Virus record (IMG/VR): IMGVR_UViG_3300028920_000158
Span: 1-37,157 of that record
Strand: one strand, 5' to 3'
DNA length: 37,157 bases
DNA from: a virus
The notes beneath the pieces were generated by a model. That model had not been told where the DNA came from and searched no databases. It worked only from the letters and a program-made list of their open reading frames with translations. This document shows positions 1 through 37,157 of this stretch, one piece after another (position 1 is the stretch's first letter; each line of letters starts with the position of its first letter). Both the position numbers and the translations under genes were made by a program.

Positions 1-361
1 AATAAGTATCTCCAATGTTAATCCACATTGTACCAGACGATTTCATAACTCTTTTAAACTCTGTAAAGATATGAACTAAATGTCTAACATAATCTTCTGG
101 TTTTGGTTCTTGACCTAACTCTCCCATCCAAGCATTACATTTTGTACATTTTTTATGTTTGAGCATTTTATCAGAAATTTCCCAATCGTGTTCACATTTA
201 GGATCTCCATCCCAAACTTGATAGTTTGTACCATATGCTCGCTTCTTGTAGTATGGAGGCGATGTACAAAGACAATCAACTGATTCATCTGGATAATTTT
301 TCAGTAAATCTAAACAGTTACCAACAAAAATATTGTTGGTTATTTCTTCAATTGAATACAT
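1..361 (-). CDS. DNA methyltransferase, N-terminal part (runs off window)
   Basis: The reading frame opens with ATG at 359-361 and stays open to base 1, so only about 120 residues are visible. Residues about 30-37 contain TSPPYY, the catalytic motif IV (S/D/N-PPY) of amino-methylating DNA methyltransferases. It is followed by a Cys-rich insert (CEHDW...KCTKC) that could bind zinc, then a segment ending MWINIGDTY that matches the same part of the second methyltransferase at 15580-16563. The likely role is N4-cytosine or N6-adenine methylation of phage or host DNA. The SAM-binding FxGxG motif would be in the missing part. A weak AAGGAAG lies upstream. tRNA-Ser sits between this gene and the co-chaperonin gene. 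Family assignment is firm; target base and specificity are unknown. Confidence 0.85.
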   Translation of the reverse strand, partial: MYSIEEITNNIFVGNCLDLLKNYPDESVDCLCTSPPYYKKRAYGTNYQVWDGDPKCEHDWEISDKMLKHKKCTKCNAWMGELGQEPKPEDYVRHLVHIFTEFKRVMKSSGTMWINIGDTY

Positions 362-385
362 AAACTTCCTTTTCTTAAAAAATAA

Positions 386-472
386 TGGCGGAGGGTGAGG
401 AAATCGAATCCCCAGGTCCTTTCGGATTCGGTTTTCAAGACCGACACGCTACCAATTACGCTCTAACCCTCC
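386..472 (-). tRNA. tRNA-Ser (anticodon TGA)
   Basis: Seven-bp acceptor stem GGAGGGT/ACCCTCC, G73 discriminator, encoded CCA, anticodon loop CTTGAAA and a long class II variable arm, all as expected for serine. It reads UCA codons. It stands alone between the GroES-like and methyltransferase genes, about 1.5 kb from the main tRNA cluster. Confidence 0.95.
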
Positions 473-479
473 GTTAATT

Positions 480-806
480 TTATTTATTTATTCTTACAAA
501 AATATCGGATTCTTGGAAAACAACAAGTTCTTCATCTTCCGGGAAATCAGTTGGATATTTATCTCTTGGAAGAACAAAAGGATTAGCATTAACTAAAAGA
601 ACTTCATCTCCAACCTTAGATTCCATCTGTACGATAGAACCATCGTTTGCAACATATCCACGACCAACTGCAAGAACTTCAATAACAGTATATGGATTTT
701 GTGACTTATCAACTTCTTCTGGAATCACAATTCCACTATTTGTAATTTTCTCGCCTCTTTTTTTCCTTTTACCAACAATTCGATTCGACAACGGTTCAAA
801 CTTCAT
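480..806 (-). CDS. GroES/gp31-like co-chaperonin
   Basis: A 108-aa protein with the shape of a GroES-family co-chaperonin: an N-terminal strand with PLSNRIVGKR, a mobile-loop region around residues 20-35 (ITNSGIVIPEEVDKS), then VIEVLAVGRG and VGDEVLL typical of the GroES beta barrel. T4 gp31 is 111 aa and replaces GroES so that host GroEL can fold the capsid protein; the same role is inferred here. The start has an AAGGA ribosome-binding site about 10 nt upstream. It follows two small unknown genes and precedes tRNA-Ser. An ordinary GroES cannot be distinguished from a gp31-type cap without structural comparison. Confidence 0.85.
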   Translation of the reverse strand: MKFEPLSNRIVGKRKKRGEKITNSGIVIPEEVDKSQNPYTVIEVLAVGRGYVANDGSIVQMESKVGDEVLLVNANPFVLPRDKYPTDFPEDEELVVFQESDIFVRINK

Positions 807-835
807 AAATTGAATCCTTTCCTTAAACGTGATTA

Positions 836-1024
836 TTATTCAACAATTCTATTTATATTATTGTTAATATGGTCATCTTGGAACCATTCAGCTTCTTGAG
901 TTTCTCTATTTTGTCTTGCGTACCATTGTTTTAATTTAATTATTATAGACATTTGTTCTTTTGTAAGTTTTATATTATTTAGGTCATTGTTTACCCACCA
1001 TGGTTTATGATTATTTTGTTTCAT
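836..1024 (-). CDS. Small hypothetical protein with EAEWF motif
   Basis: A 62-aa protein that I do not recognise. It is charged and Asn-rich, with the pentapeptide EAEWF near residues 44-48, a motif that recurs in several other small proteins of this window. The start codon lies inside the last codons of the upstream gene (14-nt overlap), so translation is probably coupled; no strong Shine-Dalgarno is visible. Confidence 0.6.
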   Translation of the reverse strand: MKQNNHKPWWVNNDLNNIKLTKEQMSIIIKLKQWYARQNRETQEAEWFQDDHINNNINRIVE

Positions 1025-1247
1025 AATTAAACCATTCAGCTTCTTGTGAGTCGGAAATATTTAAAAATTTCATTAATTTATTCCTAAAATAATTAATATC
1101 TTTTTCAATATCTTGTATTATTTTTTCATTAAAACTTAAATTAAAACCATATAAAATACGCCAGATTTCATCATATTTAATTTTGGCAAGAAAACTATAT
1201 TTTATTTCATCTGGTTTATATTCTAATAATAATTGTTTATTTTCCAT
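1011..1247 (-). CDS. Small hypothetical protein ending in EAEWFNYE
   Basis: A 78-aa, Lys/Asn/Ile-rich protein of unknown function whose C-terminus is QEAEWFNYETK. That tail sequence also encodes the start of the next gene (ATG inside the Asn-Tyr-Glu codons). The start lies 5 nt after the stop of the homing endonuclease at 1253, with no good ribosome-binding site, so expression may depend on read-through translation from that gene. Confidence 0.55.
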   Translation of the reverse strand: MENKQLLLEYKPDEIKYSFLAKIKYDEIWRILYGFNLSFNEKIIQDIEKDINYFRNKLMKFLNISDSQEAEWFNYETK

Positions 1248-1252
1248 ATTTT

Positions 1253-1891
1253 TTAATTGTCTATAAAGTCTTTAGCTTTTTTAATCCATTTTTTTGTATC
1301 ATGAAACATATCTATCCATTTAATTCTTAAAAATTTCCAACCATACTGTAATAATAATTTATTTTTAAGTTCATCATTTTCTTTTTGTTTTGTTAATCTT
1401 TGATGTTGTTCTCCATCTATTTCTATAACTAATTTTTTATCAGGCCAAGCAAAATCTAAAGCAAATTGATAAAATCTTAATCCATAAACATAATTTTTAT
1501 CTTCAAATTCATTATTAATAACTTCTTCAAAAAATATTTCTGGATATGATTTATTGTTAAATTTTTTACTATCTTGCCAATTATTAGCTCTGCCTTCTTT
1601 ATGAGCTTTTTTCATACTTTCTGAAATTTTTTTTCTTCTTTCAATTTCTTTTTCTTTTGTACTAGCTCTTCCAGAATGATGATTAACTAAACCTTCTTTA
1701 ATTCTTTTTGAAAGAGTTTCACTATATTTTTTAACTTTTAAATTATTTTCTTTATTTAATCCTTTATTCCAAGGCTTTTTTCCCAAAAAAGGTTTAAAAT
1801 TTTTACCATCTTTTGTATGGGATCTCCACATATGATTTTTTAAACCATTTATATTTTTACATTCTTTTAAACATATTTTACATTTAATCAT
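1253..1891 (-). CDS. Homing endonuclease, EDxHD (VSR-like) type with zinc finger
   Basis: A 212-aa protein. Residues 4-25 form a C2H2-like finger (C4, C7, H20, H25). Residues about 75-105 hold a basic SxxMKKAHKEG segment resembling NUMOD3 DNA-binding repeats. The C-terminal half has a PD-(D/E)xK/VSR-like core: E118, D146 (ALDFAWPD) and EIDGEQH at 157-163. The order E, D, ExD, H matches the EDxHD family known from phage homing enzymes such as I-Bth0305I. It is predicted to nick or cut a recipient phage genome at its own insertion site. It has a GGAGG ribosome-binding site and a TATAAATA late box upstream. The neighbouring 1011-1247 gene may be the original downstream gene at the insertion site. 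Confidence 0.75.
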   Translation of the reverse strand: MIKCKICLKECKNINGLKNHMWRSHTKDGKNFKPFLGKKPWNKGLNKENNLKVKKYSETLSKRIKEGLVNHHSGRASTKEKEIERRKKISESMKKAHKEGRANNWQDSKKFNNKSYPEIFFEEVINNEFEDKNYVYGLRFYQFALDFAWPDKKLVIEIDGEQHQRLTKQKENDELKNKLLLQYGWKFLRIKWIDMFHDTKKWIKKAKDFIDN

Positions 1892-1893
1892 AA

Positions 1894-1941
1894 AAACCTC
1901 CTTATATAATAATATTTATAATATTATTAACATAAAAAGGT
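1894..1941 (-). promoter_or_regulatory. Late-promoter box and RBS-sequestering leader of the 1253-1891 endonuclease
   Basis: TATAAATA lies at 1913-1920 within ATAATATTATAAATAT, a string shared with other endonuclease leaders here. The Shine-Dalgarno AAGGAGGT (just upstream of the ATG) can pair with ACCTTTTT (1934-1941) through 8 bp including two G-U pairs, with the late box in the loop. A transcript started at the late box would lack the 5' arm. This is the logic known for T4 I-TevI; its use here is inferred. Confidence 0.5.
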
Positions 1942-1980
1942 ACCAGTCTGTTTAGTCAAGTGCTTTAATATATTTAAAAG

Positions 1981-2069
1981 AGCTATGTGAGGGATTCGAA
2001 CCCCCGCGAAGGATTAAATCCTTAACAGTTTTGCAGACTGTGATATTCGACCACTCTATCCAACATAGC
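1981..2069 (-). tRNA. tRNA-Cys (anticodon GCA) with long variable arm
   Basis: Acceptor GCTATGT/ACATAGC, U73 (the cysteine discriminator), no encoded CCA, anticodon loop CTGCAAA with a perfect 5-bp stem. The variable region is a class II type arm with a perfect 6-bp stem (AAGGAT/ATCCTT). Normal bacterial tRNA-Cys has a short variable loop. The D stem looks like 4 bp, with no base between it and the anticodon stem. Cys is the best reading from anticodon and U73. Confidence 0.85.
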
Positions 2070-2077
2070 TTAAAGTT

Positions 2078-2151
2078 TGGCAGGAAATAAAGGAGTTGAA
2101 CCTTTGCCTAAACATTCAAAGTGTTTTGTGCTTCCGTTACACCAATTCCCC
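2078..2151 (-). tRNA. tRNA-Gln (anticodon TTG)
   Basis: Acceptor GGGGAAT/ATTTCCT with two G-U pairs, G73, encoded CCA, anticodon loop CTTTGAA, T loop TTCAACT. It lies 8 nt downstream of tRNA-Cys. Confidence 0.93.
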
Positions 2152-2157
2152 ATAATT

Positions 2158-2352
2158 TTAATAACCTCTAATTTTATTTAAAATTTCATTTCTAATTTCT
2201 TTATCAGTCATCGTAGTCATCCATTGACCTTCTTCATTTTTTCGTGGTATTTTAATACCATAAACTTCAGCTAATCTTTTTAAATCATCACCTTCAGCAG
2301 TATCAACTGATAATGATTTAGTTAATCTTCTTATAAATTCATTTTCATCCAT
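2158..2352 (-). CDS. Small hypothetical protein, possibly leaderless early gene
   Basis: A 64-aa protein. The segment GDDLKRLAEVYGIK followed by DKEIRNEILNKI resembles a short motif found near the N-terminus of some phage baseplate proteins, but this is only a resemblance and no function is claimed. The strong promoter at 2359-2387 puts its -10 box 6 nt from this ATG, so the message would begin at or next to the start codon. An internal ATG further in has a GAAGAAGG sequence upstream and would give a protein of about 23 aa. Confidence 0.6.
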   Translation of the reverse strand: MDENEFIRRLTKSLSVDTAEGDDLKRLAEVYGIKIPRKNEEGQWMTTMTDKEIRNEILNKIRGY

Positions 2353-2358
2353 TTATAT

Positions 2359-2387
2359 AATATAATATATTATTTTATGTTTGTCAA
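2359..2387 (-). promoter_or_regulatory. Early sigma70-type promoter
   Basis: TTGACA (2382-2387), 17-nt spacer, TATATT (2359-2364). It matches six other promoters in the window but lacks their extended TG. It drives the 64-aa gene at 2158-2352 and probably tRNA-Gln and tRNA-Cys behind it. Confidence 0.85.
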
Positions 2388-2393
2388 GTTAAA

Positions 2394-2468
2394 TGGCTGG
2401 GGTATATGGAATTGAACCATAATCTACAGTTTCAGAGACTGTTGTCTTGCCCGTTAGACGATACCCCA
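2394..2468 (-). tRNA. tRNA-Gln (anticodon CTG)
   Basis: Acceptor TGGGGTA/TACCCCA with the U1-A72 pair typical of glutamine, G73, encoded CCA, anticodon loop CTCTGAA, T loop TTCAATT. Confidence 0.93.
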
Positions 2469-2720
2469 TTAAGTCCATGCACTATTTACATATATACTTC
2501 TTCTTCGATTTTTTCTATCTGATTTAATTTTTATATCAAATTCAGGCTTTTTATCTATTAATAGTTCACTTTGACATTTAATACAAACTTCTCTTACATA
2601 TGGTCTATCATCCATTTCTTTATCATAAAGCATTTTAAACTTATTCTTAAACCACCATTTTGGTTTAGTCACTCTAGTATGAGTTTCTCTTTCTTTTTCA
2701 CAAACTGTACAAAACTTCAT
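2469..2720 (-). CDS. Small zinc-ribbon-like hypothetical protein
   Basis: An 83-aa basic protein with two CxxC knuckles (C4-C7 and C46-C49), suggesting one bound zinc. Function not recognised. A good AAGGAAG ribosome-binding site precedes the ATG at 2718-2720. It lies between tRNA-Asn and tRNA-Gln, with its stop abutting the tRNA-Gln 5' end, so it is probably carried on the same transcript. Confidence 0.65.
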   Translation of the reverse strand: MKFCTVCEKERETHTRVTKPKWWFKNKFKMLYDKEMDDRPYVREVCIKCQSELLIDKKPEFDIKIKSDRKNRRRSIYVNSAWT

Positions 2721-2739
2721 ATCAACTTCCTTAAAAAAT

Positions 2740-2814
2740 TGGAGGCCCCCAACAGGATCGAACTGTTATCTCCTAGTTTAACAGACTAGCGCTCTACCGT
2801 TGAGCTAAAGAGCC
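2740..2814 (-). tRNA. tRNA-Asn (anticodon GTT), copy 1
   Basis: Acceptor GGCTCTT/GGGGGCC pairs fully but uses several G-U wobbles; anticodon loop CTGTTAA; encoded CCA; U73 rather than the usual G73 of asparagine. A second, more canonical tRNA-Asn is at 7346-7421, so this copy may be diverging. Confidence 0.88.
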
Positions 2815-2819
2815 TTAAT

Positions 2820-2894
2820 TGGAGCGGTGGATGGGTACTGCCCCCACTTGGTCTACATTGGCAATGTAGTGCATCACTTTTCTGCCACCACCGC
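2820..2894 (-). tRNA. tRNA-Gly (anticodon GCC), elbow-less
   Basis: Perfect acceptor (GCGGTGG/CCACCGC), U73, CCA, 5-bp anticodon stem with loop TTGCCAA. The T loop is GGCAGTA instead of TTCRANY, and the 9-nt D loop GAAAAGTGA has no GG. Both halves of the tertiary elbow are therefore missing while all stems are intact. Confidence 0.88.
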
Positions 2895-2898
2895 TTAG

Positions 2899-2937
2899 AT
2901 AACCTATTTGGTGCGCTATAAAGAAGCGTAATAGGTG
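2899..2937 (-). other. Hairpin in tRNA spacer
   Basis: The 52-nt spacer between the two tRNA-Gly genes can fold into a two-part hairpin: CCTATT/AATAGG outside and CGCT/AGCG inside closing a 7-nt loop. It could be a processing signal or a remnant of a tRNA anticodon arm. No further assignment. Confidence 0.35.
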
Positions 2938-2946
2938 TTGTTAACT

Positions 2947-3022
2947 TGGAGCATCGTGTGGGAATTGAACCCACTTAATTCACCTTGGAAGGGTGACGCA
3001 CAAGCCAATATGCCAACGATGC
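2947..3022 (-). tRNA. tRNA-Gly (anticodon TCC)
   Basis: Acceptor GCATCGT/ACGATGC, U73, encoded CCA, anticodon loop CTTCCAA, canonical T loop TTCAATT. Reads GGA/GGG. Confidence 0.94.
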
Positions 3023-3032
3023 GTTAATTCAG

Positions 3033-3105
3033 TACCCACGGTAAGATTCGAACTTACGTTGACCTGTTTGTAGGACAGGTGCCTTTACCACTCGGCCACG
3101 CGGGC
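3033..3105 (-). tRNA. tRNA-Val (anticodon TAC)
   Basis: Acceptor GCCCGCG/CGTGGGT, A73, CCA not encoded, anticodon loop CCTACAA. Its 5' third also encodes the last codons and the stop of the HNH endonuclease gene that precedes it. Confidence 0.93.
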
Positions 3106-3801
3106 ATTATACTTTTTAATTATACCACAAATTGTACTTTTTGCACAATTTAATTCTCTAGAAATTTCAATTTGTTTTTTACCATCCTTATACATTTTAA
3201 TAACTAAGTCTTTATTAACTTCTTCTGGTCTTTCTTTATATTCCCATTTGTTAATTTCATCCTTATATTTTTCAAATCTTTTTTTATCAAAATGTAAATC
3301 TTGATGACAATTAGCACATAATACTTTACATTTATTAATTTCTTTGATTATTTTATTTTTAACCTCTTCACATGAATTTTCACCTATTTTAATAGTTCCA
3401 CCGTTTAATTTAAATTCTTTATCTTTAATATGATGAAAATCTAAAGCTCTTTTACATTTATTATATTTACATTTTTGGCAACTATTAATATTTTTAAAAT
3501 CTAGTATTATTTTTTTAGATTTATCATATCTTGTTTCTTTATTAATAATACTATTATGCAATTCCATATGACAATTCGAACATAATAATATACATTTTTT
3601 AACTTCTATTTTAAGTAATGACCATCTTTTTTGATAATGTTTACTAATATTAAATTCTTTTTTATTTGGATTTTTATGGTGAAAACTTAAGACCCAAGGT
3701 CTTTTTTCACCACATTTTTCACACTCACCACCCAATAAATTAATAGCCTTAATCTTTTTTGCCCATATTAAAATATAAGCATATTCTTTTTTTGTTTTCA
3801 T
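3085..3801 (-). CDS. HNH homing endonuclease, paralog 1
   Basis: A 238-aa protein with two tandem HNH/zinc-knuckle units. The first is CEKCGE...SFHHKNPNKK...LLCSNCHMELH (residues about 24-82) and the second CQKCKYNK...DFHHIKDKE...VLCANCHQDLH (about 107-168). A Lys-rich linker and a helix-turn-helix (KDGKKQIEISRELNCAKSTI) follow. Proteins of this layout are freestanding phage homing endonucleases. Two close paralogs lie at 5993 and 7501. The stop codon TAA is inside the D loop of tRNA-Val, so about seven codons are read from tRNA sequence. Translation starts after GGAGGATGTGAACT, which lies in a hairpin (separate entry). Confidence 0.85.
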   Translation of the reverse strand: MKTKKEYAYILIWAKKIKAINLLGGECEKCGEKRPWVLSFHHKNPNKKEFNISKHYQKRWSLLKIEVKKCILLCSNCHMELHNSIINKETRYDKSKKIILDFKNINSCQKCKYNKCKRALDFHHIKDKEFKLNGGTIKIGENSCEEVKNKIIKEINKCKVLCANCHQDLHFDKKRFEKYKDEINKWEYKERPEEVNKDLVIKMYKDGKKQIEISRELNCAKSTICGIIKKYNARVAEW

Positions 3802-3802
3802 A

Positions 3803-3844
3803 GTTCACATCCTCCTAATAATATTTATCATTTTAGATGTGAAC
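3803..3844 (-). promoter_or_regulatory. RBS-sequestering hairpin with late-like box, HNH paralog 1
   Basis: GTTCACATC (3836-3844) pairs perfectly with GATGTGAAC (3803-3811), just upstream of the ATG. The loop contains GATAAATA (3822-3829), one base from the T4-type late box, and AGGAGG. The paralog leaders keep the pairing with different bases, which supports a real RNA structure. Confidence 0.7.
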
Positions 3845-3867
3845 TATTACAATTTTAATTTAAAAAT

Positions 3868-3952
3868 TGGTAGGGTAGGTGGGATTTGAACCCACATGCA
3901 CCGTTACGGGAATTATTATGCCTCGCTTATAAGACGAGTCCGATACTACCCT
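3868..3952 (-). tRNA. tRNA-Ile-like (anticodon TAT), no D arm
   Basis: Acceptor AGGGTAG/CTACCCT, A73, encoded CCA, T arm GTGGG-TTCAAAT-CCCAC and an anticodon arm with loop CTTATAA are all intact. Only 7 nt (TATCGGA) separate the acceptor from the anticodon stem, so there is no D arm. The variable region is 26 nt with an internal CCG/CGG stem. By anticodon it reads AUA. It may be functional with an unusual fold, or a rearranged tRNA. Confidence 0.7.
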
Positions 3953-3958
3953 ATAATT

Positions 3959-4043
3959 TGGTGGGCAAGAAGGGATTTGAACCCTTAATCCGTTAGGCAT
4001 ATGCTTCTTAAACATACATGTATTCCAGTTCCATCACTCGCCC
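3959..4043 (-). tRNA. tRNA-Leu (anticodon AAG by register)
   Basis: A class II tRNA with Leu-type D arm (GGAACTGG), A73, encoded CCA, a long variable arm and T loop TTCAAAT. The anticodon stem TATGT/GCATA leaves loop TTAAGAA, giving AAG (CUU). The stem is closed by a U-G pair, so a shifted register cannot be excluded, but all plausible readings are leucine. Confidence 0.82.
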
Positions 4044-4053
4044 ATAATTTTAA

Positions 4054-4125
4054 TATCCCTAATTGGAATCGAACCAATATCGTAAGTTTAGGAAACTTAT
4101 GTTCTTTCCGTTGAACTATAGGGAT
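4054..4125 (-). tRNA. tRNA-Arg (anticodon CCT)
   Basis: Acceptor ATCCCTA/TAGGGAT, A73, CCA not encoded, anticodon loop TTCCTAA, T loop TTCGATT. Reads AGG. Confidence 0.92.
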
Positions 4126-4130
4126 GTAAA

Positions 4131-4208
4131 TGGAAGCGGGAGGGGGATTTGCACCCCCGTTATCCGGCTTATGAGACCGGGCTGGTACTAACTCCAGTCC
4201 ATCCCGCG
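4131..4208 (-). tRNA. tRNA with CAT anticodon, initiator-like
   Basis: Anticodon loop CTCATAA. When read with the encoded CCA, the first acceptor pair is a C1-U72 mismatch followed by six good pairs (GCGGGA/TCCCGC). An unpaired 1:72 position is the hallmark of bacterial initiator tRNA. The anticodon stem CCGGT/GCCGG lacks the full three G-C pairs of initiators. The T loop is TGCAAAT and the D loop has no GG. Initiator Met is favoured; elongator Met or lysidine-type Ile is possible. Confidence 0.8.
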
Positions 4209-4214
4209 ATGTTT

Positions 4215-4286
4215 TGGTATCTCTGGAAGGAGTCGAACCCTCTACCTGCCGTTCGTAGCGGCTAGACTAAATCCGTTAGCAGAGAT
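4215..4286 (-). tRNA. tRNA-Arg (anticodon ACG), reduced D arm
   Basis: Acceptor ATCTCTG/CAGAGAT, A73, encoded CCA, anticodon loop CTACGAA, T loop TTCGACT. The D arm is compact: CTAA/TTAG with a 5-nt loop CGGAT directly after the acceptor, with no room for positions 8-9. Reads CGU and, if A34 becomes inosine, CGC/CGA. Confidence 0.86.
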
Positions 4287-4293
4287 GTAATTT

Positions 4294-4369
4294 TGGTGCC
4301 GTCTCCCGGAGTTGAACCGGATTATCCTGTTCTTCAGACAGGCGCAATGACCCCACTTGCTCAAACGGC
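4294..4369 (-). tRNA. tRNA-Phe (anticodon GAA)
   Basis: Acceptor GCCGTTT/AGACGGC, A73, encoded CCA, anticodon loop CTGAAGA, D stem GCAA/TTGC with GG in the loop, T loop TTCAACT. Confidence 0.94.
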
Positions 4370-4377
4370 AAATAATT

Positions 4378-4752
4378 TGGTGGAGGTGACGAGAATCGAA
4401 CTCGTGTCCACTAATAACACCATAGAAAATACTACAAGTTTAGTTAGTTTTTAACTTATCGGGTTTTAGGAAAACTAACAAACCCAATCAGAACTTTCTC
4501 TGATAGTCAACAATGTCTTTCCATTGTATTGTCAGAATAAGCATTACTCATTCATGTAACATACTTAATTGAAGATATTGACTAGTATGTAATGATTATC
4601 ATCAATATCTTTCGCCACTTTTAATTAAGCAGCTTTTGCGTAAGAATAATCTTCAGCATTTATTGTTCTATCAGATTTTTAAAGAGGCCAACTGATAATC
4701 CTCTACTTGCATTTTCTACATTACTACTAATGTCGAAAACCTGTACACCCCC
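4378..4752 (-). ncRNA. ssrA: tmRNA (transfer-messenger RNA), tag AEDYSYAKAA
   Basis: The 5' end GGGGGTGTACAGGTTTTCGA and the 3' end CGAGTTCGATTCTCGTCACC form the tRNA-like half: acceptor GGGGGTG/CACCTCC, A73 and encoded CCA at 4378-4380. An internal open frame at 4625-4657 reads Ala-Glu-Asp-Tyr-Ser-Tyr-Ala-Lys-Ala-Ala then TAA, the right length and ending for a proteolysis tag (E. coli: ANDENYALAA). The RNA is 375 nt and lies among tRNAs on the same strand. It should rescue stalled ribosomes with host SmpB. The tag ends AKAA rather than ALAA, which could alter protease recognition. Confidence 0.95.
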
Positions 4753-4762
4753 CAGTAATTCT

Positions 4763-4840
4763 TGGTAGCCTTAATGGGATTCGAACCCATACTTATTGAA
4801 GGTTTGAGCTTCAAGCCTCTTCCAGTTGGGCTATAAGGCC
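4763..4840 (-). tRNA. tRNA with Leu anticodon CAA, short variable loop
   Basis: Acceptor GGCCTTA/TAAGGCT, A73, encoded CCA, anticodon stem TGAAG/CTTCA with loop CTCAAAC, T loop TTCGAAT. The variable loop is only 6 nt, whereas bacterial tRNA-Leu has a long arm. By anticodon it reads UUG. It closely resembles the two tRNAs at 4936 and 5061. Confidence 0.88.
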
Positions 4841-4935
4841 GTAATTCATTTGTGCAATATGTTGCACTTTTATATATTATTCTATTAATAATATAACTTT
4901 TTTTCTAAAAGTGCAAGTTAACGCACTTTTTAATT
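4841..4935 (-). promoter_or_regulatory. tRNA spacer with terminator-like hairpin and weak promoter
   Basis: Going downstream on the minus strand, AAAAGTGC/GCACTTTT forms an 8-bp stem with an 8-nt loop and a short T run (about 4908-4929). Next come a possible TTGCAC / 15 nt / TATATT promoter (4890-4916) and a second hairpin GTGCAA/TTGCAC (about 4853-4868). The 15-nt spacing is short, so the promoter is tentative. It may re-start or tune transcription of the tmRNA half of the cluster. Confidence 0.35.
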
Positions 4936-5014
4936 TGGTAGTCTTGGAGAGATTCGAACTCTCACTATTTCTTCGTTCTAAGCGAAGCGCCTCTACCAAT
5001 TGGGCTACAAGACC
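4936..5014 (-). tRNA. tRNA with Leu anticodon TAG, short variable loop
   Basis: Acceptor GGTCTTG/CAAGACT, A73, encoded CCA, anticodon stem CTTCG/CGAAG with loop CTTAGAA, T loop TTCGAAT, short class I variable loop. By anticodon it reads CUA and probably other CUN. It is not an amber suppressor, which would need anticodon CTA. Confidence 0.88.
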
Positions 5015-5060
5015 ATGTAATGTTTCTATACAAAAATGTATATATTTGTTACTTGAAATT

Positions 5061-5138
5061 TGGTAGCTCTGGAGAGATTCGAACTCTCACTTGTTGAAGT
5101 TTTAAGCTTCAAGCCTCTACCAGTTGGGCTACAGAGCC
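5061..5138 (-). tRNA. tRNA with Leu anticodon TAA, short variable loop
   Basis: Acceptor GGCTCTG/CAGAGCT, A73, encoded CCA, anticodon stem TGAAG/CTTCA with loop CTTAAAA, T loop TTCGAAT, short variable loop. By anticodon it reads UUA, likely a very common codon in this AT-rich genome. It shares the body of the CAA and TAG tRNAs, so the three probably arose by duplication. Confidence 0.88.
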
Positions 5139-5145
5139 ATGATTT

Positions 5146-5222
5146 TGGTAGGTTCGGTGGGAGTCGAACCCACATCGTACAGAGTAAGAATCTGCCATAC
5201 TTGTCCATTATACTACGAACCC
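5146..5222 (-). tRNA. tRNA-Lys (anticodon CTT)
   Basis: Acceptor GGGTTCG/CGAACCT, A73, encoded CCA, anticodon loop TTCTTAC on stem GCAGA/TCTGT, T loop TTCGACT, class I variable loop. Reads AAG. Confidence 0.88.
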
Positions 5223-5231
5223 ATGATTTAG

Positions 5232-5319
5232 TACCCCCGGCAGGATTCGAACCTAGCGACGTGCCATTATGACATCTAGATTAAAAGTCTAGTCCCTTCG
5301 ACCACTCGGACACGGAGGC
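5232..5319 (-). tRNA. tRNA with Lys anticodon TTT on a class II body
   Basis: Acceptor GCCTCCG/CGGGGGT, A73, CCA not encoded, perfect anticodon stem CTAGA/TCTAG with loop CTTTTAA. The D arm (TCCGAGTGGTCGAAGGG) and a 20-nt variable arm with a 4-bp stem are of the Ser/Leu kind. The anticodon reads AAA (Lys), but the body is unlike any normal tRNA-Lys, so the amino acid attached is uncertain. Confidence 0.82.
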
Positions 5320-5327
5320 GTATAATT

Positions 5328-5403
5328 TGGCGGGTAAGACGAGATTCGAACTCGCATCTTCCAGATCGACAGTCTGGCGTTTTAGCCGTTAAACTACCTA
5401 CCC
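5328..5403 (-). tRNA. tRNA-Asp (anticodon GTC)
   Basis: Acceptor GGGTAGG/TCTTACCC region, G73, encoded CCA, anticodon loop CTGTCGA on perfect stem CCAGA/TCTGG, T loop TTCGAAT. Confidence 0.95.
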
Positions 5404-5410
5404 GTAAAAG

Positions 5411-5483
5411 AACTCCTGGTGGGATTCGAACCCACATAAATCTTGATTAGAAGTCAAGTGCCTATCCATTAGACTACAGGAGC
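5411..5483 (-). tRNA. tRNA-Arg (anticodon TCT)
   Basis: Acceptor GCTCCTG/CAGGAGT, U73, CCA not encoded, anticodon loop CTTCTAA on stem CTTGA/TCAAG, T loop TTCGAAT. Reads AGA, a favoured Arg codon in AT-rich phages. Confidence 0.93.
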
Positions 5484-5534
5484 ATAAATGTGCTTTACAC
5501 CGAAACAAAATGTCAAAGAACTTCTGTTTGCGAT

Positions 5535-5562
5535 AATATACATTAAATGTACTTTAACGCAA
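5535..5562 (-). promoter_or_regulatory. Possible promoter inside tRNA cluster
   Basis: TTGCGT (5557-5562), 16-nt spacer, TATATT (5535-5540), in the 90-nt spacer between tRNA-CAT (5574) and tRNA-Arg (5411). The -35 box is weaker than in the seven clear promoters. TTTGCG and CGCAAA flank it as an inverted repeat. It may boost transcription of the lower half of the cluster. Confidence 0.35.
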
Positions 5563-5573
5563 ATGAAAACTTT

Positions 5574-5651
5574 TGGTTGTAGCTATGGGAGTCGAACCCA
5601 TCTATTCTTTCTTATGAGGAAAGCGCCTTAATACCGCCCAGCCCAGCTACA
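5574..5651 (-). tRNA. tRNA with CAT anticodon (elongator Met or Ile2)
   Basis: Acceptor TGTAGCT/AGCTACA with a normal first pair, A73, encoded CCA, anticodon loop CTCATAA on stem CTTTC/GAAAG, D loop with GG and T loop TTCGACT. The paired 1:72 position makes it an elongator-type tRNA. Met is likely; lysidine-modified Ile is possible but less needed given the TAT tRNA at 3868. Confidence 0.9.
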
Positions 5652-5661
5652 ATAATTTTTA

Positions 5662-5732
5662 AGCTCCAGCACGGAATCGAACCGTGTCATGTTACTTACG
5701 AAATAACTGTTCTCCCATTAAACTACAGGAGC
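5662..5732 (-). tRNA. tRNA-Thr (anticodon CGT)
   Basis: Acceptor GCTCCTG/CTGGAGC with one mismatch (position 6), U73, CCA not encoded, anticodon loop TTCGTAA, T loop TTCGATT. Reads ACG. Confidence 0.9.
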
Positions 5733-5742
5733 AAAACTTTTA

Positions 5743-5815
5743 AGCTTCTAGAGGGAATCGAACCCATCTTCTCATTCTTACCAAGAACGTATTCTCGCCA
5801 TTAAACTATAGAAGC
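5743..5815 (-). tRNA. tRNA-Thr (anticodon GGT)
   Basis: Acceptor GCTTCTA/TAGAAGC, U73, CCA not encoded, anticodon stem CGTTC/GAATG with loop TTGGTAA, T loop TTCGATT. Reads ACU/ACC. Confidence 0.9.
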
Positions 5816-5821
5816 GAAACT

Positions 5822-5897
5822 TGGTAGGGATGGATAGAGTTGAACTATCGTCTTATGTGTATCAGACATATGTTCTATACCGTTGAACTACACCCCT
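5822..5897 (-). tRNA. tRNA-Ile (anticodon GAT)
   Basis: Acceptor AGGGGTG/CATCCCT, A73, encoded CCA, anticodon stem TATGT/ACATA with loop CTGATAC, T loop TTCAACT. Reads AUU/AUC. Confidence 0.94.
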
Positions 5898-5904
5898 GTT
5901 AATT

Positions 5905-5992
5905 TGGAGCCAGCAGAGGGATTCGAACCCCCGTTGTCTTATTCAGATCCAGATTACAAATCTGGTGCATTCGACCGCTATGCAATGCTGGC
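5905..5992 (-). tRNA. tRNA with Thr anticodon TGT on a class II body
   Basis: Acceptor GCCAGCA/TGCTGGC, U73, encoded CCA, perfect anticodon stem CCAGA/TCTGG with loop TTTGTAA giving TGT (ACA). The variable region is 16 nt and the D arm has the spacing seen in tRNA-Tyr. A one-base shift to GTA (Tyr) would break the stem, so Thr is preferred. The discriminator U73 is shared with the two other Thr tRNAs here. HNH paralog 2 ends at the base before this tRNA. Confidence 0.83.
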
Positions 5993-6688
5993 TTAATAAC
6001 TTTTTTCTTTTTTATATTTTTTAATTATTCCACATATTGTACTCTTAGCACATTTTAATTCTTTTGTAATTTCTACTTGTTTTTTACCTTCATTATACAT
6101 TTTAATAACTAAATTTTTATCTATTGGTTTTTGAAATTCTTTATATTCCCATTTATAAATTTCATCTTTATATTTTTCAAATTTTTCTTTATCGAAATGT
6201 ATATCTTTATGACAATTAGAACATAAAACTATACATTTGTTTAATTCACTAATTATTTTATTTTTAACATCTTCACATGAATTTTCACCGATTCTAATTT
6301 TACCAATATTAAAATCTTTATTTTTAATATGATGAAAATCTAACGAACCATTATAATCATTATATTTACACCGTTCACAACCATAAATACATTTTAGTTC
6401 TAATAATTTATTTTTACTTTCACTATTTCTGTTTACATTAGTATTATGAATTTTTCTGTGACAATTTCCACATAATAAATTACATTTTTTAATTTCTATT
6501 TCTATCGTTGACCATCTATAATTTGAAATTTTACCTATGTCAATTTCTTTATTATTATCTGCATGGTGAAATTCTAAAACCCAAATTCTGTTTTCTCCAC
6601 ATTTTTCACATTTACCACCCAATAAATTAATAGACTTAATCTTTTTTGCCCATTTTAAAATATAAGCATATTCGTTTTTTGTTTTCAT
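5993..6688 (-). CDS. HNH homing endonuclease, paralog 2
   Basis: A 231-aa protein with the same domains as the genes at 3085 and 7501. The first unit is CEKCGE...EFHHADNNK...LLCGNCHRKIH, the second CERCKYND...DFHHIKNKD...VLCSNCHKDIH, followed by the C-terminal helix-turn-helix KKQVEITKELKCAKSTI. The stop TAA (5993-5995) touches the first base of the Thr-anticodon tRNA at 5992, so the gene fills the space between two tRNAs. It probably spreads by cutting tRNA-cluster DNA of competing phages; this is inferred from family and position. The start follows GGAGGTGAACT in a hairpin. Confidence 0.85.
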   Translation of the reverse strand: MKTKNEYAYILKWAKKIKSINLLGGKCEKCGENRIWVLEFHHADNNKEIDIGKISNYRWSTIEIEIKKCNLLCGNCHRKIHNTNVNRNSESKNKLLELKCIYGCERCKYNDYNGSLDFHHIKNKDFNIGKIRIGENSCEDVKNKIISELNKCIVLCSNCHKDIHFDKEKFEKYKDEIYKWEYKEFQKPIDKNLVIKMYNEGKKQVEITKELKCAKSTICGIIKKYKKEKSY

Positions 6689-6689
6689 A

Positions 6690-6731
6690 GTTCACCTCCG
6701 TTTACATATATTTATTATTTTAGAGATGAAC
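6690..6731 (-). promoter_or_regulatory. RBS-sequestering hairpin with late-like box, HNH paralog 2
   Basis: GTTCATCTC (6723-6731) pairs with GAGGTGAAC (6690-6698) with one U-G wobble at the position that is A-T in paralog 1 and C-G in paralog 3. The loop holds AATAAATA (6709-6716), a variant late box. Confidence 0.68.
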
Positions 6732-6748
6732 TTTAACAATTTTAATTT

Positions 6749-6835
6749 TGGCGGAGAAGCGGGAATTCGAATCCCGAAGCCCATACGGACGGTAGATTAG
6801 CAATCTACTGGCTTACCAATTAGCCATACTTCTCC
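6749..6835 (-). tRNA. tRNA-Ser (anticodon GCT)
   Basis: Class II tRNA: acceptor GGAGAAG/CTTCTCC, G73, encoded CCA, anticodon stem GTAGA/TCTAC with loop TTGCTAA, long variable arm, T loop TTCGAAT. Reads AGU/AGC. Confidence 0.95.
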
Positions 6836-6842
6836 ATAAATT

Positions 6843-6917
6843 TGGTGGAACCTATGGGAGTCGAACCCATCAATGAAACTTTGCAAGAGTTCCCCGCCTC
6901 CCCGGCTGTTAGGCCCC
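6843..6917 (-). tRNA. tRNA-Ala (anticodon TGC)
   Basis: Acceptor GGGGCCT/AGGTTCC includes the G3-U70 wobble that defines alanine identity. A73, encoded CCA, anticodon loop CTTGCAA, T loop TTCGACT. The D region is GC-rich and short. Confidence 0.88.
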
Positions 6918-7007
6918 GTATTTCTAATTAAAACAGGATGAAATTTTGTTTTCATTTCAAGTGAAAATTTTTTGTTTGCTGAACTCATCCTTCATTTAAT
7001 TTTAATT
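6918..7007 (-). other. 90-nt tRNA spacer with inverted repeat
   Basis: Between tRNA-Pro and tRNA-Ala. AGGATGA and TCATCCT flank an AT-rich interior and could close a long hairpin. No convincing tRNA, promoter or reading frame is visible. Confidence 0.3.
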
Positions 7008-7085
7008 TGGTCGGAGTTGAGGGATTTGAACCCCCGACTTCTGCGTCCCAAACGCAGCGCTCTATCCAGACTGAGCTAAACTCCG
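7008..7085 (-). tRNA. tRNA-Pro (anticodon TGG), copy 1
   Basis: Acceptor CGGAGTT/AACTCCG with the C1-G72 pair typical of proline, A73, encoded CCA, anticodon stem CTGCG/CGCAG with loop TTTGGGA, T loop TTCAAAT. Confidence 0.95.
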
Positions 7086-7096
7086 TTTTAATTTTA

Positions 7097-7170
7097 TCAG
7101 CGCCCTGGGAGTCGAACCCAGATGTTCTCGCTTCCAAAGCGAGTAGTTCCTTCCATTAACCTAGACGCTG
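7097..7170 (-). tRNA. tRNA-Pro (anticodon TGG), copy 2
   Basis: Acceptor CAGCGTC/GGCGCTG, again C1-G72, A73, CCA not encoded, anticodon stem CTCGC/GCGAG with loop TTTGGAA, T loop TTCGACT. The body differs strongly from copy 1, so it is not a recent duplicate. Confidence 0.9.
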
Positions 7171-7180
7171 TTAATTTTAA

Positions 7181-7256
7181 GGGAAGGTACATTTGTCACG
7201 ATGCATCATGATAAAATGTTTTCATCATATCTCCATTGCTAGCTGGAGACCTTCCC
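7181..7256 (-). ncRNA. tRNA-like structured element, no valid anticodon
   Basis: A 76-nt element closed by a perfect 8-bp stem GGGAAGGT/ACCTTCCC. It has a D-arm-like hairpin CTCC/GGAG, a long middle hairpin TGATGAAA/TTTTATCA and a possible TGCAT/ATGTA third arm. It has tRNA size and spacing and lies between tRNA-Glu and tRNA-Pro, but has no TTC T loop, no 7-nt anticodon loop and no CCA. It may be a decayed tRNA or a tRNA-derived small RNA. Confidence 0.5.
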
Positions 7257-7263
7257 CAAAATT

Positions 7264-7338
7264 TGGTAGCGACAAGGGGAGTTGAACCCCTGTAGTCGGT
7301 TCGAAAGACCGATGAACTAGCCGTTGTTCTATGCCGCC
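7264..7338 (-). tRNA. tRNA-Glu (anticodon TTC)
   Basis: Acceptor GGCGGCA/TGTCGCT, A73, encoded CCA, anticodon stem TCGGT/ACCGA with loop CTTTCGA, T loop TTCAACT. Confidence 0.94.
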
Positions 7339-7345
7339 ATGATTT

Positions 7346-7421
7346 TGGCTGGTATCCAGGGATTTGAACCCCGATTCTTTCGGTTAACAGCCGAACGCAC
7401 GACCAATTGTGCTAGATACCA
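7346..7421 (-). tRNA. tRNA-Asn (anticodon GTT), copy 2
   Basis: Acceptor TGGTATC/GATACCA, G73, encoded CCA, anticodon stem TTCGG/CCGAA with loop CTGTTAA, T loop TTCAAAT. More canonical than the copy at 2740. Confidence 0.94.
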
Positions 7422-7430
7422 GTAATTTTT

Positions 7431-7505
7431 TGGGGTGATATTTCGGATCTGCCCCGAACCCACAACCTTCACAAGATTGAATGCTTCTACTACACCAATA
7501 TCACC
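7431..7505 (-). tRNA. tRNA-His (anticodon GTG), elbow-less
   Basis: Acceptor GTGATAT/ATATCAC plus an encoded extra G at -1 opposite C73, the histidine signature, and encoded CCA. Anticodon stem CAATC/GGTTG with loop TTGTGAA. The T arm TTCGG/CCGAA carries loop GGCAGAT, and the D loop TAGTAGAAG lacks GG, so the normal elbow contact is missing. Its 5' end supplies the TGA stop of HNH paralog 3. Confidence 0.9.
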
Positions 7506-8187
7506 ATAATTTTTTAATAATTCCGCTAATTGTACTTTTAGCACATTTGAGCTCTTTTGAAATTTCAATCTGTCTTTTACCATCCTTATACATTTTAATA
7601 ACTAAATCTTTATCAACTGGTTTTGGTTGCTCTTTATATTTCCAATTATAAATCTCATCTTTATATTTTTCAAATTTTTCTTTATCAAAATGTAAATCAG
7701 CGTGACAATTAGCACATAAAACATTACATTTATTTATTTCGTTTATTATTTTTTCTTTAATCTCTTTACACGAATTTTCTCTTATTCTTATTCCACCTCC
7801 CAACATAAAACCTTTTTCTTTTTCATGGTGAAAATTCAAAGAATTATTACATTTATTATACTTACATATTTCACAACCAACCGATTGAATAATTTCTAAA
7901 AAAATTTTTTTACTACTTGGGTCTATTGGGTTTTCTTTAACATGAATTTCTTGGTGGCAGTTTAAACACAATAATTGACATTTTAAAACTTCTTTTTTAA
8001 TTTTAGACCACCTGTAATTTTTGCATGTTTTAATATTAAATTCTTTCTTGTTTGGATTTTTGTGATGAAAAGTTAAAACCCAAGGCCTTTTTTCACCACA
8101 TTTTTCACATTTACCACCTAATAAATTAATAGCTTTAATTTTTTTATTCCAAGCTAAAATATAAGCATATTCTCTTTTTGTTTTCAT
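7501..8187 (-). CDS. HNH homing endonuclease, paralog 3
   Basis: A 228-aa protein with the same layout as paralogs 1 and 2. The units are CEKCGE...TFHHKNPNKK...LLCLNCHQEIH and CEICKYNK...NFHHEKEKG...VLCANCHADLH, then a helix-turn-helix with KRQIEISKELKCAKSTI. The stop TGA (7501-7503) is the second to fourth base of the tRNA-His gene, so the gene ends inside the tRNA 5' end, as in paralog 1. Its first unit is closer to paralog 1 than to paralog 2 (HHKNPNKKEFNI is shared). Start follows GGAGGTGAACT in a perfect hairpin. Confidence 0.85.
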   Translation of the reverse strand: MKTKREYAYILAWNKKIKAINLLGGKCEKCGEKRPWVLTFHHKNPNKKEFNIKTCKNYRWSKIKKEVLKCQLLCLNCHQEIHVKENPIDPSSKKIFLEIIQSVGCEICKYNKCNNSLNFHHEKEKGFMLGGGIRIRENSCKEIKEKIINEINKCNVLCANCHADLHFDKEKFEKYKDEIYNWKYKEQPKPVDKDLVIKMYKDGKRQIEISKELKCAKSTISGIIKKLW

Positions 8188-8188
8188 A

Positions 8189-8230
8189 GTTCACCTCCGT
8201 TTATATATATTTATCATTTTAGAGGTGAAC
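8189..8230 (-). promoter_or_regulatory. RBS-sequestering hairpin with late-like box, HNH paralog 3
   Basis: GTTCACCTC (8222-8230) pairs perfectly with GAGGTGAAC (8189-8197), which contains the Shine-Dalgarno. The loop holds GATAAATA (8208-8215). Transcripts started from that box would lack the 5' arm and free the ribosome-binding site. Confidence 0.7.
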
Positions 8231-8248
8231 TTTTAACATATTTTAATA

Positions 8249-8321
8249 CAGGCTGAGCAGGATTTGAACCCACATCGTGTTGATTTGGAGTCAACTGTTT
8301 TAGCCATTAAACTACCAGCCT
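8249..8321 (-). tRNA. tRNA-Trp (anticodon CCA)
   Basis: Acceptor AGGCTGG/TCAGCCT, G73 as expected for Trp, CCA not encoded, anticodon stem GTTGA/TCAAC with loop CTCCAAA, T loop TTCAAAT. Confidence 0.94.
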
Positions 8322-8329
8322 ATTATATT

Positions 8330-8416
8330 TGGTTGTGGCCGTTGGAGTCGCGCCAACCGAGTCTTTCGACAACTGTTTTACAGACAGCCCCGCTACTACT
8401 TACGGTATAGACCACA
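8330..8416 (-). tRNA. tRNA-Tyr (anticodon GTA), elbow-less
   Basis: Class II tRNA: acceptor TGTGGTC/GGCCACA, A73, encoded CCA, loop CTGTAAA, long variable arm. The T loop is CGCGACT instead of TTCGACT, and the D loop has no GG. First tRNA of the main cluster in the direction of transcription. Confidence 0.9.
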
Positions 8417-8460
8417 ATAATTTTCTTTTCTTTACATTTCCGATAATTTCAAAGACCATA

Positions 8461-8495
8461 AAAAAAGGGTCGGATTCATTGAATCCAACCCTTTT
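8461..8495 (-). terminator. Intrinsic terminator
   Basis: AAAAGGGTTGGATTC and GAATCCGACCCTTTT form a 15-bp stem (one wobble) with a 3-nt loop, ending in a T run on the minus strand. It closes the small early cassette at 8521 and separates it from the tRNA cluster. Confidence 0.9.
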
Positions 8496-8520
8496 GTGTC
8501 AGTTATTTATAGAGTTGGAT

Positions 8521-8649
8521 TCAGTCGGTACACACTCCTTCAGGCTTGACTGAACTTTGGAGTATAATACCGGCTGTATTCATTGTATCTTTATACAAGG
8601 AATTCGGTTTGGTATAACACCAAAAATTATGTCGTCTTGTAAAATCCAT
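8521..8649 (-). CDS. Small early protein, 42 aa
   Basis: ATG at 8647-8649 is preceded by AGAGG at good spacing, and the frame runs 42 codons to TGA at 8521-8523. The protein starts MDFTRRHNFWCYTKPN and contains two cysteines; I do not recognise it. It sits in a self-contained unit: strong promoter at 8714-8742, a 5' hairpin (GCAGAACG/CGTTCTGC) just before the ribosome-binding site, and a strong terminator 26 nt after the stop. This layout suits a highly expressed, independent early gene, such as a host-takeover peptide, but that role is only inferred. Confidence 0.6.
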   Translation of the reverse strand: MDFTRRHNFWCYTKPNSLYKDTMNTAGIILQSSVKPEGVCTD

Positions 8650-8713
8650 TTTTCCTCTACTTTGTTTTGCAGAACGGTATTCGTTCTGCTTTTATTTATC
8701 ATATTATGAATAT

Positions 8714-8742
8714 AATATAACACATTTTTTTATGTTTGTCAA
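8714..8742 (-). promoter_or_regulatory. Early sigma70-type promoter
   Basis: TTGACA (8737-8742), 17-nt spacer, TATATT (8714-8719) with extended TG. Drives the 42-aa early gene. Confidence 0.9.
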
Positions 8743-8776
8743 TAGTTTTTTTAAAAATTTTTTAAGCTATTGATTT

Positions 8777-9085
8777 TTAATGTTTGATTAATATTAGTCC
8801 GCTTATTACTAGTAAGATACCAGTTATATTAATTAAACTAAATTTTGCATTAGTTAAAAATATTGTTGTTATAGCAAAGCTGGCGGTCATTAAGCTATCA
8901 TATAATAATCCATCAAACAATAGATGTTTTGAATATCGACTAACAAATGCCCAAATTGGCAAAGCTCCCCATATCATTATTGCAATAAACAATAAATTAT
9001 TTTTAGTTGTATTATTGTAATATGACATTATAGCACATATCATATATGCTATAATGACAGCAGGTATAAACAAAAAATAATACAT
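8777..9085 (-). CDS. Small integral membrane protein
   Basis: A 102-aa, very hydrophobic protein with about four predicted transmembrane segments (residues about 3-20, 30-48, 60-78 and 84-100). The middle MIWGALPIWAF and the C-terminal GILLVISGLILIK resemble small membrane proteins often seen in large phages, of unknown role. It starts 1 nt after the dNMP kinase stop, so it is translationally coupled to it. Confidence 0.65.
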   Translation of the reverse strand: MYYFLFIPAVIIAYMICAIMSYYNNTTKNNLLFIAIMIWGALPIWAFVSRYSKHLLFDGLLYDSLMTASFAITTIFLTNAKFSLINITGILLVISGLILIKH

Positions 9086-9086
9086 A

Positions 9087-9785
9087 TCACATTCTTATAG
9101 GTGTTTGCCCAACTAAAATCATATCATATGCAACCGATGAAGCTGAACCTTTCAATTCTTCCAATGTTGAATTATTTTCTATAATATAATTCCATGAGGT
9201 CCAGTTGTCAAGGGCTATTTCAGATTCGTGAGCAGCTACAGTTGGATCCGTCTTTACATCTCTTATGACTCTAATTGTAATTACATTATAATCGTCAATA
9301 TTATTAAACAATTCAATTTCATTAGGAAATCGTGTATCGGTAACTACAGTAACATCTGCATCATTTTCAAGAAATCTTTTCTTTAGTTGTTTCGGCCAAT
9401 AATCTCCATCAACTCTTTTGCGGAAAATTTCAGTTCCGTAAGCTTGTAGAATTAATCTTGTAATTGGATTTTTTGTTTCGTACCAATTTTCATCTTTAGT
9501 TTTTATTTCGTCTAATATCTGATTAACTTTAATAAAAGGGTCTTCGGGTATATTTTTATCAAAACTTCTTAATATACCAACTTGTGCTTTAACTCTTTCT
9601 GTATAGTTATTAAGGAAATTTATTAGATGTTTAAAATCTTCTTTGGAGCCGTTTTTAACTCCGTTGGCAAAAGCGTCTTGTTTTACACTAAGATTTTGTT
9701 TTTTGAGTTCGTCTATTAAATATTCTGCAAATTGATTTTTACCTGTTCTGGCTTTACCGCTAATTAATACAATCAGTTTTTTCAT
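9087..9785 (-). CDS. 1: Deoxynucleoside monophosphate kinase (T4 gp1-like)
   Basis: A 232-aa P-loop kinase. GKARTGKN at residues 10-17 is the nucleotide-binding loop in the form used by phage dNMP kinases. The middle region has WPKQLKKRF, and VVTDTRFPNEIE is the conserved TDxRFPNE segment of the T4 gp1 family (T4 gp1 is 241 aa). It would phosphorylate dNMPs to dNDPs for phage DNA synthesis and fits with the dCMP deaminase and class II reductase nearby. The start ATG lies inside the end of the upstream small gene with a GGAAG site, suggesting coupling. Confidence 0.82.
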   Translation of the reverse strand: MKKLIVLISGKARTGKNQFAEYLIDELKKQNLSVKQDAFANGVKNGSKEDFKHLINFLNNYTERVKAQVGILRSFDKNIPEDPFIKVNQILDEIKTKDENWYETKNPITRLILQAYGTEIFRKRVDGDYWPKQLKKRFLENDADVTVVTDTRFPNEIELFNNIDDYNVITIRVIRDVKTDPTVAAHESEIALDNWTSWNYIIENNSTLEELKGSASSVAYDMILVGQTPIRM

Positions 9786-9990
9786 CTTTCAACTTCCTTT
9801 CGTAATTAAACCATTCACATTCAGATGTGCCATCATCGGCCATAGATTTACATTCAGATGGATTAGAAGAACTGCAAGTTTCAGACCAAGATTCTTCTTT
9901 AAACCATTCAGCTTCTTTTGATTCTTCTTTAAAATCTGGACAAGGTGGATGAATCGTTGTTCCTGGAACCGGAAATAAATTACATCTCAT
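9760..9990 (-). CDS. Small Cys- and Ser-rich protein with two WF motifs
   Basis: A 76-aa protein of unknown function with five cysteines and two copies of the recurring motif: KEAEWF (residues about 25-30) and SECEWFNYE (about 56-64). Its 3' end overlaps the dNMP kinase start by 26 nt. The weak ribosome-binding site suggests coupling to the zinc-ribbon gene just upstream, whose stop is 2 nt from this ATG. Confidence 0.55.
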   Translation of the reverse strand: MRCNLFPVPGTTIHPPCPDFKEESKEAEWFKEESWSETCSSSNPSECKSMADDGTSECEWFNYERKLKDEKTDCIN

Positions 9991-9992
9991 AA

Positions 9993-10160
9993 CTACTCAT
10001 TCAAGAGTTGAGGCGAAACATCAATACAATCAATTCCGATTTTACCCTCTTTAAGAATAATAGTTCCTTTTTCAAGAACCAAATTCCCACATTCACATTT
10101 TCCGTTTTCTTCAACGACTGAATCACATTTTACACACTTCACTTTTTTCTTAATGTTCAT
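9993..10160 (-). CDS. Small zinc-ribbon protein, 55 aa
   Basis: The frame from ATG at 10158-10160 to TAG at 9993-9995 encodes CVKC (residues 9-12) and CEC (28-30), then GNLVLEKGTIILKEG, the look of a small zinc ribbon. The start lies within the last codons of the next upstream gene (4-nt overlap), which supports its reality. Function unknown. Confidence 0.65.
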   Translation of the reverse strand: MNIKKKVKCVKCDSVVEENGKCECGNLVLEKGTIILKEGKIGIDCIDVSPQLLNE

Positions 10161-10654
10161 AATCTTTCTCCATCGAATTCATAATCATTATCATAATGAC
10201 CTGTATAATCTATAATTAATCTGCCACATGTTGAACATTTTAAAGGTTCTTCTGGTATATCTTTAATGTTTTCAAATGAATAAAAACCAAGTCCACATGG
10301 ACATTCTATTTTTAATATTATATTTTCTAAAACTTTGGATTCATTGTCTGGATGATGCTCTTTCATTTTTATAACTTTGCTTTCAAACATTTCTTTTAAA
10401 TGTTGTTTAATTTCCTCTTTACTGCAATTGGATGACCTTTCATCATTTCTCATAATATCATTGAATCTTGAAGAATCTAAACACATTTCAAAATCTGATG
10501 TATCTATTTCAATACCCATTTTACTAAGACTAACTTCAAAAACTTCTTTAAATAAGTTCATAGCATGAATATAACCAACCAAATAATCTTTGCTTTTTGT
10601 AACAATTGGAACGTAAAGAGGCTTATTATCTTTTATTGGTGGTTTATATTTCAT
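10157..10654 (-). CDS. Hypothetical protein with C-terminal zinc ribbon
   Basis: A 165-aa protein. I chose the ATG at 10652-10654 because it has AAGGAG 6 nt upstream; the longer frame from 10669 would start inside that ribosome-binding site. The N-terminal two thirds are helical with no recognised motif. The C-terminus has CPCGLGF and CSTCGRLI, paired knuckles of a rubredoxin-like zinc ribbon, and ends acidic. Function unknown. Confidence 0.65.
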   Translation of the reverse strand: MKYKPPIKDNKPLYVPIVTKSKDYLVGYIHAMNLFKEVFEVSLSKMGIEIDTSDFEMCLDSSRFNDIMRNDERSSNCSKEEIKQHLKEMFESKVIKMKEHHPDNESKVLENIILKIECPCGLGFYSFENIKDIPEEPLKCSTCGRLIIDYTGHYDNDYEFDGERL

Positions 10655-10671
10655 GTGCATCTCCTTCATAG

Positions 10672-11064
10672 TTAAACCATCTTGTTCTTACCATATTTAT
10701 ATATATTTAAAATTTCATCAATCTGTTCTTCATCAAGAATATTTATATAAGTTTCAGCTTCTTTTTTACCAACTTCAAAATAACGGGCAATATATTCTTT
10801 ATCTTTTTCTGTTAAGTCTTTTGACCTTTTGATATATTTAAAGAAATACTTACGTTTAGGTATAATGCTTTGATAATAAACATAATGCACATTTTCGGGT
10901 ATATCATACTTATTAATCTCATTTACAATCGGTACGAAAAGATCAACCATTGAAATCCAACGATTTATCATGAATTTATTATAACTCTTTTTAAATTCAT
11001 CATTACTGAAATCTGGTGGATTTTTTAAATAACTTAAGTTATTAAGATGGTCAAAAATATTCAT
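10672..11064 (-). CDS. Hypothetical protein, 130 aa
   Basis: A 130-aa, Tyr- and Lys-rich, probably helical protein without recognised motifs. Its ATG overlaps the stop of the small Cys protein upstream (TAATG), a sign of coupled translation within this run of small early genes. No membrane segment or signal peptide is visible. Confidence 0.6.
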   Translation of the reverse strand: MNIFDHLNNLSYLKNPPDFSNDEFKKSYNKFMINRWISMVDLFVPIVNEINKYDIPENVHYVYYQSIIPKRKYFFKYIKRSKDLTEKDKEYIARYFEVGKKEAETYINILDEEQIDEILNIYKYGKNKMV

Positions 11065-11243
11065 TAATATTTCCTTTTCTTGTCATAAAACCTGCACCAA
11101 AATACAATATCGCATGTTTCACACACAATATCACCTTTACATAAACCTTCTTCCGGACTATGTTTCCAGACTAATTTATGTTTAGGGTGTCGTATCTTAT
11201 GACATATTGCTTGAAGTCTAGCTATAAATCCATCTAATGTCAT
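11064..11243 (-). CDS. Small Cys/His-rich protein, 59 aa
   Basis: Frame from ATG at 11241-11243 to TAA at 11064-11066. It contains CHKIRHPKHK and CETCDIVFWC, plausible zinc ligands. It overlaps the next gene by one base (TAATG) and follows the glycosyltransferase by 8 nt. Function unknown. Confidence 0.6.
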   Translation of the reverse strand: MTLDGFIARLQAICHKIRHPKHKLVWKHSPEEGLCKGDIVCETCDIVFWCRFYDKKRKY

Positions 11244-11251
11244 ATATATGC

Positions 11252-12034
11252 CTATATCTCAATCTCTACAATGTTATTGACATTCTCTTTTGTCTTGAAA
11301 TCTTGCCTTAGAAATGGTAACTTATATCCTTTATCTTGCCACTTCTTAAATAGCTTATCTCTATTAATTTTCCAAGGTTCTTCAAGTGAACCCATTCCTT
11401 GAGATTGATGATAAAGAAGAATATCAGCAACTGCAATCTTATATCCTTTTTCAAGAAACTGAAGGCAAAAGTCTATATCATAAAAATCATTACCTTCATT
11501 GAATGTTTCTGTATCAAATTTAATGCCTTCTTTTAAATACCGGCCGGTAGTTGCCATAAAACAACCATCAATGGCAACTACATCATCATAGAAACCAACT
11601 GGCCCTTTAACAAGATGAAAACCTTCACCGATTTTTCCGTCTGGTTTTCCTTGTAGTAAATGACCTCTTAGTTTGTCAGGTACATTCATCCACCAACCAC
11701 CTTTATCAGTTAGCTCTATTGTACCTGCAATTCCCATGAGTGCAACATCTCTTTTTTCAGTAAAGAATATTTCCATTTTTTGTCTAAAGAATGGATCTAC
11801 AATTCCAACATCTGAATGCATAAAAATACAAACATCATCATCAGCTAAACCTGGCGCAGTTTGTAACAAAGCTTCAATTCCTGCATTATATTTTTGAAAT
11901 ATTGTTTCTTTTTCTCCAGGTTTATCTAGAACCTGTAATACTTTACTAAAACCACATCGTTTCAATGAGGCTTCAGCAAATATTCTATATTTTTCTTCGT
12001 CATTATATCTTGGTATTATAAAATTAAAATTCAT
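11252..12034 (-). CDS. Family 2-like glycosyltransferase
   Basis: A 260-aa protein with a GT-A fold outline: FNFIIPRYNDEEKY at the N-terminus, KYNAGIEAL as the donor-binding region, VCIFMHSDVGIVD (the DxD-like metal site is SDV), and VVAIDGCFMA plus NDFYDIDFCLQFLEKGY as acceptor and catalytic regions. It would transfer a sugar to DNA, capsid or a host surface; the substrate is not evident. T4-like phages use such enzymes to modify DNA bases, but no base-modification partner is seen here. It starts 11 nt after the clamp-loader gene. Confidence 0.75.
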   Translation of the reverse strand: MNFNFIIPRYNDEEKYRIFAEASLKRCGFSKVLQVLDKPGEKETIFQKYNAGIEALLQTAPGLADDDVCIFMHSDVGIVDPFFRQKMEIFFTEKRDVALMGIAGTIELTDKGGWWMNVPDKLRGHLLQGKPDGKIGEGFHLVKGPVGFYDDVVAIDGCFMATTGRYLKEGIKFDTETFNEGNDFYDIDFCLQFLEKGYKIAVADILLYHQSQGMGSLEEPWKINRDKLFKKWQDKGYKLPFLRQDFKTKENVNNIVEIEI

Positions 12035-12045
12035 TTATATCCCCT

Positions 12046-13017
12046 TTATAGTATGCCAATGATCTCAAGAATACACGCTGTAAGAGTTATTTCTTTATCG
12101 ATAGAATGTGAACTCTGATCCATATAGTTAGCAATGATCAATATTGCTTGAGCTTGTCTATTTTTTTCTAACATTGGAACTAGATTATCAAACATTGCGC
12201 GATAAAGTTCATCATAATTATAATTACGTTCAATGATATATTTTCTAGCTGATGTTAGTTTTTTATTAAGGATAAGTTGATAAAGTTCTGTATCTATTTT
12301 TTCATGGTCAAAGATTGTATTATCAACTATTCCGTTTTGTTTTGTATATTGTTGGAGAATGTTTAGCATTTTCCTAATATCGGGATAAAACGTGCTTACA
12401 ATTTTTTTAATCGTTTCAACATCAAATTCTATTGGTTTATCTTTAAACTTTTCGTTTTTAAGAATACCACACAATCTTTTTGCAATTTGAGGTTTCATTT
12501 CAGTTTCAAATCTTTTTTCTTTAAGATTGAAATCTATTACTTGGCATCGTGATTTTAACGGTTCTATAATTTTAGTTATATAGTTTACGGCAAAGATAAA
12601 TCTACAGTTTTGGTGGAATTCTTCAATTGTTGCTCTAAGAGCTTGTTGAAGGTTGAAGCTTGCGCCATCAAACTCGTCAAGGAATACAATTTTCTTTTTA
12701 CCTGTAAAAGACATTGAAGTTGCGAACTTTTCAATTCTATCACGAAGAACATCAATACCATTTTCAACAGATGTATTAATGTAGATAAAATCTGTATCAA
12801 TTTCTTTTGCAAGAGCTTTACCAACTGTAGTTTTACCAACTCCAGGACTTGATGAATAAAAAAGCAGATTCGGAACTTCGTCTTGTTTAACTAATTCCAA
12901 GAAGAACTTTTTAAGTTCAGCAGGTAGAATAATATCTTTTATTCTAACTGGTCTATACTTTTCAACCCACAGGGTATAGTTCATTCGTTTTTCATTATTA
13001 GGTTCTAATTCAAGCAT
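12046..13017 (-). CDS. 44: Clamp-loader large subunit (gp44-like)
   Basis: A 323-aa AAA+ ATPase. Walker A is SSPGVGKTT (residues 57-64), Walker B is VFLDEFD (D114, E115), sensor 1 is FAVNYI (about 142-147) and the arginine-finger motif SRC is at 156-158. T4 gp44 is 319 aa and matches this order. Four gp44 plus one gp62 load the gp45 ring onto primed DNA. The adjacent upstream genes are an acidic zinc protein and the clamp itself; a clear gp62 homolog is not visible in the window. Confidence 0.93.
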   Translation of the reverse strand: MLELEPNNEKRMNYTLWVEKYRPVRIKDIILPAELKKFFLELVKQDEVPNLLFYSSSPGVGKTTVGKALAKEIDTDFIYINTSVENGIDVLRDRIEKFATSMSFTGKKKIVFLDEFDGASFNLQQALRATIEEFHQNCRFIFAVNYITKIIEPLKSRCQVIDFNLKEKRFETEMKPQIAKRLCGILKNEKFKDKPIEFDVETIKKIVSTFYPDIRKMLNILQQYTKQNGIVDNTIFDHEKIDTELYQLILNKKLTSARKYIIERNYNYDELYRAMFDNLVPMLEKNRQAQAILIIANYMDQSSHSIDKEITLTACILEIIGIL

Positions 13018-13022
13018 TGATA

Positions 13023-13613
13023 TTAACCTTCCATTTTCTTGAGTCTTTGTTCTTCTTCCATTTGTTGTTTTCTCATCTTTTTCTTTTCAGATTTGATGAG
13101 TCGTTTTAATTGTTTTAAAGATTTCCTATTCATTTTAGGCATATTCTTTTTGTTATCATATTGTGCTTCAGCCATCTTTTCGGCCGGACTTTTAGGTATA
13201 TTAATACATGTGCAAGGAATAGGAGCTTTAGTTACAGAATCTTTACCAATCCAACCTCGGCCATAACAATGTTTACAACCGGAGTTTGGATTTCTTAATT
13301 GTACATTATTCTGTTTTGCTACAGCTTTAATGACATCCCATTCGGTGAGTTTCTCTTTTTCGACCAACTCACCTTTAGCGGTATCAATGAACTTATCTAC
13401 GTCTTTAGGTGCTTCATGTTTTTGGTCGGTAAGAAGTCGGCCTTCTTCAAATTCTTCATCTTCTTCATCGTCAACTTCTTCTTCCTCACCGACAGTACCA
13501 ACCTTATAAGTTCCGTCACGAATTTCATCAAGAAGATTATCTTCCTTTTCTTCTTGTTTTTCTTCAATCGGTTCTTTTTCTTCTTCTGGTTGTTTCTTTT
13601 CTTCTTCTGCCAT
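13023..13613 (-). CDS. Acidic zinc-binding protein of unknown function
   Basis: A 196-aa protein in three parts. Residues 1-60 are extremely Glu-rich and disordered. Residues about 107-137 hold CKHCYGRGW...PCTCI, a CxxCxGxG type zinc knuckle like those of DnaJ. The last 50 residues are a Lys/Arg-rich coiled coil. It lies between clamp and clamp loader, with 5-nt and 14-nt gaps, so it is co-expressed with replication genes. It is not gp62 by sequence appearance. A nucleic-acid-binding role is plausible but inferred. Confidence 0.65.
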   Translation of the reverse strand: MAEEEKKQPEEEKEPIEEKQEEKEDNLLDEIRDGTYKVGTVGEEEEVDDEEDEEFEEGRLLTDQKHEAPKDVDKFIDTAKGELVEKEKLTEWDVIKAVAKQNNVQLRNPNSGCKHCYGRGWIGKDSVTKAPIPCTCINIPKSPAEKMAEAQYDNKKNMPKMNRKSLKQLKRLIKSEKKKMRKQQMEEEQRLKKMEG

Positions 13614-13627
13614 TTAAATCCCCTTTA

Positions 13628-14335
13628 TTAATCAGTTTTAACTTTGCCTGTAATAATGTCAAGATTCATATCGTTATTCAAGAGAGAAATCTTAACGAAT
13701 CCTTGGCTCTTGATATTGAATGAATATTCTCTCTTAGGTGGTACATTCAAGAATGTGCTAGAGAAAATAAGGAAATCAACCTCTTGGTCAGCATTTGCTT
13801 TTTCAACCTTAAATGTTTTTTCCCATGTATTTGAATGAAGTTTGTTAAAGATACAAATACTAACCTTTTTAGAATTACCAACAATTCTTGCTTTTTGTGG
13901 TTTAATGAGTGTTATCATCTTTATGATTTCATCATGATCTTCCGGTTTAAGTTTAAAAGAAATATCCGGTTCACCAAACTTAGGTTCTTTCGGAATTTTC
14001 TTTTCAAACGATTCAGGATTAGACAAAACATAATCGATCTTTGAATTGTTTTCTTTTAGTGTAATTTTTGCATTATCGATGAAAATATCAGGTTTATCAA
14101 ATGATTTGAAATACTGATAAAATTCTCCATAGTTATAAAACGTAACATCATCGTTAGTATCAGGGAAATCAAAGTGATTTGCAGGTGCCTTAAGGCAATA
14201 TGCAATCGTTACATCAGAATCCGTTTTTTTAATTGAAATATTTCCGTCCGATTTCTGGATGATGACTGAATTGCTGATAGAAACTAAATCTCTTAAAATA
14301 TCAAACAATTCGGGATTGTACTTAATTTTTTCCAT
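13628..14335 (-). CDS. 45: DNA sliding clamp (gp45-like)
   Basis: A 235-aa protein matching the length of T4 gp45 (228 aa), with alternating beta strands and acidic character, and a domain-linking region near residue 115 (KEPKFGEPDISFKLKPED). The similarity is in pattern and synteny, since it sits directly before the clamp-loader gene. It would form the trimeric ring that tethers gp43 and, in T4, activates late transcription with gp33 and gp55. A strong early promoter (14374-14402) and a GGAGG ribosome-binding site precede it. Confidence 0.82.
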   Translation of the reverse strand: MEKIKYNPELFDILRDLVSISNSVIIQKSDGNISIKKTDSDVTIAYCLKAPANHFDFPDTNDDVTFYNYGEFYQYFKSFDKPDIFIDNAKITLKENNSKIDYVLSNPESFEKKIPKEPKFGEPDISFKLKPEDHDEIIKMITLIKPQKARIVGNSKKVSICIFNKLHSNTWEKTFKVEKANADQEVDFLIFSSTFLNVPPKREYSFNIKSQGFVKISLLNNDMNLDIITGKVKTD

Positions 14336-14373
14336 AGGATAAACCTCCGTTCAAATGGTTTTTATATATTAAT

Positions 14374-14402
14374 AATATAACATTTTATTTCAAGATTGTC
14401 AA
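14374..14402 (-). promoter_or_regulatory. Early sigma70-type promoter
   Basis: TTGACA (14397-14402), 17-nt spacer, extended TG and TATATT (14374-14379), with a leader of about 30 nt. Drives the clamp gene and the genes after it. Confidence 0.9.
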
Positions 14403-14410
14403 TGTTTAAT

Positions 14411-14638
14411 TTATATTTCTTCTTTAAATATCTCAATTTTGGTCATTGATTTAATATAGTTATAAATAAAATTTATAGTTTCTTCTTCAGTATCAAAACT
14501 ATTAATATCTTCACCTTTAATTATTTCATATGTATTTTTTGGTTTTAACTGTATTGTATTCCAACCAAACATTCCCCAATATTGAGCTACATATCTTTTT
14601 CCTTTTTGTTTATAAATTCTATATCTATTAGAAATCAT
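14411..14638 (-). CDS. Hypothetical protein, 75 aa
   Basis: A 75-aa protein rich in aromatic residues, with an N-terminal RYRIYKQKGKRYVAQYWG segment that looks like a small beta-rich domain. No recognised family. It overlaps the stop of the dCMP deaminase gene by one base and is followed directly by the clamp promoter. Confidence 0.55.
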   Translation of the reverse strand: MISNRYRIYKQKGKRYVAQYWGMFGWNTIQLKPKNTYEIIKGEDINSFDTEEETINFIYNYIKSMTKIEIFKEEI

Positions 14639-15129
14639 TATTCAATTACCTTTCCATTTCTAAATCTTTTAATTGTTAATAATTCGCCTTTCCAATATCT
14701 TAATTTAACACCTGCTTCTTCAAAAAGTATTTTAGTTCTTGCAGCTTCTTCAATCCATTGACCATAGTTATTCTTATCCCACTCGGCATCAACTATAACA
14801 TTTTTTATTCCTGATTGTACAATTGCCCTTGCACAATTCATACAAGGAACACCATTGGTATACATTTTACAGCCTTTTAATGAAACTCCTATCAATGAAG
14901 AATTATATACTGCATTTCTTTCTGCATGTTCAAACCAAAAATATTTCTCAGGTCTTTCTTGTCTTGTAGTCTTATCATCATTAATTGCTCTTGGGAAACT
15001 ATTATAACCAGTTGATCTAACTTCATTATCTGGACCTACAACAACTGCACCAATATGTGTATTTCGATCTTTACTTTTCATTGCGACTAAATAAGCCATA
15101 GTCATATAGTAATCATCCCAATCAACCAT
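14638..15129 (-). CDS. cd: Deoxycytidylate deaminase
   Basis: A 163-aa zinc-dependent deaminase. The active site is HAE at residues 68-70 (zinc His and catalytic Glu) and PCMNC at 95-99 (two zinc Cys). It converts dCMP to dUMP, feeding dTMP synthesis, as T4 cd does (193 aa). The substrate-specific NSFPRAINDD segment is typical of the dCMP rather than cytidine branch. Overlaps its neighbours slightly on both sides, within an operon of nucleotide and DNA-modification genes. Confidence 0.9.
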   Translation of the reverse strand: MVDWDDYYMTMAYLVAMKSKDRNTHIGAVVVGPDNEVRSTGYNSFPRAINDDKTTRQERPEKYFWFEHAERNAVYNSSLIGVSLKGCKMYTNGVPCMNCARAIVQSGIKNVIVDAEWDKNNYGQWIEEAARTKILFEEAGVKLRYWKGELLTIKRFRNGKVIE

Positions 15130-15583
15130 TTAGTTTCTCCATTTGTTTAATAAATTTATCCGGATTTTTTTCATACTCTTTCATAGACTTTTCAAGTATA
15201 TCATTTATTTTTTCACTAAAAGTCATATTTTCTTCATCTGCCAATATAGTTATTTTATGAATTGTTTCAAAGTCAAGGTCAAGTTCAACTAATTCTCTTT
15301 CCTCATATTCTCCGGTGAATATATCTTTAACAATCTTTTCACCTTTTTCTTTCCATGATACCCAACGGTCTATTTGTTTAATTGCATCTTCTGGAACATT
15401 AACATTTTTCATTTTCTTTTTATTATCTGCTCTTGGCCCTGTTGCTTTAAAAGCGTATCCCTTTTCATTAATACAAATATTATATGGTTCTGGAACATAT
15501 ATTTCTTCAATAGTTTCATATGCTCCATGAACATGGTCTAATATACCTTCGGTTACACTTACTTTATATTTTTTACACTTCAT
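15122..15583 (-). CDS. Hypothetical protein with possible ribbon-helix-helix end
   Basis: A 153-aa protein. The N-terminal half has no recognised motif. The C-terminal segment DLDFETIHKITILADEEN followed by EKINDILEKSM resembles the strand-helix-helix of Arc/MetJ-type DNA-binding proteins. If real it could be a small regulator. Overlaps the methyltransferase stop by 4 nt and the dCMP deaminase start by 8 nt. Confidence 0.55.
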   Translation of the reverse strand: MKCKKYKVSVTEGILDHVHGAYETIEEIYVPEPYNICINEKGYAFKATGPRADNKKKMKNVNVPEDAIKQIDRWVSWKEKGEKIVKDIFTGEYEERELVELDLDFETIHKITILADEENMTFSEKINDILEKSMKEYEKNPDKFIKQMEKLNG

Positions 15584-16563
15584 AATAACTCCTTTAACGA
15601 ACTACTTTCGTTTGGTAAAAGTACATCTTTATGTTTTGATATATTAAATATTTTCTTTTCTGCAATCTTTATATACTTTTTATTAATTTCTATTCCGATA
15701 TAATTTCTACCATATTTTTTTGCAACAAGACCTGTAGTTCCGCTTCCCATAAAAGGATCTAAAACAATTCCGTCTTTTGGACAGCAGGCTAATATAGGAG
15801 AAGTTATCAAATCTTCTGGGAAGGTTGCGAAATGTTCTTCTTTATCTTTATTGACTGCTGGATTAATTTTCCAGACACTTCTTTTTATTCTTCCTTTTTC
15901 TGAAACAAATCTATCACCCATTTTCATAGTCTGTACATTAACAGCATTATTACTTGCGTCTGGGTTTTGTGATTGCATTAAACCATACTTTGCTCTTTTA
16001 ATAGACGATTCTTTCACAGGTTCATATTGTGTTTCAAAATAATAATTAGGTTGTTTTGTAAAAAAGAATAACTTTTCAAAATCAACTGTAAATCTATCTT
16101 TAGCTGAACTTGGCATACAAACAGGTTTGTGCCATATAATTTCATTTCGTAATATATATGATAATTCATCTGTCATTCTCAAAGAAAATCTATTAGGTAT
16201 TTGACAAAGGCATTTTTCGGGTAAACTTTTTACAACTTGTCTTTTAACACAAGTTCCTTCAACATCTTTTCTTCGTCTAGTCTTTTGGAATCCACCTACT
16301 TTACCAGTTGATCCGGTATTGTTATAAGTATCTCCTAAATTAACCCAACAAGAACCTTCATCTTTTAAAACTCTTTTAACTTCACAGAATATAGCAATGA
16401 GTTTATCAAGATATTCATTAAAGTCTTTTTCTGCACCAAGTTGACCTTCAATGTGATAATCTCTAAGACCGAAATATGGTGGGCTGCATATAGACATATC
16501 TATACTTTTATTTGGGAATTGTTTTAAAACTTTTAATGAATCACCTTCAAGTATTTTATTCAT
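15580..16563 (-). CDS. DNA methyltransferase, beta-type
   Basis: A 327-aa amino-methyltransferase. Motif IV CSPPYFGLRD is at residues about 27-36. Motif I DPFMGSGTTG (about 271-280) comes after it, the beta-class permuted order. WVNLGDTY is shared with the partial enzyme at 1-361. The CSPPY form is common in N4-cytosine and some N6-adenine enzymes. The Arg/Lys-rich middle (residues about 90-115) probably contributes to target recognition. It could protect phage DNA from host restriction. No restriction partner is visible. Confidence 0.88.
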   Translation of the reverse strand: MNKILEGDSLKVLKQFPNKSIDMSICSPPYFGLRDYHIEGQLGAEKDFNEYLDKLIAIFCEVKRVLKDEGSCWVNLGDTYNNTGSTGKVGGFQKTRRRKDVEGTCVKRQVVKSLPEKCLCQIPNRFSLRMTDELSYILRNEIIWHKPVCMPSSAKDRFTVDFEKLFFFTKQPNYYFETQYEPVKESSIKRAKYGLMQSQNPDASNNAVNVQTMKMGDRFVSEKGRIKRSVWKINPAVNKDKEEHFATFPEDLITSPILACCPKDGIVLDPFMGSGTTGLVAKKYGRNYIGIEINKKYIKIAEKKIFNISKHKDVLLPNESSSLKELL

Positions 16564-16897
16564 TGGAAAAACCTCTGAAAAACCTACAAAAAACTTTATC
16601 TTTTTTCAATTTATTAAAATAATCTTTTTTAATTATTTTAAAAGTTTTAGTTCCTTCATTATAATCAAAGTACATATAATCATTCCAATTAAAATTTTCG
16701 TCTACTAATATAAGATTCAAATTCATTCTTGGTATTGTCGGCGTTTCATTATCAAACCAATTAGCTTCTTTTGTTGGTATTTCTTCTTCAACTAAATTAG
16801 TCAATTTAAGTAAATAAGCATTTATTTCATACTTATCTTTAATTTCATCGTATGTCTTAAACTGAGGAAATTTTTTCATATGCTTTAATCTTTTCAA
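16556..16897 (-). CDS. Hypothetical protein with KEANWF motif
   Basis: A 113-aa protein with the recurring motif KEANWF near residues 43-48. No other recognised domain. It overlaps the methyltransferase start by 8 nt and the upstream small gene by about 40 nt, so it appears to be part of the same tightly packed early operon. Confidence 0.5.
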   Translation of the reverse strand: MKRLKHMKKFPQFKTYDEIKDKYEINAYLLKLTNLVEEEIPTKEANWFDNETPTIPRMNLNLILVDENFNWNDYMYFDYNEGTKTFKIIKKDYFNKLKKDKVFCRFFRGFSNE

Positions 16898-17072
16898 TTA
16901 GTTTTTCAACAATATCACCTAAAGTTGGAACGCCATATGAGTCACCATAAATATCATAATCGTTCAATATACCTTCACATTGCAGACGAATTTCTTCATC
17001 TTCTTCGCATTGGTCTTTAACTAGTTGTCGCCAGTTTTCACAATGTTTACAACTATAACCATCTTTACTCAT
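16857..17072 (-). CDS. Hypothetical protein, 71 aa
   Basis: A 71-aa acidic protein with CKHC (residues 8-11) and two more cysteines (C22, C32) that could form a metal site. Function unknown. It begins 2 nt after the HD-domain gene stops. Its C-terminal 40 nt overlap the next gene, more overlap than usual, so one of the two starts may be later. Confidence 0.5.
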   Translation of the reverse strand: MSKDGYSCKHCENWRQLVKDQCEEDEEIRLQCEGILNDYDIYGDSYGVPTLGDIVEKLIEKIKAYEKISSV

Positions 17073-17074
17073 AA

Positions 17075-17617
17075 TTAATACTTTTCAATTTGAGATTTAA
17101 TTGCATCAATAATTTTAAGTTGTGTACTATTAAATCTATTCATATCTAATTTACTCAAAAGTTCTTCTGTTCCTCTTTTATATGGTTTAACAAAATGTTT
17201 AGGAGCAGTTGCAAAATCAGAAACATTATTCAATCTATCACACAGTTTAATAGTTACAGCCTTTGATGGCATTGTGTTTAACTTATTAGCAATATAGGCA
17301 GATTTCTTAGATTTATCTAAATTCTTTGGATTAGTTAGATGTCTAACATAGTCTGCAATATTCTGGTTGAATTCTTCAACGAGTTCTTCATATGAAACGT
17401 GAGCATCTTCAATAACGTCATGAAGCCATGCAGCGGCCTGTTGTTCCAAGTCGCCACCATATTCTTTAACTAGTTTTGCTACATTTCTTGGGTGAACTAT
17501 ATAGGGTTCACCAGATTTTCTTACATCTTTCTTATGTTTTTCAGTAGCAAATTTTTCTGCTTTTTTAAGCAGGTTTGTTAAATCTTCATGCTTCTGTATT
17601 TCCCACAGGATGCTCAT
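17075..17617 (-). CDS. HD-domain protein, SpoT/MESH1-like alarmone hydrolase
   Basis: A 180-aa, single-domain HD hydrolase. Metal ligands H42 (VHPRNVA), H66-D67 and D127 (KLCDRLNN) are in place. HDVIED at 66-71 is the HDxxED form that marks (p)ppGpp hydrolases of the SpoT/MESH1 group. The length equals MESH1-type small alarmone hydrolases, and no synthetase domain is present. It may lower ppGpp to block the host stringent response during infection, or act on NADPH or other nucleotides. The assignment rests on motifs only. Confidence 0.72.
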   Translation of the reverse strand: MSILWEIQKHEDLTNLLKKAEKFATEKHKKDVRKSGEPYIVHPRNVAKLVKEYGGDLEQQAAAWLHDVIEDAHVSYEELVEEFNQNIADYVRHLTNPKNLDKSKKSAYIANKLNTMPSKAVTIKLCDRLNNVSDFATAPKHFVKPYKRGTEELLSKLDMNRFNSTQLKIIDAIKSQIEKY

Positions 17618-17861
17618 CTTTCTTTTCTCCTTTAATTAGTGCGTCTAGTTCGGCTATTCTTTTTTCTTCAAGAGCTTCTGCTTCTTCTTCAGGTATAAAA
17701 GCAGCTCTCCTATTATTTATAAAAAATCCACATGCTCTAACAAAGTCTGTGAAAGCTTCACTTAAATCATCTAATGTAATATCATTAAATGGAATATTTA
17801 CTGTAACATTAGTCTTATCAAACTCATTGTTTGGGTCTTTAGTTTTAATCAATTTGTACAT
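17586..17861 (-). CDS. Hypothetical protein, 91 aa
   Basis: I chose ATG 17859-17861 because AAGAAGG lies 5 nt upstream. The first half (VTVNIPFNDITLDDLSEAF, then DFVRACGFF) is compact and hydrophobic, and the C-terminal third is a charged helix. I recognise it only as a kind of protein common in large phages, without function. Its end overlaps the HD-domain gene start by 32 nt. Confidence 0.6.
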   Translation of the reverse strand: MYKLIKTKDPNNEFDKTNVTVNIPFNDITLDDLSEAFTDFVRACGFFINNRRAAFIPEEEAEALEEKRIAELDALIKGEKKDEHPVGNTEA

Positions 17862-17874
17862 ATAAACCTTCTTT

Positions 17875-18141
17875 CTAGTTATATTTAGCTTCAATACATT
17901 CTATTTCGTATTTTTTATGTAACTTATTAATGATTTTATCATTTCTTTTTGGAAGTTGTTTTTTAAGTTTTTCAATTTGTTGATTGATTTCCCATTCTTT
18001 TTTAGCATCTTTACAGTTGCAATAATATGATTGAAATTTTGTATATTCATCCCATTCGGTTTCCCATTTCATTTTTTTGCCACAATATATACAATATTTG
18101 TCAAAACCAACAACTTCATAAGATGTTTCTTTATAATCCAT
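17875..18141 (-). CDS. Small zinc-finger-like protein, 88 aa
   Basis: Start at 18139-18141 is preceded by AGGAG at ideal spacing. CIYCGKK and a later CNC give four potential zinc ligands, followed by a charged helical region. Function unknown. Confidence 0.6.
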   Translation of the reverse strand: MDYKETSYEVVGFDKYCIYCGKKMKWETEWDEYTKFQSYYCNCKDAKKEWEINQQIEKLKKQLPKRNDKIINKLHKKYEIECIEAKYN

Positions 18142-18149
18142 ATAAACTC

Positions 18150-18389
18150 CTATACTATCATCCAATTTGCTTCTTTATCTTCACATTCAGTTAAAACTGA
18201 AACATAAGCATCTGGTAATTGAATCTTAACATCATTTATTATCCAATCATCGTGACCTTTTACTATAATATCAGGCTTACTTGGAATTGCATAACTTACT
18301 TTACCAAACTCATAAATTTTTTCAATTTCTCTTGAAATTGAAACTAAATGTGCCGGTACCTTAATCCATTTATTATAATATTTCTTCAT
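18150..18389 (-). CDS. Hypothetical protein ending in KEANWMIV, possibly leaderless
   Basis: A 79-aa protein. The tail KEANWMIV is a variant of the recurring EAxWF motif. The strong promoter at 18396-18424 has its -10 box 6 nt before this ATG, so the message would start at or beside the start codon. Function unknown. Confidence 0.6.
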   Translation of the reverse strand: MKKYYNKWIKVPAHLVSISREIEKIYEFGKVSYAIPSKPDIIVKGHDDWIINDVKIQLPDAYVSVLTECEDKEANWMIV

Positions 18390-18395
18390 ATTAAT

Positions 18396-18424
18396 AATAT
18401 AACATATTTAAACGGGTTTGTCAA
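18396..18424 (-). promoter_or_regulatory. Early sigma70-type promoter
   Basis: TTGACA (18419-18424), 17-nt spacer, extended TG and TATATT (18396-18401). The -35 box overlaps the last codons of the Cys-rich gene upstream. Confidence 0.9.
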
Positions 18425-18632
18425 TATCTTCTTGAAACATTTTAACCAAATATTCAACACCTGCTTTAGTATGTGGCCAATTACATTTGGAACAATCCTT
18501 AATGCCATTTTTAAGAATTGTAAAATTACCTTCACAATTAGGGTCGGAATATAATGGACAATAGCAAAATCTACAATCCATGTCTTTCATGTCATGACAT
18601 GGATAATACCGACAACTTAATAAACTTAACAT
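18408..18632 (-). CDS. Cys-rich small protein, cobalamin-linked type
   Basis: A 74-aa protein with nine cysteines: CRYYPCHDM, DCRFCYCPLYSD, CEG and DCSKCNWPH. This spacing matches my memory of the zf-like cysteine-rich small domain (Pfam PF04071), which in prokaryotes is fused to or near cobalamin-biosynthesis genes. It follows directly after the class II, adenosylcobalamin-type ribonucleotide reductase here (11-nt gap), an unusually good contextual fit. A role in cofactor handling for the reductase is inferred. Confidence 0.65.
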   Translation of the reverse strand: MLSLLSCRYYPCHDMKDMDCRFCYCPLYSDPNCEGNFTILKNGIKDCSKCNWPHTKAGVEYLVKMFQEDIDKPV

Positions 18633-18643
18633 AAACTACCTTT

Positions 18644-21076
18644 TTAGTTACATTTACTAGCACCACATTGTTTGCAAATAAAACAACCATTTTCAAATAC
18701 TAATTTGTTTTGACATTTTTCACAATTCTCATTTGAAATTGTACCTTCTTTAATAAATTTCTTTAATGAACGAGATATTGCTTTTGCAAAACAAAACATT
18801 TCACCTTCAACTTTATTAAGCTGTTCAACAATAAAATGTATTGGAACGCTATGTCTTAATGCTAGAGAAACCATTCTTGTTAGTGAATCTTCATTCTCTG
18901 TGGTTTCTTTGGTGATATGTTTAACTTCTTGACCATCTTCCATAACTAAATCATAGTTACCCTTAGAATGTCTAACTATATTACCGTTAATAATTTTTTT
19001 ATTAGTGTTTCCATTTTCTATAGCAAACAATTCATAGGGTTTATTATTGTATATACCTATTAGTACCATGTATTGAAAATGTCTAACTTTATCTAATTTC
19101 TTAGTTATATTAGTGTAGTATATTTCACATGGTAATTCTTTCGGTCTATTTTTTGTATCTGATTCTGGTGGTTTTTCTTCGTTAACAAGAACACCTGTTC
19201 TAGAACCTTCACGATAAACTGTTATTCCTTTTAATCCAAGTTTCCATGAATTTTCATAAATGTTTTTAACAATGTTGACTTCAACATTTTTAGGAAGGTT
19301 AATAGTTGAAGATATTGAATGACATATATTCTTTTGAATTCTTCCTTGAATTTTGATTCTTCTTTCCCATTCAATATCATTTGCACATGCACCAAACCAA
19401 GGCGATTTCTTAACATTTTTTTCACCAGTAGCTTCCATCCAGTCGGTAACAGGTTTATGGAAAACTTGATAGTTTTGCCATTTATCACCATTTTGATCTA
19501 TGAAGTCTACAGTACAATCTTTAACATTATCTGTAAGTTTTCTTCTTCTTGTATAACCAATTTCAAAAAGAGGTTCAATACCAGATGATACTTTTGCTAA
19601 TATTGAAATAGAACCAGTTGGTGCAACTGTTAATAATGATATATTTCTTCTTCCATATTTTTTCATATCTTTATATAATTCTGGATCTTCGTCTTTTATT
19701 CTCATTATATAAGGATTATTTTTTTCTTTATTATAATCATAGATTTTAAAACTTCCCAGTTCTTTTGCCATTTCAACTGATGATCTATATGCGGCTAATT
19801 TTAATGTTTTTGTTATTTCGTCAGCAATTTTAAGTGATTCATCACTTCCATATTTAATATTTAAACCTGCAATTGTATCTGCTAATCCCATTAATCCCAA
19901 TCCAGTTCTTCTACCTTCATCATTATTCTTTTTAATAGTTTTCCACATATCAATTTCTTGTTGTTTGACTTCAATTGGTTCAGGGTCGTTTTCAACTTTT
20001 TTAATTATCTTTTCAATTTTTTCTGATTCTAAATCTACTAAATCATCCATAAGTCTTAATGCAGTTTGTGCGTGTTTAGAAAACATATCATAATCGAAAT
20101 AAGCTTTATCTGTAAAAGGATTTTTTACAAACCTATATAAAACTAATGACATCAATCTACATGAATCTAAAACACTTAAATTAAGTTCGCTACAGGGATT
20201 ACATCCTTTACTTGCAAACTCTTCATAACAATCAGCAGGTGTTTGAGTCGTAATATTATCCCAGAATAATAAACCCGGTTCTCCATGCGACCATGCATTT
20301 TCAATTATTTTATCCCAGATATCTCTAGCTTTAACCATTTTAGATATTTGTGGTTTATCAGAATCTACTGGAAATCTTAATTCATATTGTTTATTATGTT
20401 TAACTGCTTCTAAAAACTCATTAGTTAGTTTAATTGAAATGTTTGCGCCCGTAACTTTGGTTTTATCGTTTTTAATTGTGATGAAGTTTTCTATTTCGGG
20501 GTGGTGAACATTAATAGTTATTATCAATGCGCCTCTTCTATTATTTTGACCAACTTCTCGGATAGAGTTTGAATATCTTTCCATAAAAGAAGTTACACCA
20601 GTTGATGTTTTTGCCGCGTTGTGTGTAGCAGCGCCTGATGGTCTTAGGTTAGAAATATCTATTCCAACTCCACCTCTGCGTTTTGATATATTAACTAATT
20701 GTGCGTCTGTTTTTAATATTGATGCATAACTATCGAGTGGTGGTTCTGCTAGATAACAATTAGATAAACTTACATATTGAAAATCATTACCGATTCCAAA
20801 CAGAGGGCTGCCAGCTGGAACTAGGTATTTGAAATGATCAAAATATGAAAATATTTCTTCTTCTGTTAATGGCTTTTTAAATTTACTTTTTTCAATCCTT
20901 GCAAATTCTTTTGCAATTCTTTTAAACATATCATCAGGACTTTTTTCAAGCAAATTATCATCATTATCTTTTAAACAATATTTTTCAATCCAAATGTTAG
21001 CACATAATTCATCGCCTTCAAAATATTCAAGAGTTGCTTTACGAACTTCATCTAAAGAATAGATTTTGTTTTTCAT
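18644..21076 (-). CDS. nrdJ: Adenosylcobalamin-dependent (class II) ribonucleotide reductase
   Basis: An 810-aa reductase. The finger-loop motif NPCSELNLS (N293, C295, E297) carries the thiyl-radical Cys, and SNCYL places a partner Cys at 107. RRGGVGIDISNLRPSGA and the C-terminal PTGSISIL follow class II enzymes of the NrdJ type. The last 30 residues carry paired CxxC motifs (CEKCQNK and CKQCGASKC) for reduction by thioredoxin and/or zinc. It makes deoxynucleotides using vitamin B12 and no oxygen or NrdB, so it works aerobically or anaerobically. No NrdB gene is visible. No cobalamin riboswitch is seen in the 13-nt gap upstream. Confidence 0.92.
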   Translation of the reverse strand: MKNKIYSLDEVRKATLEYFEGDELCANIWIEKYCLKDNDDNLLEKSPDDMFKRIAKEFARIEKSKFKKPLTEEEIFSYFDHFKYLVPAGSPLFGIGNDFQYVSLSNCYLAEPPLDSYASILKTDAQLVNISKRRGGVGIDISNLRPSGAATHNAAKTSTGVTSFMERYSNSIREVGQNNRRGALIITINVHHPEIENFITIKNDKTKVTGANISIKLTNEFLEAVKHNKQYELRFPVDSDKPQISKMVKARDIWDKIIENAWSHGEPGLLFWDNITTQTPADCYEEFASKGCNPCSELNLSVLDSCRLMSLVLYRFVKNPFTDKAYFDYDMFSKHAQTALRLMDDLVDLESEKIEKIIKKVENDPEPIEVKQQEIDMWKTIKKNNDEGRRTGLGLMGLADTIAGLNIKYGSDESLKIADEITKTLKLAAYRSSVEMAKELGSFKIYDYNKEKNNPYIMRIKDEDPELYKDMKKYGRRNISLLTVAPTGSISILAKVSSGIEPLFEIGYTRRRKLTDNVKDCTVDFIDQNGDKWQNYQVFHKPVTDWMEATGEKNVKKSPWFGACANDIEWERRIKIQGRIQKNICHSISSTINLPKNVEVNIVKNIYENSWKLGLKGITVYREGSRTGVLVNEEKPPESDTKNRPKELPCEIYYTNITKKLDKVRHFQYMVLIGIYNNKPYELFAIENGNTNKKIINGNIVRHSKGNYDLVMEDGQEVKHITKETTENEDSLTRMVSLALRHSVPIHFIVEQLNKVEGEMFCFAKAISRSLKKFIKEGTISNENCEKCQNKLVFENGCFICKQCGASKCN

Positions 21077-21089
21077 ATAAGACTGTTCC

Positions 21090-21557
21090 TTATTTCATAT
21101 TGTAAATTTCCTGCTCAGTCAAAACTATGAACTTATAACCTTTTTTCTCACAATATTGTTCTGCTGATTTCCATTTAAAATGATTAATCATAAAAGTTAG
21201 AGCTTTTCTTTTATACGTTTTGTTATATCTTTTATTTTTTGGTGGTTTGGGCGGTTCGCTCTGGGATTTTGGTTTGACTTCAACAAGGTATTTTCGTATG
21301 TTTCCATTTTTGTCCTTAATCTCACAATAAAAATCTACAAAGTATCTTCTTATTTTACCAGAACCATCAACAGTCGGTGGAAGTTTGTAAGGAATGATAT
21401 GTCTTTCAGATGACCATTTAACAACATTAGTGTTTAAATCAAGAAAATTCATAACCCTTAATTCCCAAGAAGATCTATAAAAGGGTTTATTATTTCCGCA
21501 GTATTTTTCCTTATTTTTTACTTGATAAAAACCTTGTTCCCATTTTCCGTAAGACAT
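21090..21557 (-). CDS. 4: Head completion protein (gp4-like)
   Basis: A 155-aa protein close to T4 gp4 (150 aa). PFYRSSWELRVMNFLD, VVKWSSERHIIPY, RRYFVDFYCEI and YLVEVKPKS are arranged as in gp4. The D...ExK part resembles TnsA/PD-(D/E)xK nucleases. gp4 acts after DNA packaging to seal or mature the head-tail vertex. It lies between the reductase and RNase H. Confidence 0.78.
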   Translation of the reverse strand: MSYGKWEQGFYQVKNKEKYCGNNKPFYRSSWELRVMNFLDLNTNVVKWSSERHIIPYKLPPTVDGSGKIRRYFVDFYCEIKDKNGNIRKYLVEVKPKSQSEPPKPPKNKRYNKTYKRKALTFMINHFKWKSAEQYCEKKGYKFIVLTEQEIYNMK

Positions 21558-21573
21558 TTAGATTCATTCCAGT

Positions 21574-22498
21574 TTAACTTAATTTTTTGATATTATCACT
21601 AAACTGTTCCCAACCATTCATTAATTTTAACAACTTGTTTTTTACAAAAAAATCTAAAATTTTCTTACTTTCCATAGTGGAAAGTTCGTAGTTGTTATAT
21701 GTATTTATAATATTTTCTTTGTATTCTTCGGGTATATAATTTAAGTCAATTAACTTCCTATTTCTTGCATAGTTATCTTTAATTTCCTTATCTTTATTTA
21801 AATAATCAGTTAAACCTTCAGTCAATATTTTCTCTGCGGTTTTGATACCAACCTTAGGTTTAATAGGTGGAATATCATCAGATTTATCACCCGTAATAAC
21901 CTTTAACTCAAGATTTCTTGATGGATTAAGACAGTTAACTATTTTCCTTTTAATAGGATCATATTGCTTAATGTTATCTGTAATAAGTTGATTTAAATCA
22001 CCATCACTTGATATAATAGTCACTTTATTATTTTTAAAAGGACCTTTACAAAGTACAGCAATAACATCATCAGCTTCACATCTATCCACATTTATAACAT
22101 ATAATGTAGAAAAAACTTCTTTAATTTGATTAGTAAAATCATTAAATATTGGAAAAAATTTTTTAAAATCAACCTTTGTTTTTTCTCTTGCACCTTTTCT
22201 TTTGTTTTTATAATCCTTAAAAATTTCATATCTCCATGAAGGCTTTTGGTCAAATGCCAATACAACTTTTTCTGGTTGAAATTTTTCGATAGATGTGAAA
22301 AGGCTATTTACAAACAGATGCCTCCAAAAAAAAAAATCCACTTGTGTTATCTTCTGGATTTGAAAAAATAGCACTAAATAATGTTCTATATGCTAAGTTA
22401 TGTGCATCTATTAAAAGTATACCATTTTTATTGGTATTACTTTCTAGTATTTTTCTATCTTCAACGTCAAATAATTCTGATAAACTGTTAATTTTCAT
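21574..22498 (-). CDS. rnh: RNase H / 5'-3' exonuclease (T4 Rnh-like), frameshifted at T11
   Basis: The N-terminal part (GILLIDAHNLAYRTLFS) starts at ATG 22496-22498 after AAAGGATT. The rest (LAFDQKPSWRYEIFKDYKN, CEADDVIAVL, IISSDGDLNQL, ITGDKSDDIPP) follows T4 RNase H in order, with its Asp metal ligands. The two parts are in different frames joined at eleven T's on the coding strand (22326-22336). Removing one T restores ...GFFFWRHLFVNSLF..., which aligns with T4. Transcriptional slippage, a real mutation or a homopolymer sequencing error are all possible. It would remove RNA primers and act with gp32. The upstream GIY-YIG gene overlaps the start by 11 nt. Confidence 0.8.
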
Positions 22499-23324
22499 AT
22501 TTTTTAATCCTTTCAATTTTAATATTTTTATATTTAATTATATTAGTATTATATTTATAAAATAAATTTCGTATATATTTTCTTTGTTTTATATTATAAA
22601 ATATATAAAAATCTTTATTATTAGATAAAATATATTTATATATTGCCTTAGGATTTTTAAATCCAACTGATAATTTTTTTTCTATTCTGGTTTTACTAAT
22701 TTTATTATTATGATCTATTGACCATTTAATTCCCATCATTCTATTACTTTGTTTTTGTTTTTGTTCTTTTGTTCTTTTTTTACCTACATTTTTACCAATC
22801 ATTGATTTACTTTGTTTTTGTTTTTGTTCTTGGCTTAAATGTGTTCCTAATAATCTTTTTCTTAAATCATTTTTAACTTTTTCAGAAACTATTCTACCTT
22901 TATTTGCTTTACTTATTTTTTCTTTAGTTTCTATTGTATGTGTTTTTCCGTACATAGGATGGTTTTTACCTTTTAATTTATGATTACCAAAATTTGGGTT
23001 ATCTTTACCATATCTATGAGTTCCAAACATAGGATTATTTTCACCGGCTACTCCACAACCGCCTTTATTTATATTATAACCAACTTTAGAATTTCTAGCA
23101 TTTAATACATCTATCCAATATATTTCACGAATATCAATCAAGTTTTGATCTTTATTTGATATATGTTCAAGTATCTCTCTTTTAAAATTTTCTTTACCAT
23201 ATTCTTTTACAGCTTTTAAAAATCTGTGACCAGAACCTAAATATCCATCATCTGCACTTGTATAGTGTTGACCTATATAAATTTTTCCATTGACTAAATT
23301 TGTTGTTTTGTAAATAATACTCAT
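22488..23324 (-). CDS. GIY-YIG homing endonuclease, paralog A
   Basis: A 279-aa protein from ATG 23322-23324, chosen for the GAGGAGG upstream and for the match to paralog B (MSIIYKTTN/MSISEGFIYKTTN). The N-terminal domain IIYKTTNLVNGKIYIGQH is the GIY...YIG module, with the catalytic Arg and Glu expected in KRE and REIYWIDVLN. The C-terminal half carries NUMOD3-type DNA-binding repeats (NPMFGTHRYGKDNPNFG, HTIETKEKISKAN). It is a freestanding homing endonuclease inserted just before RNase H. Its leader RNA is elaborate (separate entry). Confidence 0.88.
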   Translation of the reverse strand: MSIIYKTTNLVNGKIYIGQHYTSADDGYLGSGHRFLKAVKEYGKENFKREILEHISNKDQNLIDIREIYWIDVLNARNSKVGYNINKGGCGVAGENNPMFGTHRYGKDNPNFGNHKLKGKNHPMYGKTHTIETKEKISKANKGRIVSEKVKNDLRKRLLGTHLSQEQKQKQSKSMIGKNVGKKRTKEQKQKQSNRMMGIKWSIDHNNKISKTRIEKKLSVGFKNPKAIYKYILSNNKDFYIFYNIKQRKYIRNLFYKYNTNIIKYKNIKIERIKKYEN

Positions 23325-23419
23325 AAGATGCCTCCTCATAGGCTAAAAGTAGATGTATAGATAATCTTTGATGAGGCAAAGAAACCATGCCTGGCTGTCT
23401 CCATACATCTATATTTATA
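23325..23419 (-). ncRNA. Structured leader RNA of GIY-YIG paralog A with late promoter
   Basis: TATAAATA is at 23412-23419. Downstream: P1 TAGATGTATGGA (23400-23411) with TCTATACATCTA (23350-23361), 12 bp including one G-U. Inside it are P2 CCA/TGG (23385-23394) and P3 CTTTG/CAAAG (23366-23381), whose loop CCTCAT can pair with ATGAGG (23334-23339) overlapping the Shine-Dalgarno, a pseudoknot. Paralog B's leader has the same architecture with compensatory base changes. The function is probably repression or timing of translation. Confidence 0.65.
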
Positions 23420-23422
23420 ATA

Positions 23423-24040
23423 TTATCCATTGTTTTCTCCTAACATATCTTTTAAAATATTTTTATTTACTTCTTCTTCTATCTGTTTTGCCATAATTTC
23501 ATAAACCTTATGATTAGTTTCAAATATTATATCTTCACCTTCAGTTTCTTCATATTTCATTTTACATAGATACTTAACTAATTGAACAATTCCATCATCT
23601 TCATACTGTAAATATGTAACCCAATCTTTAAGTTGTAGTGTGACTAGTTTTTCTGCTAGTTTTTTATTTTTTGGTAATATTGCAAATTTTTTATTGTTAT
23701 GTTGAAATGTAATCGTTGGTGGTTCTAAAGTAAATATAGCTTTTAATTTTCTATTTGTTGCGTGTATTGGAATTGATTCTATTTGTAATTCTGGTGGTAA
23801 GTGATTTATATCATCTTCCATTTCCAAACCTGATAGTGGTTTGCTAGGATAAAAACTATTAACTTGTCCAACCTTAACACCATCAATATGAACATCAAGT
23901 TTACTTGGTTTTAGTTTATCAAAAACGGCAGGTGAATAAACTCTACCATTTTTATTTGGTATATTAGCTTCCAATATAACTCCCGAAACTTCATATGGAG
24001 TTTTGACTATTTTATTTTTATTTGGATCTATTAGTGCCAT
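23423..24040 (-). CDS. Hypothetical protein, 205 aa
   Basis: I chose ATG 24038-24040, which has GGAAAA upstream; the longer frame adds 10 hydrophobic residues with no ribosome-binding site. The N-terminal VSGVILEANIPNKNGRVYSP faintly recalls the start of phage prohead proteases, but no protease catalytic residues are evident and the rest is unlike them. Its stop overlaps the late promoter region of the GIY-YIG gene. Function unknown. Confidence 0.6.
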   Translation of the reverse strand: MALIDPNKNKIVKTPYEVSGVILEANIPNKNGRVYSPAVFDKLKPSKLDVHIDGVKVGQVNSFYPSKPLSGLEMEDDINHLPPELQIESIPIHATNRKLKAIFTLEPPTITFQHNNKKFAILPKNKKLAEKLVTLQLKDWVTYLQYEDDGIVQLVKYLCKMKYEETEGEDIIFETNHKVYEIMAKQIEEEVNKNILKDMLGENNG

Positions 24041-24054
24041 CGTTTTTCCAATTT

Positions 24055-24762
24055 TCAATAAAAGTAACAACCAAATCTATAACAAAAGTAATCTTCCCAA
24101 TTATCAACAGTCTTTCTAATATTTCTTCCTTGTAGATAAAGGTGTGCGTCCAAGTCATTAATTCCAAGGTCTTTCCTCATCTCAAGCATTTTTTCAATAA
24201 CATGCAAACAATCATATCTTAGTTGGGTTTCTTGAAGAATGTTAAATTGATTTCCTATATATCCAGTAACTATGCCATGATACCTCAATGATACAATCAC
24301 ATTATAATCTATACATCCTTCACGAATCTTAAAAGGAATTGGAAAACCCAATCCAGTTAGCATTATCCAAAGTAGTGTTTCCCTTTTGCGTAAAGGGTCT
24401 CCACCAAAAACATAACTCAAAGCTTCCCACCAATTATAGTCTTTGATGTTTTCAGTAAGGTTTGAGATACTGATAAAATCTTCGGTGTTCTTTAAAATTT
24501 GTTTTCTAGTCTGAACTAGATTCATTGTTTCAATATCTCTTTTTCCTAAAACTACATCAGTCCAATCTTCGGATGAAAGATTTGGCCAGGTAATTTTACC
24601 ATTTTCTTCCCAATAGTTAAATTGACCACATGCCATTTTAATAGACCTTTCAATTTTTTCTTTTTCAGAAAGTCCATTAACGTCAAGTATAATTTCCCAG
24701 GGAAGTGGTTTACATTTTTCAACTTTTTCAAGATACTCATTAATTTTATTTTGTTCAATCAT
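24055..24762 (-). CDS. Hypothetical protein, 235 aa
   Basis: A 235-aa, mainly helical, Trp-rich protein. Not recognised. The C-terminal half (GLGFPIPFKIREGCIDYNV, then DAHLYLQGRN) looks like a conserved enzymatic or structural core, but I cannot assign it. The start overlaps the previous gene by 4 nt. Confidence 0.6.
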   Translation of the reverse strand: MIEQNKINEYLEKVEKCKPLPWEIILDVNGLSEKEKIERSIKMACGQFNYWEENGKITWPNLSSEDWTDVVLGKRDIETMNLVQTRKQILKNTEDFISISNLTENIKDYNWWEALSYVFGGDPLRKRETLLWIMLTGLGFPIPFKIREGCIDYNVIVSLRYHGIVTGYIGNQFNILQETQLRYDCLHVIEKMLEMRKDLGINDLDAHLYLQGRNIRKTVDNWEDYFCYRFGCYFY

Positions 24763-25343
24763 AAATTAACTCCTATTAAAAATTCCTCTAGTGTTTTAAC
24801 TTTAAATTTAAATTTTTTTGGTTTCTTTGTTTTTTTAGTCAGCATTGCTTTCTTAGGTGTAAATGTTTTAGCGAACAAGCAATTATTTTTACCTATTGGA
24901 ATTATTTTTTGAATATAAATTTGATATTTGTCATAAACCCATTTGGAATTAATACTAAAAAGCCTTGTCATGTTTTGCATATCCCATGCTGGTTTTACTT
25001 CAATATTCGAAATATTATTTTGTGCTATAAATGATATTTTATCTAATTTATAATTATCTTCTAAGTTATAATAAAAAATACCATAAGATTTAATATTCCA
25101 CATTATTTGATAATCATATGTATAGATATGCTCCCTTAATATTGATGTTTCTTTTTCAACATTTTTAGTTTTTAATTTATCTATCCATTTATATGAAACT
25201 GCGTTTGATAGTAAAATAGAATCTGGATGAAATATGAAATTATCTATAAAATTATTATCTTCTAATTCTTGCAAATAATAATATACTAAAAGCTCTTCTT
25301 CGCTGTCAAAAACAATATTGTTATATTCTATTTTACTTTTCAT
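24759..25343 (-). CDS. Putative PD-(D/E)xK nuclease-like protein
   Basis: A 194-aa protein. SEEELLVYYYLQEL at residues about 14-27, YTYDYQIMW (Asp about 77) and ISNIEVKPAW (E-x-K at about 115-117) are placed like the E, D and ExK residues of PD-(D/E)xK nucleases such as TnsA or gp4. The C-terminal tail is Lys-rich. It may be a phage DNA-processing or packaging-related nuclease. Its first 20 residues resemble the broken fragment at 26193-26296 upstream of the homing endonuclease. Confidence 0.5.
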   Translation of the reverse strand: MKSKIEYNNIVFDSEEELLVYYYLQELEDNNFIDNFIFHPDSILLSNAVSYKWIDKLKTKNVEKETSILREHIYTYDYQIMWNIKSYGIFYYNLEDNYKLDKISFIAQNNISNIEVKPAWDMQNMTRLFSINSKWVYDKYQIYIQKIIPIGKNNCLFAKTFTPKKAMLTKKTKKPKKFKFKVKTLEEFLIGVNL

Positions 25344-26079
25344 ATTTTAATTTTCTTGTTATTGTTATGTTTTTAAATATAATAACATTTGTGTGTTTTT
25401 CTCTAAATTTTCCATTAATATTATTTCTTTCATTTTTTGTAAAAAATTCCCAATAATTTTGATTATTAGATAATTCAAAATAATATTTATTTGATGGTGA
25501 ATTATATTTAGTTTGGGCATTTTTCATTTTTTCTATTGTTGATTGTTTGTGATGTTTTCCAAATAAAGGATGTTTATTCCCAATTTTTGATTCTCTTATT
25601 TTTTGTTTAGTTTCATTAGATCTTTTTTTGCCTGTATTTATTTGTCTTAGTTTTTCAATTTGTTCTTCAGTTAAAGGTTTTCTTTTTTTACCTTTATTAT
25701 TTTTGCTAATTTTATTTTTTGTTTCTTCAGTATGATGTTTTCCTAAAAAACCCATAAATGTTTTTCGTATATTTTCTTTATTGGGATGATTTGTAAAATT
25801 ATCACCACCAATACCACCTTTAGCTATATTATATCCAATTTTAGAGTTTCGTGCATTTAATTTATCAATCCAATATTCTTCTCTTTTACCAACATCAGAA
25901 CTACAATATTCAATTATTTCTCTTTTAAAATTTTCTTTACCATATTTATCAACGGCATAACTAAGTATTAAACCTGAACCTAAATATCCATCATCTGCTG
26001 AAGTTTTATGTTTTCCAATATAAATCTTATTATTAATTAAATTAGTAGTTTTGTAAATAAATCCTTCAGAAATACTCAT
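25333..26079 (-). CDS. GIY-YIG homing endonuclease, paralog B
   Basis: A 248-aa protein. FIYKTTNLINNKIYIGKH forms the GIY-YIG module, KREIIEYCSSDVGKREEYWIDKLN holds the catalytic Glu region, and HHTEETKNKISKNNKG with further repeats are NUMOD3 elements. It is clearly a paralog of 22488-23324; the shared start MSI...YKTTNL(V/I)N and AARNSK(I/V)GYNI type segments show recent divergence. It ends 11 nt inside the next gene and has a structured leader with TATAAATA. It acts as a freestanding mobile endonuclease. Confidence 0.88.
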   Translation of the reverse strand: MSISEGFIYKTTNLINNKIYIGKHKTSADDGYLGSGLILSYAVDKYGKENFKREIIEYCSSDVGKREEYWIDKLNARNSKIGYNIAKGGIGGDNFTNHPNKENIRKTFMGFLGKHHTEETKNKISKNNKGKKRKPLTEEQIEKLRQINTGKKRSNETKQKIRESKIGNKHPLFGKHHKQSTIEKMKNAQTKYNSPSNKYYFELSNNQNYWEFFTKNERNNINGKFREKHTNVIIFKNITITRKLKYEK

Positions 26080-26183
26080 AAGATACCTCCCAATTAGGTA
26101 ATTTGTAAGAGATACTTTGATAATCTTTATTGGGTAAAGAAAGGTTGCGAACCCTGTCTCAAGGTATCCTATAAGTATTTATA
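26080..26183 (-). ncRNA. Structured leader RNA of GIY-YIG paralog B with late promoter
   Basis: TATAAATA at 26176-26183. P1 is GATACCTTGA (26159-26168) with TCAAAGTATC (26111-26120), 9 of 10 paired. P2 is GGTT/AACC (26143-26153) with a 3-nt loop, and P3 is CTTTA/TAAAG (26125-26139). The P3 loop region CCCAAT can pair with ATTGGG (26089-26094), which runs into the GGGAGG Shine-Dalgarno. The flanks GACAG, TTT and ATTA match paralog A while the stem bases differ. Confidence 0.65.
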
Positions 26184-26192
26184 ATCTTATCA

Positions 26193-26296
26193 TTAAACTG
26201 TAACTCCAAATTTACTCAAAACATCTCTACTCCTAACAAATTGATTAAACAGAGTTCTTCTTCTTTGCTATCAAATGTAATATCTTCAAAGTTCAT
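26193..26296 (-). pseudogene. Broken small gene fragment upstream of GIY-YIG B
   Basis: ATG 26294-26296 overlaps the end of the 62-aa gene. The first frame reads MNFEDITFDSKEEEL and stops after 26 codons (26216-26218). A shifted frame continues as LFNQFVRSRDVLSKFGV to TAA at 26193-26195. The opening resembles the first residues of the gene at 24759 (NIVFDSEEELL). It may be a fragment left by endonuclease insertion, or a short real gene with an indel. Confidence 0.45.
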
Positions 26297-26474
26297 ATTT
26301 TTCCAATTCAATATATGTATCTCTTATGAGTTTAAGTTTCTTTTTGACTTCTGTAGTTAGACCTCGATTTGGATTATATGTATCGGCAATCTCGGCATTC
26401 TTTAACTCTTCTGTTGCTGTACCCCAAGCACATGCCAATAGTTCTTTTAATAAGTTAATTGATTCTTTATTCAT
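26286..26474 (-). CDS. Hypothetical protein, 62 aa
   Basis: A 62-aa helical protein (NKESINLLKELLACAWG..., then a second helix with KKKLKLIRDTYIELEKYE). Unknown function. It overlaps the primase stop by 4 nt and the following fragment by 11 nt, so it belongs to the primase operon. Confidence 0.6.
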   Translation of the reverse strand: MNKESINLLKELLACAWGTATEELKNAEIADTYNPNRGLTTEVKKKLKLIRDTYIELEKYEL

Positions 26475-27481
26475 ATAATAAAATCAACCTTATCATATAT
26501 AGAGTTGGTGAAATAATCTTCAAAATCTTCAAAGAAAAATTTATCAATTCTATCTTCAGTTCTTTCCAAGTATATATAGAGGTCATTAATATCCCATTTT
26601 TCTCTTTTAGGTAAATGATTATTCCTTATATATTTGCTCCAATTAAATACATATTCTCCTTTTTCAAGAAGCTTTAAAGATTTCTTTTTTCCGTCTTTAT
26701 CAGAATCAAATAAAAAATATCTATTTTTAAAATCTTCTATTCTTTTATCATGTATTTTAAGTCCCGTTAGTCCAATGGAGTTTTCTACAAACTCGCTATC
26801 GATACAACCCTCAAGAATAATTACCTCTTGTTTTTTATCAACATTATAATAATTGTATATATTGTTAAATTGGTCGCCAAGTCTTGACATATACTTTGGC
26901 AACATCCAATCTTTTAAAGCTCGGCCTTGCCAAAAATATATTTTATTATTATCATCATAGAAACTAATGATAAGTCTATTCTTATATTTACCATCAACAG
27001 CAACGAACCATTTAGACCAAATAGATCTTGAAATAGATCGCTTTTCACAAAATTTTATTGCTGTTTCAAATATCTTATCTTTACCTTTATATATTGGCAC
27101 AAAGAATTTTATATCATCTTTTTCCGGTATATCATCTTTGTTAATTTTCTGAACTACAGATTTTTTTACAACTGCTTTTTCTTTGTTACTTAATATTTCT
27201 CTAATGTAATCTTTATAATGGAGAGGGAAATATTCTTTTATCCATTTAGTAGCTGCCAAAGATGCTTGACAGTTATGACAATAAAAATACCAAGGTTTAT
27301 CTTTTTTCTTTATAAGATAACCTCGTCTTTTAACTTTACTCTTTTTTGAATCTCCGCATATGTTACATCGGAAATTATAATAGCCTTTACCAGTTGAATA
27401 TGGATTAAAATTTGTATTTAATATATTAACTAACTGGCGTTCTAATGCAATTTCATTTTGTATTAAAAGACTAAAGTTCAT
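26471..27481 (-). CDS. 61: DNA primase (gp61-like)
   Basis: A 336-aa DnaG-type primase (T4 gp61: 342 aa). The N-terminal zinc ribbon is C39, C42, C68, C71 (FRCNICGDS and YCHNCQAS). A Toprim-like core follows with VIILEGCIDSEFV (catalytic Glu) and FLFDSDKDGKK (DxD). It makes RNA primers in complex with helicase gp41. It starts just downstream of the terminator behind gene 32; no clear promoter is seen in the gap, so leaky read-through or a weak promoter must supply it. Confidence 0.9.
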   Translation of the reverse strand: MNFSLLIQNEIALERQLVNILNTNFNPYSTGKGYYNFRCNICGDSKKSKVKRRGYLIKKKDKPWYFYCHNCQASLAATKWIKEYFPLHYKDYIREILSNKEKAVVKKSVVQKINKDDIPEKDDIKFFVPIYKGKDKIFETAIKFCEKRSISRSIWSKWFVAVDGKYKNRLIISFYDDNNKIYFWQGRALKDWMLPKYMSRLGDQFNNIYNYYNVDKKQEVIILEGCIDSEFVENSIGLTGLKIHDKRIEDFKNRYFLFDSDKDGKKKSLKLLEKGEYVFNWSKYIRNNHLPKREKWDINDLYIYLERTEDRIDKFFFEDFEDYFTNSIYDKVDFII

Positions 27482-27492
27482 AAATGTGTATA

Positions 27493-27525
27493 AAAAGAGG
27501 CCGCTTGACTATTGCAGCCTCTTTT
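27493..27525 (-). terminator. Intrinsic terminator after gene 32
   Basis: AAAAGAGGCTGC and GCGGCCTCTTTT form a 12-bp stem (one wobble) with a 9-nt loop, followed by T's on the minus strand. It lies 12 nt after the gp32 stop. Confidence 0.88.
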
Positions 27526-27537
27526 CAATAAAGGAGC

Positions 27538-28473
27538 TTATTCAGTCTGCAAGTTTTCAAAGAAAGAATCATCGTCACCATTAAGAACTTCACCCATATC
27601 GACTTCGTCCTCTTTCTTTTCAACTTTTTTAGTAGACTTTTTAGTAGACTTCTTTTCTGTTTTTATTGATTCTTCTGTTTCAACAACTGGCTCAGTTTCT
27701 TCTTCAGTTACAACTCTTTCACCAGTATCCTCAGATTCTTCGGTCTCAACAGTTTGACCAACAACCTTATCATGTTTCTCTTTGAGTTCATCCCAACTCT
27801 TAAAGTTAGATTCAGCATGATAGTCTTTAAGACCAAAAAGCTGTCCATGAATCTTTTCAATTTCATCATCGTCACCAAGAGTTGAAACAGAATCAAAATT
27901 GGAATCATCATAATTCGGAAGCATATTAGGTCCTACTTTAACCTTCTTTATCATAAGATTAAAGTTTGCGCCTTCATAATAGTCAAACACAGTAACGGGT
28001 TTCAAAATTCCACCTTCAGGTGGATTCAGTTTCTGCATAATCTTATCATGAATCTTTTTACCGAAACGATACAAGAAAACCTTACCATTGTTTTCAGGTG
28101 TCTGAATATCGTTGATAACAAGAATGTTGGCATAATATGACAGTTTTCTTTTTCTTTTCCTAACGACATCCGGAAACTCATCCCATATTGCACTATTAGC
28201 AGTACAAACAGGACATTTCTTTTTAATGGTTGTCGGACAGTTATCTACAAACCAACCACCCGGACCTTTAAATCCATGTGAGTACACATCGATAAAAGGA
28301 ATATCGGTGTCTTTTGAGGGGAGAAACCTAATAACAGCCTGGAATGTTCCGTCCTGTTTATACTTAGGTTTAAATTCTCTTTCATCAGTATATGATGCCG
28401 TCTTAGCTTCTGCTTGCTCCTGTATCTTTTTAAGAGCATTTCCCCAATCAATTGCAAACTTCTTTTTAGTCAT
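27538..28473 (-). CDS. 32: Single-stranded DNA-binding protein (gp32-like)
   Basis: A 311-aa protein (T4 gp32: 301 aa). The zinc site H66, C79, C87, C90 (DVYSHGF, DNCP, KKCPVC) matches T4 gp32. An N-terminal basic self-association segment and a very acidic Glu/Thr-rich C-terminal tail (residues about 230-311, with Lys-rich KKSTKKSTKK inside) complete the pattern. It coats ssDNA and recruits gp59, UvsX and the polymerase through the tail. Its own promoter (28542-28570) lies within the end of the upstream gene, and a terminator follows, so it can be made as a single-gene message at high level. Confidence 0.93.
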   Translation of the reverse strand: MTKKKFAIDWGNALKKIQEQAEAKTASYTDEREFKPKYKQDGTFQAVIRFLPSKDTDIPFIDVYSHGFKGPGGWFVDNCPTTIKKKCPVCTANSAIWDEFPDVVRKRKRKLSYYANILVINDIQTPENNGKVFLYRFGKKIHDKIMQKLNPPEGGILKPVTVFDYYEGANFNLMIKKVKVGPNMLPNYDDSNFDSVSTLGDDDEIEKIHGQLFGLKDYHAESNFKSWDELKEKHDKVVGQTVETEESEDTGERVVTEEETEPVVETEESIKTEKKSTKKSTKKVEKKEDEVDMGEVLNGDDDSFFENLQTE

Positions 28474-29020
28474 TAAAACCTCCTTTAATGGTTTTTTGTA
28501 TATTTCTCATTGCATATTCATATCTTTTATAATCTGTATTTAATATAACATCTTTTTTTGGACTTGTCAATGTTTTTTCAAAAAATCTTACGAAAAATGC
28601 TGAGGTAATATATTCCTGTTTTATTAACTGATAAATTATAGGTTCTCCGCTTTCTCGTATCTCAAAGAATCCATCAATGTCTAATTTCATTTTCTTTATA
28701 AAATCTACATCTTTTTTCAACTGTTTTTTTGTAAACATCTTGAGAACATTTAATATTTCATCTGTTTTCAGGTAACTAAGTAATACTTTCTTATTAAATG
28801 CATATCTATACAACATGAATACAAAAAGACCTGTATATGTGTAATAATGGTTCTCTAATTCATTATAGATTCTTTTTGCTATATTTTTCGTGTAAGGTTT
28901 AGCATATTTAAAATGTGCATGTCTTAATTTGAAAATTTCATCAAAATTCTCTTGTTCCGATTCAATCATTTCTATAGCATTAAACAAAAATGAAAAAGCT
29001 AATTTAATTGAATTCTGCAT
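28466..29020 (-). CDS. 59: Probable helicase loader (gp59-like)
   Basis: A 184-aa, all-helical basic protein. The C-terminal segment EPIIYQLIKQEYITSAFFVRFFEK resembles the corresponding part of T4 gp59 (217 aa), and the position next to gene 32, with helicase gp41 two genes upstream, fits a loader that brings gp41 onto gp32-coated forks. The N-terminal half is too diverged for me to align. The final 30 codons contain the gene 32 promoter. Confidence 0.5.
   Translation of the reverse strand: MQNSIKLAFSFLFNAIEMIESEQENFDEIFKLRHAHFKYAKPYTKNIAKRIYNELENHYYTYTGLFVFMLYRYAFNKKVLLSYLKTDEILNVLKMFTKKQLKKDVDFIKKMKLDIDGFFEIRESGEPIIYQLIKQEYITSAFFVRFFEKTLTSPKKDVILNTDYKRYEYAMRNIQKTIKGGFND
28542..28570 (-). 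promoter_or_regulatory. Early sigma70-type promoter for gene 32
   Basis: TTGACA (28565-28570), 17-nt spacer, extended TG and TATATT (28542-28547), about 60 nt before the gp32 start and inside the gp59-like coding sequence. Confidence 0.9.
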
Positions 29021-29023
29021 AAA

Positions 29024-29410
29024 CTATTCCAATATTTTATAAAGTATGTTTTTATCAATTTTAATTTTATGTTTCTTTGCAAGTTCGGTTTTAAGTATGT
29101 GTCTTGTATTTTCATCTAATACTGATACTATTTTTTTCATTCTGTTAATATCACTTTCAAGGAATAAAACCATATCAATAATTGACGTTCCTCTTTCTTT
29201 TTTACATTTTCTTAAAGTAATATTAAATCGATTTTGTTCAACTGAACTCACTCTTTTTTCTTGAAAAAACCTTTTAAGATAATCATCATCATATCCATTC
29301 TCGTTTAACCAAAATAAAAAATTATCTCTAGATACCGAATTTATTATACTATTTTCTTCTGTTCCATCAAAAAATTCTTCTTTGTTAGTTTCAATTTTAT
29401 TTTTTGCCAT
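29024..29410 (-). CDS. Hypothetical protein, 128 aa
   Basis: A 128-aa protein with an acidic N-terminus and a basic helical C-terminal half. Not recognised. In T4 the small late-transcription genes 33 and dsbA lie near 59 and 32, but this protein lacks the C-terminal hydrophobic clamp-binding motif of gp33, so I do not assign it. It is 3 nt from the gp59-like start and 11 nt from the helicase stop. Confidence 0.6.
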   Translation of the reverse strand: MAKNKIETNKEEFFDGTEENSIINSVSRDNFLFWLNENGYDDDYLKRFFQEKRVSSVEQNRFNITLRKCKKERGTSIIDMVLFLESDINRMKKIVSVLDENTRHILKTELAKKHKIKIDKNILYKILE

Positions 29411-29421
29411 TATATTTTTCC

Positions 29422-30813
29422 TTACTCAAAATCTATTTCTTTTTTAAATTTGTCTTTATTATCTTTATCTAAAAGATTATTGGTTAATTGTGTTGCTTGT
29501 TGAACCTTTTGTTCGTTTTCTTTTTCTGGGGATTGAGGATTAGTATCTCTATTCAAATCATCAGGGTCATCTGAAATTCTCATTTTGAAATAATCTACAA
29601 GAACTGTCATCTTTCTTTTGTTCAATCCATAACGATTTTTAAGAATAACCCAACAGAACTTATTTAAGTTTCTAAACTCTTCTGGTTGTGTAACACCAAT
29701 AATGAGGTCAGCAGTTGCGGTAGTTCCAATTGAATCAGCTATATCTGTCAAATCGATCTCAACATTACCAAAACCACCACGATTAGTTTGAACTGCTGAA
29801 ACTATTGGAATACCAAGTTCAACCGCTAGTCCTCTAACTTCTTCTGAAATCTTTTTAATTTCAGTATATGTGTTATCATTCCTATTACCAACACTCGATA
29901 ACATAATACTTAAATAATCAAGATATATAATATCAGGTATGAAATTCTTTTTGATTTTTAATTCTTTTAACAAATTCCTAAGATGATTTGTATTAATTGA
30001 CCTAGTTGGAAATTCTTTTGCTATAAATCTCTTATTAAGTTTACTTTGCCAATTTCCAAACAAAGCCATGAATTTATCTTTTTTAATATCACCAATATCA
30101 TTAATATCTTTATCAAACAGATTTGCCATTATTCTTTCAGCAATTTTCAATTCAGACATTTCAAGTGATACATAAAGCACATTTCTATTCTGAATTAAAC
30201 TATTAGTTGCCAATGAACACATGATTAATGATTTACCAAGATTAGTTTCTGCCATGAATAAAGACAGAGATTTTTCATGAAATCCACCTTTAACAAATCT
30301 ATCCAAGACAGATAAACCAGTTGGAATAATTTTGTCTTTGTTATGCATTTCATTGAAAATTCTTTCAGCTTCACTAAACACATCAAGACCAATCTTTGTA
30401 TCGAAACTGAACGACAGGGCTTCTCTAAGAGTGTCTGGAGAGTTAGTTACTTTATCCAAATCATCTTTAGTTAAGTTTTCTGCCGTGTCTGTTATTACAT
30501 TAAGAACTAATTTCTTTTTAAAGAAATCTTCTATTTGGTTCAAAAGGAAATCTTCTTTATATTCAGAAATATCTAAATCCTTAATTTCCATAAGATGTTC
30601 AAATGTTTCTTCATCTTCAACCTCAACCTTCATTTCTGAAATAGTTGGGAAATTATCATACTTTTCATGATGACTTAAGAATTTTTTAACTATAATAATA
30701 TTCTTTCTATCATCAAAAACTTTAGCTTTAAGGAATGGAAATATCTTATCCCTAATTTCTGGTTCTGTGAATAGAAATTTTATTATAACTTTCTCAAAGA
30801 AGAGTGTAGTCAT
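29422..30813 (-). CDS. 41: Replicative DNA helicase (gp41, DnaB-type)
   Basis: A 463-aa RecA-fold hexameric helicase (T4 gp41: 475 aa). Walker A AETNLGKS at residues 188-195; DIIYLDYLSIM is the Walker B region; IVSAVQTNRGGF and DSIGTTATADLII are the H3/H4 motifs of the DnaB family. The N-terminal 150 residues are the helical domain for primase contact. It unwinds the fork 5'-3' on the lagging strand. The start overlaps the uvsX stop (4 nt), as in an operon. Confidence 0.94.
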   Translation of the reverse strand: MTTLFFEKVIIKFLFTEPEIRDKIFPFLKAKVFDDRKNIIIVKKFLSHHEKYDNFPTISEMKVEVEDEETFEHLMEIKDLDISEYKEDFLLNQIEDFFKKKLVLNVITDTAENLTKDDLDKVTNSPDTLREALSFSFDTKIGLDVFSEAERIFNEMHNKDKIIPTGLSVLDRFVKGGFHEKSLSLFMAETNLGKSLIMCSLATNSLIQNRNVLYVSLEMSELKIAERIMANLFDKDINDIGDIKKDKFMALFGNWQSKLNKRFIAKEFPTRSINTNHLRNLLKELKIKKNFIPDIIYLDYLSIMLSSVGNRNDNTYTEIKKISEEVRGLAVELGIPIVSAVQTNRGGFGNVEIDLTDIADSIGTTATADLIIGVTQPEEFRNLNKFCWVILKNRYGLNKRKMTVLVDYFKMRISDDPDDLNRDTNPQSPEKENEQKVQQATQLTNNLLDKDNKDKFKKEIDFE

Positions 30814-31949
30814 TTATTTTTCTTTCCTTTTTTCTCAGGTTTCTTATCTTCTGTTAAGAGTTGAGGTTCATCTTTATGCATTGTTTCAAGTTCTTCCTCA
30901 TCATTAACAATATCAAAATCATTTGTGTATTGATATTTCTTTGCCAAATAATCTCTGAAATCTGTTTCTTTAAAGATAGGTAACCAAAATGCCGTATTAT
31001 AAATATTATCCTCTTTTAGTTCCTTATCATCTTTAATGTGGGCTCTTACATAATAACCATTTTTAGGTTTAACAACATATCCACCATCTAATGCATCATC
31101 TAACAATCCATAAAAGACATCAAGACCACCCTTAAGTTTAATCCTAAACTGTAGTTTAGTTTCTTCCTTACAGAAGTCTCCTTTATGACTCTTTGCTGTT
31201 ATAACAAAGTCTTTGACTTTATTATCTGCATCTTTTCCTTTAGCTCTTGCCATACACAATATAACAGTTGAAGAATTGAAATATAATCTCCTTCCACCCG
31301 GAATTGCGAGCGGGTCACCAAAACCACCAGTATTATCATAAACATGATTAACTACATAATATGTAGCAAATGTATTCAAAATAATATTAGCCAAGTCGTT
31401 TTTCTTTTGAGTCAATGTCATATCTTTAACATCTTTACCCTTGAGTCCATCTTCAATTGTTTTAGATGAAACTAAAGTTCCCCAACTATCGATAACAAAG
31501 AGAATGTTTTTTCTTTCTTCTCTCGGAACTCCCTCAACAGTTTTAAGAATTATGTTCTTGACCTGTTCAATACTATTCTCTCTAAAAATCATTAATTTTT
31601 CTGGAGATGTATCAATTCCAAACTTAGCTGCGCCTTTAATTGGGAATCGTCTTTCTGTATCAACAACAACGACCGGCATTCCTTTTTTCTGTGCGCTTTT
31701 AATAACAGTAAGACCAATAAATGTTTTACCATACTTTGAAGGTGAAGAAATCATTGTGATTCTACCAAGTGGTAAACCACCGTCAAATCTACCACTCATC
31801 AAAAGATTCATGGTAATTACATTAGTTGACAAAAATTCAACATCGGATTCATCGTTATTAACAAGGTAATAACTTAACGGATTATTAGTAGTTCCGGCTT
31901 TCTTTGAACCTTTATCTGCTAATATCTTTTTATAAATATCAATAGGCAT
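30810..31949 (-). CDS. uvsX: UvsX RecA-like recombinase
   Basis: A 379-aa recombinase (T4 UvsX: 391 aa). P-loop SPSKYGKT at residues 69-76, Walker B ILFVIDSWG, and DNA-binding loop region NTGGFGDPLAIPGGRR. The Lys-rich C-terminus after an acidic stretch is typical. It promotes strand exchange for recombination-dependent replication and repair. A strong early promoter starts transcription about 11 nt before the ATG, right at the AGGAGG ribosome-binding site. Confidence 0.94.
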   Translation of the reverse strand: MPIDIYKKILADKGSKKAGTTNNPLSYYLVNNDESDVEFLSTNVITMNLLMSGRFDGGLPLGRITMISSPSKYGKTFIGLTVIKSAQKKGMPVVVVDTERRFPIKGAAKFGIDTSPEKLMIFRENSIEQVKNIILKTVEGVPREERKNILFVIDSWGTLVSSKTIEDGLKGKDVKDMTLTQKKNDLANIILNTFATYYVVNHVYDNTGGFGDPLAIPGGRRLYFNSSTVILCMARAKGKDADNKVKDFVITAKSHKGDFCKEETKLQFRIKLKGGLDVFYGLLDDALDGGYVVKPKNGYYVRAHIKDDKELKEDNIYNTAFWLPIFKETDFRDYLAKKYQYTNDFDIVNDEEELETMHKDEPQLLTEDKKPEKKGKKNK

Positions 31950-31966
31950 ATAACCTCCTGTACATT

Positions 31967-31995
31967 AATATAACATTTTATTTTTTTGTTGTCAA
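31967..31995 (-). promoter_or_regulatory. Early sigma70-type promoter for uvsX
   Basis: TTGACA (31990-31995), 17-nt spacer, extended TG and TATATT (31967-31972). The predicted start gives a very short leader beginning at the Shine-Dalgarno. Confidence 0.9.
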
Positions 31996-31997
31996 TA

Positions 31998-33404
31998 TCA
32001 AAATTCGATTAATGATTCAAGTGTATTGGATTCAAGGTTAATTTTATTACCCCAACCCATAACCTCAAAGAATCGTTCTATCACACTTTGAAATGCTACT
32101 TGCCATTGTTGGTCATAATCAATAGCAAACATATCATCAAATTCTTTCGGCCATTGTTCCACAAATCCAATTATGTTTTGGTTTAACATATTTCTACTTG
32201 GAACAACATATATATATTTAATTTTAGTTCCATTATCAACTGGTTGATATGGTAAGTCTAATTTCTTTAAAACGTAATTATAATTGATTGAAGCTCTATT
32301 TGCGATTGGTAGACCCTTCATGTATGTGATTCCTTTTTTCAAATACGTTCCAACAGGTCTTGACCATTTTTTATAATCAGAAACTCCGGTGGGGATAGCA
32401 ATTTCATCAACATCAGCTTCTAAAAATTCTTTTTTAATTTTAATCATATCTTCAATAACAGCATTTTTATCTTTTGTGTCAAATATTTTTTTAATTATAT
32501 TTTTAATTTTAGTTCTGAAAAATTTAGGTGTATCAGTCCTGACAACTTCGATACCAGTAATATCGATTTTTCCTGGATGAAATGATTTTCCTTTTTTGTG
32601 GATAGTAAGGTCTGCATATTTCTTTTTAGTTAGAATAATCTTTTGTTGAATGATTTTTTCATATCTAAAATCGATTATTTGTTTTACGCCGTAACTAGCA
32701 GCGTATTTATCTAAAACCTTTTCAAAAAATGGTTCAAAGAATTTCTTTATTAACCTCAATGCGAACTTTTCAAATTCTTTATCATCCTTAAATGTAATTC
32801 CTAAACTTTTAATAATTTCATCCAAACACAAATAGTTTGAATCGGTATCTATAAGTATAACTAAATCTTTTTTGAGTGGTTTAATATTTTCAACATCTGG
32901 ATATAGTTTCTTTGCAACAACCTGCCAATATTGTTTTAAATATTGATTAATACAGTTAGAAAGATACTTGATTAAATTTTGTCCGCTTAATGTTACTGCG
33001 ATTGCATTATTAACATTAAAGAAATTAAAATACTGGTTTCCTAAAACTCCGTAGATTGAGTTGATTAATATTTTTCTTATCTTCTGTTGAGCATCATAAT
33101 AATCAGACTTAAGTCCATCATCAACAACTTCATCAACAATATTTTTGTTATATTTATTATATAATTCGTCCGTTTTTACACCATTTTCTAACTTATCTGC
33201 AATATCTTTTTTAGTCTCCAATATCATGCGTTCATTAAATATTTTCTCTACAATATCTGGCAAAACACCCTTTTCTTTTTTGTAATAAATTCCACCAATA
33301 TGAAAATTTCCTTTGGCTGTATCCCATGTTTTATATTCAGATAAAGGTGTTTTTATTAAATCACATTCTATTAATTCAAAATTTTTACCTTTAATTATAT
33401 TCAT
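31998..33404 (-). CDS. 43B: DNA polymerase PolB, C-terminal fragment (gp43B)
   Basis: A 468-aa protein carrying the second half of a T4-type family B polymerase. Motif B KILINSIYGVLGN (residues 111-123) binds the incoming nucleotide, and motif C LIDTDSNY (D186, D188) supplies catalytic Asp. The C-terminus ends SLIEF, similar to the clamp-binding tails of T4 gp43. The N-terminal 45 residues lead into KGVLPDIVEKIFNERM, which in T4 follows motif A. It must pair with the 34397-35749 fragment to make a working enzyme. The ribosome-binding site is weak. Split gp43 genes are known in some T4-related phages. Confidence 0.9.
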   Translation of the reverse strand: MNIIKGKNFELIECDLIKTPLSEYKTWDTAKGNFHIGGIYYKKEKGVLPDIVEKIFNERMILETKKDIADKLENGVKTDELYNKYNKNIVDEVVDDGLKSDYYDAQQKIRKILINSIYGVLGNQYFNFFNVNNAIAVTLSGQNLIKYLSNCINQYLKQYWQVVAKKLYPDVENIKPLKKDLVILIDTDSNYLCLDEIIKSLGITFKDDKEFEKFALRLIKKFFEPFFEKVLDKYAASYGVKQIIDFRYEKIIQQKIILTKKKYADLTIHKKGKSFHPGKIDITGIEVVRTDTPKFFRTKIKNIIKKIFDTKDKNAVIEDMIKIKKEFLEADVDEIAIPTGVSDYKKWSRPVGTYLKKGITYMKGLPIANRASINYNYVLKKLDLPYQPVDNGTKIKYIYVVPSRNMLNQNIIGFVEQWPKEFDDMFAIDYDQQWQVAFQSVIERFFEVMGWGNKINLESNTLESLIEF

Positions 33405-33418
33405 TGTTATTCATCTTT

Positions 33419-34345
33419 CTAGAATTTTATACCATATTTTAAAAAATTTAATTCATCTATTATATTTTTAATTTTATTAAACTTCGTATATTTTATTCTT
33501 ATTAATTTTATTTTATTTTTTTTACAAAAACGAGTTTTAATTTTATCTAATTTTTTTGTTTCTTTTAGTCTTTTTAATCCTCCAAAATGTTCTATAATTT
33601 TAAAATGCTGAATCCCATCATATTCTATACATATATTAAGTTCAGGTAAATAAAAATCAAACGATAGTAATTTTTTATTATAACATTCTTTAAATTTATA
33701 TTCATGAATATATTTAATTTTAAATTTTATTAAATATTTTCTTATTTCTTTTTCTCCTTTAGATTCATTACAAACTGGACATCCATTTTTATGATTAATA
33801 TGTTGAATTAAACTTTGTTCGAAAACTCCATGTTTTTTACATATTATTTTAACTTTAGTATAGTTATTAATATAATTAATTAAACTATAATCATATTGAT
33901 TTCCATGAATTATTTTAGCTTTTTGTATAAAAATTTCATTGTTAAAAGAATCTCTTTTAACATGATTATTAACCATGCATTTAGAACAACCATGCTTTCT
34001 TAAATGATTTTGTGGTTCTTGCCAAAATTCGCCATGTTCTGGACAAATTATACAAACTTTAGTATGATTATTTTTATATTCAACTTTTGAATAGTTATAA
34101 AAATTATTATGAACTAAATTTGCTTTTTCAATAAACTCGTTTTTTTCTTTTTTCTTTTTTTCAACTAAACATTGTAAACATGCATATTTATTTCGTAAAT
34201 GATTTGATGGTAATTGTTCAAAAACTCCATGTTTGGGACATTTAATTTTAATTTTTGTTCTACTATTAATATATTCTGAAATAGAATAATCAAAAAAATT
34301 ATTATGAAATTCTTTAGCTTTTTTTAAAAAAATATCTTTATACAT
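33419..34345 (-). CDS. Homing endonuclease in split polymerase gene (DUF723 repeats + VSR-like)
   Basis: A 308-aa protein with three repeats of about 65 residues of the pattern A..H...Y.YS...Y.N..TKV.I.C..HG.F.Q...HL...GC..C (starting near 6, 73 and 145). Each ends in CxxC; these match DUF723, a DNA-binding repeat of homing endonucleases. A C-terminal nuclease domain has EKEIRKYL, SFDFYLPELN and IEYDGIQHF, giving E, D, ExD and H as in EDxHD/VSR-like enzymes. It sits exactly between the two polymerase fragments and is probably the agent that split the gene. Confidence 0.85.
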   Translation of the reverse strand: MYKDIFLKKAKEFHNNFFDYSISEYINSRTKIKIKCPKHGVFEQLPSNHLRNKYACLQCLVEKKKKEKNEFIEKANLVHNNFYNYSKVEYKNNHTKVCIICPEHGEFWQEPQNHLRKHGCSKCMVNNHVKRDSFNNEIFIQKAKIIHGNQYDYSLINYINNYTKVKIICKKHGVFEQSLIQHINHKNGCPVCNESKGEKEIRKYLIKFKIKYIHEYKFKECYNKKLLSFDFYLPELNICIEYDGIQHFKIIEHFGGLKRLKETKKLDKIKTRFCKKNKIKLIRIKYTKFNKIKNIIDELNFLKYGIKF

Positions 34346-34401
34346 ATAGAATCCTTTAAATTATGATGTTAATAGTATGTATCCTTCTATATATATTTAT
34401 A
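34343..34401 (-). promoter_or_regulatory. Late promoter and start-codon hairpin of the polymerase-gene endonuclease
   Basis: TATAAATA at 34394-34401 lies within ATAATATTATAAATAT and contains the TAA stop of the upstream polymerase fragment. ATATAGAA (34385-34392) can pair with TTCTATAT (34344-34351), which overlaps the ATG, so the start may be masked in longer transcripts. Confidence 0.55.
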
Positions 34402-35749
34402 ATATTATATCTGAACTTGTGAGATTTTTTATTAAAATATTTTCAATTTTACCGTTTTCATGTTGAACTTGAACAATATCATCTTCTTTAACAATTTTTT
34501 CAACACCATTGTAAATCAACTTATATTCTTTACCATTAACATATGTTTCAGGACTTATATTAAACATTCTTATTAATGTTGGGTACATTGATTTAACATC
34601 GAAATTAATAACATAATCATAATGACCAACCTTAGCCATAACATATGCACCAGGAAATTTATCTTCCTTTTGTTGACTTCTATCCCTTGACGGATAAACC
34701 ATATTTCTTTCATGTAGATATTTTATAACATAACCGCTAATGAGAGATATTGATGAGAATATATTATCAAAAGGAATTAATGCCTGATAACAGAAGTTAA
34801 TTGCAAGTTCAATATGTTTCTTTTTATCTTCTATCTTTTTCGTTAGTAATACGTCTTGCACATTATACTCGACATATTTATTCCAATCATTTTGCCACAA
34901 AGTATTGATTGTTCCTTCGTATTCTAACTTGCCTTCACCAACTTCTTCCATACCAATTGCATGTAGACTATATGAAACTTTTTTATCATAAACAAAGTTC
35001 TTATATAAGTCTTGACCATCGAGTGTTGCTATTCCACCAATTATATATCCACCACGAGCAATGTGATAACCACCTGCTCGGTTTTCTTTATATACATTAA
35101 CTGGCGATAATGAAGCCTGTACATTTAGTCTATTCATCCTGTTAATTAAATATGGTATATCAAAAAATCTACAAAACCATCCTGTTATAATATCAAATCT
35201 TTGCTTTCTGAAAAATGCTACAAATTTTTCAAGCATTAATTTTTCATTTTCACAATAATGATAATTCTGAACTAAATCAGAATTGCCGGTATATTCTCTG
35301 ATACCAAATGTATTAGTTTCACCTGTTTTAGATGAATGTATTGTTATTAAATTAACTGGGTATTTAACTTCTTCGGGTAAAGGAAATTCACCATCTGATT
35401 CAACCTCAATATCTATTGTGCAAATATTGAAATTTTTTAAATCTGCTTTTAGTTCTTTTCCTTTATATCTTTTTTGTAGAAACTTAACATCTTCTGAAAT
35501 ATCTGTTTCATATGTTTTGATAGTCTTTGCTAAGTTTTTCATTGCAAAAATATCAGAAGATGTTTGTAACTTAACTGGTGTGCCATAAATATCGACCATA
35601 CCAGACTTAGGATTTTTTGATTTATCTTCTAAATAATATTCTATTTCGGGATGTAGTTCTTCTCTGTGAGTCTTTCCTTTATCATCATAATACCAATGAA
35701 ATATTTTATTACTGGAAGCCTCGTAATAAATTCTTTTAAAACCGCTCAT
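34397..35749 (-). CDS. 43A: DNA polymerase PolB, N-terminal fragment (gp43A)
   Basis: A 450-aa protein with the N-terminal and 3'-5' exonuclease domains (Exo I TIDIEVESDGE with D113 and E115; Exo II DIITGWFCRFFDIPYL; Exo III near YNVQDVLLTKKIED) and palm motif A NFDVKSMYPTLIR (about residue 380). After NISPETYVNG it has about 45 residues (NGVEKIVKEDDIVQV...) absent from T4 and then stops, before motifs B and C. Those are in 31998-33404. The stop codon is part of the late promoter of the inserted endonuclease. The start overlaps nothing and lies 1 nt after the DHH gene. Confidence 0.9.
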   Translation of the reverse strand: MSGFKRIYYEASSNKIFHWYYDDKGKTHREELHPEIEYYLEDKSKNPKSGMVDIYGTPVKLQTSSDIFAMKNLAKTIKTYETDISEDVKFLQKRYKGKELKADLKNFNICTIDIEVESDGEFPLPEEVKYPVNLITIHSSKTGETNTFGIREYTGNSDLVQNYHYCENEKLMLEKFVAFFRKQRFDIITGWFCRFFDIPYLINRMNRLNVQASLSPVNVYKENRAGGYHIARGGYIIGGIATLDGQDLYKNFVYDKKVSYSLHAIGMEEVGEGKLEYEGTINTLWQNDWNKYVEYNVQDVLLTKKIEDKKKHIELAINFCYQALIPFDNIFSSISLISGYVIKYLHERNMVYPSRDRSQQKEDKFPGAYVMAKVGHYDYVINFDVKSMYPTLIRMFNISPETYVNGKEYKLIYNGVEKIVKEDDIVQVQHENGKIENILIKNLTSSDIIL

Positions 35750-36652
35750 TTATTGTTCTTTCTTTGATAAAGCTTTACAAATATCTTTTTCCAAAGTTTG
35801 TATTTTATTTTTAAAATCTTCTCCATTTAGAGTAAATAATCCGGCGGCGGCAGCGTGCCCCCCTCCCCATTTATGTTCTTTCAAGATTCCACCCATGTCA
35901 AGAATATTTTCGTTTAAATTATGTCTTACACTAACTCTTTGATTTGATGGATTTCTTACAAAAACAATATTATAATTTTCTTCTTCCATGAGTTTGTGAG
36001 CTATCTCATTAATAAACTCTCTTGACTCAACTATACATCCATTTATCTTATCAAATTCAAAAATTTCAATATCATCATACAGTTTCTTGAATTGCTTTCT
36101 TCTTTCTCTAAGCCATTTAATTTCATCATTTGTAAATCTTGTTCTACCATTAAAGAAATTTTCTCTGAACTTTGCGGGTCTATAAAGATAAAACATAACA
36201 TCATTCATTAGTTTACTTTTACAGTTTTTAAGATTCCAAACATCATAATCATTAGTTAGGTAGACCAATGATTTCAAACTATCAAGTTTAATGTTATACA
36301 TTTTTTCTACAAACATTTTAACTAAAACAGCGGCGCAAACATTTTTATCAGAAATCACAAATCTATTCTTTTCAATGTTATGATATGACTGTGCAGACTT
36401 ATGGTGGTCAATCAAAACTATCTTATCAGATAAGTTAAGGTTTTCTTCGTTGTCTGTATGTATATCCGTAACAAAAACTACATCATATAAATTATAATCT
36501 AATGACAGTAATATATCATCAATCTTATAAAAAGATGTGTGAATGTACTTAATATTTTTATACACATGACCTAATATGATTTGAGAAACAACCCCATCCA
36601 TATCGTTGTGTGATATTGATAGAACTCTAGCGTCTAAAGGTATTATTTTCAT
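35750..36652 (-). CDS. DHH-family phosphoesterase (NrnA/RecJ-like)
   Basis: A 300-aa protein. Motifs HNDMDGV (residues 15-21), VTDIH (about 60-64), DHHKSA (about 81-86) and the DHHA1-domain GGGHAAAAG (about 262-270) are the metal and substrate sites of DHH/DHHA1 proteins such as oligoribonuclease NrnA. It could degrade short oligonucleotides, cyclic dinucleotide products (pGpG or pApA) or ssDNA. The length fits NrnA better than RecJ. It leads the operon to the split polymerase, with a strong promoter and an AGAAGG ribosome-binding site. Confidence 0.85.
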   Translation of the reverse strand: MKIIPLDARVLSISHNDMDGVVSQIILGHVYKNIKYIHTSFYKIDDILLSLDYNLYDVVFVTDIHTDNEENLNLSDKIVLIDHHKSAQSYHNIEKNRFVISDKNVCAAVLVKMFVEKMYNIKLDSLKSLVYLTNDYDVWNLKNCKSKLMNDVMFYLYRPAKFRENFFNGRTRFTNDEIKWLRERRKQFKKLYDDIEIFEFDKINGCIVESREFINEIAHKLMEEENYNIVFVRNPSNQRVSVRHNLNENILDMGGILKEHKWGGGHAAAAGLFTLNGEDFKNKIQTLEKDICKALSKKEQ

Positions 36653-36687
36653 TTTGAACCTTCTAATTAAAATTTACTCTTATAAAC

Positions 36688-36716
36688 AATATAACATATT
36701 ATTTTGGTGTTGTCAA
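36688..36716 (-). promoter_or_regulatory. Early sigma70-type promoter
   Basis: TTGACA (36711-36716), 17-nt spacer, extended TG and TATATT (36688-36693). Drives the DHH gene and the polymerase fragments. Confidence 0.9.
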
Positions 36717-36719
36717 CCT

Positions 36720-37157
36720 TTATAAAATATCTGTTAATCTTTTCAGATATTTTTCGGATTCCATAAACCATCCGTTGTCATAAAGTTGATTATATTGTTT
36801 TTTAAGTACTTCATTATATTTGTCTGGTTCTGTTAGTGGCCAGAAAATATCATCTATATCTGAAACTGATGCATTATCTGGAACTTTAATCTGACAAACA
36901 TCATAAGGTGAAGGTTTACCATTAGTAAATACTGTGCCTAATCCAACAGCACCAACAGCACAATATTCTTGATATTTAATACAACTTTTACTGTAGTTAA
37001 AGTAGTTAGGTACAAGTGGGGCTATTCCGAAATCTGGTCTGAAATTTCTAATTGGTAAATGATATTGGTATGAGTTTACCCATTTAATCATTTTAATCTT
37101 ATCTTTAATTTCTTCAAAGAAGAATGGTAATCCACCCATACAGAAGAAATTTATTTT
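36720..37157 (-). CDS. Glycosyltransferase, C-terminal part (runs off window)
   Basis: The frame is open from the window edge (about 145 residues seen). The Met at 37137-37139 is probably internal, as coding continues upstream (KINFFCMGG). FCMGGLPFFFEE, then DFGIAPLVPNYFNYSKSCIKYQEYCAVGAVGLGT, matches the donor-binding C-terminal domain of GT-B family 1/4 glycosyltransferases (IAPL...N..KS..K..EY). The sugar and acceptor are unknown. Its end lies directly before the promoter at 36688. Confidence 0.75.
   Translation of the reverse strand, partial: KINFFCMGGLPFFFEEIKDKIKMIKWVNSYQYHLPIRNFRPDFGIAPLVPNYFNYSKSCIKYQEYCAVGAVGLGTVFTNGKPSPYDVCQIKVPDNASVSDIDDIFWPLTEPDKYNEVLKKQYNQLYDNGWFMESEKYLKRLTDIL

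Follow-up and report, generated by a model that had tools for sequence, protein, structure and literature searches.

Two leaders of phage homing endonuclease genes are copies of a folded RNA that is widespread and apparently undescribed

Genes for homing endonucleases rank with the most frequent selfish genes of large phages, and for the free-standing enzymes it is largely unclear how translation is controlled. Repressive RNA structures that hide the ribosome-binding site (RBS) have been published for T4 endonuclease mRNAs, as has a promoter-containing hairpin over the initiation site of I-TevI, segB, and mobE; the I-TevI protein also occupies an operator lying over the late promoter of its gene, and how translation of the other free-standing T4 endonucleases is controlled has been called not obvious (PMC2988022). 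Concealment of a phage-endonuclease RBS by RNA structure, and its release through a late promoter, is already known.

Here we describe two leaders, A and B, which comparison of sequences indicates to be copies of a folded RNA that occurs widely beside phage homing endonuclease genes and has apparently not been described. With the RBS-sequestering hairpins of the T4 type (I-TevI, I-TevII, I-TevIII, segB, Aeh1 mobE) they share an endonuclease gene, an adjoining late promoter, and an RNA structure covering the RBS, and leader B and most of its GIY-YIG relatives further resemble I-TevI in having a predicted promoter-containing hairpin over the start codon. However, whereas the I-TevI-type hairpins are described as simple, the new family has a conserved three-way junction that would act by a kissing loop, accompanies endonucleases of several unrelated families, and apparently also exists as an antisense RNA. 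Neither Rfam nor the open-access literature searched yielded this family, the kissing loop, the occurrence with unrelated nucleases, or the antisense form.

Two leaders in a fragment of a T4-like phage

The window (the whole 37,157-nucleotide stretch of viral DNA analysed) encodes T4-like gp32, UvsX, a gp44-like protein, primase, and helicase, together with 30 tRNAs and a tmRNA, from which we conclude that this 37-kb fragment belongs to a large T4-like phage. The tRNA and tmRNA genes form a dense array on the minus strand (386-8322). Both leaders precede genes for GIY-YIG/NUMOD3 homing endonucleases, and their features are as follows.

23322-23419, minus: leader A, ahead of endonuclease A
23412-23419, minus: T4-type late promoter box, TATAAATA
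23350-23411, minus: three-way-junction core (sequence reading, fold, model match)
23411-23400 with 23361-23350, minus: P1, UAGAUGUAUGGA with UCUAUACAUCUA, 12 pairs, one of them G-U
23399-23395, minus: GACAG
23394-23385, minus: P2, CCA/TGG, loop GGCA
23384-23382, minus: TTT
23381-23366, minus: P3, CTTTG/CAAAG, with loop L3 CCTCAT at 23376-23371
23365-23362, minus: ATTA
23330-23343, minus: hairpin P4, GCCT[ATGAGG]AGGC (minimum-energy fold; family statistics for L3-L4 and P4)
22488-23324, minus: GIY-YIG/NUMOD3 homing endonuclease A (PF07460 NUMOD3, E 2.6e-9)
26077-26183, minus: leader B, ahead of endonuclease B
26176-26183, minus: late promoter box, TATAAATA
26111-26168, minus: three-way-junction core (sequence reading, core pattern, model match)
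26168-26159 with 26120-26111, minus: P1, one C-A mismatch
26158-26154, minus: GACAG
26153-26143, minus: P2, GGTT/AACC
26142-26140, minus: TTT
26139-26125, minus: P3, CTTTA/TAAAG, loop CCCAA(T)
26134-26129, minus: L3 CCCAAT, complementary to ATTGGG (26094-26089)
26124-26121, minus: ATTA
26084-26100, minus: hairpin P4, TACCT[AATTGGG]AGGTA (P4 survey of the family)
26070-26180, minus: alternative 20-bp helix, AAATACTTATAGGATACCTT (26180-26161) with GAGGTATCTTATGAGTATTT (26089-26070)
25333-26079, minus: GIY-YIG/NUMOD3 homing endonuclease B (PF07460 NUMOD3, E 1.3e-11)

The order of elements in leader A, its stems P1, P2, and P3, and the match between CCTCAT and ATGAGG had been proposed from the sequence of the window alone (hereafter the original prediction), and all were found at their sites on the minus strand. 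The same order was likewise confirmed for leader B with other stem bases, the P2, L3, and SD-side bases having changed in compensation (in A, CCTCAT with ATGAGG; in B, CCCAAT with ATTGGG). A search of the window for the core pattern gave exactly two occurrences, and 100 shuffles gave none. The minimum-energy fold of leader A alone consists of P1, P2, P3, and P4, the last holding the Shine-Dalgarno sequence (SD) GGAGG (23335-23331). As the z score is only -1.65, the fold is unproven from this single sequence and its proof rests on the family. Against the covariance model, the cores of A and B score 48.7 bits (E 1.2e-7) and 36.3 bits, respectively, each being itself among the model-building sequences. 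Gene A probably starts at ATG 23324 rather than at the upstream ATG 23339, which lies inside a paired element.

The contact between L3 and the SD region had been predicted as a pseudoknot. While the complementarity holds, a simple pseudoknot is the poorer reading, since ATGAGG (23339-23334) is itself the loop of P4, a hairpin that had been overlooked; given the minimum-energy fold of A and the support from the family, the contact would be a loop-loop kiss.

The RNA family and the covariation of its helices

Viral contigs of IMG/VR were scanned with the core and several P1 variants, and a structure-aware script retained 79 distinct copies: 52 in sense orientation (class 1), 25 antisense to a gene (class 2), and 2 doubtful; the last two scans contributed four further copies. 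As in leaders A and B, GACAG, TTT, and ATTA remain constant around three stems of varying sequence. Covariation was assessed on a composite alignment of the paired positions in 49 sequences. All 18 pairs tested vary on both sides, and 98.8% of cells are paired, versus 38-54% when columns are slid by 1-3. The former value is inflated because the L3 register was chosen to maximise pairing and copies were selected using P1-P3; the four pair types seen at each of four kiss positions, however, are not explained by selection alone.

Because the copy sets were partly picked by pairing in P1, P2, and P3, the safest tests are the unselected first-scan hits and the late scans. The first scan fixed only GACAG, TTTCTTT, and AAAGATTA, leaving P1, P2, and the L3 target free. 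Where P1 reached at least 4 bp, P2 of at least 3 bp was present in 35/41 hits and a downstream match to L3 of at least 6 bp in 29/41, as against 11/41 and 3/41 in hits without P1. The two late scans, which used new P1 sequences, yielded four hits with P2 of at least 3 bp and P3 of at least 4 bp: three of class 1, each with an L3-SD match of 6-8 bp and TATAAATA, and one of class 2 with an L2 match of 8 nt. With about 80 copies, compensatory change in every helix, and concordant unselected and prospective checks, the proposal that phage homing endonucleases have a structured regulatory RNA of their own is borne out at the level of comparative evidence, although the copies are not independent and many contigs are metagenomic fragments without hosts.

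The expectation that no named motif has this architecture also stands, there being no Rfam 15 family match. In the window and 19 copy-bearing loci, the gathering threshold was reached by matches to tRNA and tmRNA and by a single group I intron match alone; the B12-box core (RF00174) gave no match at that level. The group I catalytic core (RF00028) was not found around A or B, where a search at E up to 10 returned just two weak matches far under threshold. A small self-cleaving ribozyme, whose cleavage would separate L3 from the SD or free an antisense RNA, would be in keeping with a three-way junction of hammerhead-like size with roughly a dozen invariant unpaired bases; we consider it very unlikely, as no Rfam ribozyme matches and the sequence offers no hint of where cleavage would occur.

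Outside IMG/VR, the model matched none of 13 named jumbo or T4-like phage records picked by endonuclease homology (including GAP32, KP13-7, phiR1-37, pf16, Ac42, RB18, PA-SR01, and Lak-B6), and scans of bacterial genomes gave nothing beyond one chance match. A concatenated blastn search with 47 copies against annotated phages matched Enterocloster phages (CB457P1 and relatives), and inspection of CB457P1 showed a real copy, just 3' of a group I intron match (the only such match, recorded for L217) and 5' of an I-TevI-like gene. A match in Aeromonas phage BUCT695 falls within an annotated gene and remains unconfirmed as a copy. In six copies (L112, L119, L121, L127, L136, and L138), P3 carries GAAA opposite AGTA between CCC/GGG-type pairs, a variant resembling the bulged-G (loop E) motif.

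Sense copies, the Shine-Dalgarno contact, and late promoters

Class 1 copies lie in sense orientation directly 5' of their gene, which is mostly a homing endonuclease. The tie to GIY-YIG genes made in the original prediction is real but not exclusive: besides NUMOD3/GIY-YIG genes, those of the DUF723/DUF4379, LAGLIDADG_3, DUF7487, and I-HmuI NUMOD-like families are preceded by the RNA, as is at least one RepA_N-like gene (L005), and two genes (L103 and L219) have no Pfam match. One fold across GIY-YIG, DUF723-type, LAGLIDADG, DUF7487, and TnpB-like genes (the last in class 2) suggests a general, transferable control cassette, and the family offers testable pairings for each copy as well as a new target for phage annotation.

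The L3 target in class 1 overlaps the SD, with a mean downstream match of 6.19 bp versus 4.33 bp when partners are swapped, and is itself the loop of the SD-bearing hairpin P4, as in TCAATTTT[TAGGA]GGAATTGA (L018) and ATTATTTT[TAGGA]GGAATAAT (L045). P4 scores 4.56, versus 3.82 in shuffled (maximum 4.22) and 3.72 in swapped controls (maximum 4.11), a modest statistic for a stem of only 3-5 bp in many members. In many copies L3 and L4 are loops of 6-7 nt with full complementarity, a geometry that suits a kissing complex. Palindromic 4-mers (TGCA, TCGA, AGCT, GGCC, GATC) are frequent in the P2 loops of class 1 (39/57 versus 24.5 shuffled), so that RNA dimerisation is possible; the matter is unsettled because the shuffle, an imperfect control, does not preserve stem pairing.

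We propose that A and B represent a new family of phage RNAs and act in cis to hold down the translation of selfish endonuclease genes. The three-way junction (P1, P2, and P3 joined by GACAG, UUU, and AUUA) would position L3 to kiss the SD-containing loop of P4, and the SD, covered by both L3 and the P4 stem, would be less accessible to ribosomes. Sequence comparison shows the fold, the complementarity of L3 to the SD and of L2 (in class 2) to the initiation region, the association with these genes, and the promoter boxes; formation of the kiss and the resulting repression are inferred, as is the role of the junction, whether scaffold or sensor. Translational silencing of selfish nucleases by a loop that covers the initiation site is the most likely function, in the absence of wet-lab data; against it, the initiation sites at L005 (RepA_N-like), L219, and L103 are not those of recognisable endonucleases.

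The same contact could instead activate translation by opening P4. A kiss near the SD activates translation in IncI-alpha repZ, one class 1 copy does precede a RepA_N-like gene, and in most copies just the first two G of GGAGG fall within the kiss. Yet P3 and P4 loops that are mostly 6-7 nt and fully complementary have a geometry that keeps P4 closed, and the published T4 endonuclease leader structures are repressive (PMC2988022), so that we regard activation as unlikely.

T4-type late promoter boxes lie 5' of P1 in both classes, 7-18 nt ahead of the core. In class 1, TATAAATA is found 5' of 23/52 copies (1.2 in shuffles) and never on the other side, and for A and B such a promoter stands immediately upstream of the endonuclease gene. 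The usual spacing of T4 late promoters would place the RNA start at or within the 5' strand of P1, and the late promoter would accordingly set the RNA 5' end at or inside this stem. A start so near P1 would also fit a stabiliser of the 5' end, or a nuclease-resistant fold akin to flavivirus xrRNA, whose class 1 has in outline the same topology, a three-way junction with L3 paired 3' of P1 as a pseudoknot. We hold this to be quite improbable: the 3' partner in our class 1 is at the SD, class 2 has no such partner, the Enterocloster copy sits just 3' of a group I intron match with no late promoter box seen, and xrRNAs differ in sequence and in biology.

Returning to silencing, in leader B and most GIY-YIG relatives a longer transcript reading through from upstream may also fold its promoter sequence into a hairpin that hides the start codon, much as I-TevI does. 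In the 20-bp alternative helix of B, AAATACTTATAGGATACCTT includes part of the late promoter and GAGGTATCTTATGAGTATTT comprises the SD, start codon, and first codons; the helix excludes both P1 and P4, and the minimum-energy fold of leader B uses much of it. Among 12 GIY-YIG-type copies, B and eight others can pair the promoter region with the SD, start codon, and first codons, and their SD and start are predicted to be unpaired at 0.00-0.09 in the long transcript versus 0.16-0.36 in the late one. The remaining three (A, L161, and L224) have no clear helix of this kind by prediction, and in leader A it is not convincing (p 0.05). A general start-codon-burying helix for all class 1 copies has just weak support (13.8 versus 12.2), coming mainly from the GIY-YIG subgroup, and was not adopted.

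The DNA polymerase of the window (31998-35749, minus strand) is split over two ORFs, 34397-35749 and 31998-33404, which are separated by an endonuclease-like gene of the DUF723/DUF4379 type (33419-34345, minus strand). Judged by eye, this gene lacks the three-way-junction leader and would instead have a simple hairpin of the I-TevI kind: TATAAATA lies directly 5' of it (34345-34402, minus strand), and ATATAGAA can pair with TTCTATAT at its start codon.

Antisense copies and the role of the junction

The existence of a second class, antisense to its endonuclease gene, refines the earlier picture. In the 25 class 2 copies, no SD target exists for L3, and the RNA is antisense to an endonuclease or TnpB/Cas12f-like gene on the opposite strand whose start lies upstream of GACAG at a distance of 27-41 nt. 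Several of the genes match GIY-YIG, NUMOD3, LAGLIDADG, or DUF7487, three match Cas12f1-like_TNB (i.e. TnpB-like proteins), and five are without a Pfam match. A reading of these copies as simply lacking a target was dropped when their P2 loops were found to match the initiation region of the divergent gene. L2 repeats this region in the same sense and is hence complementary to the mRNA of that gene; in the 22 copies with a full divergent gene, the match is 7.0 nt versus 4.93 nt when swapped (maximum 5.41). TAAATA boxes occur on the motif strand in 22/25 copies, against 2.3 in shuffles, and 19/25 have inward-facing boxes on the opposite side, against 4.1 in shuffles.

The simplest reading is an antisense RNA with its own promoter, the transcription itself being inferred: the same RNA, as an antisense transcript, would act in trans, its P2 loop covering the site where translation of the adjacent endonuclease or TnpB-like gene begins. 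With convergent promoters flanking a complementary leader, and with the inferred loop-initiated pairing near the start site, the arrangement recalls the antisense RNAs that regulate plasmid replication and the mRNAs of type I toxins (RNAI/RNAII, CopA/CopT type). Unlike in those systems, the initiation region matched by the contacting loop lies outside the overlap, and the core is also used in cis at other loci. One fold in sense and antisense forms would be an unusual evolutionary case.

Since both orientations occur, and since the late promoter of I-TevI is covered by an operator that the enzyme itself binds (PMC2988022), a DNA-level element, either an endonuclease operator or a recombination site, might merely resemble an RNA. 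Two RNA signatures leave this hardly credible: compensatory change in the pairs of L3 with the SD and of L2 with the initiation region, and an excess of G-U over A-C pairs on the class 2 motif strand (13 versus 2). The G-U count is biased upward because the finder allowed G-U; an unfiltered listing gave the same trend by eye.

Taken as a whole, an RNA family that silences in cis by an L3-P4 kiss, acts as antisense in class 2, is expressed from a late promoter, and adds I-TevI-like control of read-through transcripts is an account we consider probable, though well short of certain. Against it, the strong conservation of the junction would seem to exceed the need of a pure scaffold. The junction could instead belong to a true riboswitch or protein sensor: on binding a ligand or a protein of the phage, it would strengthen or undo the kiss between L3 and the SD, and the endonuclease would be made under one condition only. 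Across 49 copies, some 12 junction bases never change, whereas all stems vary (an invariance due in part to selection by those bases), and a junction domain whose loop kisses the loop of an RBS hairpin has the layout of the cobalamin riboswitch L5-L13 contact, a likeness with comparative support only. The family works like that riboswitch but is not a member, differing in core sequence, size, and gene context and lacking a known ligand. A sensor is a serious contender, if the less likely reading: no ligand-related genes lie nearby, no Rfam riboswitch matches, and class 2 retains the junction without cis control of a downstream gene. We put forward only tentatively the broader idea of a single portable module that silences unrelated selfish nucleases, including TnpB/Cas12f-like ones, in cis through L3 or as antisense through L2, with the junction as a new sensor or catalytic core. 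At four loci on phage contigs (L050, L064, L220, and L221), TnpB/Cas12f-like genes of 400-540 aa lie 27 nt from a class 2 RNA.
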